Shown here in pieces: positions 1 to 64,000 of a DNA stretch of 64,000 bases (the first letter of the stretch is position 1; each line of letters begins with the position of its first letter). This stretch comes from Flavobacterium pisciphilum (GTDB taxonomy: Bacteria > Bacteroidota > Bacteroidia > Flavobacteriales > Flavobacteriaceae): positions 992,001-1,056,000 of the forward strand of contig NZ_JAJJMO010000001.1 of the NCBI RefSeq assembly GCF_020905345.1, read 5' to 3'. The translations under genes were made by a program, and so were the position numbers. The notes beneath the pieces were generated by a model. It did no database searches and was not told the DNA's origin. It was given only the letters and a program-made list of their open reading frames with translations.

Positions 1-586
1 CTAAAGCGGCAAGCAGGTGTTCCAAACTTTTGAGTCCGCTAACTGGGTCAATATTGCATTGGCAACGAGCAAAATAACTACCCTGACTTTGCATAAGCTT
101 AATTGCCTCTTCTGCTTTACGCTGAGAATCTGTAAGCAATTGTGGAATTATTTTTTGCTCCAGCGTTATCATATCCTTTACAGTATATCCTTTTCTTGGC
201 GCTGCATTCCAATCTCCTCCATAATAAGTCTTATCGATATGAATGTGCATATCGCGTAATCCCGGGAGCATTAATAGCCCTTTGGCATCAATCGTTTTTA
301 ATTTTGTAACTGGTTTCGCAGTACTAATGCTTTTTATTTTACCATCGGCAATATGCAAATTATATAAAGCCGTTTTTGTGGCTACAACCTCATTTTTTTC
401 ATTGTATACAAAGCCTTCTTCTAATCTTACATTACTTAAAATATATTCTTTTAAAGCAATCTTTTTTTCTTCCTCAGATTGTCCTTGTGTCATTGCTGAA
501 GCACCAATTCCCGAAAACAATGCGGCTCCAGTTGCTGCTGCACCTAGCCCTAAAAATTTTTTTCGGCTTATTTTATTTTCTTCCAT
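1..586 (-). CDS. Amidohydrolase family protein, N-terminal part (cut by window edge)
   Basis: Open frame from an ATG at 584-586 running off the left edge (195 codons seen). The N-terminus has a twin-arginine-like signal, but with Arg-Lys rather than Arg-Arg (SRKKFLGLGAAATGAALFSG), so Tat export is uncertain. Residues ~45-100 form the small beta domain of metal-dependent amidohydrolases, ending in LPGLRDMHIHIDKTY, where the HxH pair is the usual first metal-ligand motif. The family includes cytosine deaminase-like and N-acyl-amino-acid hydrolases; the substrate cannot be read from this half. It starts 10 nt after the ankyrin lipoprotein stop on the same strand, so the two are probably co-transcribed. 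The C-terminal catalytic residues lie outside the window. Confidence 0.8.
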   Translation of the reverse strand, partial: MEENKISRKKFLGLGAAATGAALFSGIGASAMTQGQSEEEKKIALKEYILSNVRLEEGFVYNEKNEVVATKTALYNLHIADGKIKSISTAKPVTKLKTIDAKGLLMLPGLRDMHIHIDKTYYGGDWNAAPRKGYTVKDMITLEQKIIPQLLTDSQRKAEEAIKLMQSQGSYFARCQCNIDPVSGLKSLEHLLAAL

Positions 587-596
587 ACCTTATTTT

Positions 597-1298
597 TTAT
601 TTAGCATTAGCTTGTTCTAATACTTTTATCATTTCTTTATATCCTAATTTTTTAGCATGTGCTAATGAGGTTACCCCATTTTTATCTGCAATATTTACAT
701 TACTGCCACCAGCAATCAATTCTTTTATAATATTTACATGCACTATGCCTCCATCGCTAAGTATAACTGCTTCTAATAATGCTGTCCATCCCAGATTATT
801 AATATGGTCTTTAGGAAAATTTGGTGTGTTTACTAAAAGTTTTACTACTTCCAAATGTCCTTTCTCAGCGGCCGGAATAAGAGCTGAACCTCCATAACGA
901 TTATAAACACCAAAATTTGCTCCATGACTTAAAGCCAGTTTTACAATTTCAAGATTTCCTTCTGCTCCAGCGTATAGAAACGGGCTATTAAGCATTTTAT
1001 CTTGTGCATTTACATCGGCACCAGCATTAATTAATACAGTTGCTATTTCATTATTCTGATTATAAACAGCGGCCATTAAAGCAGTTTCCCCATCTTTATT
1101 TTTTATTTCTAAAGAAGGTTTTTCTTTTAAAAGTGTAATTACACTATTAATATCTCCTGCTTCAACTGCTTCTAAAAGGGTTTTGTTTTTCATGTTGTCA
1201 TTTTTAAAATCTGTTTGTTTAGAAGAACATCCTATCAATATCAGAACATTTAAAATCAGACAATACTGCAGATTGCCTCTGTTTAGAATTTTCCCCAT
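597..1298 (-). CDS. Ankyrin-repeat lipoprotein
   Basis: A 233-aa protein if started at the ATG of MGKILNRGN (1298); an ATG two codons upstream (1304) and a longer start at 1337 are possible but lack any conserved extension. A hydrophobic signal ends in a lipobox (VLILIGCSS), so the mature protein should be lipid-anchored in the periplasm or outer membrane. From about residue 40 it carries five ankyrin repeats with the usual G-TAL and A--GA-VN patterns (for example DGETALMAAVYNQ and INAGADVNAQDK). Ankyrin repeats bind proteins, and small periplasmic ankyrin lipoproteins are often encoded beside the enzyme they assist; here that is the amidohydrolase 10 nt downstream. Partnership is inferred. 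Confidence 0.85.
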   Translation of the reverse strand: MGKILNRGNLQYCLILNVLILIGCSSKQTDFKNDNMKNKTLLEAVEAGDINSVITLLKEKPSLEIKNKDGETALMAAVYNQNNEIATVLINAGADVNAQDKMLNSPFLYAGAEGNLEIVKLALSHGANFGVYNRYGGSALIPAAEKGHLEVVKLLVNTPNFPKDHINNLGWTALLEAVILSDGGIVHVNIIKELIAGGSNVNIADKNGVTSLAHAKKLGYKEMIKVLEQANAK

Positions 1299-1386
1299 AG
1301 TCATTTTTTTAAATTTTATAATTGCTCCTGAAAACAAGCATTATTTAATTTACAAAAATCGGTTAGAATTTTAAACAGCAATGGTA

Positions 1387-2262
1387 TTATTGCTGAGAAG
1401 GATGGTAAAGATTATAACTTTCTTTAAAATCACCTGGCGTTTTTCCAGCATATTTTTTAAATACCTTACTAAAGTACCCATTATCATTAAAGCCTAATTG
1501 ATAAGCAATTTCTTTTATAGATAAATCAGTGCTAGTCAGTAATCGTTTGGCTTCAAGAATTGTTCTTTCTTTTATAGCGTCGCTTGCGGGCATCATTAAA
1601 TACTTCTGAGAAAGTATATTAAGATAATTGGGAGTAATACTGAGTTTATCAGCATAAAAACGTACCGAAGATTCCGTTTGAAAATTAGTATCGATTAAAT
1701 CATTGAACTTTTTTATTACTTTTTCTGGTCTACCTGAAAAATTATATTCAGGAAATTGATCCAAATAGTCTTTTTGCAAAAGCTTAAAAAGTAAATGCAA
1801 TCGAAGCAAAATTATTTCTTTTGAAAGCAAATCATTTTGAGGTAGTACTTTTTCTATTTCTTGTAAATGATTTTTAAACTCTTGAAATTCTTCTTTAGTT
1901 AAAGAAAGACACGATGGGACACTTTGTCCAAAAAATGGGAGTTGTGATAAATTAGAAAAAATAGTAATTATCTCAGCTGAAACCATGAGCTGAAACCCTA
2001 TCGTATTTGCATTGAGCAACCAATTATGTACTTGTCCCGGTCGTATAAAATGAACCTGATTATCTCCTACGATATGTTGAGTAAAATCTATATTGTGAAA
2101 TCCTGTACCTTTCTCTACAAAGAATAACATATAAAAATCATGCTTATGAGGTTCCTCAAATGCATCACGCCCTTTCACACTATGCTGAAATAGCGTAATA
2201 CCTAGAGTTTCTTCACCAAGAATATTACCAACAGATAAGGTAGGAATAGAATAGTTGCTCAA
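1387..2262 (-). CDS. AraC family transcriptional regulator (cupin sensor type)
   Basis: 291 aa. Residues ~1-165 resemble the cupin-like AraC-binding domain (EPHKHDFYMLFFVEKGTG, then a RPGQVHNW turn). Residues ~185-285 hold the two helix-turn-helix units, the second ending in the conserved block AYQLGFNDNGYFSKVFKKYA-G-TP. It is monocistronic, facing the amidohydrolase/ankyrin pair with about 90 nt between them. The effector and target genes are not evident. The family is certain from the C-terminal pattern; ligand class is unknown. Confidence 0.9.
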   Translation of the reverse strand: MSNYSIPTLSVGNILGEETLGITLFQHSVKGRDAFEEPHKHDFYMLFFVEKGTGFHNIDFTQHIVGDNQVHFIRPGQVHNWLLNANTIGFQLMVSAEIITIFSNLSQLPFFGQSVPSCLSLTKEEFQEFKNHLQEIEKVLPQNDLLSKEIILLRLHLLFKLLQKDYLDQFPEYNFSGRPEKVIKKFNDLIDTNFQTESSVRFYADKLSITPNYLNILSQKYLMMPASDAIKERTILEAKRLLTSTDLSIKEIAYQLGFNDNGYFSKVFKKYAGKTPGDFKESYNLYHPSQQ

Positions 2263-2414
2263 GAGAATGGTACTATTAATTATACTCTTCCAAAAATAAA
2301 TATTTAAAGTTACAAAGCTTCAATACAGATGCGTTTTTTCTAATTTAAGTCCGCAAGACGTAACATGATTATAACTCTTTGCGAACCTTACGTAAATCCT
2401 TGCGCACTTAGCGG

Positions 2415-2885
2415 CTAATTTTTCTCTGTTACCTCAAGAAATCCTCCTTTTTTATCAAACACTAAGTCAAGGAATTTCCTCTCTTTTATAATCCCCACTT
2501 CATAGGTTATAACATTGTTGCCATCAATAAGTTTGGCTGCTTCCCTAATAGTTTCATTTGGATAATTTTTCTCAATATAATTTAAAGCTGCTTTTGGAAG
2601 TTCAGTTTTAGCAATTGCGAGTTCATAGGCTTTTAAATTACCGTTGTTATCATAAACTGCTAACCCTACAGATGTACCCGTACTAAATCTTGCTAAATAC
2701 CGAATATGATCTGAATCTTCACCTTCAAAATCCTTAGTCCAAGTGGAAATTTTTCCTAAAAATTCTTTTTGAAAAGCAATAGTAACTGCTACGGGAGGAA
2801 CAATTTCTTTATCTGATTTGACTTCAGTTTGACCAATCATACTTGCACCATATAAGATGGTTAAAGCCAAGAATAGTTTTTTCAT
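2415..2885 (-). CDS. Secreted PepSY-like protein
   Basis: 156 aa with a Sec signal peptide (MKKLFLALTILYGASMIGQT). The mature part contains two similar halves: one ending in STWTKDFEGEDSDHIRYLA and one built on LPKAALNYIEKNYP followed by a beta hairpin (TYEVGIIKERKFLDLVFDKKG). This is the pattern of PepSY-like (DUF2874/BLIP-fold) periplasmic proteins that are common in Bacteroidota and have no assigned function. Single gene; no operon partner. Family assignment is from pattern recognition only. Confidence 0.7.
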   Translation of the reverse strand: MKKLFLALTILYGASMIGQTEVKSDKEIVPPVAVTIAFQKEFLGKISTWTKDFEGEDSDHIRYLARFSTGTSVGLAVYDNNGNLKAYELAIAKTELPKAALNYIEKNYPNETIREAAKLIDGNNVITYEVGIIKERKFLDLVFDKKGGFLEVTEKN

Positions 2886-3065
2886 AATTTGAGATGTTTT
2901 AAAAATTAATACTTGGTTTAATTTGAATTTAAAATTACTGCACTAAAATGAAAAACAGATTAACTTCTAATAATTTAACGCGTATATTTATCATAATTAA
3001 ATTATTTATTGTATTTCAAAATTTAACACAATATCTTTATACTAAGATACTTAATTAAAATAATA

Positions 3066-5690
3066 TTGAAAACGCCATCAAAAATTAATAATTATATCCA
3101 AATTTTTAAAGAAAGAAGTATTCCATTATTATCGAGAAATGGAAAGCTAATAAGTCAATTTATAATTACACTTTTCTTTCTTGGAGTAGCTATTTGGTTT
3201 GTTAAACAAGAACAAACTGAATTATCTCAAATTAAAAATAGTTTTACTAATGCAAAGCTTAAATGGATAATTGCTGGATTTTTCACAACAATACTGTACA
3301 TTTTAGCTCAAGGGTTAATGTATATAAATTCATTTTCGGCAATTGGAGTTCAAATTAAACTAAAGCAAGCACTCATTTTATTTTTAAAACGAAATTTTAT
3401 AAGCGTTTTTATCCCTGCTGGTGGTGTAACTTCACTCTATTTTTTTACAGAATCTCTAACAAAAAAAGGAATTGAGAAAGTACAGGTTCATTTGGCATCT
3501 GCTATTTATGGATTCATTGGTATCTTATCTGTAGTAATTATTGGGATTCCTATATTTATTTACACTTTATTAAATGGAAAAATAGCATCTAATGAATGGA
3601 TTGGGATAGCTATAATTATCTTATTAATCATTGGATTGTTTTTACTATTTAATTCAATATTAAACAAAGGATTAGCAAACAAATTACTTATAAAGTGGTT
3701 TCCAAAAACTGAAATTTTCATAACTGATTTACAGAATCACAATATCAATAGAAACAAATTTATTCATACTGTTTTACTCTCTATTTTTATCGATATAATC
3801 GGAATTGTTCATTTGTATATTGCCATGATAGCACTACAATTTGAACCTTCATGGATTGCTGCATCTATGGGTTATATAATAGCAGTTGTTTTTCTTATCA
3901 TATCTCCTTTGCTTCGTGGTCTTGGTCCTGTAGAAGTTTCAATGGGATTTATATTAATACGCTATGGTTTTACCAATGCCGAAGCAATTTCTATTACATT
4001 ACTATATCGAGTATTTGAATTCTGGCTTCCATTATTTGCAGGAGTACTTACTTTTCTGTCCAAAATAAATAAGCTCTTAATGCGAATCGTTCCTGCCTTA
4101 TTATTATTCTTCCTCGGAATAATCAATATCATTTCGGTTCTGACTCCCGCAATTAGTGGCCGATTAATGGAATTAAAAGGCTTTTTGCCACTAGAAGCAA
4201 TCCACCTATCAAATTACCTAGTATTTACTTCAGGCTTGTTCTTGTTGGTAACCTCATCGTTTATGCTAAAAGGCTTAAAAATGGCTTGGTGGTTTGGCTT
4301 AGGATTATCAATAATTTCCTTAATAGGGAATCTTACCAAAGCAATCGATTTTGAAGAATCTACTCTTGCCCTACTAGTATGCATCAGTTTAATTGCGACC
4401 CGAAAAGAATACTATGTCAAAACCAATCCTAGACTTCGTTTATTAGGCTTACAAACTGCAGTTTTAAGTGTTATCGCTGTATTAATTTACGGAATAGTTG
4501 GTTTTTATTTTTTAGACAAAAAGCATTTTAATATCGATTTTAGTATCGGTCAATCCATACGTTATACTTTGCAAAATTATTTCCTGTTAGGAAGTTATGA
4601 TTTGGTTCCATTAGATAATTTCTCAAAACACTTTCTAGCATCAATTAAAATTAGTGGTTTTATTTCTTTCGTTTTTTTAATTTATACACTGATAAAACCA
4701 TATATATCTAAAAATTCAGTAACAACTGCTGAAAAAGAAATAGCAAATGAACTTTTGGAGAAATATGGTAATTCATCCTTAGATTATTTCAAAACCTACT
4801 TTGACAAGCTTTTATTTATTTCACAAAATAATGATGCGTTCCTTGCGTACCGTATTTCTGGTAATTTTGCTGTAGTACTCGAAAATCCTGTTGCAAAAAA
4901 TGAAGCCGAAATAAAACAATGCATAATTGAATTTGACAACTATTGCTATGAAGCAGGATTAAAAAGCATGTACTATCGCATTCCCGAAGAAAATCTGGAA
5001 ATATACAAATCACTTGGTAAAAAATATTTTTTCATAGGCCAAGAAGGAGTTGTTGACCTAACAACTTTTAATTTAGAAGGTGCCAGTAAAAAATCACTGC
5101 GCAATGGATTGAAAAAAATCAATGATTTACAATTAAAAACAGCTATCAATTTACCTCCCATAAAAGATGGTCTATTACAAAAAATACAATCGGTTAGTGA
5201 TGAATGGCTAGAACAAACTGGACGCAAAGAAATCCTATTTTCACAAGGCATTTTTTTATGGGACGAACTAAAAAAACAAACTATAATTACGATTGAAAAT
5301 AGCGAAGAAAAAATCATTGCTTTTCTTAATATCATTCCAGATTATACTAAAGGAGAAGGAACCTATGATTTAATCCGAAAATCAACCGATGCCCCAAATG
5401 GCATAATTGATTTTATTTTAATTGAACTTTTTAATCACCTAAAATCTCAAAATTTTACTGCTGTAAATATCGGTCTTGCACCAATGAGCGGTATTGAGAA
5501 CCCAACTACAATCCAAGAAAAATCAATGAAATATGTATATGAAAAAGTAAAATCATTTTCACATTATAAAGGTCTGAGAGATTTTAAAGAGAAGTTTTCT
5601 CCATCATGGCATAATCAATATATTGTCTTTACTGATGATTATGATTTAATACAAATACCACAGGTTTTAGCCAAAGTCATAAAGCCATAA
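3066..5690 (+). CDS. mprF: Bifunctional phosphatidylglycerol lysyltransferase/flippase MprF-like
   Basis: 874 aa, the usual length of full two-domain MprF. Residues ~30-540 contain about a dozen membrane helices, including a UPF0104/flippase-type core with the block LLRGLGPVEVSMG. Residues ~555-874 are the cytosolic DUF2156/aminoacyl-transferase domain (FAVVLENPVAKN, GEGTYDLIRKS, GLAPMSGIE, ending near KEKFSPSWHNQYIVF). In the known family the C-terminal domain transfers lysine or alanine from tRNA to phosphatidylglycerol and the membrane part flips the product. The start is TTG (3066), because no in-frame ATG lies near the N-terminus. Monocistronic. Which amino acid is transferred cannot be told. 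Confidence 0.88.
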   Translation: MKTPSKINNYIQIFKERSIPLLSRNGKLISQFIITLFFLGVAIWFVKQEQTELSQIKNSFTNAKLKWIIAGFFTTILYILAQGLMYINSFSAIGVQIKLKQALILFLKRNFISVFIPAGGVTSLYFFTESLTKKGIEKVQVHLASAIYGFIGILSVVIIGIPIFIYTLLNGKIASNEWIGIAIIILLIIGLFLLFNSILNKGLANKLLIKWFPKTEIFITDLQNHNINRNKFIHTVLLSIFIDIIGIVHLYIAMIALQFEPSWIAASMGYIIAVVFLIISPLLRGLGPVEVSMGFILIRYGFTNAEAISITLLYRVFEFWLPLFAGVLTFLSKINKLLMRIVPALLLFFLGIINIISVLTPAISGRLMELKGFLPLEAIHLSNYLVFTSGLFLLVTSSFMLKGLKMAWWFGLGLSIISLIGNLTKAIDFEESTLALLVCISLIATRKEYYVKTNPRLRLLGLQTAVLSVIAVLIYGIVGFYFLDKKHFNIDFSIGQSIRYTLQNYFLLGSYDLVPLDNFSKHFLASIKISGFISFVFLIYTLIKPYISKNSVTTAEKEIANELLEKYGNSSLDYFKTYFDKLLFISQNNDAFLAYRISGNFAVVLENPVAKNEAEIKQCIIEFDNYCYEAGLKSMYYRIPEENLEIYKSLGKKYFFIGQEGVVDLTTFNLEGASKKSLRNGLKKINDLQLKTAINLPPIKDGLLQKIQSVSDEWLEQTGRKEILFSQGIFLWDELKKQTIITIENSEEKIIAFLNIIPDYTKGEGTYDLIRKSTDAPNGIIDFILIELFNHLKSQNFTAVNIGLAPMSGIENPTTIQEKSMKYVYEKVKSFSHYKGLRDFKEKFSPSWHNQYIVFTDDYDLIQIPQVLAKVIKP

Positions 5691-5802
5691 CAGTTTTTCT
5701 TTGAGTTAACATTCTAATTCATTTAAAGTTATAAGTTCAAATCAATTTTGTTTAACTTCGTTTTTATCTAAATAATTTTACAATCTTTTATAAATAAAGC
5801 TT

Positions 5803-6207
5803 ATGAAAAATATTTTAAATCTAGTAGTCCCTTTTGTGGTACTCTTGACAATTGTGAATTGCGAAAAAAAACCAGTATCAAATGAATTGGATGGTTCATG
5901 GGAACTCCGATACATAGAAGGCATTCAAGTTGCCGATGCTGATCCAGTTTTTAAACCCGGAAATGGTAATTTACTTAAATTTGAAGGGCATAAATATGAG
6001 CGTTATAGTGAAGGGAACAAAGAAGAGGATGGCACCTTTACCATTTCTCCTGAAGATACAACAATAAACAATCGCAAAGCCAATTACAGTATTACGTTTA
6101 ATCAGGATGCTGAAAAAACATATTTGTCTTTGTTAAAAAATAAACTAATTGTTTTTAATGGTGTTATAGCTGCAGATGGAACTGAATCTACCTATGAGAA
6201 GCAATAA
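5803..6207 (+). CDS. Small lipocalin-like lipoprotein
   Basis: 134 aa with a lipoprotein signal ending in LTIVNCEKKP (lipobox cysteine at residue 20). The mature part begins with GSWELRYIEGIQ and continues as short beta strands (YERYSEGNKEEDGTFTI, KTYLSLLKNKLIV), the arrangement seen in small lipocalin-like/META-like lipoproteins of Bacteroidota. No enzyme motif. Monocistronic; it ends in the shared terminator at 6241-6274. Function unknown. Confidence 0.75.
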   Translation: MKNILNLVVPFVVLLTIVNCEKKPVSNELDGSWELRYIEGIQVADADPVFKPGNGNLLKFEGHKYERYSEGNKEEDGTFTISPEDTTINNRKANYSITFNQDAEKTYLSLLKNKLIVFNGVIAADGTESTYEKQ

Positions 6208-6240
6208 TTGTATCGCTTAAAAATAAATAAATAAATAAAT

Positions 6241-6274
6241 ACGCCTGCATAGAAATCTTTGCAGGCGTTTTTTT
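6241..6274. terminator. Bidirectional intrinsic terminator
   Basis: Perfect 9-bp stem ACGCCTGCA/TGCAGGCGT with a 10-nt loop followed by a T-run. It sits between the convergent lipoprotein gene ending at 6207 and the RNR gene ending at 6304, so it can serve both. Confidence 0.85.
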
Positions 6275-6303
6275 ATTAGATTACTACTCCAAGTAAATTA
6301 GTA

Positions 6304-8859
6304 TTAACCACATTTAGAAGAACCACAATCATTACAGGTTAAGCACCCTTCTTGATAAATAAGATTCTCTGAATTACAGTTACTACATTTTTGACCATGT
6401 GCTTCAGTACCATCAACGATATAACGCTTAAGTGCACGAGCAACACCATTTTTCCATGTATTTATAGATTCACCGTCTAATTGAAGACTACTAATTAATT
6501 CAACTGCTTTATCTATAGGCATGCCATGTCTTAATGTACTTGATATTAGCTTCGCATAATTCCAATATTCAGGATTAAATTTATGCGAAAGTCCTTCAAT
6601 CGTAGTTTTATAACCTCGAGTATTTTTATACTGAAAATCATAACGACTGCTTCCATCTTCATTCTTATTTTTGATAATAAACCCTTCAGATACCCAACGC
6701 GGAATCAAAATACCATCTTCATCATCTACAAGACCTGTGAAAATCTCATAAGGTTTACCATCTATCAATCCTATAAAAGCAATCCATTTATCTTTACTAT
6801 TTTGAAAACGAACCACATCGGCTTCTAATATTTGAGGGCGCTTAATCGGGAAAATACTTGATGCCGTCTCTACAACTTCTTCTTTCTTTTCTGTATTAGC
6901 AATAAGCACTCCCGAACGTGAGCCATCACGATATACCGTAACTCCTTTACATCCTGCTTCCCATGCCTCCATGTACAATTTATCCACCATTTCTTCAGGC
7001 GTTTCATTTGGTACATTGATGGTAACTGATATCGAATGATCTACCCATTTCTGTATCTTACCTTGCATACGAACTTTACTTAACCAATCAATATCGTTAC
7101 TGGTAGCTTTATAATAAGGTGATTTTTTTACTAATTCATCAATTTCATCCTGACTGTAATTCTTAGAAACATCATATCCGTTTATAAGCATCCATTCTTT
7201 AAACCTATGGTGAAATACAACGTACTCTTCCCAGCTATCACCAACCTCATCAACAAAATCTACACGCGCATCTTTATCATTTGGATTCACTTTTCTTCTT
7301 CGTTTATAAACTGGTAAGAAAACAGGCTCGATGCCTGATGTCGTTTGCGTCATTAAACTAGTTGTTCCTGTAGGAGCAATTGTTAATAGAGCAATATTAC
7401 GACGACCGTGTTCCTTCATTTGATAGTACAACTCTTCATCTGCTTCTTTTAATCTAAGCAAGAATGGATTATTCTTTTCTCTTTCAGAATCATATATAGC
7501 AAACATTCCACGCTCTTTGGCTAAATGTACTGAACCTCGATATGCCTCAATAGCCAATGTTTTATGTATTTTTTCAGAAAAAACAACTCCTTCATCACTT
7601 CCATAACGCAGTCCAAGTGCTGCTAACATATCCCCTTCTGCCGTAATACCAATTCCTGTACGACGACCTTCATTGGCTTTATTTCTAATATTAAGCCATA
7701 AGTTTTTCTCCACTAGCTTTACTTCATCACTTTCAGGATCAGCATCAATTTTTGCTAATATCGCATCAATCTTTTCTAATTCAAGATCAATAATGTCATC
7801 CATTATTCTTTGAGCAGCTGCGACATGATTTTTGAAAAGAATAAAATCAAAAGAAGCATCCTCAGTAAAAGGATTGTTTACATAGGATAATAAATTTATA
7901 GCCAACAAGCGACAAGAATCATAAGCGCAAAGCGGAATCTCTCCACATGGGTTTGTAGATAGCGTTTTATATCCCAAATCAGCATAACAATCTGGTAAAG
8001 ATTCATTGATTATAGTATCCCAAAATAAAATCCCTGGTTCTGCCGATTTCCATGCATTATGAATAATTTTGCTCCAAAGTTCTTTAGCTTTAACCTCTTT
8101 CGTATATAATGGATTATCACTAAAAATTGGGTATTTCTGAACATATATAGCATCTTCTTTAACTGCTTTCATGAAAGTATCATCTATACGAACAGATACA
8201 TTTGCACCCGTAACTTTACCCTGCTCCATTTTCGCATCAATAAAATCGGCTGCATCAGGATGATTAATCGATACAGAAAGCATCAATGCACCACGACGAC
8301 CATCTTGAGCAACTTCGCGAGTCGAATTAGAGTAACGCTCCATAAATGGTACTAACCCTGTAGAGGTTAATGCCGAATTTTTAACCGGCGATCCTTTAGG
8401 ACGAATATGTGACAAATCATGCCCTACTCCTCCACGTCTTTTCATAAGTTGAACTTGCTCTTGATCGGTTTTCATAATTCCTCCGTACGAATCCGAATTA
8501 TCATTACCAATCACAAAACAATTAGACAAAGAAGCAACCTGAAACGGATTTCCGATACCAGTCATTGGACTTCCTTGTGGCACTAAATATTTAAAATCCT
8601 TTATCAAATTAAAAATTTCATCCTCTGATAATGGATTGCTATATTTTTTTTCAATTCGAGCTATTTCTCCTGCAATACGGTGATGCATATCATTAGGAGA
8701 TAACTCAAAAATATTTCCCTGTGAATCTTTAAGAGCATACTTACTTACCCAAACTGTTGCAGCAAGACTATCTCCCTTAAAATACGCTAAAGATGCTTGT
8801 ATTACTTCATCTTGAGTATAGGTAATTGTTTTGTTTTTTGTAGTTAGAAATTCATCCAT
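6304..8859 (-). CDS. nrdJ: Adenosylcobalamin-dependent (class II) ribonucleotide reductase
   Basis: 851 aa. Reduces ribonucleotides to deoxyribonucleotides with an adenosylcobalamin-derived radical. Visible landmarks: SNCFVIGND with a candidate active-site cysteine at C114, GGVGHDLSHIRP, NPCGEIPLC with the radical cysteine at C305, and NIALLTIAPTGTTSLMTQ. The last ~27 residues form a cysteine-rich zinc ribbon (CSNC...CLTCNDCGSSKCG), typical of the vitamin B12-dependent family and used to re-reduce the active site. Only this one subunit is present, as expected for class II. It is monocistronic. I looked for a cobalamin riboswitch upstream and saw none. Confidence in family is high. Confidence 0.93.
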   Translation of the reverse strand: MDEFLTTKNKTITYTQDEVIQASLAYFKGDSLAATVWVSKYALKDSQGNIFELSPNDMHHRIAGEIARIEKKYSNPLSEDEIFNLIKDFKYLVPQGSPMTGIGNPFQVASLSNCFVIGNDNSDSYGGIMKTDQEQVQLMKRRGGVGHDLSHIRPKGSPVKNSALTSTGLVPFMERYSNSTREVAQDGRRGALMLSVSINHPDAADFIDAKMEQGKVTGANVSVRIDDTFMKAVKEDAIYVQKYPIFSDNPLYTKEVKAKELWSKIIHNAWKSAEPGILFWDTIINESLPDCYADLGYKTLSTNPCGEIPLCAYDSCRLLAINLLSYVNNPFTEDASFDFILFKNHVAAAQRIMDDIIDLELEKIDAILAKIDADPESDEVKLVEKNLWLNIRNKANEGRRTGIGITAEGDMLAALGLRYGSDEGVVFSEKIHKTLAIEAYRGSVHLAKERGMFAIYDSEREKNNPFLLRLKEADEELYYQMKEHGRRNIALLTIAPTGTTSLMTQTTSGIEPVFLPVYKRRRKVNPNDKDARVDFVDEVGDSWEEYVVFHHRFKEWMLINGYDVSKNYSQDEIDELVKKSPYYKATSNDIDWLSKVRMQGKIQKWVDHSISVTINVPNETPEEMVDKLYMEAWEAGCKGVTVYRDGSRSGVLIANTEKKEEVVETASSIFPIKRPQILEADVVRFQNSKDKWIAFIGLIDGKPYEIFTGLVDDEDGILIPRWVSEGFIIKNKNEDGSSRYDFQYKNTRGYKTTIEGLSHKFNPEYWNYAKLISSTLRHGMPIDKAVELISSLQLDGESINTWKNGVARALKRYIVDGTEAHGQKCSNCNSENLIYQEGCLTCNDCGSSKCG

Positions 8860-9363
8860 GATATTGATAATTTTAAATGTTTTAATTCTTTAGTAAATTT
8901 AAAAACAATTAAACTATAAAAAAAATGAGATGAAAAAAGTTTACAAATAAAACTATTCAAATAACTAACTATCAACTAAATAAAAATTTACTAACAAACA
9001 AAAGTTAACAAATTATTATTTTTAATGTAATATCAAATTTATTTTTTATCGCAAAAACAACCCATTTAAAATAACAAAATTAATATGTTAAATAGTGAGC
9101 AAAACATACTAATATCTTTACATTTTTTAGCGAATAAGAATATTAATTAAGATTTTTAACAAATGCAAAAAATCATGTTTTCTATTAATCCCAATTAAAA
9201 ACGCTTACAAGTACTTTCCCAAAAAACAGTAACCACTGTTTAACAGCCCAAAAAAACCCTATTCTTTTATTTTTAAAATTTTAAGTGGTACATGAAAAAA
9301 TATACTTAACGGAACTTTGCCATCTCAAAGAAACACTTTTGATTCAGTAAATTATATTTTATT
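8860..9363. other. 504-bp AT-rich intergenic region between divergent genes
   Basis: Upstream of both nrdJ (minus strand) and the CAP-domain lipoprotein (plus strand). Very AT-rich, with no open frame of note and no recognisable RNA fold. A GAACTTTG element at about 9313-9320 resembles the -7 box of Bacteroidota (TAnnTTTG) and could drive the lipoprotein gene; the match is imperfect. Nothing else stands out. Confidence 0.5.
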
Positions 9364-9870
9364 ATGGCAAAACAAATTAGTCAAATTACATTTTTCATCA
9401 CATTACTAGTAACACTACTATCATGTACAAATGATACACCAGAAAATAACATTTTATTAGGACCTACACCTGAAGCAAATGTAGATTACGATTATACTCC
9501 TGAAGAATTAGAAGTAATCGATTTAATCAATGAATACAGAACTAGTATCGGCTTGAATACTTTAGAAAAAATAAACTATGTCTCCGTTAAATCTGAAGAG
9601 CATAATAATTACATGATCAGTAATAACGTAGTTAACCATGATAATTTTGTAGCCCGCTCAGAAGATATCATCAAAGTTCTTGGCGTAATAAAAGTTAGTG
9701 AGAACGTTGCTTATAACTATAAGACTCCTTTGGCTGCCGTTAAAGCTTGGTTAGCTAGTCCTAAACACAAAAAAAACCTTACGGGAGATTACACTAACTT
9801 TGGTATTTCGATAACAAAAAACCCAATTAATGGTAGAAACTATTACACAAATATCTTTGTAAAGTATTAA
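9364..9870 (+). CDS. CAP/SCP-domain lipoprotein (YkwD-like)
   Basis: 168 aa. A signal peptide ends in TLLSCTNDT (lipobox), so it is probably surface or periplasmic and lipid-anchored. Residues ~55-168 are a CAP (cysteine-rich secretory protein/PR-1) domain: EVIDLINEYRTSIGLNTL, then VKSEEHNNYM, NVVNHDNF, SENVAYNY and AWLASPKHKKNL-GDYTNFGI. The paired histidines (in EEHNNY and VVNHDNF) and the later SPKHK match the family cavity residues. Bacterial CAP proteins have no agreed enzymatic role. Monocistronic, 25 nt from the convergent sugar kinase. Confidence 0.88.
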   Translation: MAKQISQITFFITLLVTLLSCTNDTPENNILLGPTPEANVDYDYTPEELEVIDLINEYRTSIGLNTLEKINYVSVKSEEHNNYMISNNVVNHDNFVARSEDIIKVLGVIKVSENVAYNYKTPLAAVKAWLASPKHKKNLTGDYTNFGISITKNPINGRNYYTNIFVKY

Positions 9871-9895
9871 TAGAATGAATTTATTCAAACAAAAG

Positions 9896-10801
9896 CTAAA
9901 ATCCTTTTAGCATTAATTCTTCTATTTTAGTAAATGAAATTTCAGGATTTGCTCCCACAGCTTCCGCAACCAAAGCTCCAACGGCACAAGCAAAATCAAT
10001 TGATTTTTGTGGATTATCATTACTTACAAGTAATGAAGTAATTAAGGCTCCAAGAAATGAGTCCCCAGCCCCAACCGTGTCAGCGACTTTTATTGAATAA
10101 CCATCATTGTGGTATAGCTTACCTTCCCATAGCAATGATGCTCCGTATTTCCCCTTAGTTACACACATGGCTTTAGAATTTGTTTTTTGAGCTATAAATT
10201 CCATATTTTCTTCTAAACTTTTAAAAGGAGAATCCATAACAACTGCAATTTCTAATAACTCTTCGTCATTAAACTTTATAAAATTAGCCGATTGCATTAG
10301 ACTTTCAATTATCTCATACGAATAATGTGGCTTTCTTAAATTGACATCAAAAACCTTATAAACATCATTTTTAAGCAACTCTTCCAATGCCAATCGAGAT
10401 ACTGAATCTCTACAAACTAAACTTCCATAAATAAGTACATCAGCCTCGGCAACCAATTTACGAGCTGTAGTATTAAGAACAATCTTATCCCAAGCTGATG
10501 GGTAATTAATTTCATAACTGGCCGAGCCTTTATCATTTAAAGAAACCTGAACCAAACCTGTTGGAAATTCCTCTGATTTAATAATAGCATTGGTATCTAA
10601 TCCTAAGCTTTTAACATGATCCATAATGGCGATTCCATCAGCATCATCGCCCACACAGCTTATCATTGCAACATCACAACCTAATGCTTTCATTCGTAAA
10701 GCTACATTAAGCGGTGCTCCTCCTATTTTTTTTTCATTATCAAAAACATCCCAAAGCACCTCACCATAAGATACTACTTTAAGTTTTTTATCATTATTCA
10801 T
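9896..10801 (-). CDS. PfkB family carbohydrate kinase (fructokinase-like)
   Basis: 301 aa, normal for the ribokinase/PfkB fold. Near the N-terminus is the sugar-binding GGAPLNVA motif (residues ~27-34). The C-terminal signature DTVGAGDSFLGAL carries the catalytic base D247. The N-terminal VSYGEVLWDVF resembles bacterial fructokinases, but no sugar utilisation genes surround it, so the substrate is inferred. Transcribed alone; the next gene upstream on this strand ends 200 nt away and has its own terminator. Confidence 0.88.
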   Translation of the reverse strand: MNNDKKLKVVSYGEVLWDVFDNEKKIGGAPLNVALRMKALGCDVAMISCVGDDADGIAIMDHVKSLGLDTNAIIKSEEFPTGLVQVSLNDKGSASYEINYPSAWDKIVLNTTARKLVAEADVLIYGSLVCRDSVSRLALEELLKNDVYKVFDVNLRKPHYSYEIIESLMQSANFIKFNDEELLEIAVVMDSPFKSLEENMEFIAQKTNSKAMCVTKGKYGASLLWEGKLYHNDGYSIKVADTVGAGDSFLGALITSLLVSNDNPQKSIDFACAVGALVAEAVGANPEISFTKIEELMLKGF

Positions 10802-10956
10802 CCTAAAAATTTTATAGTATAGTCATCAAATCAACAATCAATAAAGTAAAAATAAACTTTTATTTAAAACAATCCAATGAGTTAAACCAGATCTACAAAC
10901 CAATATCAAACTCAAGATATTTTCTATAAATCAACCACAACGAATGGTCTACAAAC

Positions 10957-10989
10957 AAAAAAGACAAGTCTGCTGGACTTGTCTTTTTT
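10957..10989 (-). terminator. Intrinsic terminator of the MFS gene
   Basis: A 14-bp perfect stem (core AGACAAGTC/GACTTGTCT flanked by A and T runs) with a TGCTG loop, 15 nt downstream of the MFS stop on the minus strand. Confidence 0.85.
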
Positions 10990-11003
10990 AGATATGATTT
11001 TAA

Positions 11004-12170
11004 TTATATTTTTTGCAATTGAAGAGTTTGCTTTTTCCTTTGTATAAATATAAAAGTAATAAGTATTCCTAGAACTGACATTCCAACACCTATTAAATTA
11101 GGTGAAGCATAGCTATATCCTGCTACTAAAGGCAATCCGCCTAAAAAAGCACCTAATGCATTTCCTATATTAAAACTTGCCTGAATTACTGCCGAAGCAA
11201 TCATTTCAGCTCCAGTTGCTGTTTGAATCATTAACATTTGAATTGGTGCTACAATCGAAAACGAAACACAACCCGTTAAAAACGTTAGAAACAAAGAAAC
11301 GTATTGGTTAGAAGAGAAAGAATAAACCAAAAACAAATCAATAGCCATAACCAAAAGCAACATCATCACTGTGGTAGCAGGTGAAAATTTATCGGCTAAT
11401 TTCCCTCCAATAAAATTTCCAATAACCATTCCCAGTCCTGCCAAAATTAAAATGTAAGGAACATTTTCGGGAGAAAACCCAGAAACATTTGTAAGCAAAG
11501 GTGCGATATAACTAATCCAAGAAAACAACCCTCCAAAACCAATGGCAGTTATTGCAATAATCAACCAAGCCTCGGCTCTTTTAAAAAACTGCAATTGAGT
11601 TTTCATACTTTCGCCAGTATTCGATTCTAAATTTGGCATCCATAAGTAGATAAAAAGAAATGTCAGTAATCCAATTACAGCAATAAGAACAAACGTATAA
11701 CGCCATAAAAAATGATGTCCTATGTAAGTTCCAATTGGAACACCAATTAAATTAGCCAATGTTAATCCGGCAAACATAATAGAAACTGCCTGCGCTTCTT
11801 TTCCTTTATCAGCAAGGCGACTTGCTACAACTGCTCCCACTCCAAAAAACGCTCCGTGCGGCAAGCCCGAAAGTAACCTCGAAGCAAACAATATTTCATA
11901 AGTAGGTGCAATAATCGAAAGTGCATTAAACACTGCCAGCATCATAGCCAAGATTAAAAGCATTTTTTTTGGTGGATAATTTCTACCTATAATAACCAAT
12001 AAGGGCGCACCAATCACAACACCTAAAGCATAAGCCGAAATTAAATATCCAGCTACAGGAATTGAAACATTCATATTCAGAGCAATATCTGATAACAAAC
12101 CCATCATCACAAACTCTGTGATTCCGATAGTTAAACCGCCCAATGAGAGCGCAATAAGACTTTTTTTCAT
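11004..12170 (-). CDS. MFS transporter, AraJ/PbuE-like drug or sugar exporter family
   Basis: 388 aa with 12 hydrophobic segments. The N-terminal half has GITEFVMMGLL in helix 1 and LSGLPHGAFFGVGAVVASRL, the signature of the DHA1 AraJ/YdhP-type exporters. Helix 11 contains NIGNALGAFLGGL. In the family these proton-coupled carriers export drugs, arabinose-like sugars or nucleosides. Its promoter region holds one copy of a 42-bp repeat with an AraC-type double site (12234-12275). The second copy abuts the AraC gene at 22077, so that regulator is its likely controller and former neighbour. Confidence 0.9.
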   Translation of the reverse strand: MKKSLIALSLGGLTIGITEFVMMGLLSDIALNMNVSIPVAGYLISAYALGVVIGAPLLVIIGRNYPPKKMLLILAMMLAVFNALSIIAPTYEILFASRLLSGLPHGAFFGVGAVVASRLADKGKEAQAVSIMFAGLTLANLIGVPIGTYIGHHFLWRYTFVLIAVIGLLTFLFIYLWMPNLESNTGESMKTQLQFFKRAEAWLIIAITAIGFGGLFSWISYIAPLLTNVSGFSPENVPYILILAGLGMVIGNFIGGKLADKFSPATTVMMLLLVMAIDLFLVYSFSSNQYVSLFLTFLTGCVSFSIVAPIQMLMIQTATGAEMIASAVIQASFNIGNALGAFLGGLPLVAGYSYASPNLIGVGMSVLGILITFIFIQRKKQTLQLQKI

Positions 12171-12233
12171 TTGATTTCATATAGAAAAGGAATAGATTTT
12201 CTATGGCACAAATTTACTTCTTCAGAAGCTTAA

Positions 12234-12275
12234 AAAAGTTGTACATTTACAACATTAACTTGTACATATAGAGCA
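12234..12275 (+). repeat. 42-bp direct repeat, left copy (flanks the RHS island)
   Basis: Perfectly identical over 42 nt to 22036-22077. It contains TTGTACAT twice with a 21-bp period (12239-12246 and 12260-12267) and an inverted repeat GTTGTA-CATT-TACAAC (12238-12253). It lies 64 bp upstream of the MFS start codon. The two copies enclose exactly the RHS island. Sequence identity and positions are observed; origin by duplication on insertion is inferred. Confidence 0.92.
12239..12267. promoter_or_regulatory. Putative AraC-type operator in front of the MFS gene
   Basis: Two direct TTGTACAT half-sites spaced by 21 bp (two helical turns), the geometry bound by AraC-family dimers. Located ~70-97 bp upstream of the MFS start, suitable for activation. 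The same element is at 22041-22069 in front of the AraC gene. Confidence 0.55.
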
Positions 12276-12592
12276 CATCGCTAACAGGATTTCAGTTTAG
12301 AACAATTAATCTTTTATAATTGATTCTCCCATCTATAAAATTCTTTTTGATATTTACTTTAATTAAGGAAATCCCCACCTTAAAGCTATCATTTTCTTCT
12401 GTCATTTTGCCTTTTATCCCTATTATCATTTCTATTTTATAGAGTTACATACCCACCTAATTTTCATACTGATATAGCATTAAGCAGGTTTTTTATCATA
12501 AAAAAAACAAGAAATATTTTATTAATTTTTAAATACTTCTTCCTAATAAATTCACTAATATTGTTACCTATTTGTAAACCAAATTAAAATTC

Positions 12593-15500
12593 ATGAAACA
12601 AAACAAACTATTATTTTTTACACAAACTTGTTCTGTAATTAAAAAAAAACATTTTATTCTGTTTTCTCTAATTTTATTAATTAATTCTTTAATTAATAAA
12701 AATTATTCTCAAAACATCACAACATATACTCCCAAATTAAGTATACCTTCTTCTCCTGAAGCTGCCTTACTAAGCCGTTTTGGAGATATACCAATAGGAT
12801 ACTATACTGGAACTACAGAAATTTCTGTCCCTCTATATTCAATCAATGAGGGTGGAATACAAATTCCAATTACATTAAACTACCACAGCTCTGGTATAAA
12901 AGTCGCAGATGAAGCTACTTGGGTAGGTTTAGGCTGGGATTTAAGCCCCGAGGGAACAATAAGTGTAGAAGTGCGAGGAGAAATAGATGCATCAAAAAAT
13001 CAAGAGTATTACTGTGCTAATGATCCTGAAGCAATTCAATTTAAAAATCGCTTTTTACTAATTGGAGATTATTATCACTTACTTCAAAAAGGAAGAAGAC
13101 TTTCATCTACCTCCTGTAATAATGGTAGCTCCTCAAATAGTGACGAGGATCCTTATTGTATTTTAACAGACTTACTAGCAGGTAAAAGACAGCCTGATAT
13201 TTACTCTTATAATTTTGGAGGATATTCAGGGCGATTCTATATAAATCCAGATACTAAAAAAGTTATATTAATGGATAATAAAAAAGAAGACATTTTCTTT
13301 GATGTTAGCTATACTGGTATAACAGCTAGAACGATTGATGGCACTATTTTTTATTTTAATGTTTTAGAAGATTCTCATGCTGGTGGTGCCTTATCTGATA
13401 TTTCTGGGTTTACTTATAAGTTAAATCAAATTGACCTTCCAAATAATAAGCAAATTAATTTCTCCTATACAAATGAGCAAGCGATAAGCTTTTTTTATTC
13501 AGAGTCTGTTGATATAAATGGATCAATTAATACTAGCATAATGCAAAATACTAGTTTTGTAATTTGCAATAAAAAAACACTAACAAAAATTACAACTCCA
13601 ACAACAATCATTAATTTTAATCTTGAAGATCGAGATGATATTAGCTCATCCAATGGCGTAAAAATAAAGAGACTACAATCAATTGACATACTTTCTAGTG
13701 TAAGTAATAAAAAAATCAAATCATACAACTTTAATTACTCCTATTTTAATAATAACACCATCGGATATAATCCTTCAGTTAATACTCCTGAAGCCAGTAA
13801 AAGACTAAAACTTGATTCTCTTAAGGAAATTGGATATGACATCAATGGAACACTAGATACATCTAGCCCAGATTATAAATTCAATTATAAAACTGATGTA
13901 ATAATGCCTCAAAAAAATTCTTTTGCAGTAGATATTTGGGGTTATTATAATGGTCAAAACAATTCTGTTTTAGTACCTAATTTAGACTATTTCCAGTATC
14001 CATTAGAACCTCGATTCAGCATTACAAATAAGCCGTATTTTACATATCCATATTATGGAGCTATTAGATACACAGACAATGCCTATGCTGGTGCTAATAT
14101 GTTAAACAAAATTAGCTACCCCACCGGCGGTTATACTGAATTTGAATATGAACCAAATACTTTTACAAATCAATTTATCCCTACAGTAGATCAATTCCTC
14201 TCAACTCGCAAATCTTTCATCTGCCGAATAGACAATTCTTTTACAAATCCACAGGATTTTTCTAAAATTTTTACAATATCAAAAAATACAACTCTGAAGA
14301 TAAAAAGCTCTATAACACATGGGTTTCCAAATAAAAACCCACAAAACCCTAATGCTAATACTTCAAATATTATTTATGACATATGGTATAATTCTAAAGT
14401 TGAATTAAGAAAAACTCTTAATGGATCAACTACAGTTATAAAAAGCTGGGACCCTAAATACAGTATAACATTACAAGCATTTACAACTAGTGGTGCGCAA
14501 TCTTGGGATGAAGATATTACATTAATATACGAACCTGGAGCAACTTATAATTTAAGTGTTTATTTTCCAAAAGTAGAATATACGTACAGTAATTATTACA
14601 TTTCTCAAACTTATAGTAATGTCATTTACTCTGACGATTCATCGATTAATAAAACATTAAGTACTCAATGTGGGTTTAGAATTAAATCATTAAAGAATTA
14701 TTCACAAACAGGCATTCTAGAAAATCACAAACAGATTAATTATTACGATGGAAAATTATTAAATAAATTTGATCCACTAACTAGCATTAACATTAATAAT
14801 AAAACATCTGGAGGCGTGAGCGGAGGAATTCCCTACGAGTATATTGGCTTCCATAAAAGAATAAGTCTTTCAACTGATGATTTTGGAATAAATGGAGGTA
14901 ACCTTATCGGTTATGGAAAAGTAGAAGAAGTAGAAATAAATACCAACACTCCATCCAATAATATTGGAAAAAAAACATTTTATTACAATAATGTTCCTAA
15001 TAAAACTAAAACTGGTTTACCTAACATTCCGAATTTAAAAAATGGACTAATTAACAATGAAGAATATTATAATCATGCTGGAGATACGTTATTTAAAAAA
15101 AAATACTATTATAAAAATTTAATATCTCCTTCAATAAACTTTAACGGAATAAAAATGGTATTAAAATCTTATGGTTCTACAGTACCCTGTGGAGACACCT
15201 ATCAACAAGGAAACTATATCACTGCTTATTATAATGATAATATCTTAAGTGGAACCCAGTACCAATATAATGTATATCCAATAAATGCAGAATGGAATTT
15301 ATTAGAACAAACTATCTCAAAACAATATTTCAATAATAAAATATTAACTACCATTGAAGATTACACTTATAATTCACAAGGAAAAATCAGAACAACTTCA
15401 ACCAATAATAGTAAAGGAGAAACTATAAAAACTAATTATTACTATGCAAATGATTATCCAACACAACTTCCTATTGAACACACAATGGTAACTAATCAAA

Positions 15501-16069
15501 TGACAGGAATTCCATTAGTTACTGAAAATCGTAAAAACAATGAACTACTCTATAAACAAAATATACAATACACTAAAGATATTTCAACTAATAATCTGAT
15601 TCTTCCTAAATATATTCTCTCCGAAAAAGGGAATGGTTCAAACAACATAACTTCTGAAAAAAAAGTTTCTTATAATAAATATGATGATAAAGGAAACATA
15701 CAGCAATATACTATTGAAAATAGCTCACCAGTAACTATACTATGGGGCTACAATCAAACCCAGCCCATTGCTAAAATAGAGAATATTAGTTATGCAAACA
15801 TTCCTGCAGGTTTGATTACAACTGCACAAGATGCTTCAAACACAGGAACAGAAACAGCATTAATAGATGCTTTAAATGCCTTACGCATAGCATTACCCAA
15901 TGCAATGGTTACAACCTATACTTATATTCCACTAGTTGGAGTAAGCACTATTACAGATCCCAAAGGTGATACAATCACTTATAGCTATGACAACTTTGGA
16001 AGATTGCAATTTGTAAAAGACAAAGACAAAAATATCCTTTCAGAAAACCAATACCATTATAAACAATAA
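12593..16069 (+). CDS. Large secreted YD-repeat/RHS-associated protein (first of RHS pair)
   Basis: 1158 aa. Residues ~20-40 form a hydrophobic export signal ending near NYSQ. The mature N-terminus ([20 protein letters not shown], then [19 protein letters not shown]) is the block seen in SpvB/RHS-like secreted proteins of Bacteroidota. The middle is rich in beta repeats ([14 protein letters not shown]). The last ~45 residues end in YD-type motifs ([24 protein letters not shown]). It stops 7 nt before the DUF6443/RHS gene, an organisation common in Flavobacterium: this protein probably pairs with the RHS shell or helps its export. It lacks an RHS core and a toxin tip. Specific function is unknown. 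Confidence 0.78.
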
Positions 16070-16076
16070 GCCAAAA

Positions 16077-19000
16077 ATGATTATGAAAAAAATTACAGCC
16101 CTACTTTTGGTTTTGTTTCCTATAATAATGATTGGACAAACTCAAAGTGAGAATTACATAAAATCAGTAACCTATAAAGTCGCTACCCAAACTGCTATTG
16201 CAGCTCCTACGATTAATCAGGCCAATCAGAATATTACTTATTTTGATGGCCTAGGAAGACCAATTCAACAAATTAAGTACCAGGCATCCGCAACAGGAAA
16301 AGATATTGTAATCCCTACAGAATACGATGGTTTTGGAAGACAACTAAAAGAATACCTTCCTTTTGCTTCTGGACAAAATAATTCAAATTATATTGCTCCT
16401 TCAACTTTAATTCCTGATTTAGTACAGCAGTATAAAACCAAATATGGCGCAGTAAATGCGAACCCTTATAGCGAAAAACAAGTAGAGGCTTCCCCTTTAA
16501 ATCGAGTGTTACAACAAGCAGCTCCAGGAAACGATTGGGCATTGGCTAATAATCATACCGTCAAAATGGATTATCAGGCCAATAGTGATGCAGATCAAGT
16601 CCTGTTATTTATTGCTAACACTACTTGGAAAGAGTCTTTAGGATTATATGATATAAGTTTGAGTAAAGCAAATGGAACAGGATTTTATCCAGCCAATGAG
16701 CTTTATAAAACAATTACCTATGATGAGAACACAACAGCTTCACTAGTTGAAGCTAATGGTTCTACTGTAGAATTTAAAAATAAAGAAGGACAAGTAGTTT
16801 TAAAAAGGACTTATGATGCAGGAGCAAAACACGATACCTATTATGTGTATGATCAATATGGTAATTTAACCTATGTAATTCCCCCTAAAGCCTCAGATCT
16901 TATAAATGTATCCAATAGTCCATATGATACTAGCTCTAAAGCTACTGTAGCCTCAGGAACTTCATTAGATTTAACAGCAACCAATTCAATTACATTGTTA
17001 CCTGGATTTAATGCTGTAAAAGGAAGTACTTTTTCGGCAAGAATAGAGTCTGGAAGTCTAGCAATTTTAAATGATTTATGTTATCAATACAAATACGATT
17101 ATCGCAATCGATTGGTTGAGAAAAAACTACCAGGCAAGCAATGGGAGTTTATAGTATATGATAAATTAGACAGACCTGTAGCTACAGGTCCTTCAAATTC
17201 TCCTTTCACAGATTTAAGCACAACGGGTTGGTTAATTACCAAATACGATGCTTTTAGTCGTCCTGTTTATACGGGATGGATGACAGAAACTGCAGCTACA
17301 GACACTGGTAGAAAAGCATTACAAGATGCTCAAAATAATGCAACAGTTTTATTCGAAACCAAACAAGCAACAGGAACCATAGATGGTATTGCAGCTTATT
17401 ATAGTAATATAGTTGCCCCTACTAGCTTCAAGCTTCTTACTGTAAACTATTATGATGATTATACTTTTCCAAGTACACCTGCTATAACAATACCTACAAG
17501 CGTAGAAGGACAAAACACTTTAGCAGCTTCGCAGCTAAAAACAGTAAGTACCGCTTCATGGATAAGAGTTGCTACCTTGAGTACCGCAACATTGGGGGAA
17601 ACAACAGCTGTTTTTTACGATGCTAAAGCAAGACCAATTCGTAATTATACTCAAAATTATTTGGGAGGTTATGCCTATACTGATAGTAATTTAGATCCTT
17701 TTTCAGGACAGTTACAGTACACCATAACAAGACACAAAAGAGTTAGTGGTGATCCGGAATTAAAAACAAAAGAAGCATTCACCTATTCAGCCCAAGACCG
17801 TTTGCTTACACATACCCATCAGATTAATGATGGAGCAATTGAACTTATTGCAGCCAATACTTATGATGAATTAGGTCAGTTGGAATTTAAGAAGGTAGGA
17901 AACACCACCACAGCTCCAACTCAAAAAATAGATTTTACTTATAACATCAGAGGATGGTTAACAGGTATAAATAATATGTCTTCACTTACTCAAGCTGGAG
18001 ATCCTAAAGATTTATTTGCCTTTAAGCTAGATTACAATACAGTACCAACAGGAGTTCCTGGAGTATTACCGTTATACAATGGAAATATCTCGGAAACATC
18101 ATGGAAGTCAAATTCAGATTCAGGTACAACAACTCGAGGGTATGGCTATAAATATGATAATCTAAACCGTCTTAAGACAGCCGTTTTTCAAAAAAATAAT
18201 GCTGTGACTAATACTTATGATGAATCGTTATCTTATGATAAAAATGGTAATATAATGGGGTTATCCCGTAATGGATCTTCAGATACTACTCCAATACTAA
18301 TAGATGATTTGGTTTACAGTTATGGCAATGCAAATAAAACTAACCAACTTATCAAAGTGGCAGATAGCAGCAATAAAGCAGTTGGTTTTGTTGATGGCTC
18401 TAATGCAGAGGATGATTACAGTTACGATGCCAATGGAAATATGATTAGTGATGCCAATAAAAACATTACAGCTATTACTTATAATCATTTGAACTTACCA
18501 ACTCTTATCACTTTTGGTTCTACTGGAAACATTGCCTATACTTATAATGCAACAGGACAAAAAGTGCTGAAAATTGTAACTAGTGGAACTAATAAAACGA
18601 GTACTGATTATGTAAATGGGTATCAATATGAAAATAACATACTTCAGTTCTTCCCTCAATCAGAGGGCTATGTAAATAACAATTCGGGAACTTTTGAGTA
18701 TATTTACCAGTATAAAGATCATTTAGGGAATATACGCTTGAGTTATGATAAAAACCTAAGCATTGTTGAAGAAAACAATTATTACCCGTTTGGATTAAAA
18801 CAAATAGGATATAACGATGTCATTAGTTCTTTAGGTAATGCAGTTGCTAAAAAGTATAGATACAACGGAAAGGAGTTGCAAGACGAGCTGGGGCTTAACA
18901 TGTATGACTATGGTGCACGTAATTATGACTCTGCATTGGGACGTTGGATAAATATTGACCCATTGGCAGAGAAAATGAGAAGACATAGTCCTTATAATTA

Positions 19001-19652
19001 TGCTTTTGATAATCCTATGCGATTTATAGACCCTGATGGGATGTCGCCTAAGGATGTAATAATAAAAGGAACAAAAGCTCAAGATGCAGTAAATCAGTTA
19101 CAGCAATCTGTAACTAAAGAATTAACACTTTCAACAGATGCTACGGGAAGATTACACTATACTCAAAATGAAACTGGTCCTTTAACAGAAGGAGCTCAAC
19201 AATTGGTAAATGCAATTGATGATAAATCAGTGATAGTGAACGTTGATGCTAATAATGATGCATTATCAAAAAATAATGGTAAGATAATTGTTGGTCAGTT
19301 TAATGGAAATAGTACAATTATTGGTATAACTAATACATCTCAGGAAATTAATACAGACAATACAAAAGTTTTAGATAATGCAAATGAAAAGCCTGGAGCT
19401 ACTGTTCTACATGAAGTTGTGGAGTCGCACTTAGGCGGGAAGGAAGCTCAATCGAGAGATTTAACAAATGTAGGACCAGCTACAAGGAGTGATGCTAATA
19501 ATCCAACTAGTGTATATAGTGTAGCGCACAAAAATGCTCCAGCACAAGGTGGACTTTTATTTATTAGACCATCTAATCCATCAGTTCCAAATAGTGGAAT
19601 GCTCTATACTAAAGATAAAAGTAATACAGTGGTTCCAATACGAACCTTCTAA
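16077..19652 (+). CDS. DUF6443/RHS-repeat polymorphic toxin with a putative zincin-like tip
   Basis: 1191 aa. Signal peptide ([19 protein letters not shown]); ATG at 16083 is an equally good start. DUF6443 region at ~50-120 ([16 protein letters not shown]). YD repeats fill the middle, including many YDANGN-type units. The RHS-associated core is residues 927-989, from [20 protein letters not shown] to FIDPDGM. After PDGM comes a variable tip of ~200 aa. It contains [12 protein letters not shown] (H1112, E1113, H1118), a variant of metallopeptidase HExxH motifs, and ends with [18 protein letters not shown], a tail I associate with Bacteroidota RHS tips. RHS shells enclose and deliver the tip; a toxin role is inferred. 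The small gene 12 nt downstream is the candidate immunity gene. Confidence 0.85.
18855..19043 (+). repeat. RHS-core direct repeat, copy 1
   Basis: Encodes the conserved RHS core of the large protein. It aligns without gaps to 20456-20644 at a constant offset of 1601 nt. Perfect runs of 32 nt (18882-18913) and 51 nt (18993-19043) are shared. It ends exactly at the PDGM codons where the variable tip begins, so recombination here would exchange the tip. Confidence 0.9.
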
Positions 19653-19664
19653 AACTATTGATAT

Positions 19665-20057
19665 ATGAAACATTTAATTATATTATTTTCCTTATTTTTT
19701 CTACAAGTACAACCTTCTCAAACGGAACAAATAAAATTAAAAGATAGCTACAAAATAATAAGGATAGATTCTATAAATAACGTCTATAGTATTTATGCCC
19801 GAAGGGAGAATTTGCTATTTAAAATATTATCATTGAAAAATGATAATATTGATAAAAAATTAAAAAAAATTAAATGCGGGGAAAACTATAAATTGCAATT
19901 AATTTCTTTGCTTGAAGGTGATAGTAGATACCCGATAAATATTGATGGAATTGATTTCCATGGTCAAACTATAGAATTAGAAAGAGATTCTATAAATGAT
20001 TTATATATTACTAAAAATTTAATAGGATTGTATTATAAATCAGATTGTTCTAAATAG
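19665..20057 (+). CDS. Small secreted protein, candidate immunity protein for the RHS tip
   Basis: 130 aa with an N-terminal hydrophobic signal (MKHLIILFSLFFLQVQPSQT) and no lipobox. The mature part is charged and mixed alpha/beta (YKIIRIDSINNVYSIYARRE, then LKKIKCGENYKLQLISLL). I do not recognise a family. Its place, 12 nt after the toxin-tip end of the RHS gene and before a terminator, is the standard position of an immunity gene in polymorphic toxin loci. Export to the periplasm would fit a toxin that acts there or is neutralised during delivery. Immunity role is inferred from position only. Confidence 0.6.
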   Translation: MKHLIILFSLFFLQVQPSQTEQIKLKDSYKIIRIDSINNVYSIYARRENLLFKILSLKNDNIDKKLKKIKCGENYKLQLISLLEGDSRYPINIDGIDFHGQTIELERDSINDLYITKNLIGLYYKSDCSK

Positions 20058-20152
20058 TATTGGTAAGTACCCCGCTCTCCTAAGTCGGTAGTGTATCAGA
20101 TGTGTTGGAGTTATAGAAAATCAGATATTTATATTAATATCGCATAAAAATT

Positions 20153-20178
20153 AAAACAGCCTTTTGGGCTGTTTTTTT
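20153..20178 (+). terminator. Intrinsic terminator after the first RHS module
   Basis: Stem ACAGCC/GGCTGT with a short TTTTG-containing loop, flanked by an A-run and a T-run. It closes the RHS-immunity operon. Confidence 0.8.
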
Positions 20179-20214
20179 ATTTTATAATGCCTTAAATAGA
20201 AAAAAATAGAATCA

Positions 20215-20340
20215 AACTAGACTAGGTGTTACAGATGTGTTGGTGATATTCGAAAGATGATAAAGTACGGAAAGACAAAGTCTGGTAATCAGAGATATAT
20301 TTGCAGAGTATACAGTAAAACTAGAGTTGAAAATTATGCA
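20215..20340 (+). pseudogene. IS1-family InsA-like transposase N-terminal remnant
   Basis: One open frame through 20215-20454 reads CYRC-VGDIRKMIKYGKTKSG followed by NQRYICRVYSKTRVENY. This matches the zinc-ribbon start of InsA-type transposases (CxxC, then KxGKTxxGxQRYxC, then a C..C replaced here by V-Y). Homology fades after about 20340; the rest of the frame looks random. No start codon precedes the first CxxC, the second cysteine pair is damaged, and no terminal inverted repeats are visible. A dead scrap between the two RHS tips, suggesting past transposition there. Confidence 0.6.
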
Positions 20341-20419
20341 TATTTACTTTTGGATTTGAGCAATAAAACAGTAAGTTTATCCTTTAAAATTATGTTCTTA
20401 AAAACATTGCATTTAACAG

Positions 20420-21264
20420 GTGGAACTTGTAAAAATAGTTGCAACCCCTTATAAGTATAAGTATAATGGAAAAGAGTTACAGGACGAGCTGGGGCTTAAC
20501 ATGTATGACTATGGAGCAAGATTTTATGACCCTGCACTTGGTCGATGGATGAACACAGATCCTCTAGCAGAGCAAATGAGAAGACATAGCCCGTATAATT
20601 ATGCTTTTGATAATCCTATGCGATTTATAGACCCTGATGGGATGAAATCTGAAGATATTATCGTAGTTGGAACAAAAGAGTATAGACAACAAGTAATGAA
20701 AGATCTGCAAAAAATAACCAACCAAAAGCTTGTGTTTAATGAAGGGGCAAATGGTCAAGGGAAAATAGAATTTAGTGGCACTCCAAGTGGTAGTAAAAAA
20801 TCTGTTGGAACAGATTTAGTTAGTAATTTAATCAATTCGAAGCATGATATAATAATTCAAGATGGAGATAATAATAAAACTCACTATACAGATTCCGATG
20901 CTGCAAGCGGAGTAACTGAAGGTGGATCTGGCTCTACCGTAACGTATAAACCTAATGAGAAAGGTCAAGGTATAATGAATGCAGATGGCACAACTGGAAG
21001 ACCTGCACAAAATGGACTAGCTCACGAATTAGGTCATGCCCAAGACGGCATAAACGGCACAAATGTTTCTGTCGATTTGTCGAATAGTAAAGAAATTTAA
21101 AAAAATTTAAAAAAGGAAACTTATTTATTGTTAACGACCCTGATAATAATGGTTCAAGGCAATATACGACAAAATCAGAATATAATGTTAGGACAAAAAT
21201 TGATAATCCAATTAGAGCAGAACAAAGTGCAAAACAGAGAGCTATTCCTAAAAAGACGATATAA
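20420..21264 (+). pseudogene. Displaced RHS tip with HELGH zincin (M91/NleD-like), frameshifted
   Basis: The reading frame from 20420 has no signal or shell. It starts directly with the RHS core (from 20450, [20 protein letters not shown] to PDGM) followed by a tip with [11 protein letters not shown], a clean HExxH zinc-protease motif (21023-21037) resembling M91/NleD effectors. The frame stops at 21098-21100. The continuation is intact in the -1 frame (GNLFIVNDPDNNGSRQ, then EYNVRTKIDNPIRAEQ) and ends at 21262-21264, one base before the next gene's ATG. So a single-base lesion lies in the A-rich tract 21094-21115. An orphan cassette for tip exchange, currently broken. Confidence 0.8.
20456..20644 (+). 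repeat. RHS-core direct repeat, copy 2
   Basis: Gap-free match to 18855-19043, including perfect runs of 32 nt (20483-20514) and 51 nt (20594-20644). It is the 5' part of the displaced RHS tip and supplies the homology by which this tip could recombine into the full-length RHS gene. Confidence 0.9.
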
Positions 21265-21265
21265 A

Positions 21266-21756
21266 ATGAGTATTTTTTTTAAAATCTTAGTAGTTATTAT
21301 ACCAATTGTTTTTTTTAGTTGTGTTAATGCTAATAAATCAGTAAATGACAGCAGTCTACATTTATTTTTCTCAAACACAGATTGGAATGACTTTAATTCC
21401 AAAACATTAACAGAAAATAAATTGAGTCATTTTTTGAATGATAAAATTGACTTTTATAATAGAGAATCTTTTTTTTCATTCATGAAAAAAAGTAAATTGG
21501 ATTCACCTTACGATGATTTCTATCTCGTTGAAATAGAAATACCAAACGGAGAAAGAACTTTTTCAAAAAAATATTGGTGTTAAATTATAATAACAAAATA
21601 ACATATTTAGGTTTTAAAAAAAATATTGACTGGAATAAATCTGACTTATCTAAAGAAGAAATCAATGAGTTTAAATACGAAACTTTAAAAAGTGGTGCTA
21701 AAAATAATTCAGACAGTTATGTACTAACAACACATATAAAATCAGATAGGTACTAA
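21266..21756 (+). pseudogene. Candidate immunity lipoprotein for the displaced tip, frameshifted
   Basis: Starts at ATG 21266 (MSIFFKILVVIIPIVFFSC), a lipoprotein signal with cysteine at residue 20. Frame one runs to a stop at 21581-21583 (GERTFSKKYWC). The -1 frame then continues without a break from about 21574 (VLNYNNKITYLGFKKNIDW) to 21756. The two parts read as one ~160-aa protein broken by a one-base deletion near 21572-21578. The position directly behind the HELGH tip suggests immunity. No family recognised. Confidence 0.6.
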
Positions 21757-21801
21757 AGGAAGAATCAGATTTCAGATTCGGTTTATGCATCCTGAGGCAC
21801 G

Positions 21802-21861
21802 CCAAACAAAATCAACACAATACAAGGATGAACTCAACGGTTCGTCCTTTTTGTTTGTTGG
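21802..21861 (+). terminator. Long-stem intrinsic terminator
   Basis: Outer arms CCAAACAAA and TTTGTTTG-TTGG and inner arms AAGGATGAAC and GTTCGTCCTT (one G-T type mismatch) form a long hairpin with a T-rich 3' side. It ends the second RHS-tip module. Confidence 0.6.
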
Positions 21862-22035
21862 TAATCTGGAAATAAAAACAACCAAACAAATTACAGGGAA
21901 TAACTTATAATATATATACGAAAGTAAAGAATAATTTAATAAATGATACATTTAAATTAGGAACTATAATAACTGTTTTCACAGATTATAAAAGAAAGGA
22001 TAAACCTCTGAAATTTAATATCAAAAATCGATTTT

Positions 22036-22077
22036 AAAAGTTGTACATTTACAACATTAACTTGTACATATAGAGCA
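22036..22077 (+). repeat. 42-bp direct repeat, right copy (flanks the RHS island)
   Basis: Identical to 12234-12275. Its last base is the first base of the ATG of the AraC gene. Loop-out between the copies would leave the MFS and AraC genes as a compact divergent pair with ~105 bp between start codons. Confidence 0.92.
22041..22069. promoter_or_regulatory. Putative AraC-type operator in front of the araC-like gene
   Basis: Same two TTGTACAT half-sites 21 bp apart as at 12239-12267, here only 8 nt from the start codon. This position would suit autoregulation by the protein encoded at 22077. Confidence 0.5.
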
Positions 22078-22910
22078 TGCCGAAATTAAATCAATTTGAA
22101 ACGCTTGTTATCGATGAATTTGAAGAAGAAAAATTTCATCTCCCTTTTCATAGCCACACCTATTATGAAATAATTTATATTGTAAAAGGAAACGGAATCC
22201 ATCATCTCAACAAAAACTTACTCCCTTACAAGTCAGGAGATTTATTTGTAGTCTCACCCGAAGACGAACACTACTTTGATATAAAAAAATGCACTCGATT
22301 TGTCTACATAAAATTCACTGATAATTATTTTAATTCTAATAAAAGTCTTTTCTGTGATGATTTACTACTAAACACTCCAGAATGTTTTATGAGAGATAAA
22401 TTACTTAAAGAAACGGTATTAAAACTAGATGAGCCTTGTAAAACAATTCTAAAAAATACGATAGAGAACATTACTGCTTACAACTCCAGAATTGATGTAA
22501 CTACCTCTCCAATCGTTTTCTATCAAATACTTTCTATCTTTGGATTAATAAAAGAAACTATACGTGGTATGAATCCAAAAGCAAATGGAAATCATATCGA
22601 TAGCGAACAAATTACATCTTATATTCATCAGAATATTTATTATCCAAAATCTGTTCAGATAAAAGCAATTTCTGCTCATTTTAATATCGCAGAGACCTAT
22701 TTTAGCGCTTATTTCAAAAGAACATTTTCTATCAGTTACAGAGATTATATCAATAATTTACGTACCACATTGATCGAGAAAAGAATTTCAAACAATCAAA
22801 TGCCCATCAAACAAATTGCTTATGAGTTTGGTTTTACCGATGAAAGCCATTTATCGAATTACTTTAAAAAAAGAAAGAATATGAAACCTACTGATTTTAA
22901 GAAACTGTAG
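22077..22910 (+). CDS. AraC family regulator, probable controller of the MFS gene at 11004
   Basis: 277 aa. N-terminal cupin sensor (residues ~1-160: LPFHSHTYYEIIYIVKGNG, DLFVVSPEDEHYF). C-terminal double HTH (residues ~178-277) with AETYFSAYFKRTFSISYRDY and AYEFGFTDESHLSNYFKKRK. The start codon is fused to the 42-bp repeat that also precedes the MFS gene 9.9 kb to the left, which points to an original divergent regulator-transporter pair. It ends before a terminator at 22985-23016. The ligand is unknown; since the partner is a drug or sugar exporter, a small exported compound is plausible. Confidence 0.9.
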   Translation: MPKLNQFETLVIDEFEEEKFHLPFHSHTYYEIIYIVKGNGIHHLNKNLLPYKSGDLFVVSPEDEHYFDIKKCTRFVYIKFTDNYFNSNKSLFCDDLLLNTPECFMRDKLLKETVLKLDEPCKTILKNTIENITAYNSRIDVTTSPIVFYQILSIFGLIKETIRGMNPKANGNHIDSEQITSYIHQNIYYPKSVQIKAISAHFNIAETYFSAYFKRTFSISYRDYINNLRTTLIEKRISNNQMPIKQIAYEFGFTDESHLSNYFKKRKNMKPTDFKKL

Positions 22911-23249
22911 CCTAACTTTAAACGAAACCTTTTATAGATAAATATTTTAGTCTAATCTCTCCCTATTTTTCTTTAAAAATAAAAAAAGCGAATAACCATT
23001 TTAGCCATTCGCTTTTAAAGTAACTTAGATTGATATTTTTTTTGCTAATATATTGAATACGAAAATATATAAAAACCCATTTTGAGCTTAATTTTGTGAT
23101 TTTTTATAACAGCAACGGCAACCATTTTAAATAGAAACCTAAACAATTCAAAAACAATTTTGTTTAAAATATCCCGTTAATGCTAAATAGTAATAATTTA
23201 GCAGTTGCTGAAGTAAAAAACAATCTGACTCCCCCTTAAAACACACATA
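22911..23249. other. Intergenic, 339 bp
   Basis: Contains the terminator listed separately and AT-rich leader sequence for the next AraC-type gene. No other gene, repeat or RNA seen. Confidence 0.5.
22985..23016 (+). terminator. Intrinsic terminator of the AraC gene
   Basis: Stem AAAAGCGAAT/ATTCGCTTTT around a 12-nt loop, 75 nt after the AraC stop. Confidence 0.8.
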
Positions 23250-24362
23250 ATGAGAATAATCGAACTTAATTCCTTAATAATAATTTTGATTTTCGGGTCG
23301 CTCATTATACTTTCATTTCTCAAAATTACCAATCCACTAAACGTAAATAAGAAAGCTAATTTTTGCTTCGGAATCTTTCTTTTTCTTTGGGCTACATTTT
23401 GGATTGATGAAATTGGATTACTTTTAGGTACCTCAAAAATTAACGATACTTTAAGTGCATTTATTCGTTTTATCCAATTTTCAACCCCTCTTGTTTTTTA
23501 TTTTAGCATCGTATTTTTTACCAATCCTAATTATAAATTCGGTAAAAAAGATTTAAAATACCTTATCCTTCCAATTGTATTTTTATCAATTTTAACGCTA
23601 CAATTAGAAACCGATAAAAACCATAATTACTTTCAATTTATATTGATAATCATTATGCTTACACAATCTTTATTTTATGCAATTGCATCGTATTTAAAGA
23701 TTAGAAAACACCGAAAAAACACACTCCTATTTTCTTCTAATGCAAATGAAATAGACCTAAGCTGGCTAGAATATATTATCATATTAATATTGTCTATGAG
23801 TGTGATTATTACGGCATATAATCTGTTCTTTTATTCCTCGGGACTAAACGTATTTTTAAATAGTATATCATTAATTATAATTTACATAATCGCGTACTAT
23901 TCCTTAAAACAAAAGGAGATTTTTCCATTGGATGAAAAACAACGCTCTGAAATAATTTTGATAAATGAACAAGAAGAATTAATCGAAATAAAAAGAAAAG
24001 TTATTACAGATGAGGAGTTGATAATCCTAAAAAAACAACTGAATCATTTAATGCATGAGGAAAAGCCATATTTGGATAGCGAGCTAAATCTTATCAAATT
24101 ATCCGAATTGGTAAATAGTACCCCACATCAAGTATCCTATGCTATTAACTCTGGATTCAATGAGAACTTTTTCCAATTCATCAATAAATACCGAGTAGAA
24201 AGAGCAAAAGAATTATTGGTAAAAGAAGAAATGAACAATCTTTCTATTCTAGGCATTGCTTATGAATCTGGTTTTAACTCCAAAACTTCATTTAATAATA
24301 CTTTCAAAAAAATCACCAACCAAACTCCATCAGAATTCAAAAAGAATAGTCCCAGTTTATAA
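23250..24362 (+). CDS. Membrane-anchored AraC-type regulator
   Basis: 370 aa. Residues ~1-220 hold about seven hydrophobic helices (GSLIILSFL, FLFLWATFWIDEIGLLLG, YIIILILSMSVIITAYNLFF, LIIIYIIAYYSL). Residues ~255-367 are an AraC HTH pair (LVNSTPHQVSYAINSGFNEN, AYESGFNSKTSFNNTFKKIT-QTPSEF). This seven-helix plus AraC design is frequent in Bacteroidota; the membrane part is presumed to sense a signal and the tail to bind DNA. It lies 133 nt upstream of an SDR/epimerase pair, its most likely targets. Confidence 0.88.
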   Translation: MRIIELNSLIIILIFGSLIILSFLKITNPLNVNKKANFCFGIFLFLWATFWIDEIGLLLGTSKINDTLSAFIRFIQFSTPLVFYFSIVFFTNPNYKFGKKDLKYLILPIVFLSILTLQLETDKNHNYFQFILIIIMLTQSLFYAIASYLKIRKHRKNTLLFSSNANEIDLSWLEYIIILILSMSVIITAYNLFFYSSGLNVFLNSISLIIIYIIAYYSLKQKEIFPLDEKQRSEIILINEQEELIEIKRKVITDEELIILKKQLNHLMHEEKPYLDSELNLIKLSELVNSTPHQVSYAINSGFNENFFQFINKYRVERAKELLVKEEMNNLSILGIAYESGFNSKTSFNNTFKKITNQTPSEFKKNSPSL

Positions 24363-24494
24363 GTTCGAACTTTTACCAAAAAACAACTACTCAAATTCAA
24401 ATACTTACACAATAACAAAACTGGTTCTTGTTTATAAACAGGAACATTTCTGGCTATAATCAAATCTACATTTGCTTCATATAATTAAAAAAAT

Positions 24495-25289
24495 ATGGAA
24501 GCGCAAGAAGAATTAAAAGATCAATTTGTAGTAATAACAGGAGCCAGTCAAGGATTAGGAAAAGAGTTTGCTTTGGAATTCGCTAAAAGGAAAATGAATC
24601 TCATATTGGTAAGCTTACCCAATCAAGGGCTTTCGGAATTCTCCAATGAAATAGCAAAAGAATACACTGTTAAAACAGCCTATTTCGAAACTGACTTATC
24701 AATTTCAGATAATGTTTTAGCACTATCCAATTGGATAAACAAAAATTTTAAGATTCATATCTTAATTAATAATGCTGGAACTGGAGGCTCAAAAAAATTC
24801 ATCGATGCCAAGGTCGATTACATCAATACAATCATGCAACTAAATGTTGTAGCAACTTCTATCCTAACCCATCAGTTGCTGCCTAATTTAATGGAACAAA
24901 AACAATCCTATATACTTAATATTTCAAGCATGGCAGCTTTTTCTCCTATTGGTTACAAAACTGTTTACCCAGCCTCCAAAACTTTCATCCACTCCTTCTC
25001 AAGAGGATTATACCAAGAATTAAAGGATACTAATGTGTTTGTAAGTGTTGTAAATCCTGGTGCAATGAAAACCAATGACGAAATTAAAGCTCGAATAGAA
25101 AAACAGGGATTTTTAGGAAAACTAACCTTGCTCGATCCGCAAAAAGTAGCTCAATATTGTATCAAACAATTATTGAAAAAAAACACAGTAATCATGGTAA
25201 ATCCTATAAGTTGGGCTATACTCCAAATCTTACCAATCGGAATACGACTCCCCTTAATGACTAGAGCAATTAAAAGAGAAATAGGATAA
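24495..25289 (+). CDS. Short-chain dehydrogenase/reductase (DltE/YqjQ-like)
   Basis: 264 aa classical SDR. Cofactor motif TGASQGLGKEFA at ~16-27, NNAG motif (ILINNAGTGG) at ~90-98, catalytic YPASK (Y in SPIGYKTVYPASKTF) near 158, and an NPGAMKT segment. The C-terminal hydrophobic stretch (PISWAILQILPIGIRL) may contact the membrane, as in lipid-acting SDRs. Its stop overlaps the next start by one base (TAATG), so the two genes are translationally coupled. Substrate unknown. Confidence 0.88.
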   Translation: MEAQEELKDQFVVITGASQGLGKEFALEFAKRKMNLILVSLPNQGLSEFSNEIAKEYTVKTAYFETDLSISDNVLALSNWINKNFKIHILINNAGTGGSKKFIDAKVDYINTIMQLNVVATSILTHQLLPNLMEQKQSYILNISSMAAFSPIGYKTVYPASKTFIHSFSRGLYQELKDTNVFVSVVNPGAMKTNDEIKARIEKQGFLGKLTLLDPQKVAQYCIKQLLKKNTVIMVNPISWAILQILPIGIRLPLMTRAIKREIG

Positions 25290-26260
25290 TGAAAAAAGTA
25301 TTTGTAACAGGAATTAATGGGTTGTTAGGTACCAATGTGGCCGAAAACTTATTGAATAATGGCTTTCTCGTAAAAGGATTAATCCGTGATAAAGCAAAAT
25401 TCGAAGGTAAGATTCATCCAAATCTAGAACTGCATCAAGGCAATTTATTTGATGATTTAACTACAATATTAAAAGATGTAGATTTTGTAATTCATATTGC
25501 AGCCGAAACAAATCAAAACTTGCTCCACTATCATAATTACCAAAAAATAAATTATGATGCAACTGTTCTATTATTCAATACTGCAATTTACTGCAAGGTA
25601 AAAAAGTTTATTTTCGTTAGTACAGCAAATACATTGGGCTATGGTTCTATAGATGATTTAGGGAATGAAAAAAAGAAAATAAAACCTCCATTTACAAATT
25701 CATTTTATGCCAAAAGCAAATTGGAAGCTGAAGAGTATCTTTTTAAAAACAAAGATAAAATTGAGGTACAAATAATCAATCCAACCTTTATGATTGGCGC
25801 ATACGATTCCAAACCAAGTTCTGGGAAAATTATTTTAATGAGCTGGAAAAAGAAAATCATTTTTTACCCACCAGGAGGAAAGAATTTTGTCCATGTTAAA
25901 GATGTTTCAAAGGGAATTATTGCCTGTTTAGAAAAAGGAAAAAATGGAGAAAATTTTCTTCTAGCAAATAAAAACCTCAGCTACTTAGAGTTTTTCAAGA
26001 AGCTAAATATAATTGCAAATCAAAACCCAATTATGATAAAAATTCCTAAGCAAATGCTAATTACATTGGGTTATTTTGGAGATTTCATCCGATTGTTTAA
26101 AATTAAAACAAACATTAACTCTACTAATATGAAAGCGCTGTGTGTCTCTAATTTTTATTCAAATGAAAAATCAATAAAAGAATTAGGAATCAATTATCTA
26201 CATACTGAAGTGGCAATCAATGATGCCTTGAAATATTTTCAATCAAAAAAGAAAAATTAA
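25289..26260 (+). CDS. NAD(P)-dependent epimerase/dehydratase family protein (extended SDR)
   Basis: 323 aa. Rossmann motif TGINGLLGTNVAENLL at the N-terminus, VIHIAAETNQN as the NAD-contact strand, catalytic YAKSK near residue 150 and a family-type INPTFMIGAYDSKPSSG substrate loop. This looks like the dihydroflavonol-4-reductase-like/3-beta-hydroxysteroid branch of extended SDRs. Starts on the last base of the preceding SDR stop codon. The pair, with the membrane AraC regulator upstream, suggests an inducible two-step reduction of a hydrophobic substrate; that pathway is inference. Confidence 0.87.
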   Translation: MKKVFVTGINGLLGTNVAENLLNNGFLVKGLIRDKAKFEGKIHPNLELHQGNLFDDLTTILKDVDFVIHIAAETNQNLLHYHNYQKINYDATVLLFNTAIYCKVKKFIFVSTANTLGYGSIDDLGNEKKKIKPPFTNSFYAKSKLEAEEYLFKNKDKIEVQIINPTFMIGAYDSKPSSGKIILMSWKKKIIFYPPGGKNFVHVKDVSKGIIACLEKGKNGENFLLANKNLSYLEFFKKLNIIANQNPIMIKIPKQMLITLGYFGDFIRLFKIKTNINSTNMKALCVSNFYSNEKSIKELGINYLHTEVAINDALKYFQSKKKN

Positions 26261-26325
26261 AAGAACCTCAACTATAGTATTGCTAACTTTGTAAATCTCT
26301 AACACTATAAGAAATAAAGTCTATC

Positions 26326-26886
26326 ATGCTTAAACACTATTCGGTAGCAATATACCCTACAGAACCAATCATTGCTATAATTAAATCAATGAAAGAGCAA
26401 CTGGCTAAGGAAGTAGGATGGTTTAATAGTAAAAATTCTGTTGCCCATAATACCATTTGTGAGTTCAAAGTTTCAGACAAAGAACTTGAAATTGTTAAAT
26501 CTAAATTAAGCCGATTGTGTGATAGTTTTGAACCATTTGATATACAATTAGACCATTTTAATTCTTATACAAATGGTGCATTTGTAATAACTCCCAACGA
26601 AGTTTCTAAAAACAAATTAAAACCAATCATGAAACGGGTTCAACAATCGCTTCTTATCTCAAATATGAAAAAAAGCGACAATCCACATCTATCGATTGCC
26701 AGAAAATTAAGTCCTGAAAACATCGAAATTGCAAACCAGATTTTTACCACAGTCGATATCAATTTTGTATGTGATAACATTGTACTGAGACAGTTTGACG
26801 ATACCATAAAACAATTCATAGTAATTGACACTTTCAAATTTAATAGCAATACACAACCTGAGTTAATACAAGGGACCCTTTTTTAG
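26326..26886 (+). CDS. 2'-5' RNA ligase/phosphodiesterase superfamily protein
   Basis: 186 aa. Two HxT/S motifs of the 2H phosphoesterase fold are visible: HNTICEF (residues ~42-48) and HLSIARKL (~121-128). Length and order match the single-domain 2'-5' RNA ligase-like family in bacteria, whose members hydrolyse or join 2',5' or cyclic phosphodiesters; the physiological substrate is generally unknown. Preceded by a 65-nt gap and followed by an AraC gene on the same strand. Confidence 0.85.
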   Translation: MLKHYSVAIYPTEPIIAIIKSMKEQLAKEVGWFNSKNSVAHNTICEFKVSDKELEIVKSKLSRLCDSFEPFDIQLDHFNSYTNGAFVITPNEVSKNKLKPIMKRVQQSLLISNMKKSDNPHLSIARKLSPENIEIANQIFTTVDINFVCDNIVLRQFDDTIKQFIVIDTFKFNSNTQPELIQGTLF

Positions 26887-26950
26887 ATTAAAATCTATTT
26901 AAATCCCTAATTATTTTATTTTGTATATTTGAATCTTACAAGTCCTTTAT

Positions 26951-27880
26951 ATGAAAACGACTTCAATCGATCAATTTTATAAAGAAATCACAGAAGGTTC
27001 AGCTATTGAGCCTAGCTCACTATTACCAAATGATATAAAAAAAGAAATTGGACACTTTAATGTTTTCAATATAAAAGAACTTTGGGAAAAATTTCAGGAC
27101 AAACCCGTTATGTCTTATGACCGAAGAGCTTATTATAAAATAAGTTTAATTAGAGGTAAAAATAGAGCTGAATATGCTGACAAAGTAATTGACATTAAAA
27201 AGAATGCCATCTTGTTTGCTACTCCCAAAATCCCGTATCATTATGTTCCTCTAGACACTGATCAGTCAGGTCATTTTTGTATTTTTACATCTGAATTTAT
27301 AACAGGGAATAAAAACGGAATAGAACTAGATGAACTTCCTATATTTAAATCAGATGGTTATCCTATTTTTGAACTCAACGATGATGAAACTACTGAAATC
27401 GAACTGATTTTTAAAAAGATACATACCGAAATCAATTCTGACTATGCTTATAAATATGATTTAATTCGTAATTATGTATCAGAGTTAATTCATTTTGGAC
27501 AAAAACTACAGCCTGTAACAGCTTTATACTCTAAACATAATTCGGCAGCTAGAGTTTCATCCTTGTTTATAGAATTACTTGAAAGACAATTCCCTATAGA
27601 ATCTCCACACCAGAAAGTTGAATTAAAAACGGCCAAAGACTTTGCTGCTCGATTATCTATTCATGTAAATCATCTTAATAAAGTATTAAAAGAAAATACC
27701 GGAAAAACTACTACCGAATTAATAAGTAGCCGACTAACACAAGAAGCAAAAATTTTGCTAAAAGAAACCAACTGGAATGTATCTGAAATTGCATACACAC
27801 TTGGTTTTGAAGAACTAGCCCATTTTTCTAATTTTTTCAAAAAACAAACCTCACTTACCCCCTTATCTTTTCGATTATAA
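26951..27880 (+). CDS. AraC family regulator (XylS-type without cupin motif)
   Basis: 309 aa. The N-terminal ~190 residues (ITEGSAIEPSSLLPNDIKKE, RAYYKISLIRGKN) follow the Bacteroidota AraC subfamily that has a degenerate sensor. The C-terminal HTH pair covers ~205-309 (VNHLNKVLKENTGKTTTELI, AYTLGFEELAHFSNFFKKQT). It precedes an SDR gene by 101 nt on the same strand, its most likely target. Confidence 0.88.
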   Translation: MKTTSIDQFYKEITEGSAIEPSSLLPNDIKKEIGHFNVFNIKELWEKFQDKPVMSYDRRAYYKISLIRGKNRAEYADKVIDIKKNAILFATPKIPYHYVPLDTDQSGHFCIFTSEFITGNKNGIELDELPIFKSDGYPIFELNDDETTEIELIFKKIHTEINSDYAYKYDLIRNYVSELIHFGQKLQPVTALYSKHNSAARVSSLFIELLERQFPIESPHQKVELKTAKDFAARLSIHVNHLNKVLKENTGKTTTELISSRLTQEAKILLKETNWNVSEIAYTLGFEELAHFSNFFKKQTSLTPLSFRL

Positions 27881-27981
27881 TTCATTGGATTTGAATTTTG
27901 CAAACATCTGATTGATATTTGCAAATCCCTCATTTTGCTTCTTATTTACCTTTGTTCTTTCATTTATAAACAAATATAAAA

Positions 27982-28749
27982 ATGGCAACAAACACAAAAA
28001 TAGCCTTAGTAACTGGAGGCAGTAGAGGATTAGGAAAAAATATGGCATTAAGCATTGCTAAAAAAGGAATCGATGTAATACTTACTTATAATAGCAATGA
28101 AGATGAAGCTAAAAATGTAGTTTCTGAAATTGAAAAACTAGGACAAAAGGCAGTTGCTTTGCAACTTAATACTGGTGGAGATATAAAGAACTTTGATGTC
28201 TTTTATACCCAAATTACCACTGTATTAAAAGATACTTTTCATGCTGAACGTTTTGACTTCTTAATCAATAACGCAGGTATTGGAATTAATGCTCCCTTCT
28301 CAGAAACTACTGAAGAACAATTTGATCAATTAATGAACATCAACTACAAAGGTGTTTATTTTTTAACCCAAAAAGCATTGCCCTTTTTACAAGATGGTGG
28401 GCGCATAATTAATATTTCTACAGGATTGGCACGATTTACTGGACCAGGTTATTCTGCTTATGCCTCTATGAAAGGTGCAATAGAAACTTTTACAAAATAT
28501 CTAGCTAAAGAGCTTGGTAGCCGTAAAATTATCGTTAATGTTGTAGCTCCTGGAGCCATCGAAACAGATTTTGGAGGTGGAGCTGTAAGAGACATTCAAC
28601 AATATAATGATTATGTCAAATCTGTAACTGCATTGGGACGTGCCGGATTACCTGATGATATAGGTGGTGTTGTAGCTTTCTTATGTACTGAAGATGCTCG
28701 ATGGATTAATGCTCAACGCATTGAAGTTTCAGGAGGAATGAATCTGTAA
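27982..28749 (+). CDS. SDR family oxidoreductase
   Basis: 255 aa classical SDR with TGGSRGLGKNMA (residues ~11-22), FLINNAGIGINAPF, catalytic serine/tyrosine/lysine in NISTGLARFTGPGYSAYASM followed by K, and a C-terminal INAQRIEVSGGMNL, the usual end of FabG-like enzymes. It probably acts on a small carbonyl compound with NADP(H). Likely under control of the AraC gene immediately upstream. Followed by a long hairpin at 28767-28806. Confidence 0.88.
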   Translation: MATNTKIALVTGGSRGLGKNMALSIAKKGIDVILTYNSNEDEAKNVVSEIEKLGQKAVALQLNTGGDIKNFDVFYTQITTVLKDTFHAERFDFLINNAGIGINAPFSETTEEQFDQLMNINYKGVYFLTQKALPFLQDGGRIINISTGLARFTGPGYSAYASMKGAIETFTKYLAKELGSRKIIVNVVAPGAIETDFGGGAVRDIQQYNDYVKSVTALGRAGLPDDIGGVVAFLCTEDARWINAQRIEVSGGMNL

Positions 28750-28766
28750 AACCTCTTTACAATTAG

Positions 28767-28806
28767 GGTAAATTAAGTTCCGTCAAAAATAGAAACTTAA
28801 TTTACC
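28767..28806. terminator. Bidirectional hairpin between convergent genes
   Basis: Perfect 13-bp stem GGTAAATTAAGTT/AACTTAATTTACC with a 14-nt loop, between the SDR stop (28749) and the DoxX stop (28839). No long T-run, so termination strength is uncertain. Confidence 0.55.
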
Positions 28807-28838
28807 TTAATGGTAACAACAATGACCTATTATCACTT

Positions 28839-29210
28839 TTACAGAATTATTTTAAAATTTTTATCAGACCATAACAACAATATAGTCAGAACACACATTA
28901 TAAGAGAATTATAAAAATGATTATACTCCTGATGTGCCATGTGGGCTGTAAATGCACCTACTGCAAAAGGGAACAAAAATAAAATTCCAATTGTTTTTAT
29001 AGGCGGATTAAATAACCCTATTACGATTAACAAAACACCTATAACCTCCCCAATACCAATGTAAATTGTCCAAACCTTGTTAAAGCCTAAAGATTCCATG
29101 CTTTTCATCATAGATTCTTTTTGAAAAATTTTAAAAAGTGAGGCATATCCAAACACATATAGATAATACAAATAACTAGACCAATGAACAATTGTTTTAA
29201 TAGTTTCCAT
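28839..29210 (-). CDS. DoxX-like membrane protein
   Basis: 123 aa with four hydrophobic helices (IVHWSSYLYYLYVFGYASLF, TIYIGIGEVIGVLLIVIGLF, IGILFLFPFAVGAFTAHMA, LIMCVLTILLLW). Charged residues and pattern fit the small DoxX/DoxD-like family of redox-associated inner membrane proteins. Divergent from an HxlR regulator with a shared operator between them, a common pairing. Confidence 0.8.
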   Translation of the reverse strand: METIKTIVHWSSYLYYLYVFGYASLFKIFQKESMMKSMESLGFNKVWTIYIGIGEVIGVLLIVIGLFNPPIKTIGILFLFPFAVGAFTAHMAHQEYNHFYNSLIMCVLTILLLWSDKNFKIIL

Positions 29211-29260
29211 TTTTTATATATTTTAATTCTACAACAAATATATTTACTAACTTGCACTGA

Positions 29261-29307
29261 TACTAGTACTTACTAAATTGTCAAGTACTAACAAAAAAGT
29301 AAGTACC
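29261..29307. promoter_or_regulatory. Shared operator of the HxlR/DoxX divergent pair
   Basis: Inverted repeat AGTACTTACT (29265-29274) and AGTAAGTACC (29298-29307), nine of ten positions complementary, with an extra AAGTACTA between them. HxlR-type repressors are known to bind GTAC-containing palindromes in such divergent promoters; binding here is inferred. Confidence 0.6.
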
Positions 29308-29311
29308 TATT

Positions 29312-29680
29312 ATGAGAAAAGAAAATTCTACCAATAGTATTAATGAAAAAATACTAAACGAGACTTGTGGTATTGCCTACACACTCTCTTTAATAGGAGG
29401 AAGATGGAAAATAAATATTTTAAGTTATCTAATTAACGAACACAAGCTTCGATACAGTGAATTAAGATCCAGACTTACTGGAATTTCTGAACGCATGCTC
29501 ATTTCTAAACTTAAAGAGCTAGAAAGTGACGGACTAGTAAATCGAATCGTTCACGCGCAAGTTCCTCCTAAAGTAGAATATGAGTTGACCTCTCTTGGTA
29601 AATCTTTTGAAGGGATTTTAAATTCAATGGCAGACTGGGGAGAAAAAAACTACCGAAACAACGACTCTGTAACCTTATAA
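29312..29680 (+). CDS. HxlR family winged-helix regulator
   Basis: 122 aa. Conserved HxlR core: GGRWKINILSYLI, LRYSELRSRLTGISERMLIS, LKELESDGLVNRIVHAQVPP, VEYELTSLGKSF. The early cysteine (ETCGIAYTLSLIGG) matches the redox- or electrophile-sensing cysteine found in many members. It faces the DoxX gene across the operator at 29261-29307, consistent with control of that gene and of itself. Confidence 0.9.
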   Translation: MRKENSTNSINEKILNETCGIAYTLSLIGGRWKINILSYLINEHKLRYSELRSRLTGISERMLISKLKELESDGLVNRIVHAQVPPKVEYELTSLGKSFEGILNSMADWGEKNYRNNDSVTL

Positions 29681-29683
29681 AAC

Positions 29684-29716
29684 AAAAAAGCATCCACTAA
29701 ATGTGGATGCTTTTTT
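29684..29716 (+). terminator. Intrinsic terminator of the HxlR gene
   Basis: Stem GCATCCAC/GTGGATGC with a TAAAT loop, flanked by A6 and T6 runs. Confidence 0.85.
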
Positions 29717-29779
29717 ATAATAATTACTCAGAATTAAATTAAGAGAGTATACTCTCTTAGAGCCTTAACTCAACAATAT

Positions 29780-30874
29780 TTAATTCATAAACCTACTGAA
29801 TGATTGCCAGTATTTATCTTTATAAATTTCATATTCAATCTCCACCTGAGAAGCAAATTTGTCTTTAATTTCTTCAAGCACTATTGAAGGTTTTCTAAAA
29901 TCTTTACAAGCAAAATAAATCTCTCTTAAGCTATCAGCAGTTTCACGTCCTAGATTTAAATATCCATCAGAATCTTTTAGTTTTTCCATCAAAAAGTCAT
30001 CTTCAATTTCGTCTAATAAATGAAACATATCGCTATCAGGAAATCCATTATTCTCCGCTCCATTATACCCAATTCTTACAGTTACAATCCAAGGATGCGA
30101 TGGCTTTGCATCCCATTCAAACAATGTCGAATTAATAACAGCCATTAATGGCATACCATTGCTAAGGGTAGCTTCTAGACTTGAATAACCATCATTTTCG
30201 GTATCATGTCGTACTCCATCATATTTCTCAACAAACTCTTTTTGTCGCCAAATCAAGAAATCTTTTAATTTTTCAATAGGCACTAACTCTTTAGTTGCTT
30301 CATTTGTACCAACGACATTAATCATATCAACGTTTTCAGTAAAATGAAGTTCTCCAAGGTAATTATCCAAAAAGATAAATGTTCCATTTGTTATAATAGG
30401 TTTGTTCTCTTCAGTGCAATCTAAATGAACAATTGTAATGTCTATTTTATCAGGAAACTCATTTTCTTCATTTGAATAAAAGAATAGATTCTCTTTATCA
30501 AAAGCATAGCCATTCATTTTAATACCCAAATTATCAATATTCATAGCAGGTTTTAGTGCAGTAAATTTCCAATTAGGAAGCTGAGGGGCTGCATTTACCA
30601 AATCTTCTATAAAAACTATATTTTTAATATTACCATCGGCTGTAAGAACTAACTCGGCAGTATCCTCATTAGCCATCCCTGCCAAAAAGAAATAACCTTC
30701 TTTTAGCTCTTGCAATTTAGGAGATAACTTATCAAAGAAATTTTTTTCAATATTGTCTCCTTTACTTACCGTATTAAAAAAATCCTTTTCGTTTGTTTTA
30801 AACCAATTCCAAAAATCTGCGTATGTTTTTATAGCTTCCTCTTTTTTTCCGAACATATTGTTGATTAATCCCAT
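29780..30874 (-). CDS. DUF695-domain protein
   Basis: 364 aa, no signal peptide or membrane segment. Residues ~220-335 match the DUF695 pattern (ESLEATLSNGMPLMAVINST, then WDAKPSHPWIVTVRIGYNG). The N-terminal half (YADFWNWFKTNEKDFFNTVS, then LSPKLQELKEGYFFLAGMA) is a second conserved domain found with DUF695 in Bacteroidota. Cytoplasmic protein of unknown function; monocistronic. Confidence 0.7.
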   Translation of the reverse strand: MGLINNMFGKKEEAIKTYADFWNWFKTNEKDFFNTVSKGDNIEKNFFDKLSPKLQELKEGYFFLAGMANEDTAELVLTADGNIKNIVFIEDLVNAAPQLPNWKFTALKPAMNIDNLGIKMNGYAFDKENLFFYSNEENEFPDKIDITIVHLDCTEENKPIITNGTFIFLDNYLGELHFTENVDMINVVGTNEATKELVPIEKLKDFLIWRQKEFVEKYDGVRHDTENDGYSSLEATLSNGMPLMAVINSTLFEWDAKPSHPWIVTVRIGYNGAENNGFPDSDMFHLLDEIEDDFLMEKLKDSDGYLNLGRETADSLREIYFACKDFRKPSIVLEEIKDKFASQVEIEYEIYKDKYWQSFSRFMN

Positions 30875-31009
30875 TCTCTATAATTCTTATTTTTCTATAA
30901 ATTAATTTAAAATTCGCATTGTCATATTATACTCTCAAATATAACAAAAGAGCTGCTATTATAAAATCAAATTGACAAAAAATATAAAAAAACTAGTACA
31001 AGATTAGAG

Positions 31010-32236
31010 TTATCCCTCCGACGTTTCAAGCTCTAACACCATGTTCTGATATTTTTCTCCCAGAGAGAAAACTTGCTCAGCCAAAAACATGATAACAACA
31101 GGAACAATAAAGAATTCAACCTCGTTCACAACATATAAAAAATATGTCGTACAAATGAAAATACGGAAATATTCAAGATAAAAAATCCATTTTCTTTGCT
31201 CTAATAAAGCCCCACAATTAATAAGCGTAATGATGATAAAAGACAAAACAAATAATTTATCAGACACATTCAAAGAATCAAAATAATAAGTAAAAATAGT
31301 CAACAAAAATGTGCTTGCACCAAGTTGCAGATAGAGATAATTTTTAAATTTAAGTCGGTGGCTCGGATTGTCTTTGTCTTGTAGAAAACGTTTCTCTAAT
31401 ATCGGGCGAATATCCTGATCCATGTCGGCAGGGCTACCAAATATAGCATTCCAGCAAGCTTTAAAACCTTTGGAGCGTTTCCATAATTCGTAAATTTCAA
31501 AATAATAATGAAAATGTTGCCAAAGAAAACTGTAACTTTTTAAAGGATGTGTTAATCCATATTTTGGTTTTTCTTCCTCTTCTTGGAAAGTTCCAAAAAT
31601 ACGATCCCAAAATGTAAACATATCTCCATAGTTTTTATCCAAATATTTTTCATCCGAAGCATGATGAATCCCATGAACCGATGGTGTTACAAAAACATAT
31701 TCTAACCATTTTATTCTCTTTATAACCTGTGTATGTGTAAAAAAAGAATAAGCACCATGCACTATAAGCATCGTAATAACCATCTTAGGATGGAAACCTA
31801 TAAAAGGTAGTATACACCAAAATCCAGTTCGAATAATAGCCTGAAAGGTCGTTATTCTTGCTGCTGCAGTAAAATTAAACTCACTACTATGATGATGCAC
31901 AATGTGAGCAGCCCAGAAAAAATTTACTTCATGCCCCAGTCTGTGATACCAATACCAAACAAAATCTGTTGCGAGAATCAATCCAATCCAAACTAAAAAA
32001 TTACTTGAAATATCAAAAATCCTGTAATTATTATAGATGTAATAATACAATTGGTAAAAACTGGCCGCGATAAAAAGATTAATCAATCGTTCAGCAATAC
32101 CAATACTTATGTTAGAAACAGAACTTTCATAATTAAATAATTCTGGTCGATTACTTCGCTGTGCCAATCGAAACTCAATATATACAAAAAGAAAAAAAGC
32201 AGGCATGGCAAAAGCCAAAAAATTAATGTGTTCCAT
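31010..32236 (-). CDS. Sterol desaturase/fatty acid hydroxylase family membrane protein
   Basis: 408 aa. Residues ~1-280 carry the di-iron hydroxylase core: HRLGHE, HIVHHSSEFN, and HGIHHASDEKYLDKNYG, the histidine clusters of the family, interleaved with membrane helices. Residues ~300-400 add three or four extra helices (FLLTIFTYYFDSL, LFVLSFIIITLINCGALL, FIVPVVIMFLAEQVF) that many homologues lack. In the family these oxygen-dependent enzymes hydroxylate or desaturate lipids; the substrate is unknown here. Monocistronic. Confidence 0.88.
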   Translation of the reverse strand: MEHINFLAFAMPAFFLFVYIEFRLAQRSNRPELFNYESSVSNISIGIAERLINLFIAASFYQLYYYIYNNYRIFDISSNFLVWIGLILATDFVWYWYHRLGHEVNFFWAAHIVHHHSSEFNFTAAARITTFQAIIRTGFWCILPFIGFHPKMVITMLIVHGAYSFFTHTQVIKRIKWLEYVFVTPSVHGIHHASDEKYLDKNYGDMFTFWDRIFGTFQEEEEKPKYGLTHPLKSYSFLWQHFHYYFEIYELWKRSKGFKACWNAIFGSPADMDQDIRPILEKRFLQDKDNPSHRLKFKNYLYLQLGASTFLLTIFTYYFDSLNVSDKLFVLSFIIITLINCGALLEQRKWIFYLEYFRIFICTTYFLYVVNEVEFFIVPVVIMFLAEQVFSLGEKYQNMVLELETSEG

Positions 32237-32423
32237 TTTTAAATAATATATATGCTAAGAATAACAAAACTGAATAAAAAAGACATTTCCATTGACTATA
32301 TACTAATGCGACTAACCAACGCAGTATTTAAAAAAAGAAAAAAAACATCAAAAAAAATACTACATATAGCCAATGAAAATTATCTTAAATCTAGTTTAAA
32401 GTTGACTTTAAACGTAATCGTTC

Positions 32424-33710
32424 TTAATTTTGCTTGAATTTTTTTTCAATCAATTTAATTTCTTTTACTTCCTGAACTTCTGCAACCTTACGCAGAGCAA
32501 TTATATAAGCAGCAATACGCGGTGATACTTTATATTTTACAGAGGTAGCAAAAACTGTTTCAAAACTTTTTTCTAATATATCTTCCAAACGCTTATTAAT
32601 CTGATTGATTCTCCAAGACTCTAAAAGACAATTCTGAAGCCATTCAAAATAAGAAACCGTAACCCCTCCAGCATTTGCTAAAATATCTGGAACTACTAAA
32701 ATATTGTTCTCATGCAGTATTTTATCAGCATCTGAAGAAACAGGTCCATTAGCCCCTTCAACTATAATCTTGGCACGGATAGATCCCGCATTTACTGCAG
32801 TAATCACATCTTCCTTGGCTGCAGGAATGAGAACATCTACTTCAAGTAACAATAGCTCTTCATGTTTTATAGCAACAGCATTTGGGTATCCGTTCACGCT
32901 TTTGTTATTTAGATTATAATACAAGATAAGCTCTGGAATATTTAATCCTTGTGGATTATAAAATGCTTCAGAAATATCACTTACAGCAACAATTTTAACT
33001 CCTTTTTCAAATAAAAATAAAGCGGAATAAAGTCCTACATTGCCAAATCCTTGAATAGCTGCGGTTGATCTTGCAGGTCTAAGTTTTAATTTTTGAAGTG
33101 CCAGAATACTAATAATGCTTACTCCTCTCCCTGTGGCTTCTACCCGACCCAATGAACCTCCTGAATGCAAATGTTTACCAGTCACAACAGAATGAATTGT
33201 TTTTCCATGAATCAAAGAAAACTCATCCATTAACCACCCCATTTCATCTGGACCAGTTCCCATATCTGGAGCAGGAACATCTTTGTCAGGCCCAAAAATA
33301 TCCGACAAAGCATTAGTGTATTCCCGTGTAATTTTTTCTAATTCAGTTTTAGAATGTTGCCTTGGATCGCAAATAATTCCTCCTTTGGCTCCTCCAAAAG
33401 GAATTCCTGTTACTGCCGATTTCCAAGTCATCCAAGCAGCAAGGGCTTTTACCTCATCGAGATTAACGGCTGTATCATAACGAATACCTCCTTTAGATGG
33501 TCCCAATGCAGTATTATGAATTACACGATATCCTTCAAAGTTTTGTTCTTTACCATTATCAAGTGTAATAGAGAAATTAACTACGATTTGCTTCTCTGGT
33601 CTTTGTAGTTTTTGCCTAACCGATTCATCCAATTTAAGAATATCGGCAGCTATATTAAAACGATCAATCATCGATTGAAAAGGGTTCTGTTTTGCAATTT
33701 GTGAACTCAT
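32424..33710 (-). CDS. Glutamate (Glu/Leu/Phe/Val) dehydrogenase
   Basis: 428 aa, the usual size of the hexameric bacterial enzyme. N-terminal dimerisation/catalytic part with GPSKGGIRY and PFGGAKGGI (active-site lysines), Rossmann domain with IQGFGNVGLYSALF at about residue 220, and NAGGVTVSYFEWLQN near the C-terminus. It interconverts glutamate and 2-oxoglutarate with NAD(P)(H). Monocistronic; a GC-poor 476-bp leader region lies upstream. Confidence 0.92.
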   Translation of the reverse strand: MSSQIAKQNPFQSMIDRFNIAADILKLDESVRQKLQRPEKQIVVNFSITLDNGKEQNFEGYRVIHNTALGPSKGGIRYDTAVNLDEVKALAAWMTWKSAVTGIPFGGAKGGIICDPRQHSKTELEKITREYTNALSDIFGPDKDVPAPDMGTGPDEMGWLMDEFSLIHGKTIHSVVTGKHLHSGGSLGRVEATGRGVSIISILALQKLKLRPARSTAAIQGFGNVGLYSALFLFEKGVKIVAVSDISEAFYNPQGLNIPELILYYNLNNKSVNGYPNAVAIKHEELLLLEVDVLIPAAKEDVITAVNAGSIRAKIIVEGANGPVSSDADKILHENNILVVPDILANAGGVTVSYFEWLQNCLLESWRINQINKRLEDILEKSFETVFATSVKYKVSPRIAAYIIALRKVAEVQEVKEIKLIEKKFKQN

Positions 33711-34186
33711 AATTTTATGGGTGTTAAATTATAATTTTTTAGTAAATAAGTATAGTAATTGAAATGAGAATGGCATAAAAAAACCCTTTCGAAACTGTTA
33801 CGAAAGAGCTTAAATAGTATCATATAAACAATAGCAACTTCTGCAACAGGGGGGAATTTTCATGTGGCAGCATTGCATCATAATGTTTGTATTTATAGAA
33901 TATAATCTCATATTTTATTTTTTAGCTATAATTCAAAATCTATCATTCTTAAAAATCTTCCTATAACATGTAAAATAGGCCTTTTAAACTAGATAGCCTA
34001 ATTATACTAAGCTAGTTCATACAACAAATCATACATATAGCACATTATTGCATCACAGTCATAAGGGATAGTATTTTGGCTTTCGTTTCTCATTTCTTTT
34101 ACAAATCTATAAATATATTTCTAATATTCTATAGAAATAGTAGAGTTATTTTAATTAAAAAACAAAACACACTAAAAACCAGTTAC
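33711..34186. other. 476-bp intergenic region upstream of glutamate dehydrogenase
   Basis: Very AT-rich. A small hairpin CTTTCG/CGAAAG with a 9-nt loop lies at 33786-33806 in the dehydrogenase leader. No gene, repeat or RNA family recognised. Confidence 0.45.
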
Positions 34187-34780
34187 TTAATCACTCTTTA
34201 ACCAACCTGTAATACTCATTCTAGTATTTTGAGTAATCAATACTTCATGTACAAGTTCATCACTTTTAAAAAAAACTGTTTTTCCTTGGGTAGGGCTAAT
34301 TTTCTGATTGTTATCTAACTGATGAATAAGAAGTTCTCCCCCATCACTTTCTTTCCAGTTGGCGTTTAAATAACATATCATAGAATATTTTCTACTTGGG
34401 TTATTCTTAAACTGATCCAAATGTTTTAGATAAAAATCTCCTTTTTCATACAAAGAGTAATGAAACTCATAACTTGTTATTCCAGCATAACAACTACTAT
34501 TTAAGTAAGCTATAAAAGTTTCTATTTGTACAAAGAATTCATTTTCGAATGCATTATTATGCTTTTTGTCAAGCCAATAAATTGAATCGCTACGAATAGC
34601 CCCATCATAAGTCACTTTTTCCAGATTGCCTACTCCTGCATCGAGTAATAAACTATTGGCATTTAAATCAAGAAGATTTTGTTTTAAATTATTTGCCAAT
34701 TCTGTACTTAAAAAATGTTCGCATATACCTACTTTACTATCTATATAGGTAGCGATCAAAGCCTCAAAGCTATTTTCCAT
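34187..34780 (-). CDS. 2-oxoglutarate/Fe(II)-dependent oxygenase (prolyl-4-hydroxylase type)
   Basis: 197 aa. The iron triad is visible as HLD (KHLDQF) and the distal histidine in SDELVHEVLI, followed by the 2-oxoglutarate-binding arginine in RMSITGWLK. The intervening GGELLIH strand is typical. Small bacterial P4H-like enzymes hydroxylate proline or other side chains; target unknown. Monocistronic. Confidence 0.88.
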   Translation of the reverse strand: MENSFEALIATYIDSKVGICEHFLSTELANNLKQNLLDLNANSLLLDAGVGNLEKVTYDGAIRSDSIYWLDKKHNNAFENEFFVQIETFIAYLNSSCYAGITSYEFHYSLYEKGDFYLKHLDQFKNNPSRKYSMICYLNANWKESDGGELLIHQLDNNQKISPTQGKTVFFKSDELVHEVLITQNTRMSITGWLKSD

Positions 34781-34898
34781 TTATGTTTTTTGATGGAATG
34801 CAAGTACAACCAACGGTCGAAGGTAGGCTAAAAAAAATATGCACCACTAAAATTGACAACAAATAATAAAAAATAATAATTCAAACTTGAAACTGCAT

Positions 34899-34931
34899 AA
34901 AAAAGGGTTTGACAATCATCAAACCCTTTTT
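34899..34931 (-). terminator. Intrinsic terminator of the MoxR/VWA region
   Basis: Stem AAAAGGGTTTGA/TCAAACCCTTTT around a 6-nt loop, 8 nt downstream of the AAA+ gene stop on the minus strand. Confidence 0.85.
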
Positions 34932-34938
34932 ACAATTT

Positions 34939-36402
34939 TTATAACTTGCTGATATAACTTCCGTACATATCCTTGAACTCATATCCATCAGAAAAACGGT
35001 CTTTACTTAGTTTTTTATATTCAACCAATCCCCATAGAATAAACTCTTTCATAAAATGACGGTCTTCTTCTGGCAATTCAGGTTGGTATTTTTTAAGTAA
35101 GATATCCAACGGCGGAATTCCATCAAGAATTCTCTTGTATTCCTCATCTGAGCAATCATCTAATAACTCAAAACCACTTTCGGTAAAGAACCATTCGATT
35201 GTATCTGTATATGGTGTTTTTTCATTCGGTTTTTCCAATTTTTCAATCTTCGGAAAATAGGTTGGGAAAAATGTTCGAATCGCATCTCCAATCAGGTGTT
35301 GCGCAACAATAGCTGCTCCCTCCTGCTCTCCTTCATAAACCAGTTCAACTTTTCCTGTAATAGCTGGAATAATTCCCATAAAATCCGATAAACGCAACGT
35401 AGTTTTATCAACACCAGCAAGCAAAGCACGGCGTTCTGCAGTACTCAATAAGTTTTCATAAGCAGTAATACTCATCCTTGCGCTTACCCCACTTTTGTTG
35501 TCAACAAATTCACTTTCACGAGCTTCAAAACTTATTTGTTCTAATAAATCCTTAGCCACACTCGGGATATAAACCAATTCTTCTTGTTCTACATCCAACT
35601 TTGCCTCTTGCTCAGTAATCGTTCTTGCAATAGCTACTGTTTCTGGATAATGCGTTAAAATTTGTGATCCTATTCTATCCTTTAAAGGCGTTACAATACT
35701 TCCTCTATTGGTATAATCCTCAGGATTTGCAGTAAATACAAACTGCATATCAAGTGGCATTCTTAATTTAAAACCTCTTATCTGAATATCTCCTTCTTGT
35801 AGAATATTAAACAATGCTACTTGAATTCTTGCTTGCAAATCGGGTAATTCATTAATTACGAAAATACAACGATTGGCACGTGGAATCATTCCAAAATGTA
35901 TCACACGATCATCTGCATAAGACAGCTTTAAATTCGCCGCTTTAATAGGATCAACATCACCAATTAAGTCAGCAACAGTTACATCTGGTGTAGCCAATTT
36001 TTCAAAAAAACGATCACTTCTGTGAAGCCAACTTATTGGAGTTGCATCGCCTTTATCTGCAATAATATCTTTTGCAAAACGCGATATGGGATTCAGCGGA
36101 TCGTCATTAATCTCAGAACCAGCTACAAATGGAATATATTCATCTAATAATTCAACCATTTTTCGAGCCAATCTCGTTTTAGCCTGCCCACGAAGTCCTA
36201 ATAAATTAATATTATGACGGGATAAAATAGCACGTTCTAATTCTGGAATAACTGTATTCTCAAAACCATGAACTCCTTCAAAAACTGGCTTTCCTGATTT
36301 TATCTTCTCACGAAGATTATTTCGCAATTCGTCTTTGATACTTTTACTTTCGTATCCTGCTTTTTTTAATTCACCAAGTGTTTTTATATTTTCTACTTTC
36401 AT
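34939..36402 (-). CDS. AAA+ ATPase, MoxR/Mg-chelatase ChlI type
   Basis: 487 aa. Walker A region LLGLRGQAKTRLARKMVELL near residue 70, Walker B FVINELPDLQAR, sensor FVFTANPEDYTNRGSIVTPL and an arginine finger region KDRIGSQIL. The C-terminal ~200 residues carry the helical lid and an extra helical extension. Such ATPases work with a von Willebrand factor A protein as a chaperone/metal insertase pair. That partner is encoded upstream on the same strand (36629-37747). Substrate protein unknown. Confidence 0.9.
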   Translation of the reverse strand: MKVENIKTLGELKKAGYESKSIKDELRNNLREKIKSGKPVFEGVHGFENTVIPELERAILSRHNINLLGLRGQAKTRLARKMVELLDEYIPFVAGSEINDDPLNPISRFAKDIIADKGDATPISWLHRSDRFFEKLATPDVTVADLIGDVDPIKAANLKLSYADDRVIHFGMIPRANRCIFVINELPDLQARIQVALFNILQEGDIQIRGFKLRMPLDMQFVFTANPEDYTNRGSIVTPLKDRIGSQILTHYPETVAIARTITEQEAKLDVEQEELVYIPSVAKDLLEQISFEARESEFVDNKSGVSARMSITAYENLLSTAERRALLAGVDKTTLRLSDFMGIIPAITGKVELVYEGEQEGAAIVAQHLIGDAIRTFFPTYFPKIEKLEKPNEKTPYTDTIEWFFTESGFELLDDCSDEEYKRILDGIPPLDILLKKYQPELPEEDRHFMKEFILWGLVEYKKLSKDRFSDGYEFKDMYGSYISKL

Positions 36403-36628
36403 GTTTGTTATTTAAAATTAAAGGCTGAAGAATTTAAATTATCATCCTTTAGTATTATTTTATTATGCTTATTGTAATTCGTATCAATCACGCTGATTTT
36501 TAGTTTCAAACAATTTCAATATGAATTTACTATAATTAATCTCATTTACATGTTTCTACTCCGCTCTGCATGACAATCTAGTCAAAACCTTTGAATCTTA
36601 GTAACTCTGAGCCTGAACCTAAGAAATC

Positions 36629-37747
36629 CTATTTAATCCTTTTCTTTCTATTCGCTTCATAATCTTCAAAAATCATTTCTCCGAGACCTTTCAATCCTGT
36701 ATAAAATGCTTTTCCTTGATTTGCTTCGGTAAAATGATTCACAAAGCGTTGCAAATACGGATCATTTGCAATCATAAATGTTGTAATTGGAATATGCAGT
36801 TTCCTAGCTTGTTGCGCCTGATTGTAACATTTATCTACAATATACTCATCTAAGCCATTACTATTCATATAGTAAGATCCATCACGTTCGCGAACGCAAC
36901 TTGGTTTACCATCAGTAATCATAAATATTTGCTTATTGGTATTTCGTTTTCGGCGTAATAAATCCATTGCCAGTTGCAAGCCTGCTACCGTATTGGTGTG
37001 ATAGGGCCCAACTTTTAAATAAGGTAAATCCTTGATGGCAATTGTCCAAGCATCATTTCCAAAAACCAATATATCAAGTGTATCTTTAGGATAACGTGTA
37101 GTAATTAATTCCGCCAAAGCCATGGCGACTTTTTTGGCAGGAGTAATACGATCTTCACCATACAAAATCATACTATGGCTAATATCAATCATTAAGACAG
37201 TACTCATCTGTGATTTGTATTGTGTTTCTTCAACAACCAAATCATTTTCGGTGAGCATAAAACCATCTACTCCATTATTAATTTGAGCATTGCGCAAACT
37301 TTCTGTAAGCGAAATCCGTTCTAATCCATCACCAAAATGAAATTCACGGAATTCTCCCGTATGTTCATCCCCGCTTCCAGCATATTTAGTTTTGTGATTT
37401 CCGTTTCCAGAGCGCTTTAAATTTCCGAATATCTGATCTAAAGCCTGTTGCCTTATAGCTCGTTCGGTTTTGGGAGTAATCCCAATTCCCGATGAACCAT
37501 CTTCTTTCAGTTCATCTTTTATATAGCCTTTCTTTTTTAGATCTTCTATAAAATCATCGATGGTATAATTCTCATCAGTAAGCTTGTATTCTTTATCCAA
37601 TTCTCGAAGCCAATCTATTGCTTCATCAAAATCACCCGAAGTATGAGTGATTAACTCTTTGAAAATACCAAAAAGTTTTTCAAACGGAGACTGATTTGGT
37701 GCTTCGTATGTTTTAAAATAAAACCCTTTTTTATGTTCCTCTTTCAT
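36629..37747 (-). CDS. VWA domain protein, partner of the AAA+ ATPase
   Basis: 372 aa. The first ~150 residues are charged and helical (FEKLFGIFKELITHTSGDFD). Residues ~165-350 form a vWA domain with the MIDAS motif DISHSM and later DGKPS. No signal peptide, so cytoplasmic. The gap to the ATPase gene is 226 nt, so each may have its own promoter. MoxR-VWA pairs are known to remodel or activate protein complexes; the client here is not evident. Confidence 0.88.
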   Translation of the reverse strand: MKEEHKKGFYFKTYEAPNQSPFEKLFGIFKELITHTSGDFDEAIDWLRELDKEYKLTDENYTIDDFIEDLKKKGYIKDELKEDGSSGIGITPKTERAIRQQALDQIFGNLKRSGNGNHKTKYAGSGDEHTGEFREFHFGDGLERISLTESLRNAQINNGVDGFMLTENDLVVEETQYKSQMSTVLMIDISHSMILYGEDRITPAKKVAMALAELITTRYPKDTLDILVFGNDAWTIAIKDLPYLKVGPYHTNTVAGLQLAMDLLRRKRNTNKQIFMITDGKPSCVRERDGSYYMNSNGLDEYIVDKCYNQAQQARKLHIPITTFMIANDPYLQRFVNHFTEANQGKAFYTGLKGLGEMIFEDYEANRKKRIK

Positions 37748-37854
37748 AATTCTAAAATTACATCATTTTAGACTCTAGCTAAACAATATAGATATTAATA
37801 TTTAGTTAAAAGATTCAGCAAAAAAACAGCTGATAATCAGTACAAAACTACTAA

Positions 37855-38235
37855 TTATTCAAATTTTCCGTCAACATAGTACCAAGCACCATTTTCTTGT
37901 TTAAAAGTAGAAAATTCGTAATGCGTTTGCGGTTCTTTATTTTCGTCTAAAAAATAAGCTTTAAAGGCAACAGTAGTTTCTGTAAAGCTGATAATTTCTA
38001 ATCGTTGCCACTCATTGGTAGTAGCCCATTTTAAAATATCTTCTTTCGAATAATATTTCCTTTCTGATGAATGGGTCGTAGCCAATAAATAATCGGCGTC
38101 TTTAATAACGTAAGCCGAAAATCGAGAACGCATTAAAGCCAAAGCTGTTGGTGCTATTTGATTATTCTTGAGATACAAACCACAACAATTATCAAAATCT
38201 AAACCTGTATCACAATAACATTTGGAATTTTCCAT
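37855..38235 (-). CDS. YchJ-family SEC-C motif protein (UPF0225)
   Basis: 126 aa. N-terminal SEC-C zinc motif CYCDTGLDFDNCCG, then the conserved ALMRSRFSAYVIKDADYLL, WQRLEIISF and WYYVDG blocks of the YchJ family. These are NTF2-like small proteins of unproven function. Leads a tight series of small genes with the 73-aa gene just upstream on the same strand (17 nt). Confidence 0.88.
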   Translation of the reverse strand: MENSKCYCDTGLDFDNCCGLYLKNNQIAPTALALMRSRFSAYVIKDADYLLATTHSSERKYYSKEDILKWATTNEWQRLEIISFTETTVAFKAYFLDENKEPQTHYEFSTFKQENGAWYYVDGKFE

Positions 38236-38252
38236 GAAAGTAAAATCTACTA

Positions 38253-38474
38253 TTATTCGGCAGTATTAATCTTTTGGTGCAATTGATTTAGCAAAACCTG
38301 GTATTTACTAATCTCGATTAAATCTTCGTCTTCTTCAGAGAAATCAAGCAATTCATCCAAAATATCACTTACTTCTACCAATTTATTATTCGCAGATTTG
38401 TTTTGTTTAGCAGCAATTAAATCTATAATTTCCTGAACGCTTTCTTTTAAACCGCTGAATTTATCTTTTTCCAT
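38253..38474 (-). CDS. Small acidic protein of unknown function
   Basis: 73 aa, largely helical and acidic (ELLDFSEEDEDLIEISKYQV). Conserved-looking start with an internal repeat of KQNKSANNKLVEVSDILDEL. No signal or motif I can name. Sits between the YchJ-type gene and a 50-aa lysine-rich gene, in what looks like one transcript of four genes (39183 to 37855). Confidence 0.6.
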   Translation of the reverse strand: MEKDKFSGLKESVQEIIDLIAAKQNKSANNKLVEVSDILDELLDFSEEDEDLIEISKYQVLLNQLHQKINTAE

Positions 38475-38485
38475 TTATATGTGTT

Positions 38486-38638
38486 TTATTTATCAGATGA
38501 AGATTTGTCTTCATTGAATTTCTTTACAATTTGTTTTAATTTCTCTTTACGTGCAAGTTCTGCCTGTTTAGCTTTGTCCTGTGCTTTGTGCAACTTATCG
38601 TTGTGCTTCTTGATATTCCTTTCGTTATTCCTTCCCAT
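38486..38638 (-). CDS. 50-aa lysine-rich small protein
   Basis: Short gene from ATG 38636-38638 to TAA 38486-38488. It reads MGRNNERNIKKHNDKLHKAQ and continues as a charged helix to DKSSSDK. The start overlaps the stop of the upstream 181-aa gene by one base (TAATG), which supports translation. Likely a single coiled helix that could bind nucleic acid or ribosomes; function unknown. Confidence 0.65.
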   Translation of the reverse strand: MGRNNERNIKKHNDKLHKAQDKAKQAELARKEKLKQIVKKFNEDKSSSDK

Positions 38639-39183
38639 TATTCTATCTCTTTTTTAATTTCTTCCAATGTTTTATTGGTAAAAATAAGTTCATTTATAAT
38701 TGATTTACGCAAAATAGCAATATCATCATAATCAAAATATTTTGCCCACGAAGTTAATTGCTGTAAATTCCTAATTTGCTTAATTCTTTTTGTTGTTTCA
38801 AAACTTGTTCTAAGTATTGCTTTATTATTGTACTCAGGATTATTTTTATGTTGATAATTAACACTGTTTTTATCAAAATCAGCTTCGATATAATATAATT
38901 TATCAATAGCATTATCAGGATAAAAAGAGCTCCAAGGTGCAAAACCTAGTTTAAATTTAGATTCTGTTTCTGGTTCCAAAGCGATTAAACGCCATTTACT
39001 ATTGGCCAATCTTCCCCAATGATTCGAAAAACGATACATCCCTAAATCTGAATAATAATAGGTGCTTCCGGCCTTACTTTCAAATTGAATTTTCAAACCT
39101 TCAACTTCTTTCTTCGTTACTTCCTGAAAAACACAAAATGTATTTTTGAACGAATTTGGATTTGGTCTAAAGTTTTTTTGCAT
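38638..39183 (-). CDS. Conserved hypothetical protein, 181 aa
   Basis: ATG at 39181-39183 is preferred; the longer form begins with a TTG. The sequence (FCVFQEVTKKEVEGLKIQFE, GSTYYYSDLGMYRFSNHWGR, KWRLIALE, then SSFYPDNAIDKLYYIEADFD) is mixed alpha/beta with a conserved NHWGRLA core and a C-terminal helix. I do not recognise a named family. A TATATTTG -7 element lies immediately upstream on this strand (39187-39194). Translationally coupled to the 50-aa gene. Confidence 0.65.
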   Translation of the reverse strand: MQKNFRPNPNSFKNTFCVFQEVTKKEVEGLKIQFESKAGSTYYYSDLGMYRFSNHWGRLANSKWRLIALEPETESKFKLGFAPWSSFYPDNAIDKLYYIEADFDKNSVNYQHKNNPEYNNKAILRTSFETTKRIKQIRNLQQLTSWAKYFDYDDIAILRKSIINELIFTNKTLEEIKKEIE

Positions 39184-39186
39184 GTG

Positions 39187-39244
39187 CAAATATACTCAGA
39201 TTGTCACGAACTCCCTAAACCAAACAATATATTGATTAACTTTG
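39187..39244. promoter_or_regulatory. Two divergent Bacteroidota -7 promoter elements
   Basis: TATATTTG on the minus strand (39194-39187) faces the 181-aa gene, and TAACTTTG on the plus strand (39237-39244) faces the 93-aa gene region. Both fit TAnnTTTG; no good -33 TTTG at standard spacing is seen. Confidence 0.5.
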
Positions 39245-39271
39245 CAGCATCAATTTTTAAATAAAAATATC

Positions 39272-39523
39272 ATGACAAAGGCTTCTCAAGAAAAAATGTT
39301 ACAAAAAGGAGTTTATACAGGAGTAATGGAGAAGGATGAAAATAACAATTATTTTTGTGGTGAATACCTTTTAGATTACAAGATAGCACATGCTAATCAC
39401 GTAGTTGGAGATTGGATTACTATAAAGTCTATAATCGAAAACCCTAGCGATATCAGTTATAACAAATATCCAAAAAAGTCAAAAAACTTTGACAAGGCAA
39501 ATAATAAACCAGAACAAAAATAA
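39272..39523 (+). CDS. Small hypothetical protein, 83 aa
   Basis: ATG 39272 (MTKASQEKMLQKGVYTGVME) is preferred over the upstream in-frame ATG at 39242, which would sit on the promoter element at 39237-39244. Contains NNYFCGEYLLDYKIAHANHV and a lysine-rich tail. No known domain. Monocistronic. Confidence 0.6.
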   Translation: MTKASQEKMLQKGVYTGVMEKDENNNYFCGEYLLDYKIAHANHVVGDWITIKSIIENPSDISYNKYPKKSKNFDKANNKPEQK

Positions 39524-39657
39524 ATCGATTATTTTCAAAGTTCTGAACTTTCATACTTAAGTTCATGCAAAAGGCATGCTTTTTAACTCTCAGAATCAAT
39601 ATTTTATATATTTTTTGAATATTTTTTACTACGAAAGTAAAAAGTTAAAAAAAAGTG

Positions 39658-39665
39658 TACCTTTG
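39658..39665 (+). promoter_or_regulatory. -7 promoter element of the J-domain/KTSC gene
   Basis: TACCTTTG matches TAnnTTTG; 70 nt upstream of the start codon. No clear -33 partner. Confidence 0.5.
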
Positions 39666-39735
39666 CAAAAAATTTGTCTTTTTTGAATTAAACAAATATT
39701 AATTTCAATCTAATAGACAAGTAGTTATCTTATTT

Positions 39736-40176
39736 ATGAAAAAAATAGTTGAATACCGCAAGTTACTAAATGTAGACAAAACTGCAGAATTAAAAGATTT
39801 AAAAACCATTTACCGTAATGCTATGAAAGAATGTCATCCTGACAAATTTCAAGGTAACGACGCTGGTTTGAAAGAAGCAGAAGAAAAAAGTAAATTAGTT
39901 ATTGAAGCATACCACTTTTTGGTAAGTATCAATCCTGAGACAATTAAATCAAACTTGCCAGAATATACTGAAACAATCTCTACTTCATCTATTACAGATT
40001 ACAAATTTGTAGAAGGTAGATTAATTATTGATTTCTCAAATGGTAGTGTTTACGAATACATCAGTGTACCTAAAGCTACTTACGTAAAAATGGTAAATGC
40101 AGATTCTCCTGGTAGATTTGCAAAAAGACATATTCTTAACTCTTTTACTTGGAGAAAGAAAACAAATCAAGACTAG
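39736..40176 (+). CDS. J-domain/KTSC-domain fusion protein
   Basis: 146 aa. Residues ~3-65 form a J-like domain (YRKLLNVDKTAELKDLKTIY, CHPDKF with the HPD motif that activates DnaK). Residues ~85-140 are a KTSC domain (SSITDYKFVEGRLIIDFSNG, VYEYISVPKATYVKMVNA, FAKRHI). KTSC domains usually stand alone or at protein ends; coupling to a J-domain suggests recruitment of Hsp70 to a KTSC target, which is inference. Monocistronic with its own terminator. Confidence 0.88.
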   Translation: MKKIVEYRKLLNVDKTAELKDLKTIYRNAMKECHPDKFQGNDAGLKEAEEKSKLVIEAYHFLVSINPETIKSNLPEYTETISTSSITDYKFVEGRLIIDFSNGSVYEYISVPKATYVKMVNADSPGRFAKRHILNSFTWRKKTNQD

Positions 40177-40197
40177 TTTTTATAGTTTTTATAGAAA

Positions 40198-40229
40198 AGC
40201 ATCCACCACTGGCGGATGCTTTTTTTTTG
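40198..40229 (+). terminator. Intrinsic terminator of the J-domain gene
   Basis: Stem AGCATCC-A-CC/GG-C-GGATGCT (one mismatch) with a T9 run. Confidence 0.85.
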
Positions 40230-40394
40230 CTACAAAAACACATAAAATATTGTTTTTTATTTTAGAATAAACCCAAAAGAGCATCATCTCCCGATTAAAA
40301 ACCCATCAAACAGACTGATTACGAAGTTTTTACCCTACAAAAAACTATAACAAAATTTTAGGTTACAAAATTATTTATGTCTTATAATTTTAAA

Positions 40395-40402
40395 TACTTT
40401 TG
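40395..40402 (+). promoter_or_regulatory. -7 promoter element of the DUF4369 gene
   Basis: TACTTTTG matches TAnnTTTG, 28 nt upstream of the start codon. Confidence 0.55.
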
Positions 40403-40429
40403 TTCCACAAATCAATTAACTAATTAATA

Positions 40430-41596
40430 ATGAAAAAAATATTTTTTTTACTTGCTGCTTCTATAGCAATAATTTCATGCAACAAAGTTAAAGACGGAGA
40501 ATACCTTATTACTGGAACTGCAAAAGGAATTGAAAACGGGAAAACTATCATCCTACAAACTCAAGATCCAGCTACAGGAGCGCCTATCTCTCTTGACACT
40601 GTAAAAGTTGAAAACGGAAAATTCGAAATTAAAGGTAAAGTTACTGAGCCTGCATTTCACATATTACAATTACAAGATGCTCAAGGTCCTATTCCTTTTA
40701 TCCTTGAAACTGGAGAAATTACAGTTGTTGTAGATAAAGACAGCATCCACAAATCTAAAATCTCTGGTACATACAACAATGATGAGTATGTAAAATTCAA
40801 TGATGAGCTTATGAAAGTTCAAAAGAAATTAGTTGATTTCCAGAAAAAAAACACTGCAACTATGAACACTGCTCAACAAGCTAAAGATACAGCAGTAATC
40901 AATGGTTTAATGAAAGAATTCATGAAAATCCAAGGTGATGTTCAAACTGAAACTAAAAATAAGTACACTACTTATGCTGAGTCTCACCCAAAATCTTTCA
41001 TCAGCGCATTAATCATCAAAGGAATGTTAAATGACCCTTCAACTGATTTGAAAAAAGCTGAAGCTATTTACACTAGTTTAGATGAATCTGTAAAGAACAC
41101 TAAACCAGGAAAAGAAATCAAAGAAAAAATCGGTCAAATGAAAATGCCTGCTGTTGGTGCTACTGCTCCTCCAGTTGGTAGCGCTAACTGAAGATCAGAT
41201 TTTTCTGCTCCTAATCCAGAAGGAAAAACGGTATCGCTTAAAGAAAGTTTAGGCAAAGTTACCATTGTAGATTTTTGGGCTTCATGGTGTGGACCATGTA
41301 GAAAGGAAAACCCAAATGTTGTAGCTATCTATAAAGAACTACATTCAAAAGGACTTAATATTATTGGTGTTTCTTTAGACAAAGATGCCAAAGCTTGGAA
41401 AGAAGCCATTGCAAAAGATAATTTAACTTGGACGCACGTTTCTAACTTAAAATTTTGGGATGAGCCAATTGCAGCTCAATACGGTGTTCAATCAATTCCT
41501 GCAACATTTATACTAGATGCATCAGGAAAAGTTGTAGCACAAGATTTAAGAGGCGATGAACTTAGAGCAAAAATTATTGAGCTTTTAGCTAAATAA
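40430..41596 (+). pseudogene. DUF4369-thioredoxin (TlpA/ResA-like) lipoprotein interrupted by an in-frame TGA
   Basis: The first 253 codons (40430-41191) encode a lipoprotein signal (IAIISCNKV) and a DUF4369 domain. At codon 254 is TGA (41189-41191). The same frame continues with no further stop to 41594-41596. The downstream part is an AhpC/TSA-thioredoxin domain: FSAPNPEGKTVSLKESLGK, VDFWASWCGPCRKENPN (cysteines at 41288 and 41297), SIPATFILDASGKVVAQDL. The TGA lies in a 27-nt block (41171-41197) that separates the A-P and D-F of the expected APDF motif. Without readthrough the product is a DUF4369 lipoprotein lacking the redox domain. No start codon suits separate translation of the thioredoxin part. 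A one-codon change or excision would restore a 379-388-aa protein. Confidence 0.85.
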
Positions 41597-41619
41597 TACC
41601 AATATTAGAATAAAAACAA

Positions 41620-41647
41620 AAAAAATCTCCCTAGTGGAGATTTTTTT
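41620..41647 (+). terminator. Intrinsic terminator after the thioredoxin-domain region
   Basis: Stem AATCTCC/GGAGATT with a CTAGT loop, flanked by A and T runs. Confidence 0.85.
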
Positions 41648-41726
41648 GTTTTAATCAATACCGAACACAAGTTCTTAACTTAAATGTCTAAAATGAGCTA
41701 ATAATAACCCATAGCGCATTTCAATA
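41620..41726 (+). repeat. Terminator-tail repeat, copy A
   Basis: Imperfect match to 41804-41909: both begin with the AAATCTCC hairpin, then share CGAACACAA, CAACTTAAAT-type and CTAATAATAAC-type blocks and end in ATTTCAAT. Confidence 0.75.
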
Positions 41727-41803
41727 TATTCCTGTGACACTAATTAGTAGAACTATCTTAAAAAATACTATGACAGAGTTTAAAAGCCAATTGACTTAAA
41801 GTG

Positions 41804-41909
41804 AAAATCTCCTCTGTGGAGATTTTTTTATTTTATCCAACATCGAACACAACTTTTCAACTTAAATCTCTAAAACGAGCCAATAATAACTCAATACAGT
41901 ATTTCAATC
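41804..41909 (+). repeat. Terminator-tail repeat, copy B
   Basis: Second degenerate copy of the 41620-41726 unit, with its own AAAATCTCC/GGAGATTTT hairpin (41804-41829) although no gene lies between the copies. Confidence 0.75.
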
Positions 41910-42317
41910 TAATCTTAGAACTCTCCTACTTGATACATCTAAAGAAATAACAATTCCAGATCTCAGGAATAATAAACTAAAACAAAATCACCTCCTCTAG
42001 TAAAAGATTATCATTTTATTCAATCTCATTTGTCCTGAATATCGTTAATAATTAAAAATTTCAGGAAGCTTTGATAACAAAACATCCTTCGCCTTCGATT
42101 ATTTTTCACATCATCTACATTTAAATCATCTAAAAAAAGCAATATTTCATCTAAGAGGTAGCGAAGTTAAAGTTGAATTTCTCCCATTTTCGGGCTAATA
42201 ATGCCAACATCTAAAAAAAAATTAAAAAAAATCACCTAGCCGCATCTTTTTATTTTATTCAATACCAACGATTTAAAAAACAACACAAAATAAACTTAAA
42301 ATTAAGTGTGATTTTTG

Positions 42318-42348
42318 TTTGCAGAATTAAAAAGTGTCCCTATATTTG
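42318..42348 (+). promoter_or_regulatory. Near-ideal Bacteroidota promoter of tRNA-Tyr
   Basis: TTTG at 42318-42321, a 19-nt spacer and TATATTTG at 42341-42348 exactly fit the Bacteroidota primary-sigma consensus. The tRNA starts 40 nt downstream. Confidence 0.85.
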
Positions 42349-42387
42349 CACCCGTCAAGCAGAACAACGCAAGACAAAACAAGCTTC

Positions 42388-42471
42388 GGGGAGATACTCA
42401 AGCGGCCAACGAGGGCAGACTGTAAATCTGCTGTGTGAACTTCGCAGGTTCGAATCCTGCTCTCCCCACCA
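42388..42471 (+). tRNA. tRNA-Tyr (anticodon GTA)
   Basis: Acceptor arms GGGGAGA and TCTCCCC pair fully; anticodon stem GCAGA/TCTGC encloses loop CTGTAAA with GTA at 42422-42424. A long variable arm follows, as in class II tRNA-Tyr, and the T arm contains GTTCGAATC. The 3' CCA (42469-42471) is encoded. A PcfJ-like pseudogene starts within 200 nt, marking this tRNA as the left border of an accessory region. Confidence 0.97.
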
Positions 42472-42502
42472 AAAAAGTCCTAATGAAAATTAGGACTTTT
42501 TT
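42471..42502 (+). terminator. Intrinsic terminator of tRNA-Tyr
   Basis: Stem AAAAGTCCTAAT/ATTAGGACTTTT around a short GAAA-type loop, then T-run. Confidence 0.88.
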
Positions 42503-42645
42503 TATGCTTAAAAACCAAAGTATTCTTCAAGGATTTGGATAAACACGAAAAGAAACCCGACAACCAAAAACAGTCCTCCCAAATTAAATAAAACACATTA
42601 CTTGTCAGCGAAAACTAAAATACAAGACTCTTTCAAGGAAATTGA

Positions 42646-43293
42646 ATGGCCTCAGTTTTTGATACCTGCGAAGGGTTCCAAATGGTACGCATTGTATACT
42701 CGTACAAGCAAATGAAAAGGGTTACACCCCTACATTTCCACAAGGAAGTGATGCATCATTGGATAACTTCAAAAGGCGAAGTACACACCATGTCTTTAAG
42801 TACAAAGGTATTTTCAAGTGTCTATCATGCATGGCAATATTATTCTGCTCTTGAAATCCGTTCAAAGGATTTTTAAAACTCCCCGAAATATCTAATCAAT
42901 CCTTATAAGATATTTCCAAAAATAAAAATTCACCCTGTCTTAAAAAGAAACGGTTTTAAAAGTGGTTTTCACAATGTCGCTCCGCAGATTCTCTTTACTT
43001 CCCTTTTAAAAGATTCAATAACAGAGACCCTTTTAAAATCCTCTCGGAATTCTCTTCTATCCTATTATCTACTTTCACAAGAACAAAATATCAGACAGAA
43101 CTAGCAGGCTGTTAAAACCTGCCTGAAATACAGTTATAAAATTAAGGATTTCAAAATATGGGAAGATTACATAGCCCTGCTCCGTTGGTTTAAGAAAGAC
43201 CTCAACTGTGCCTCTTTTGTCTGTCCTGAAAATCTTCATGAAGTTCACGATAAACTTGTGACTAAAAAAGGGAAAACAAAAAAGGTAATATAA
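42646..43293 (+). pseudogene. PcfJ-like mobile-element protein, pseudogene
   Basis: One reading frame holds the conserved blocks of the PcfJ family in order: FDTCEGFQMVRIVYSY, HFHKEVMHHWITSKGE, HPVLKRNGFKSGFHNVAPQI, LFTSLLKDSITETLLK, then IWEDYIALLRWFKKDLN and CPENLHEVHDKLVTKK, ending at 43291-43293. Two in-frame stops break it: TAA at 42874-42876 and TAG at 43102-43104. More stops lie upstream of 42646, where the zinc-finger-bearing N-terminus would be. PcfJ-like genes belong to conjugative or integrative elements, so this is the relic of one beside tRNA-Tyr. Confidence 0.8.
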
Positions 43294-43300
43294 TTTTAAG

Positions 43301-43330
43301 TAAAGCTGATAATTACATCGGCTTTTTTCG
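43301..43330 (+). terminator. Putative terminator behind the PcfJ-like relic
   Basis: AAGCTGAT and ATCGGCTT arms (with G-T pairs) around AATTAC, followed by T6. Confidence 0.5.
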
Positions 43331-43407
43331 GTGCAGACACTCCAAGGCAGGAGTATTCTTTAGATGAACTATTATCTTATGATTTTAGCTGGCATTTACA
43401 GATCGCC

Positions 43408-43870
43408 CTATTCAAGTTCAACGGCAAAACCAAGGCATTCCCAGTATTCTATCACCACATCTTCATGGTCTATTGTTTCTGCTCCATATCTTCCCGATCG
43501 AAAATTGAGCATTACTGAATCAGGTCCTAAAAACCAAAGCTCACCTCCCTGAAGTGCAGGTTCTCCAGCTGTAATATTACTATGACACACACATCCTCTA
43601 GCAGCCGCTGGGTTTGGCGTACTTTCCAGGATAACAAACAGCCCATTAACATCTATAATCCACAGATATCTATTTGATTAAATTAGTTCTAGTTGCAAAT
43701 TGCACATTATCTAAACCTGCACTGTTAATATGAATCAAATGGGATGCAAATGATATACATTCCCCAGTTCCTACCTTTTTTGAATTCTCTTGATTATCTC
43801 GGTTTACTCTCTTAAATGGCAATACTGCAGGTCCAAGTCTAGCTAATAAACTTTCAGTTGGTTTACTCAT
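43408..43870 (-). pseudogene. Last gene of the CHAT operon, ~155-aa protein with one frameshift
   Basis: Starts at ATG 43868-43870, three bases after the preceding stop. Frame one gives MSKPTESLLARLGPAVLPFK to RTNLIK and stops at TAG 43670-43672. The +1 frame continues at once (RYLWIIDVNGLFVILEST, AARGCVCHSNITAGEPALQG, GPDSVMLNFRSGRYGAETI) to TAG 43408-43410. The second part has no plausible start codon or ribosome site, so the two belong together. The junction reads ATC AAA TAG A; removing one A restores a single frame. It could be a mutation, an assembly error or programmed +1 shifting. No family recognised; mixed beta character, no signal peptide, one Cys-rich spot (CVCHS). Confidence 0.6.
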
Positions 43871-43873
43871 AGA

Positions 43874-44545
43874 CTAAAATTTTACATCTCCTTTTTCCAA
43901 AACCTCTTCAACAAGATTAACATCGGCGTTCTCTATATCAAGCAGGGATGCTAGCGGAATCTTCTCTAGATCAGAATTCCTGTATACAATCCTTTCATTT
44001 GTGGTTGCAAATACTTTTCTATTTTTCGGGCTGATATAAAAATTCAGGCCTGAATAGGAAAATGAATCATAGATAAACCTTTCATTGATAATATTATGAT
44101 TAACAGCTAACTGTTCGCTAAAATACTTTTCACCTAAGATTACAGCCAATTTCCATAGAACCTTTTCTTCAGCTAAATAACGGCTTGGCTTGAAAAGAAT
44201 GGAAAATTCTACATCGCTGTAAGGAGACTTTAATTCCACGAATTTATAAACTAAATCAGATTCCAATAGAATATTGATTTTTGAGTTACTTATATATGTG
44301 ATTCTGGTATTCGCGCGGTAACTTCCTTGGTAGAAAAAATTTTCAAATTCAGTATTGACTATCCCTCTAATATCGACACTTCCATCTTGAATTAATTTAG
44401 AGTATTCTAATAAATTCCTTTTAGGATACAGTTTAAAAGTTAGACCGAGTTTTAAAGATCTAGAAACTTTACTCAGCAGACGTCTTTTGGTGTCTTTGGC
44501 TAATTCAGGCTTAATTGGTACACTTAATCCGCCTTTAAATTTCAT
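43874..44545 (-). CDS. Uncharacterised CHAT-operon protein, 223 aa
   Basis: Cytoplasmic, basic N-terminus (MKFKGGLSVPIKPELAKDTK) followed by beta-rich sequence (LGLTFKLYPKRNLLEYSKLI, INILLESDLVYKFVELKSPY) and an acidic C-terminus. No signal peptide, no known motif. It lies 20 nt downstream of the 53-aa gene and 3 nt upstream of the frameshifted gene, so it is within the CHAT operon. It might be an adaptor or a pro-protein substrate of the CHAT protease, but nothing in the sequence shows this. Confidence 0.65.
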   Translation of the reverse strand: MKFKGGLSVPIKPELAKDTKRRLLSKVSRSLKLGLTFKLYPKRNLLEYSKLIQDGSVDIRGIVNTEFENFFYQGSYRANTRITYISNSKINILLESDLVYKFVELKSPYSDVEFSILFKPSRYLAEEKVLWKLAVILGEKYFSEQLAVNHNIINERFIYDSFSYSGLNFYISPKNRKVFATTNERIVYRNSDLEKIPLASLLDIENADVNLVEEVLEKGDVKF

Positions 44546-44565
44546 ACTTACGTTTGCCGGTTGCT

Positions 44566-44727
44566 TTAAAGTACCATGTTTTTTTTAGAGTTAGGTTCCA
44601 CTACCCATATTTTGGACAAATGGACTCCAACTGGCTGCAAATAAACATAGTTCTCCTTTAATTCTCCGATTGCCGCAAACCCTTCAGAATTAATTTTTTC
44701 CGTATATACTTTTGCTTTTACACTCAT
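44566..44727 (-). CDS. Small CHAT-operon protein, 53 aa
   Basis: ATG 44725-44727 to TAA 44566-44568: MSVKAKVYTEKINSEGFAAI, then GELKENYVYLQPVGVHLSKI and a short tail. Predicted all-beta. It fills the gap between the CHAT gene (ending 44810) and the 223-aa gene, with normal spacing on both sides. Unknown function; a small binding partner or inhibitor of the protease is possible. Confidence 0.6.
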   Translation of the reverse strand: MSVKAKVYTEKINSEGFAAIGELKENYVYLQPVGVHLSKIWVVEPNSKKNMVL

Positions 44728-44809
44728 CAAGCTTCTTTTTTACTAAGATAATACATTCCTCTTAAATATTTTTTTCTTTACAGAAAATTCAGTGCAAAGG
44801 TTTGCTGAA

Positions 44810-47005
44810 TCAGCGGGAAAAGTTTGCTTTTTCAAAATCCTCAATATGTTTTTTAAACAGCACTAAATCTCCCCTTCCTATATTGGTGTAATACAAAAAT
44901 TCATAGGCCTTAGGCTTTAAAATATTCGACTTTTTTGCAGGAAGAGATTTTATGAATCGTTCTGCATCCTTGAAAACATGTTTTCTTCTTGAAAAAACCA
45001 AAATATCCTGCGCCAGTTTAAAATACTCTTTTTTAATCTCTTTATCTGCCTTTTCGTCTAGCGGTAAAGGGGCATAAATTCTGTGCAGAAAGGTAGAACG
45101 GATGTTATAACATATGTATTCCAACCAGTTTTTGAATCTTCCTTCGCGGGCTGCTTTATCTAAACTGTTAAGGATGCTTATATAGGCCATAGTAGCATTA
45201 TCTACCTCGACCGGTATATAAGTTGAAGTAACTGATCTTGACCCGCACTGCAGAAAAGCATTAGCAATTGGGTTAAACGTACCATAGGTAGGTGCAGTCC
45301 CGCAGGCTGAAAGAAATACCAAAGGAACAGATATGCCATTTTCAACAATAAACTCATAAGTCAGGTCATCACTGCCCATCTGCAAATAGGTGTCTTTCAT
45401 TTCTTCATTTACTCTACCATGAGTATCTATAATCAAAAAATCTGGATTATGTTTTTTTAGTACCCGCATAAAATCTGCATTCGATATGCAGGTCTCCACA
45501 ATAAAATTGTGTTCATCTGCCATCTCAAATAATACAGTATGCCACTTTATAAAATCATCGTCGTCTGTACCCAGTACTATTAATGTTTTCGAAATGATGT
45601 CTTCAGAGATTCGAAAATCCAGCATGGAATTAATCGCAAATGATACCAGATGGTTATTAAAACTTGTTTCTGGGATTCGGGTAATATCATGAGTGAAGGA
45701 TAATGGGACATTATCTAACCGCAGCCATTCAAATGGGAGGTCCGTGACTGAAATGATTTGTGAATTCCTACCCACCAAATAGCTGCTGAATTCAGTACTG
45801 AATACCGATTCCGAAATACAGCTTCCTATCCTGGCCAAAGTATCGCTTAGTTTCAGCTGCGCCTTTAATGTTGCAAATTTATGAAAATGCTTTGGTGCTA
45901 TAAAAGATAAATCCCTGTAAAGGGTCTTTCCTTTTATAGGCAGCCTAACGTATGGCATCAAATTGAAACTAGCAAGAAGAAAACACGTACTGTCCAAAAA
46001 TTTCATTCTATCCTGCATTATCTTCCCCCCTGCACTGTACAGTACTCTGTTTTCAGCGCTATCAATAGCTGTACTGACATAATTGGATGACTGTTCAACC
46101 CGAAGCGCGGACATAATCTTTTTAAATATAGGGTCGGTTTTATCTGAGTAAAAATCCTCAATATCGGGATTATGGAAAGGAAAACAGAAAAAAATTGGAT
46201 TAAGCTGACCCCGCTGTTGTTCAAAATTTTGAAATAACTTAAGTCTGGAAAACAGCTTGTCAAAAGCCTTAAGCTGATCAATAAACAAATTTAAGCGCTC
46301 AAAAGTATCTTGGTTTTTAATGGCATGGCGGCTAATATCTGTAAGCTCTTCACTTGTCACCTCATCTGGAGTTCCAAAATTTCCTAAGTAATTGTTGTAA
46401 GTGAGGAAATTTGTTTTGGCGGGAAGAAAGTTGCTGTGGTATTTTAACTCATTCTGCTCATAATCAGTAGATAAAAACACTCTCGGGTACTCATGTATTA
46501 TATTGAAATGACTGTAAATTTCTTCATCTTGGGTAAGTTCGCAAAGCAGATTAAATATGCACGCCTTATTAGAGGATTCATCAAACTCTAAATTTAAAAA
46601 ATAAATAAATTTAAAGTTTAAGTGCTTAATAATGGCTTTAAATTCCATGTCTTCCGGCCTGTTCTCCTCGAACAGTACAATAACCAATTGCTTTGTTTCT
46701 TCAAGCAGCTTCAATATTAATTGTTGATCGGATCTTTTATAAAACGCAACGGTATAAGGATTGTAGTTTAAGTAATTAACCTCGGATATGGCATACAACT
46801 CTGGATCATACAGCTGATAAAGGTTTTTGGGCAAAAATTTTAAATAATCAATAGAATTAAAGTTAACATTTCTCAGCGGGACAAATGGCAGTTCTAATTC
46901 ATATTCATCAATCAATACAATGTAAAGGATGTTGGTGGGTTCTATATTCCTAATTCTCATTATAAAATCTATATTATTACTCTGATTACCAACTTTAACA
47001 AACAT
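44810..47005 (-). CDS. CHAT-domain (caspase-like) protease
   Basis: 731 aa, no signal peptide or membrane segment. Residues ~440-640 form the CHAT domain: TLIVLGTDDDDFIKWH, DFLIIDTHGRVN with catalytic H529, PLVFLSACGTAPTYG with catalytic C568, then NAFLQCGSRSVTSTYIPVE. The spacing of His and Cys (39 residues) fits the caspase-HetF-TPR family. The N-terminal ~430 residues match nothing I know and may be the sensor. The last ~90 residues are helical. CHAT proteases act in bacterial defence and programmed death by cutting partner proteins. It heads an operon with three small genes and lies next to Gabija. Specific trigger and substrate unknown. Confidence 0.85.
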   Translation of the reverse strand: MFVKVGNQSNNIDFIMRIRNIEPTNILYIVLIDEYELELPFVPLRNVNFNSIDYLKFLPKNLYQLYDPELYAISEVNYLNYNPYTVAFYKRSDQQLILKLLEETKQLVIVLFEENRPEDMEFKAIIKHLNFKFIYFLNLEFDESSNKACIFNLLCELTQDEEIYSHFNIIHEYPRVFLSTDYEQNELKYHSNFLPAKTNFLTYNNYLGNFGTPDEVTSEELTDISRHAIKNQDTFERLNLFIDQLKAFDKLFSRLKLFQNFEQQRGQLNPIFFCFPFHNPDIEDFYSDKTDPIFKKIMSALRVEQSSNYVSTAIDSAENRVLYSAGGKIMQDRMKFLDSTCFLLASFNLMPYVRLPIKGKTLYRDLSFIAPKHFHKFATLKAQLKLSDTLARIGSCISESVFSTEFSSYLVGRNSQIISVTDLPFEWLRLDNVPLSFTHDITRIPETSFNNHLVSFAINSMLDFRISEDIISKTLIVLGTDDDDFIKWHTVLFEMADEHNFIVETCISNADFMRVLKKHNPDFLIIDTHGRVNEEMKDTYLQMGSDDLTYEFIVENGISVPLVFLSACGTAPTYGTFNPIANAFLQCGSRSVTSTYIPVEVDNATMAYISILNSLDKAAREGRFKNWLEYICYNIRSTFLHRIYAPLPLDEKADKEIKKEYFKLAQDILVFSRRKHVFKDAERFIKSLPAKKSNILKPKAYEFLYYTNIGRGDLVLFKKHIEDFEKANFSR

Positions 47006-47533
47006 AAAACAGAATAATAATGTAAGTCATTGGCCTAAATGTTCGCCAATATAATTAATTACCAAACTAGCTAAATAGGTAGAATTACCTGTTTTATAAT
47101 TATTTTTCAAATATTCTTAAGCATATTTATGCACTTTTTTGTGACTAAATCTAGACAAATCAACACTCTACAAAAAACAAATAACTCAATATCAACAATT
47201 TGTTAAACTAAATTCGAATATCTAATAAAAACTAAAAATAACTTCATGGAAATTTAAAGAAATTTCCAAATTAAATAGTGAAGGGAAACATCAATGGGAA
47301 CATAACCAAGATTAGATTGAAAATCAGGTAATTATACGCATACAAATTTCAATCCTCTATAGTATATTTGAAAATACACTTTACAGTATAAATATACTTA
47401 TCTTAATACAAAAATAAAACATTTTTGAAACACGCAGTTTTATAAATGCCTACGTGTAAAATTAGGCACACAAAGTTAAAAAACAGGTTATCATCATAAA
47501 ATCAATTTATTACAGATTAATAATTTACAATCT
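47006..47533. other. Divergent control region between the CHAT operon and the envelope operon
   Basis: 528 bp, AT-rich. A perfect inverted repeat GGAAATTT-AAAG-AAATTTCC lies at 47248-47267, roughly midway and usable as an operator for both operons. A second, weaker symmetry, ACACG...CGTGT, spans about 47432-47458. No open frame of note. Confidence 0.5.
47248..47267. promoter_or_regulatory. Perfect 8-bp inverted repeat, candidate shared operator
   Basis: Arms GGAAATTT and AAATTTCC separated by AAAG. About 243 nt from the CHAT start and 267 nt from the start of the envelope operon. No regulator gene is present nearby, so the binding protein is unknown. Confidence 0.4.
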
Positions 47534-49174
47534 ATGATCAAAACTTTAAATTATCTCTTGTTTCTCTTTGCTTTTATGATTAGTTCAATAAGTGCGCAGA
47601 CACCTGTAGCTGGACAGGCACCACAAAGTACTGCTACAGCCCAGCCTCCTGTTAAAAAAGTAGTCACGCATTATGGACCAATTGTTACCAATTCTTCAGT
47701 AAATCTAACAGTCAATATTGGTGATGTAGGATTTACGGGAAGTCTTCCTTTTGACGAAGCTTTCACTATAAATATTCCCGTCAATGAATCAGTACTCAAT
47801 GTCGATATTTGGTACCGATCAAAACCAAAACCAATCAATATAAACCCACCCACAGATACTGACGGCGAAAACGGCTGGCATAAATTATCTGGGTATCCAC
47901 TGGGCAATTCGGTCAATTATCAATTTGCGGTACCTGCATTAAGGCCAAATAAATACTATCAATTTTATTTCAAATATAAAAGAAAACCTGACGCGCTTGA
48001 CAAAGCCTTTTTGACAACTTTTACAAAAGAAACTATAATCCCGGAGCTAAACAATAAAGCTATTGCTACAATACACAGAAGGCTAAATTTTGAATTTACC
48101 AACGGTGAAGTTTCGACAATGATTGAAGCTATTAAAACCAAAATCAGGAAGTATGTTGCGGATAAAGACAAAGGCTTGACAGTTGATTTTTCGATGATTA
48201 ACGATAGACAGTATCAAAACCTGTTCAATTCGCTAAAGAATATAAGTAATGCATTTGAGACCAGTGAAGTTTACAAGAGAACAATTAACTCCAATACTGC
48301 ATCTTTTACAACTACTCATCAGAATTTTAGAGCCTATAGAAACACTTATAACGCTTCAGGACAAACAGAGGAGATTCATTCTAATGTTGAGCATATGGAT
48401 AATATATTATTAGCTTTACAGGCATTTCTTTCTCCTCCATTTAATGCGACAACACCTGGCCCTGTACTGAACTACACTGATAATTGTCAGTTTATTTTAC
48501 AACAACTGGAAATGATTAAAATAGATGGGGATCCAGCTTATATGAGCTTGAAAGATACAGTTATTGGTTTTGTAAAATCAAACATGACCAAGATTGCATT
48601 TTACTATCAGTCACTTAATGATGCATCCGATATAACCAATGCCCAGTCTAATAGTTTTGTAGAGATTGTAGTATCTAATTTATCTAATAATATCGTTATT
48701 GATGGTACAACAATTTCGGGGGATTTTGACACTTCAGCAAGTTATTACATAAGTGGTGACTTAGGTGTTGCTGCAATACCTCAGTTTTCTAAAATTGTAC
48801 CTTATTTTGGCACTAATATCTATTTTAGGCCTGTCAACAAAAATATTACACTCGCCGGTTCGGAAGATGATTTTTTTTGGGACGGTTTCGGAAGGCGCTT
48901 TTCACTAATGTTTGGTATTTCAATCTCATCGATAGCAAAAACAAATTATAGAACAGACCTTTTCGGAGGCAATTTTAATTTGGTCACCGGTGCGGGCTTT
49001 AGAATTACTGATTATTTTAGACTTAACGCTGGAGCACTGTGGTATCAGAAACTAAACGAGAACCCGCTCAATAGTAACAGTAATATTCAGCCTGCTTTTT
49101 TTGTATCCTTTTCAATAGACCTTGATGTAAAAACTGCTTTAGATAATCTATTCCCTACCCGTAAAGCTCCTTAA
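47534..49174 (+). CDS. Secreted protein with predicted outer-membrane beta-barrel end
   Basis: 546 aa. Signal peptide MIKTLNYLLFLFAFMISSIS to SAQ. The first ~130 mature residues look like an Ig/fibronectin-type beta domain (VNLTVNIGDVGFTGSLPFDE, YYQFYFKYKRKPD). Residues ~190-390 are helical (QNLFNSLKNISNAF, EEIHSNVEHMDNILLALQAF). The last ~140 residues have alternating strands typical of an outer-membrane barrel (FSKIVPYFGTNIYFRPVN, FGRRFSLMFGISISS, YFRLNAGALWYQKLN, PAFFVSFSIDLDVKTALD). First gene of a three-gene operon divergent from CHAT. Function unknown; an envelope anchor for its operon partners is inferred. Confidence 0.65.
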   Translation: MIKTLNYLLFLFAFMISSISAQTPVAGQAPQSTATAQPPVKKVVTHYGPIVTNSSVNLTVNIGDVGFTGSLPFDEAFTINIPVNESVLNVDIWYRSKPKPININPPTDTDGENGWHKLSGYPLGNSVNYQFAVPALRPNKYYQFYFKYKRKPDALDKAFLTTFTKETIIPELNNKAIATIHRRLNFEFTNGEVSTMIEAIKTKIRKYVADKDKGLTVDFSMINDRQYQNLFNSLKNISNAFETSEVYKRTINSNTASFTTTHQNFRAYRNTYNASGQTEEIHSNVEHMDNILLALQAFLSPPFNATTPGPVLNYTDNCQFILQQLEMIKIDGDPAYMSLKDTVIGFVKSNMTKIAFYYQSLNDASDITNAQSNSFVEIVVSNLSNNIVIDGTTISGDFDTSASYYISGDLGVAAIPQFSKIVPYFGTNIYFRPVNKNITLAGSEDDFFWDGFGRRFSLMFGISISSIAKTNYRTDLFGGNFNLVTGAGFRITDYFRLNAGALWYQKLNENPLNSNSNIQPAFFVSFSIDLDVKTALDNLFPTRKAP

Positions 49175-49185
49175 ACTCAATCAAT

Positions 49186-49539
49186 ATGTCATATATAGAA
49201 CTAAGTAAAATTACAGCAAACCCTGAGACTATTATTGCACCTTCACTAGTAAGGTTAGAATTTAGCCTTAGCGCAGATAAGGGAACTCCTGTCATAATCT
49301 ATTATCAATTAAATACCGATAATAATATTTATTTCCAACTAAGCAATGGTTCTTTAGTAAAAGAAATCGTTAAGCAGATAACTATGCCAGCTGCAACAAA
49401 GCCATTTGCAGACAGCGTTTTGCTTAAGAAAATTGATGTTTCACCAGCGCAAGATCATGCTTACTGCTTTATTTACGTCCAGGCTGTGAATAAATTGAAT
49501 GAGTTAAGCGATATTAAACATTGCATGGTGAATTTATGA
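49186..49539 (+). CDS. Small beta-sandwich-like protein in the envelope operon, 117 aa
   Basis: Begins 11 nt after the barrel protein and overlaps the lipoprotein start by ATGA (49536-49539). No signal peptide. Sequence LVRLEFSLSADKGTPVIIYY, then DHAYCFIYVQAVNKLNE suggests a single Ig-like or fibronectin-like fold. Strict coupling on both sides indicates a shared role with its neighbours, although without a signal it should stay in the cytoplasm unless exported differently. Confidence 0.65.
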   Translation: MSYIELSKITANPETIIAPSLVRLEFSLSADKGTPVIIYYQLNTDNNIYFQLSNGSLVKEIVKQITMPAATKPFADSVLLKKIDVSPAQDHAYCFIYVQAVNKLNELSDIKHCMVNL

Positions 49540-50798
49540 AAACAAAAAAAATAATTGGCCTAATACTAGGGATAGTCATAGCCTTCAATTCTTGTTCTGC
49601 AGAAGATCAGTTAGATTTTACCGATGTAATTAAATTTGAGCATTTAGAGCAGGAGAACCTAATTGCGGATGGTGTCGCAACTCTTCCAATTACAGTAAAA
49701 ATTAAAGATGGCGCAGATCCCGACAAAAGAACTGTAATATTTACTACGGATTTGGGGGTTTTTACAAATAATGCCACAACAATTACCTTAGTAGCAGATG
49801 CAAATAATACAGCAACAGCTTACCTTAAGAGTGCTGCACAAGGTACAGCTACGATTAAAGCGAATGTTTCAACATTTAATATCACAAAAACAATAATTTG
49901 TACCTATTCAAATACGCTAACTTTTACAAATGCAGCAAATGAGAACCTTATTGCTGATAATTATTCCGCCTTAAATATTACAGGGCATATCAATCCTGCT
50001 ACAGAATCAGATAAACGTTTGATAGTTTTTACAACAGACCTTGGAACTTTTACCAACAATACTAATACAATCTCCATAGCTGCTGATTCTAACGGAAACG
50101 CAAGCACATATCTTAAAGGTAATATAGTCGGTGGAGCGACTGTCAAAATTGCTAATCAAAATCAATCGGTAACGAAAAATGTTATTTTTACGTCACCTGA
50201 TGCAAATACTATTTTTACTTTCGGAATAGTTAATCACAACATTCCTGTTGACGGCGTTAGTTTTATTAAAATACCTATTCAAGTCAATACCAATCTGCCT
50301 GTAGGAAATCGTTCAGTTGCTTTCACAACTGATTTTGGATCGTTCACGACAGGGAATGCAACAATTCCTGCAGACCCTTCGGGCAATCTTGCTGCTTATT
50401 TAAAAAGCTCGGTTGCTGGATCAGCTCATATAGCTGCTACCTGTAACTCAATTACTCGTTACCTTACCGTCAATTTTGTGCCTGCTATACCCGATTTTAT
50501 ATTATTATCAGCGAACGGCACCCTTGAAAACGGAAGTAATCATAATCTCTCCATTTTAATTTCAGCGAAACGTAATATAGGTATTCCTACACCAGGATTT
50601 GGGTTTGTTTATAGTGCAATCGATAGTAACGGAAGCAGTATAGGCTCTTTTACAAATGGGTCGTTGAGTAATCAAACCGGTGAAGCTGCTGTAGTTTACA
50701 CTGCTGGAAATACTTCCTATACTGGAAATGTAACCATTATTGTAGCGCTTAAAGATCATCCACATATTTCAACAAGTGTTAATGTGCTGATAAATTAA
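49536..50798 (+). CDS. Surface lipoprotein with four Ig-like (invasin/BIg-type) repeats
   Basis: 420 aa from ATG 49536; the longer in-frame start at 49521 lies inside the upstream gene. Lipobox GIVIAFNSCSAED with C20. Four ~90-residue repeats follow, each with a signature such as VIFTTDLGVFTNN, VFTTDLGTFTNN, VAFTTDFGSFTTG and, diverged, SSIGSFTNGSLSN, then a TAYLKS or VVYTAG strand. This is the pattern of Big_1/invasin-like domains that build rods on the cell surface. Stop overlap ATGA with the 117-aa gene. Role: likely adhesion or a scaffold exposed outside, inferred. Confidence 0.75.
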   Translation: MKTKKIIGLILGIVIAFNSCSAEDQLDFTDVIKFEHLEQENLIADGVATLPITVKIKDGADPDKRTVIFTTDLGVFTNNATTITLVADANNTATAYLKSAAQGTATIKANVSTFNITKTIICTYSNTLTFTNAANENLIADNYSALNITGHINPATESDKRLIVFTTDLGTFTNNTNTISIAADSNGNASTYLKGNIVGGATVKIANQNQSVTKNVIFTSPDANTIFTFGIVNHNIPVDGVSFIKIPIQVNTNLPVGNRSVAFTTDFGSFTTGNATIPADPSGNLAAYLKSSVAGSAHIAATCNSITRYLTVNFVPAIPDFILLSANGTLENGSNHNLSILISAKRNIGIPTPGFGFVYSAIDSNGSSIGSFTNGSLSNQTGEAAVVYTAGNTSYTGNVTIIVALKDHPHISTSVNVLIN

Positions 50799-50898
50799 AT
50801 ACTTTTTGGGTTAATTTTCAGATTAATGATGCAAGTCGAATCATAATTGATTTATGTCATTTAAAAAACACATAGTAAAAGAACTGTTAATTAAAAGG

Positions 50899-52548
50899 TT
50901 ATTTTTTTGATTTCCAACGTAGTTCTTCAATTCCATTTATAGACATGAACTCTGAATCGCAAGCTTTTTTAAGCTGGTATTCATGATTCGTTCTTTGTGT
51001 TGAATTAAGTAAGATGCAAGCTTTAATCGCCCTAGTTAACCCTACATAGTGCAGATTCAAATCTTGAATATAATTAGGATAAACGGGATTATCAAAATCA
51101 TTATTTTGTCTAGGTTTCTTAGATGGCAATATCCATTCATAGAGATCAAGATGGATGACAAGTTCAAATTCCAAGCCTTTAGATTTATGCAATGTCATAA
51201 TATTTATCTCATTTTCATTTGCTGGCTTATATGAATTTAATTCCTCTGAATTATTGAGTGTTTTTTCAAGAAGATCAATTGACTCCTGATTTTTCAGTGA
51301 TGGAGAAATAATTTCAGCAATTTCAACAAAGACATTTCTAAGATATTTAAAATTTATTTTGTCCTTTGAGGTTAGTTCTTGAATTTGTTTTTTGCAATTT
51401 TTTAATTTTAGAAGATCACTTTTACAAAATCTATTATAGGTTGTAAAAACTTCAATCACATCAATAAAAGTGTATTCTTTATGAAAAATATAATGTAACA
51501 GTTTAGAAAATATTATAGACCAAATATTTAAATTAGAATCTAATTCATTTGTTATGAAAAATCTATTTTCCGTCTTAAGAGTATCCCGAATTATATTTGC
51601 CGTACGGCCATTTCTAACTAAAACAGCTATTTGATTATTTCTATCTAATGAAAATATTTTTTTTAGCTTTATAATATTCTCATCAATATATTTAGCTATT
51701 GAAGATTCATCTCCATTTATTTTTTGGCTAAAAACTTTTGATTCAACATCTGGAATTAATTCAGTTTTACTGTTCAATAAATAATTAGAGTAATTAATTA
51801 TTGAGGAATGGCACCGGTGATTTTTGTCTAACTTAAAATATTTAAAATTTTCATTTTTTGAAAGTTCGTCAAGAAATTTTGAATCTTTAAAAGAAAAAGC
51901 GAAAATTGATTGATTTAAATCTCCAACCGCTATTCCCCGTATTCCTAAATTATTTATCTTCAGAAATATTTCATGCTGATTATTTCCAGAATCCTGATAT
52001 TCATCTATATAAATGTAGCGGTATTTAGATTTAAGATACTTTTGGCACGCTAATGAATTATTTAAAATATAATTTGACAAAAGCCCAATAGTTTCAATTA
52101 GAATTATTCCTTGCAAAAAAAAAGAGATTAAAATATCTGATCTAGCTTCACTTAATTCTTCAATAGATATATTTCTATCTATCCATTCTAAGTCTTTAAC
52201 TTCAAAATCTTCCAATGATGAACCTTTGATAATCTTTATTTCATTTCTAGGAATACCAAACATCAATTTACCAAAAGGAATCAATATTTCAGATATATTG
52301 AATTTATCTATTGTACCAAAAAATGACGATTTAGGATCTTCTCCATTTGATAAACTCCTGTTTTTTAATTCGTTACTTGCTTTGTTTGTATATGATATCG
52401 CTATAATGCCTTCATGATTTTTTAAATGAACTAGATTCCTCTTAATTTTTTGTGATACAACAAATGTTTTGCCACTACCAGGTGCAGCAATAACCACTGA
52501 GTTTCCATCATAATCTATGATGATTTTTTGTTGTTCAGTTGGCTCCAT
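50899..52548 (-). CDS. gajB: Gabija protein GajB (UvrD-like helicase)
   Basis: 549 aa superfamily 1 helicase. Walker A AAPGSGKTF (K27), DEYQD box in YIYIDEYQDSGNN near residue 187, motif III VGDLNQSIFAF, motif V/VI LHKSKGLEFELVIHLDLY and YVGLTRAI. It follows gajA with a one-base overlap at 52548, the arrangement of Gabija. In Gabija, GajB associates with the GajA tetramer and acts with it against phage by nucleic acid cleavage and nucleotide depletion. Somewhat longer than the type example. Its stop is 100 nt from the convergent Ig-lipoprotein gene. Confidence 0.88.
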   Translation of the reverse strand: MEPTEQQKIIIDYDGNSVVIAAPGSGKTFVVSQKIKRNLVHLKNHEGIIAISYTNKASNELKNRSLSNGEDPKSSFFGTIDKFNISEILIPFGKLMFGIPRNEIKIIKGSSLEDFEVKDLEWIDRNISIEELSEARSDILISFFLQGIILIETIGLLSNYILNNSLACQKYLKSKYRYIYIDEYQDSGNNQHEIFLKINNLGIRGIAVGDLNQSIFAFSFKDSKFLDELSKNENFKYFKLDKNHRCHSSIINYSNYLLNSKTELIPDVESKVFSQKINGDESSIAKYIDENIIKLKKIFSLDRNNQIAVLVRNGRTANIIRDTLKTENRFFITNELDSNLNIWSIIFSKLLHYIFHKEYTFIDVIEVFTTYNRFCKSDLLKLKNCKKQIQELTSKDKINFKYLRNVFVEIAEIISPSLKNQESIDLLEKTLNNSEELNSYKPANENEINIMTLHKSKGLEFELVIHLDLYEWILPSKKPRQNNDFDNPVYPNYIQDLNLHYVGLTRAIKACILLNSTQRTNHEYQLKKACDSEFMSINGIEELRWKSKK

Positions 52549-54287
52549 TATTCAGATACCAATTCAACACATCTTAATAGGGGTTTCGCTATCAAATCAT
52601 TCTTTAGCTTTCTTAAAGTATCTTTATTTGTTCTTAAAAATTTATACATCATTATTGCTTTTCGTTTTTGCATTTTTGATACTACAGTAACAACGTTGTC
52701 TTCTCTATAAAACTTTTTTAAGTCTTCTGATATTGGGCTATTTATTAAGTCATTTTCTAAATCAATAGTTGATAAATACATATCATACAATTTTAGCTCT
52801 TTGATGATATTTTGTGCTGAATCAATGTTATTTTTTTGAGGATCGCGTGTCACTTCCCATGTTACATTAGGGAGGTGTTCATCTAAGATACGTTTAGTAT
52901 TCCCGTCAGAAAAATCTAAAATTGACAAGCATCTGTGAATCCCTGCAAATCTCCATCTCTCTTTGTTTGGGACTTTAAAGATATCATTATCTGTTCTCAA
53001 AACCCAATCAATATTTAGTGAATTTAGAATATCTACGTATGTTTTAAAGCCTATTCCATCTACCATTAAAATACTAATATTTAATCTATCAAGATCTATA
53101 TCCAATTGTTTAGCTAGCGTCTTGTATAGAATTTCCTCAGATGGACCTTCAACTAACAATATAACATTTGCAAAAAATGCTTCAGCAGGAATTATACTCA
53201 TTCTATATCCAAAATCTTGAAAAGCATCATCAATAATTTCTGAACAACCATTCGATGCAGCTTTCGTATTATTACCTTTATTATATAATCTAATAATAGA
53301 ATTTGGACTAAACTCAGAAGCTATTTGCGGGGAATGGGTCGTTATAAAAACTTGACCAAAAATTTCCTCATTTAGATAATCAGCTAATTTGCGTTGCTGG
53401 TGTGGATGTAAATGTGCTTCTGGTTCTTCAATGCAAAAAATTGTAACCTCGGACAGGTTTTCTTCGCGCAATTGATTTCTAGATGCCCAAAGTGATAAAT
53501 AAATTTGATTTAAACGTCCATCACCACCAATTAGAACAGATTGTTCTCCTGATTTTGCAGAGATAGATACATTATTTATAAAATTGTCGAGACTTGAGGT
53601 TACAGAATCAAATACTACGGATTGCTGATTATGATGTAATGAAAGTTTTGAGAGTTCTTCATTGATAGTTGTTGTTGCATTTTTTATAAAATTTAATTTT
53701 GGAATGTTAGAATCAATATTTTCTAAGTTTTGTTCAACTTTGAGGTATAATAAATTATCAAATTCTATTTCCTCATGTGACCGATTTTCTTTCGCAATTT
53801 GAAATAAATATGCCTTTTCTTTATTAATATATTTTGTTAAATCCCTTCTACTACCTATATATTTAAGATTTAATACTTTTCTGTAATATCGATCTTCAAT
53901 TTCTTCTAATTTTTTAGTAGAAGATCCTGCATAGAGTTTATAACTTTTTGTTTTTGTTTTTTCATCTCTAAATGCTTCATATCTCAAATAAAAAATATCA
54001 TCATCGCTAATTTTTCCTTTAAGTTTCGATACAATACAATCATCTGTAACATCCTGAAATTTTAAAGTTATCCTAAAATTGTTAGTTTCTTCGAAAGCGT
54101 AAAAATCACTATCATTTGGCTCTATATCATAATCTGAAAGACTTCTATCCAGTAATAATCTCACAGCCCAAATTAAATTAGTTTTTCCAACATCATTGGC
54201 TCCGATTATTAAAGATTTTTCATTGAAGTTTATTGTAGAATTTTTAAAGTTCCGAAATCCTATTAATTTGATTTGTGACAGAATCAT
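52548..54287 (-). CDS. gajA: Gabija protein GajA (OLD-family ATPase/TOPRIM nuclease)
   Basis: 579 aa, the normal size for GajA. N-terminal ABC-type ATPase with IKLIGFRNFK and Walker A GANDVGKTN (K35), ABC/Walker B IFCIEEPEAHLHPHQQRKL, switch THSPQIAS. C-terminal TOPRIM with ILLVEGPSEE (E380), VDGIGFKTY and LRTDNDIF acidic clusters. OLD-like nuclease paired with a UvrD-like gene directly downstream identifies Gabija. First gene of the pair, with ~1.2 kb of gene-free DNA upstream. Confidence 0.9.
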   Translation of the reverse strand: MILSQIKLIGFRNFKNSTINFNEKSLIIGANDVGKTNLIWAVRLLLDRSLSDYDIEPNDSDFYAFEETNNFRITLKFQDVTDDCIVSKLKGKISDDDIFYLRYEAFRDEKTKTKSYKLYAGSSTKKLEEIEDRYYRKVLNLKYIGSRRDLTKYINKEKAYLFQIAKENRSHEEIEFDNLLYLKVEQNLENIDSNIPKLNFIKNATTTINEELSKLSLHHNQQSVVFDSVTSSLDNFINNVSISAKSGEQSVLIGGDGRLNQIYLSLWASRNQLREENLSEVTIFCIEEPEAHLHPHQQRKLADYLNEEIFGQVFITTHSPQIASEFSPNSIIRLYNKGNNTKAASNGCSEIIDDAFQDFGYRMSIIPAEAFFANVILLVEGPSEEILYKTLAKQLDIDLDRLNISILMVDGIGFKTYVDILNSLNIDWVLRTDNDIFKVPNKERWRFAGIHRCLSILDFSDGNTKRILDEHLPNVTWEVTRDPQKNNIDSAQNIIKELKLYDMYLSTIDLENDLINSPISEDLKKFYREDNVVTVVSKMQKRKAIMMYKFLRTNKDTLRKLKNDLIAKPLLRCVELVSE

Positions 54288-54795
54288 TTATAAATTAAAT
54301 TAAATTGTTATAATAGTAATAGTTTGCTTGCTATAGCAAAACAATATATTTGTATAAATTAGGTCTGTAATAGATAATTTGGAAGTTATTTTAATATTAA
54401 TAACCAAATTTACAAAATGATTCTCTAACTACTTTACGGTTTCCCATAATCAGATTATTATTACTTATAAAATAATTCTTTTAATTTAGACATGTCAACA
54501 GTATAAATACCTGTTTTAATTTTTTTTAGATAGATACGATTTATTTTCTTATTTCTTAAAAATAAAATAAGTCTATTTTTCTATATGTTTTAATAATTTC
54601 TCGTTTTATTACTGGAGTGGATACCTTTTTACCACAAAAACTTAAGGCGTTTTTTAACGAATATATCCAGTCTAAAATTTTGATGATTCTTTATTCGCAA
54701 AAGAACAAACGAGGTTAGAATTAAAAAAAAGCAAATTAATTCCTGACTGCCAGACTAATAACAATACGGCATTTGATATTTTTATTAAAAAAAAA

Positions 54796-54878
54796 CCATA
54801 AAATTAATCTTAGTTTCTAAAAATTAAACAGAAATTAACTACTTTTACTACACTATACCACACTAACTAATAGTACCC
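54796..54878 (+). repeat. Upstream repeat of the megasynthase, copy 1
   Basis: Begins CCATAAAATTAA and shares AACAGAAATTAACTACTTTT and ATACCACACTAAC with 55320-55402. Imperfect copy about 524 bp before the second. Confidence 0.75.
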
Positions 54879-55063
54879 TACGCTGAATCGTAGCATGATC
54901 AACTTCTATCCACATATTTTCATTATTTCCTGAACATCTCTATAACTCAATGTAAATCTTAGTTTCAAATAAACTGCTTGAAGAATTATAGCTTTGGGAT
55001 AACAATTTCCTTTGATATTCATTCAATAATTTTCGAACCTAAAAAGTAACAAGTTGAGACATA

Positions 55064-55180
55064 ACCAAGTATGCTCAAACTAGCAAACAATTAGGTTTAT
55101 TGTCCAATACTGTAAAGAAATATATTGAATCATTTCATCAAAAATCTTTTATCTATCGAGAGTCATTAAGTCTTAAGTAA
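55064..55180 (+). pseudogene. Possible transposase helix-turn-helix remnant
   Basis: A short frame reads YAQTSKQLGLLSNTVKKYIE and then SFHQKSFIYRESLSLK before a stop. It resembles the HTH of IS21-type and similar transposases (LGxSxNTVxKY). No start codon, ~39 codons only, and no other part of an element was recognised. Confidence 0.3.
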
Positions 55181-55319
55181 TGAACATCTTAATGTTACCA
55201 AAAGAAATAAATACAGTAGATATCAATACAAAAGATTCGAAAAAATCAAAAAAAATAAAATATTTTCTAACCGCTAGCCTAATGACAATCTAGCTTTTGG
55301 CATTTTTGTAAATAAATAA

Positions 55320-55402
55320 CCATAAAATTAACATTGTTGGTTAAAGTTTTAACAGAAATTAACTACTTTTACTATACAATACCACACTAACGAATATTAC
55401 TC
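55320..55402 (+). repeat. Upstream repeat of the megasynthase, copy 2
   Basis: Second copy of the 54796-54878 sequence, ending 57 nt before the megasynthase start codon. It may contain the true promoter, copy 1 being a duplicate of it. Confidence 0.75.
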
Positions 55403-55459
55403 CTAAGTTCTTAATTATCATTTTGTCATCCCCATATATCATTTAAATATCATCAACGT

Positions 55460-58400
55460 ATGAAAAATTTAACAATTATAGGATTAACGCCCTTTGAAAA
55501 GCCTGACGTCAACCTGATGTCGAAATTATTTCAGGCAGGAGCATTCCCCACCTTAAGTTTAGGACATGATATAACAATCGCCCAAGAAGCAATAAATGAA
55601 CTTGACCGGATTAGTATACCTTCCTATGGTATATATCTCACAAATGATAAACTAACTTCACTTCAACTATCCGAGCAGGTAAGTTTTGCTATCCTTCCAT
55701 TTGGGATCTCAATAAACATCTATCCAAACTTATCCCGGATTTATCAGGTAACTAGTCTTGAGCAAGCAAAAAAAGCCGAACAACTGGGGGCTATTGGAAT
55801 TATTGTGAAAGGAAACGAAGCTGCGGGATTAGTTGGTTATGAATCCACATTTGTTTTGTTTCAACGTGTCATACAAGAAATCAACACAATACCTGTATGG
55901 GTACAAGGAGGAATAGGCCTTCATACGGCCGCTGCTGCAACAGCACTTGGGGCAAAAGGTATTGTATTAGACAGTCAATTGGTACTATATCCAGAAAGTA
56001 ACATTCCTCAAGACCTCAAAAATCTATGTTCAAAATTAAATGGGACAGAAACCAAAATCATCGCCCATCATCGCGTATTGGTTAGGCCCAATTCGCCTGT
56101 TTTATCAGAAAATGTTTCTATCGAAGAGTTAGCACAATATTTTAATGACCTTGACCCCAACAAAAGTTACATTCCTATGGGACAAGACGTTGCTTTAGCA
56201 ACAGAGCTATATGAAAATTTCAAAACGCTAAAAAAATTGGTTTTTGGATTTAAAGAAGCCATGTATGGTCATCTGAAACAAGCAAAAGCATCTCAAATTA
56301 TTGACCAAAACAATCCATTAGCAAAACAACTTGGCCTACGCTACCCCATCGCACAAGGACCAATGACCCGCGTGAGTGATGTTCCAGCATTTGCCAAAGC
56401 TGTAGCAGAAACAGGAGCTTTACCTTTTATAGCCCTTTCCTTACTCAAAGGAGAACAAGCAAGAGCATTAGTCATAGAAACACAAAAACTTGCAGGCGAC
56501 AAAACTTGGGGTGTAGGTATATTAGGCTTTGCACCACAGGAATTGCGAGAAGAACAGACCGCCTATATCCTTGAAGTCAAACCTCCAGTAGTACTAATCG
56601 CTGGTGGTCGACCTGCACAGGCTAAAGTATTTGAAAAAGCCGGTATAACAACATTTTTACATGTCCCTTCACCTGCGTTATTGGATATTTTCCTAAAAGA
56701 AGGTGCCAAAAATTTCATATTTGAAGGCCGAGAGTGTGGTGGACATGTTGGTCCACTCTCCAGCACAGTACTTTGGGAAAAACAAATCGAACGTATCCTA
56801 AAAGAAGATCATCCGGAAAATATAAGTGTCTTTTTTGCTGGTGGAATTCATAATGCTTTTTCCACAGCCTTTATATCTATCATGGCTGCCCCTCTTGCAG
56901 CCCGAGGTGTAAAGGTTGGTGTATTGATGGGAACAGCATATTTGTATACACAGGAAGCTGTGAGTACAGGTGCTATTCAGCAAGAGTTCCAGCAACAAGC
57001 GATGCAAGCCAAAGATACCGTACTACTAGAAACTGCACCAGGTCACGAAACCCGTTGCTTAAATACAGCATTCGCCTTACATTTCGAAAAGGAAAAGAAA
57101 AAACTGCAAGCCATTGGAATGGACAAAAAGCAAATTTGGGAAGAGCTTGAAAAACTGAATGTAGGACGTCTCAGGATTGCAGCAAAAGGGATTGACCGTC
57201 AAGGTGACACACTCGTCACTATACCTAAAAAACAACAGCTTGATTTAGGTATGTACATGATCGGACAAGTAGCAACCATGCACAGCCAAGTAATTACACT
57301 TGAATCACTCCACCATGATGTTGCTATCGACAATCAAAAATATATTAAACAGGCAGCGCTACCACAAGAACCTTCATCAACCGAAAAAGCGTTAGATATA
57401 GCTATTATAGGTATGGAATGCGTGTTCCCAGATGCTAAAAATTTAGCAGAATACTGGCGTAATATCATTCTTGGAAAAGACTGCGTCACCGAAGTGCCAG
57501 ATGAGCGATGGAATAAAGATATCTATTATCAACCCGATTCCAATAGTTCAGATGTATCACATTCAAAATGGGGCGGTTTTATTCCAAAAATAGATTTTGA
57601 CCCATTGGATTTTGGCATTCCGCCACAATCACTTGCAGCAATAGAGCCAACTCAGCTGTTAACCTTACTCGTTGCCAAACGTGCAATGGAAGATGCTGGT
57701 TATGGTGAAAAACAAATCAACAGAGATAATATATCCGTTATAATTGGCGCTGAAGGCGGGAATGACCTTGCCAACAGCTACAGTTTTAGAGGTTATTATA
57801 AACAAGTTTTTGGAGAGCTTCATGAGGAAGTAAAAAAAGTATTCCCACACACCACCGAAGATTCGTTCCCAGGTATATTAGCCAATGTCATTGCCGGAAG
57901 AATAACAAACCGTTTGGATTTGGGTGGAAGGAATTTTACAGTAGATGCTGCATGTGCCTCATCACTAGCTGCTATTGATTTAGCATGTCAAGAACTGATA
58001 CTAGGCAAATCGGATATGGTACTTGCCGGAGGAGTAGATTTACATAATGGTATCAACGATTATCTGATGTTTTCAAGCACACATGCCCTCTCCCGCAAAG
58101 GACGCTGCGCAACATTTGACAGTGCCGCCGACGGTATTGCTCTTGGCGAAGGGGTAGCCATTTTGGTCTTAAAACGATATGAAGATGCCCTACGTGATGG
58201 TGACCGTATTTATTCTGTTATTAAAGGTGTCGGAGGATCCAGCGACGGTAAAGCTCTTGGTCTTACAGCACCGAGAAAAATTGGTCAGGAACGTGCATTG
58301 GAACGTGCCTATGATCAAGCAGGTGTCAGTGCAGCAGCAGTTGGTTTAGTTGAAGCTCATGGCACAGGAACAGTAGTCGGAGATAAAACGGAACTTACCG

Positions 58401-61400
58401 CACTCACCAATTTATTTAGCAGGTCTGGAGCTTTACCAGCTCAGACACATCTGGGATCCGTAAAAACTCAAATTGGACACACCAAATGTGCTGCTGGTCT
58501 GGCTGGACTTATCAAAGCCTCTATGGCAGTATTCTATGGCGTAAAACCTCCTACTCTTCATCTTCATCAACCCAACTCCTACTTCAATGCAGATACAAGC
58601 CCTTTTGCTTTTCATGCAGAAACAGGATTATGGTCAGAAAAAAAACGTTATGCCGGTATTAGTGCCTTCGGATTTGGTGGCACCAATTTTCATATGGTAA
58701 TCGAAAATCATCCACAAAAAGAAGATGCTGTCATTCTACAGTCTTGGCCATCCGAACTATTCGTCTTCCGTGGTGACAATTATGATCAAGCTAAAATCCA
58801 ATTGGGACAAGTAAAAACGTTATTGGAGATCAATGATAGCCTAACCTTAAAAGACATTGCATACAGCTTAGTCGCTGGTTCCGAAAAACCAATCCAACTA
58901 AGCATTGTTGCAGATACAGCCGAAGATTTGATGATGAAAATCGAACTCTTGTTAACGGACATTGAAAGTAAAGATATCTTTATTGTTAACAAGCGAACTG
59001 GTAAAACTGCATTTCTATTCCCCGGCCAAGGTAGCCAACACCTCAATATGGCACGAGATCTATTCGTTCTATTTCCGGCCATGCGCAAACTTATATCGCA
59101 ATATCCTGATTTAGAAAAAGTAATCTTCCCTTCAGTCCCATTTGATACCGCGACATTAAAAAAACAAAAGGAGACCATTAAAGATACGCGTCTGGCACAA
59201 CCTCTTTTAGGCATTGTAGATCTTGCCTTAGCTCAATTGCTACAGTCATTCGGCATCGTACCTGATATGTTGGCAGGACATAGTTATGGTGAACTACCGG
59301 CATTATGTTTTGCCGGTGTATTTGACGAACAACAGTTGGTTGAACTCAGTAGCAAACGTGCACAAACCATTTTAGATGCTATTGAAGATGGTGATCCAGG
59401 AACTATGGTAGCTATAAACATCGATACAGATCGCTTGAAAACGATTCTTGACCAACATCAAGATTGCTATCCTGTCAATTATAATTCACCAACTCAGTGC
59501 GTTGTTGCTGGAAGCACTGCAGCCATTGACAAGTTCATGGAACTGCTTAAAAAGGAACGTTTCTCATTCAAAAAACTAGAAGTAGCCTGTGCCTTTCACA
59601 GTCCATTGGTAAGTAAATCCAAAGATTTGTATACGAATGTCTTGAAAGAAATTCCTTTTCAGGAAATGCAGATTCCAGTTTGGTCAAACACCACAGCAAC
59701 CTTATACCCAAGCTTGGCATCTAATATCAAAGTACAATTGACCGATCACTTGGTTCAACCCGTACATTTTGTTGACGAAATCCAAGCTATGTATGCCGAT
59801 GGAGCGAGGATATTTATTGAAGTGGGTCCTGGAAAAGTATTATCTGGATTAACAAAAGCTTGCCTAAACCAAGATGAGCTGACACTACATGTAGAGGATA
59901 ACAACCGTAACGGTCTCACCCATCTTCTTTGCATGTTTGCACAATACCTTGGAACTGGTCGTCCCCTTAATTTAAATAAACTTTTTGAAGATAGACACGC
60001 GAGTTTAATCCATATCGATCAACCCGACCTTTACCAGAAAAGCCCAACGATTTGGCGCATAAATGGACAAGCCGCTCACCCAACAACAGGTACATTACCT
60101 GCTCATGGTGCCTTACCTATAGTAACTCCCATTCAAATGACAAACCCCACGATCATTCAAACACCAGAAACACAACCTGCCGTAGAACACATATTACAGG
60201 AATATTTAAACGGCATGAAGATGTTGGTACAAGCGCAACGAGATGTCATGCTTTCCTTTTTAGGACAACAGGAACACATAAATTCCATTCCTGTTTATTC
60301 TACAACAGTAGAAAATAAGACAGCTGATCAATTGGTATCAACACTAATTACCAACGATAAACCGATGTCCAAAGTAACCATACAGACACCAACAATAGAT
60401 ATCAAATCTTTATTGTTAACGGTAGTATGCGAAAAAACGGGCTATCCACAAGAAATGTTAGGAATGGAGATGGATTTAGAAGCTGATCTCAGTATAGATT
60501 CTATTAAAAGAGTTGAAATCATCGGGATACTTCGTAATGAGCTTGGTATACTCACCACTGATCATGAAAATGAAGACACAGTCATGGAACAACTAGCAGC
60601 AATAAAGACTTTAAATGGACTCGTAAGCTGGCTTACTGAATACACAGGCACTATTGATTCAGCAACAACAAAAATTGAATTATCACACACATCACCTATA
60701 ATAGCAGATAAAACCACTTGTACACTTGCAGAACTACAAATTATCATTTTAGATATCGTCAGTGAAAAGACCGGCTATCCAAAAGAAATGTTAGGACTAG
60801 ATCTAGATCTGGAAGCAGATTTAAGTATAGATTCTATTAAACGAATGGAAATTATCAGCGAACTAAAAGTCAAAATCGGATTTGGGGATGACATAGAGCA
60901 AGCTGATAATCTTATGGAAAACTTAGCAGCCATAAAAACACTAAATGGTTTAGCAACCTGGATAAGTGAAATGAGCGCAACTGAACCTGTACAAAGTTTA
61001 TTAACACGCCTGCGTTTTGATTTGACACCAACCGCATTTTCCGAAGCACAAAACACTGAAATACTTAAAGGAAAGCGATTTGCAATAGCTCCAGACAATG
61101 GAACACAAACAGGTGCAATTAAAACGATACTTGAACAACATGGTGCAATTGCAGAATTGGTTCATACTGAGCAAGATTTGCCCCTATTTGATGGACTGAT
61201 TATTTTCGATATGTACTCCACTACTGTCAAACATAGTATCATCGATCACGTTGGTCTAATTAAAAAGATGGATCTTGAAAAAGCACAATGGATTTATTTA
61301 ATCTCAGATATTCCAGCACATGTTGAAAAATTAAAAGACATCGGTGCACTACGTCATTATCAAGGTTATCCCGGCTTATTCAAAAGTTTGGCTCGTGAGT

Positions 61401-62425
61401 TCGAACAAACCAACTGCAGGCTGATTAGTCTCAATACAGCACAGAACACGGATCAAATAGCAGAAATCACATTACGCGAAATCCTAACAACAGACAAATC
61501 AGCTGAAGTTATCTACAAAGACGATCAACGCCATAAAGTCGACATAATACCTTCGCCCTTGTTAACGACTCTTGACCAAGCACACATCCAACTTGATAAA
61601 AAATCTGTTGTTTTAGTTCTCGGAGGGGGACAGGGTATTACTTCTGAACTGGTAAAACATATGTCCGCAACTTATCCATGTACCTATATTCTTGTCGGCA
61701 GATCAATAGACCCGAGAGAAGTTATCTCCGATTCAAAAGAATTAGAGTTGATGAAATCGAGAGAAGAAATTAGAAGCTACCTCATCAAAACTGGTAATTT
61801 CAGTACGCCACCCCAAATTGAAAAAGAGACATCTCGAATTTTCAAAAACAATCAAATCCTGAGTACCATCCACCACATGGAACAATTAGGGAATAAAGTA
61901 GTATATCAATCATTAGATCTTTGTGATGAAGAAGGATTGACTCAACTTCTCCATCATATTTATGAGCAATATGGACAATTAGATGGTGTCATTCATGGTG
62001 CTGGTCTTTTGGAAGACAAACTTTTCAAACAGAAAACAACCAGTTCTTTTGAACGTGTCTTTGACACAAAAGTAAAACCCTTACGCGTACTGGCTGAACA
62101 ATTGCGTTCAGATTGCCAATTTGTGGTCCTGTTTTCAAGTATCGCTTCAGTCTATGGCAACAAAGGACAGACTGATTATGCAGCTGCAAATAGTGTGTTG
62201 GATAATTATGCCAATGCATTAAACAAAAAGTTAAAAGGAAAAGTAATCTCGATTAACTGGGGACCATGGAAAGGTGCAGGAATGGTTTCTTCATCATTGG
62301 AAAATGAGTACGAACGTCGTGGAATTTCGTTGATACCATTAGAGGAAGGAAAAGAACTATTTCTTAACGAAATCAAGTATGGAACAGAAAGTCAAGTATT
62401 AATCATGTCAGGTAAAAATTGGTAA
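55460..62425 (+). CDS. PfaD-PfaA-like PUFA/polyketide megasynthase (NPD-NPD-KS-AT-ACP-ACP-KR)
   Basis: 2321 aa. Domains in order: two nitronate-monooxygenase/PfaD-like flavin barrels at ~1-200 (GGIGLHTAAAATALGAKGIV) and ~290-560 (YPIAQGPMTRVSD, FEGRECGGHVGP, FFAGGIHNAFSTAFIS); ketosynthase ~645-1080 with triad C832 (VDAACASS), H967 (EAHGTGT), H1007 (IGHTKCAAG); acyltransferase ~1180-1480 (FLFPGQGSQH, S1275 in GHSYG); two carrier domains with phosphopantetheine serines S1681 and S1792 (both ADLSIDSIKR); ketoreductase ~2047-2320 (LGGGQGITSE, Y2240). This is a PfaA layout with enoyl-reductase-like barrels fused in front instead of a separate PfaD. No dehydratase is present; in PUFA synthases that is in PfaC. 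Product unknown, a modified long fatty acid or polyene is likely. Confidence 0.88.
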   Translation: MKNLTIIGLTPFEKPDVNLMSKLFQAGAFPTLSLGHDITIAQEAINELDRISIPSYGIYLTNDKLTSLQLSEQVSFAILPFGISINIYPNLSRIYQVTSLEQAKKAEQLGAIGIIVKGNEAAGLVGYESTFVLFQRVIQEINTIPVWVQGGIGLHTAAAATALGAKGIVLDSQLVLYPESNIPQDLKNLCSKLNGTETKIIAHHRVLVRPNSPVLSENVSIEELAQYFNDLDPNKSYIPMGQDVALATELYENFKTLKKLVFGFKEAMYGHLKQAKASQIIDQNNPLAKQLGLRYPIAQGPMTRVSDVPAFAKAVAETGALPFIALSLLKGEQARALVIETQKLAGDKTWGVGILGFAPQELREEQTAYILEVKPPVVLIAGGRPAQAKVFEKAGITTFLHVPSPALLDIFLKEGAKNFIFEGRECGGHVGPLSSTVLWEKQIERILKEDHPENISVFFAGGIHNAFSTAFISIMAAPLAARGVKVGVLMGTAYLYTQEAVSTGAIQQEFQQQAMQAKDTVLLETAPGHETRCLNTAFALHFEKEKKKLQAIGMDKKQIWEELEKLNVGRLRIAAKGIDRQGDTLVTIPKKQQLDLGMYMIGQVATMHSQVITLESLHHDVAIDNQKYIKQAALPQEPSSTEKALDIAIIGMECVFPDAKNLAEYWRNIILGKDCVTEVPDERWNKDIYYQPDSNSSDVSHSKWGGFIPKIDFDPLDFGIPPQSLAAIEPTQLLTLLVAKRAMEDAGYGEKQINRDNISVIIGAEGGNDLANSYSFRGYYKQVFGELHEEVKKVFPHTTEDSFPGILANVIAGRITNRLDLGGRNFTVDAACASSLAAIDLACQELILGKSDMVLAGGVDLHNGINDYLMFSSTHALSRKGRCATFDSAADGIALGEGVAILVLKRYEDALRDGDRIYSVIKGVGGSSDGKALGLTAPRKIGQERALERAYDQAGVSAAAVGLVEAHGTGTVVGDKTELTALTNLFSRSGALPAQTHLGSVKTQIGHTKCAAGLAGLIKASMAVFYGVKPPTLHLHQPNSYFNADTSPFAFHAETGLWSEKKRYAGISAFGFGGTNFHMVIENHPQKEDAVILQSWPSELFVFRGDNYDQAKIQLGQVKTLLEINDSLTLKDIAYSLVAGSEKPIQLSIVADTAEDLMMKIELLLTDIESKDIFIVNKRTGKTAFLFPGQGSQHLNMARDLFVLFPAMRKLISQYPDLEKVIFPSVPFDTATLKKQKETIKDTRLAQPLLGIVDLALAQLLQSFGIVPDMLAGHSYGELPALCFAGVFDEQQLVELSSKRAQTILDAIEDGDPGTMVAINIDTDRLKTILDQHQDCYPVNYNSPTQCVVAGSTAAIDKFMELLKKERFSFKKLEVACAFHSPLVSKSKDLYTNVLKEIPFQEMQIPVWSNTTATLYPSLASNIKVQLTDHLVQPVHFVDEIQAMYADGARIFIEVGPGKVLSGLTKACLNQDELTLHVEDNNRNGLTHLLCMFAQYLGTGRPLNLNKLFEDRHASLIHIDQPDLYQKSPTIWRINGQAAHPTTGTLPAHGALPIVTPIQMTNPTIIQTPETQPAVEHILQEYLNGMKMLVQAQRDVMLSFLGQQEHINSIPVYSTTVENKTADQLVSTLITNDKPMSKVTIQTPTIDIKSLLLTVVCEKTGYPQEMLGMEMDLEADLSIDSIKRVEIIGILRNELGILTTDHENEDTVMEQLAAIKTLNGLVSWLTEYTGTIDSATTKIELSHTSPIIADKTTCTLAELQIIILDIVSEKTGYPKEMLGLDLDLEADLSIDSIKRMEIISELKVKIGFGDDIEQADNLMENLAAIKTLNGLATWISEMSATEPVQSLLTRLRFDLTPTAFSEAQNTEILKGKRFAIAPDNGTQTGAIKTILEQHGAIAELVHTEQDLPLFDGLIIFDMYSTTVKHSIIDHVGLIKKMDLEKAQWIYLISDIPAHVEKLKDIGALRHYQGYPGLFKSLAREFEQTNCRLISLNTAQNTDQIAEITLREILTTDKSAEVIYKDDQRHKVDIIPSPLLTTLDQAHIQLDKKSVVLVLGGGQGITSELVKHMSATYPCTYILVGRSIDPREVISDSKELELMKSREEIRSYLIKTGNFSTPPQIEKETSRIFKNNQILSTIHHMEQLGNKVVYQSLDLCDEEGLTQLLHHIYEQYGQLDGVIHGAGLLEDKLFKQKTTSSFERVFDTKVKPLRVLAEQLRSDCQFVVLFSSIASVYGNKGQTDYAAANSVLDNYANALNKKLKGKVISINWGPWKGAGMVSSSLENEYERRGISLIPLEEGKELFLNEIKYGTESQVLIMSGKNW

Positions 62426-62445
62426 AACCGCTGTATTCGTCTATT

Positions 62446-64000
62446 ATGAAAAAAACAGATATTGCTATTATAGGTTTATCTTGCATGTTTCCCGGAGCAA
62501 AAGACGCCGAGGCATTCTGGCAAAATATCATCAATAAAGTCGACTCTACACAAGTAGCTCCGGCAGAACGCATCGATCCTATCCACTTTAGCGATAGCAA
62601 AGAAGCCATGGACCGCTTTTATTGTAATCGTGGCGGATTTATTCCTGATTATGAATTCGACCCTACAGCATTTGGTATTTTACCGCTTGCAGTTGAAGGC
62701 ACTGAACCCGACCACCTGTTAACGCTTGACCTCGTTCAAAAAGCACTTGAAGATGCAGGAGTATTTCAAAAAAAAGTTTCATTGGAACGAACAGGAATTA
62801 TCATCGGAAAAGGAAATTACACTGGTCCTGGAGCTACACGTGCAATTGAAATTGTACGTACAGGCGAACAGATCTACTCCCTTTTACAAGAACTATTGCC
62901 AGAGGTATCTTCAGCAGATATTGAAAAAATAAAACAGGCATTTCAGGAACGTAAAGGACGATTTTCTGCAGACACAGCCATGGGGTTAATCCCCAACCTT
63001 GTTGCCTCATTAGTATCAAACCGATTCAATCTTGGAGGTGTTGCTTTCACCGTTGATGCAGCATGTGCAAGTGCTCTTATAGCGGTAGACCATGCCGTGC
63101 AAGAGTTGCAACGTGGTCGCAGTGATATGATGATTGCAGGAGGAGTACATACAGGTCAAAACGCAGCATTTTGGAGCATATTTAGCCAATTGGGAGCATT
63201 ATCGCGTCAGCAACAAATCAAGCCATTTAGCGAAGATGCAGACGGGCTACTCATTGGAGAAGGTTGTGGTTTCGTTGTCTTGAAGCGGTTGGAAGATGCT
63301 GTACGTGATCATGATAAAATTTATGCAGTCATTAAAGGAGTAGGCGTAAGTAGTGATGGCAATGGAACAAGTGTCATGAGCCCATCCGTAAAAGGTCAAT
63401 TAAAAGCATTAGAACAAGCATGGACACATGCAGATTTAGATAAAAAACAAATTGGCTACTTGGAAGCTCATGGTACAGGAACTCCGTTAGGAGATAAAAC
63501 AGAACTGCAAACCCTAGCTGAATTTTTCGGCAAAGAAGAAACAGCTGCACGTGCTGGTATAGGATCTGTCAAATCCAATATTGGCCATGCCATGCCTGCT
63601 GCAGGAATAGCTGGTTTAATCAAGACCTGTCTAGCCCTGCATCACGATATATTGCCACCTACATTATATTGTGAAAACCCAACTGCCTCCATGCAACTCA
63701 CCAGATTTACACCTGTACAAGAAGCTAAAAACTGGTCACAAACAGGTTTACCAAAGATTGCAGCAGTAAATGCATTTGGATTTGGAGGTATCAACGCCCA
63801 CATAGTCCTAAAAGGGTATGATATACCCAAAAAAGACGCAGTATTGTTACTTGCCAGATCAACACGTGAAGCATTGCTTTCTGCACTCCAAGATAACGAT
63901 ACTTCTTTGGGAGATGGCGATTATCGTATTGCTCTCTTTGACCCAACACCCGAACGTATACAAAAAGCAATCAAAATTGTTTCTAAAAATAATGCTTGGC
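62446..64000 (+). CDS. PfaC-like PUFA/polyketide synthase, N-terminal ketosynthase (cut by window edge)
   Basis: 518 codons visible from ATG 62446, 20 nt after the first megasynthase gene, so one operon. Complete ketosynthase domain: TDIAIIGLSCMFPGAKDAEA, active site VDAACASALIAVD with C207, EAHGTGTPLGDKTEL, SVKSNIGHAMPAAG and NAFGFGGINAHIVL. Its high similarity to the first KS and its position fit a PfaC-type subunit (KS, chain-length factor, dehydratases), but the downstream part is not in the window. The frame is open at 64000. Confidence 0.85.
   Translation, partial: MKKTDIAIIGLSCMFPGAKDAEAFWQNIINKVDSTQVAPAERIDPIHFSDSKEAMDRFYCNRGGFIPDYEFDPTAFGILPLAVEGTEPDHLLTLDLVQKALEDAGVFQKKVSLERTGIIIGKGNYTGPGATRAIEIVRTGEQIYSLLQELLPEVSSADIEKIKQAFQERKGRFSADTAMGLIPNLVASLVSNRFNLGGVAFTVDAACASALIAVDHAVQELQRGRSDMMIAGGVHTGQNAAFWSIFSQLGALSRQQQIKPFSEDADGLLIGEGCGFVVLKRLEDAVRDHDKIYAVIKGVGVSSDGNGTSVMSPSVKGQLKALEQAWTHADLDKKQIGYLEAHGTGTPLGDKTELQTLAEFFGKEETAARAGIGSVKSNIGHAMPAAGIAGLIKTCLALHHDILPPTLYCENPTASMQLTRFTPVQEAKNWSQTGLPKIAAVNAFGFGGINAHIVLKGYDIPKKDAVLLLARSTREALLSALQDNDTSLGDGDYRIALFDPTPERIQKAIKIVSKNNAW

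Follow-up and report, generated by a model that had tools for sequence, protein, structure and literature searches.

Borvo is by definition a single-gene defence system, and we know of no substrate for its protein, BovA. A 2024 paper describes Borvo as little understood, with a mode of activation that is unclear (PMC11348598), and a two-gene 'Borvo-like' form from Streptococcus thermophilus is described as two BovA subunits (PMC12322248). Another CHAT protease, Csx29, cleaves Csx30 and thereby lifts the inhibition of CASP-sigma by Csx30 (PMC10028731). Here we analyse a locus of Flavobacterium pisciphilum (GCF_020905345.1, NZ_JAJJMO010000001.1, 992,001-1,056,000 of the forward strand; this 64,000-nt stretch is the window) in which a CHAT protease gene is followed by two further genes, X and Y.

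The protease gene and its setting

The first-pass annotation had reported a 731-aa CHAT protein with an intact H529/C568 dyad, and this is confirmed by a Pfam CHAT match (1.3e-7) and by an alignment of seven proteins in which H529 and C568 are invariant in 7/7. It had also called the protein uncharacterised and its large N-terminal part unassigned, neither of which holds: the PADLOC BovA profile (PDLC03831) matches at 7e-45, pairing residues 22-719 with profile positions 5-714 of 720. Judged by this match, the gene encodes a diverged, full-length member of an already known family, that of the Borvo defence protein BovA; identity to aligned rhizobial BovA proteins is about 16 to 19%. Among the CHAT homologues found, just one is close (77% identity), that of Flavobacterium sp. 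245 (locus L013), where an ATG and the beginning of the DNA similarity both correspond to position 46960, so that the true start probably lies there, giving a protein of 716 aa.

The accessory setting proposed earlier, with a tRNA-anchored mobile-element relic on one side and a Gabija pair on the other, was likewise recovered (Table 1). Within the relic, the ORF at 42646-42876 shares 58% identity over 76 aa with a 434-aa PcfJ protein. A tyrosine integrase follows the same tRNA-Tyr in the Flavobacterium sp. 245 genome, and a search of the window from 41.5 to 58 kb for a repeat of the tRNA end found none.

Table 1. Features of the locus, in window coordinates
Feature	Position	Strand	Remarks
tRNA-Tyr	42388..42471	+	ARAGORN; edge of accessory stretch
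PcfJ-type mobile-element gene relic	42631..43274	+	dispersed similar copies in same-genus genomes
stretch of DNA similarity with Flavobacterium sp. 245, spanning CHAT, X and Y	43406..46962	-	blastn 74.5%, 3580 columns
gene Y, C-terminal piece, an open frame containing a 60-aa ORF (43408-43590)	43408..43677	-	80% identity to L013 Y, 60 aa
gene Y, N-terminal piece (66-aa ORF), frameshift-ended	43670..43870	-	55% identity to L013 Y over 66 aa
rest of gene X: 223-aa ORF carrying the conserved C-terminal domain	43874..44545	-
gene X, N-terminal piece (54-aa ORF from TTG)	44566..44730	-	severed by frameshift near A tract 44579-44586
BovA-type CHAT protease gene	44810..47005	-	731-aa ORF
gajB of Gabija	50899..52548	-	PADLOC GajB 5.5e-186
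gajA of Gabija	52548..54287	-	PADLOC GajA 9e-227

CHAT, X and Y as a three-gene unit

Flavobacterium sp. 245 carries the same operon with X and Y both intact, and comparison with it changes the count of genes from the four first proposed to three, of which two are broken in the window. The 53-aa and 223-aa ORFs are pieces of the single gene X, which is one 284-aa ORF in L013 (72% identity over 50 aa between its start and the N-terminal piece; 71% for the 223-aa piece). The last gene, Y, earlier described as frameshifted and of ~155 aa, is indeed frameshifted; in L013 it is one ORF of 156 aa. In the window, 3 nt separate the end of X from Y. The shared strand, the gene order and the idea of a single unit all stand; a working system in this genome, where X and Y are both frameshifted, is not supported.

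Similarity between the two loci, which lie at differing genomic places, begins at the start of CHAT and ends at the stop codon of Y, with dissimilar flanks on either side, so that the sequence comparison gives good support to CHAT, X and Y forming one evolutionary unit. Their conservation exceeds chance, given 74% DNA identity and low dN/dS for CHAT (0.085), X (0.13) and the Y C-terminal piece (0.125). Constraint is looser on the N-terminal piece of Y, with a dN/dS of 0.52 across 66 codons, a point against the model favoured below. The first-pass annotation had made co-occurrence of the small genes with CHAT a check of its proposal, and the outcome is divided: they are present beside the close homologue in L013 but absent from 23 distant CHAT loci, surveyed with a profile trained on its own members; at one of these (L028) the contig stops 123 bp after CHAT. 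X and Y are thus an add-on of one Borvo branch rather than of Borvo generally. CHAT-X-Y loci number two, apparently of the same genus, which counts against a coupling of the protease to X and Y. A search of the genus with the 223-aa piece gave hits in 2/150 genomes; one is its own, and the other, at 6.6e-4, falls within a frame of 4750 aa and is taken as chance.

The X-Y pair in other settings

No curated family in PADLOC (window pieces plus the L013, L035 and L036 copies of both genes), Pfam or NCBIfam (window pieces other than the Y C-terminal piece) was reached by X or Y, in line with the earlier remark that the small genes match no nameable family. Neither has a good match to any PDB chain, and X has no Csx30-like one. 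Pfam yielded no match of X or Y to known toxin or antitoxin families, and the corresponding fold search rested on low-confidence models; Y matched no DNA-binding or sigma-factor family and CHAT-type X no receiver domain. Three matches were rejected: SMODS (cyclase) in the 223-aa piece (0.057; seen in 1/12 X rows), IS110 in the 54-aa piece (0.0035; 16.5 bits, where the cut-off is 180) and internalin J with the X profile (0.0057; no stretch passed). Separately, a genuine SMODS-type cyclase gene lies behind CHAT in L004 and L027. Viral contigs yielded no relative of CHAT, the 223-aa piece or Y, and the phage collection none of Y. On plasmids, CHAT relatives occur in 10 records (6/10 fetched), Y gives only weak alphaproteobacterial matches, and neither the L036 Y query nor X has a match.

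Beyond CHAT, X and Y recur as a pair. Twelve X-Y pairs were found, eight of them alone among housekeeping genes, two behind CHAT and two (L035 and L036) in a cluster of the order HATPase/REC-like-X/Y/cytosine-methylase/Vsr. In 12/13 clear Y loci the gene immediately upstream is X, a paired-gene arrangement of the toxin-antitoxin type, and the distribution is patchy (5/36 genomes of one genus). A profile built from the C-terminal domain of eight stand-alone X proteins detects CHAT-type X at ~1e-11 and REC-type X at ~1e-16 among 10,752 frames, and the stand-alone Y profile finds L013 Y at 2.9e-45; these profiles were held-out, with the X-domain start column set on an alignment that included L013. 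In the window, the same X profile matches the 223-aa piece at 9.9e-12 and the stand-alone Y profile matches the Y C-terminal piece at 8.6e-37. The C-terminal domain of X is kept across settings and its N-terminal part varies with the setting. Specifically, a ~170-aa N-terminal part occurs only behind CHAT, and that of L013 X is unlike the corresponding part of any X from a locus without CHAT (0.16 at best).

Y is broken in 4/12 pairs by separate lesions and X in 1/12, the window only, which is counted in both; the excess of broken Y over broken X is small and not significant. Among stand-alone pairs, 3/8 have Y broken and X kept. Against a fixed pairing count a Y-type gene that has no adjoining X and runs off its contig (L063) and two weak Y-like genes lacking X (L037 and L038). 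Three of the 11 matches in one search were excluded from the 12 pairs: L063, at a contig edge, and L064 and L065, within isopropylmalate-synthase-like genes (labelled by eye).

A candidate protease-controlled effector module

The association of CHAT with partners that pair up elsewhere suggests that the protease switches the X-Y pair on. We favour, at a probability of roughly 0.38, a reading of the locus as a variant form of Borvo, with X and Y as a two-gene effector module under the control of the BovA-type CHAT protease. Under this model, Y would be a candidate harmful effector kept inactive by the C-terminal domain of X, and the ~170-aa N-terminal part of X a candidate docking and cutting site for CHAT; infection would activate CHAT, X would be cut, and the freed Y would stop the cell. 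Such a cut would be analogous to that of Csx30 by Csx29, although the partner freed there is a sigma factor and the Csx30 fragments were non-toxic (PMC10028731), which counts against a toxic Y. In the methylase-linked version, the HATPase protein and the REC-like N-terminal part of X could do the same job by phosphorylation. By extension, X-Y might tentatively be seen as a plug-in effector module: X would be a repressor with an interchangeable input domain, so that the same Y is coupled to CHAT (cutting), to a HATPase protein plus REC-like domain (phosphorylation) or to no partner. If so, CHAT-X-Y would be a protease-triggered toxin-antitoxin defence system, and one Borvo branch would gain a defined substrate. 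In the window itself, frameshifts in both X and Y have probably inactivated everything downstream of CHAT, and CHAT may act alone or be decaying.

Other explanations can be envisioned. X-Y could be a self-contained toxin-antitoxin (addiction) pair of the usual kind that has come to sit behind a Borvo gene, with CHAT defending alone and never touching X. The pairs alone among housekeeping genes, their patchiness, the 23 CHAT loci without X-Y, a CHAT that fits the Borvo model by itself and the window's intact CHAT beside broken X and Y are all consistent with this scenario; we nevertheless consider it unlikely, as the N-terminal part of the X found with CHAT is long and common to no other X, and in two genomes the three genes stayed together with no additional flanking DNA. 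A signalling or regulatory role, in which cut or phosphorylated X frees a non-toxic Y that alters gene expression or acts on DNA, appears rather improbable. It would accord with Csx29-Csx30, which operates via a transcription factor and whose fragments were non-toxic (PMC10028731), with the HATPase/REC-like cluster and its methylase as the second X-Y setting, and with a Y that exists without X (L063); it is weakened by the lack of a DNA-binding or sigma-factor family for Y and by the repeated breakage of Y with X kept, which better fits a costly protein.

An intact window operon, with both frameshifts the product of faulty assembly, seems very unlikely. The X lesion does lie at an 8-base homopolymer, a common place for sequencing slips, but 47 comparable runs are unbroken inside the window's 28 ORFs of at least 200 aa (a count that broken genes cannot enter), the Y lesion is outside any such run, completeness of the genome, which comprises 2 contigs, is rated at 99.99%, and Y is broken in three relatives too.

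Returning to the protease-controlled module, its likeness to Borvo consists in the full-length profile match, the CHAT dyad and the placement beside other defence genes. It differs in that CHAT is followed by X and Y, which the other CHAT loci examined lack, and it is filed as a Borvo variant rather than standard Borvo because CHAT forms one unit with them. The S. thermophilus form, with its two BovA subunits, is a variant of another kind. Type III-E CRISPR (Craspase) shares the combination of a CHAT protease, a candidate substrate or inhibitor and a third protein (PMC10028731); no Cas7-11-like gene was seen on reading through the window ORFs of 38000-54000. As in type II toxin-antitoxin systems, X and Y are two short, tightly packed genes of fixed order and patchy occurrence, but in the profile libraries they match no known toxin or antitoxin family, and one Y stands without X. 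The L035 and L036 clusters share HATPase, REC-like X, cytosine methylase and Vsr with the HEF_HK/Response_reg_2 systems with C5-methylase and Vsr (PMC8011034). By contrast, HEF_HK is unmatched in the L036 HATPase protein, Response_reg_2 reaches only 0.26 in one X, the portion of PMC8011034 on those systems does not mention CHAT, and the window operon has no HATPase gene. With X as candidate substrate and Y as candidate effector, this branch makes the activation of Borvo directly testable, and the X-Y pair, unnamed in the libraries searched, would tie a protease system to a HATPase/methylase cluster through a shared output.

The CHAT protease and its relatives

Judged by its sequence, the CHAT protein of the window is of an already known kind, BovA/Borvo: it matches the PADLOC BovA model at 7e-45 over residues 22-719, nearly its whole length. 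The large N-terminal part, described as unassigned in the first-pass annotation, is thus spanned by the profile; Pfam covers the CHAT part only (1.3e-7). All six CHAT relatives scanned with PADLOC also match BovA, and the H529/C568 dyad, correctly reported as intact, is invariant across the seven aligned proteins. BovA is the Borvo protein; in PMC10952713 Borvo is listed among defence systems as a CHAT protease, and in PMC11348598 its suspected trigger is phage DNA polymerase or its complexes. The gene is rare: a protein search found it in 1 of 299 genomes of the family and the BovA model in 2 of 395 of the phylum, both counts including the genome of the window itself.

The small genes downstream had been proposed to accompany CHAT. 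Such co-occurrence holds for Flavobacterium sp. 245 (L013; CHAT 77% identical to that of the window), the only one of 18 genome loci found by CHAT alignment to carry them; it fails in 23 other CHAT loci (L007-L012, L014-L030; the L028 contig ends 123 bp past CHAT), in which profiles of the two downstream genes, X and Y, have no match. These 23 are tblastn relatives, BovA-scanned only for L007-L009, L011, L012 and the L004/L027 contig, and the set leaves out four further plasmid records; the CHAT ORF is broken in L015 and short in L023 (377 aa). Only L020 and L021 among them have a same-strand gene of at least 80 aa within 100 nt downstream of CHAT. When up to six neighbours from each locus were compared with one another by blastp, four similarities between loci emerged, and most loci had no neighbour family in common. 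The unnamed 328-aa gene 13 nt downstream of CHAT in L020 (Bacteroidales) is possibly a different CHAT partner; in L027 (uncultured Chlorobiaceae), a CBASS-type cyclase lies 122 nt downstream (PADLOC 3.3e-121).

Coordinates of features in the window and in relatives' loci (L numbers)
Location	Strand	Feature
Window 42646-42876		PcfJ-type relic ORF
Window 43406-46962		blastn block; L013 counterpart 8002-11569
Window 44810-47005	minus	CHAT ORF, 731 aa
Window 54719-54876, 55243-55400		Direct repeat
Window 54865-55023		Transposase-like fragment
Window 55460-62425		Multidomain synthase
L013 3308-7920		Tiamat (TmtA) gene beside transposase-like ORF
L020 9669-10655		328-aa gene downstream of CHAT
L027 5960-9221		CHAT gene, then CBASS-type cyclase
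L038 2596-4640		Y-like gene, then 470-aa gene
L063 2-1183		Y-type gene and adjoining gene
L078 748-2434		tRNA-Tyr, then tyrosine integrase

X and Y as a pair

After CHAT, the minus strand of the window carries ORFs of 54 and 223 aa and two short ones that differ in frame. The first two correspond to a single 284-aa ORF (X) in L013, and the last gene is there a single 156-aa ORF (Y); X and Y are therefore each split by a frameshift in the window, and the four genes first counted become three, the frameshift already noted in the last one standing. The X lesion falls at an A tract and the Y lesion does not; 47 homopolymer runs lie inside the 28 long ORFs of the window, which makes a systematic assembly error less likely.

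Y matched 3 of 296 and 4 of 395 genomes in phylum samples (own genome counted in both), 11 of 200 in one family (8 once two false matches and one at a contig edge are removed), 5 of 36 in one genus of that family, all among the family matches, and 1 of 86 and 1 of 4 in two further families, each a genome already known. X-Y occurs in three settings: alone among housekeeping genes (eight loci: L044, L056-L062); in a cluster with the order HATPase protein, REC-like X, Y, cytosine methylase and Vsr (L035 and L036, the protein families being those scanned in L036); and as CHAT-X-Y (window and L013). Of 13 clear loci, 12 have X immediately upstream of Y. The exception is L063: there Y extends past the contig edge, and the adjoining gene, short-chain dehydrogenase-like, is unrelated and divergent; in L057 a gene of this type flanks X on the side away from Y, and X seems to have been lost from L063. 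Profile search found no X beside the weak alphaproteobacterial Y-like genes L037 and L038; the latter (Rhizobium plasmid; 5.6e-14 with the stand-alone Y profile) precedes a 470-aa gene of HTH/ImmA-type appearance, labelled by eye.

With a profile built from the C-domains of eight stand-alone X proteins, the CHAT-type X is matched at about 1e-11 and the X of the methylase clusters at about 1e-16 (10,752 frames). The N-terminal parts are unlike: residues 1-172 of L013 X match X outside CHAT loci no better than 0.16. The X of L035 and L036 is presumably REC-like, a tentative label because it derives from sequence motifs and a single Pfam match at 0.26. As first suspected, the small proteins fall outside any nameable family: best Pfam E-values are 0.022 (12 X rows) and 0.086 (11 Y rows), PDB gives zero matches for the Y profile and none credible for X, and PADLOC does not match X or Y of L013, L035 or L036. 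On this sequence evidence, X-Y is a pair in its own right, without a name in the libraries searched. In 4 of 12 pairs Y is damaged, each time by its own lesion: L056 and L061 carry in-frame stops, L062 and the window frameshifts. X is damaged in the window only.

CHAT-X-Y as a unit and its genomic setting

The sole long blastn match between window 38000-56000 and L013 (74.5% over 3580 columns) runs from CHAT start to Y stop, the other being a 160-base transposase-like fragment; the suggestion that the genes form one system thus stands for an evolutionary unit. dN/dS between the two is 0.085 for CHAT, 0.127 and 0.13 for the X pieces, 0.125 for the C-terminal Y piece and 0.52 for the N-terminal one (66 codons), ratios that are rough because dS is 0.77 to 1.68. 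The left flank and tRNA-Tyr of the window have their counterparts on contig C12 of Flavobacterium sp. 245, and CHAT-X-Y sits on C10 there. Left-flank identity to this genome, at 78-79%, is on a par with the 76-81% seen for six same-genus genomes, which makes a Flavobacterium the probable host.

The surroundings were recognized correctly: the tRNA-Tyr is followed by the relic of a PcfJ-type mobile gene, whose ORF shares 58% identity across 76 aa with a PcfJ protein (434 aa) from a same-genus genome, and Gabija is a second system in the stretch (PADLOC). Its counterpart in the L013 genome precedes an intact tyrosine integrase (L078), the site being occupied by another element, and further genes that look conjugation-like. 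With a relic beside one copy of the tRNA and an integrase beside the other, tRNA-Tyr is therefore an integration site. Farther along the window, a fragment resembling an L013 transposase-like ORF, with many dispersed copies in same-genus genomes, is surrounded by a 158-base direct repeat (77%), and a 2321-aa polyketide- or polyunsaturated-fatty-acid-type synthase carries ketoacyl synthase, acyltransferase, two carrier domains, KR and an NMO-like start. Upstream of CHAT-X-Y in L013, a Tiamat gene (4.2e-71, matching from profile position 292 on) adjoins a transposase-like ORF, labelled by eye; its missing front was probably lost to an insertion element.

Proposed roles of X and Y

CHAT-X-Y is new as a variant on a known CHAT/Borvo protein. 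In a mainly open-access literature, papers listed for CHAT proteases together with toxin-antitoxin terms or with gasdermin/Csx30 describe no such unit, which is weak evidence of absence. Y lesions occur in four pairs and an X lesion in one, the gene order is constant, and the N-terminal part of X varies with the setting; the simplest model is then that Y is kept in check by X, which is in turn governed through this variable part. The C-terminal domain of X would hold Y back; CHAT would cleave the N-terminal part in CHAT-X-Y, and the HATPase protein, in CHAT's place, would act on it in the methylase cluster. A regulatory, non-toxic Y is a real alternative, since in Csx29-Csx30 the partner is a transcription factor, CASP-sigma, and Csx30 fragments are non-toxic in E. 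coli, according to PMC10028731. Restraint of Y by X would have its parallel in the same system, where, as that paper describes, Csx30 inhibition of CASP-sigma is lifted by CHAT cleavage.
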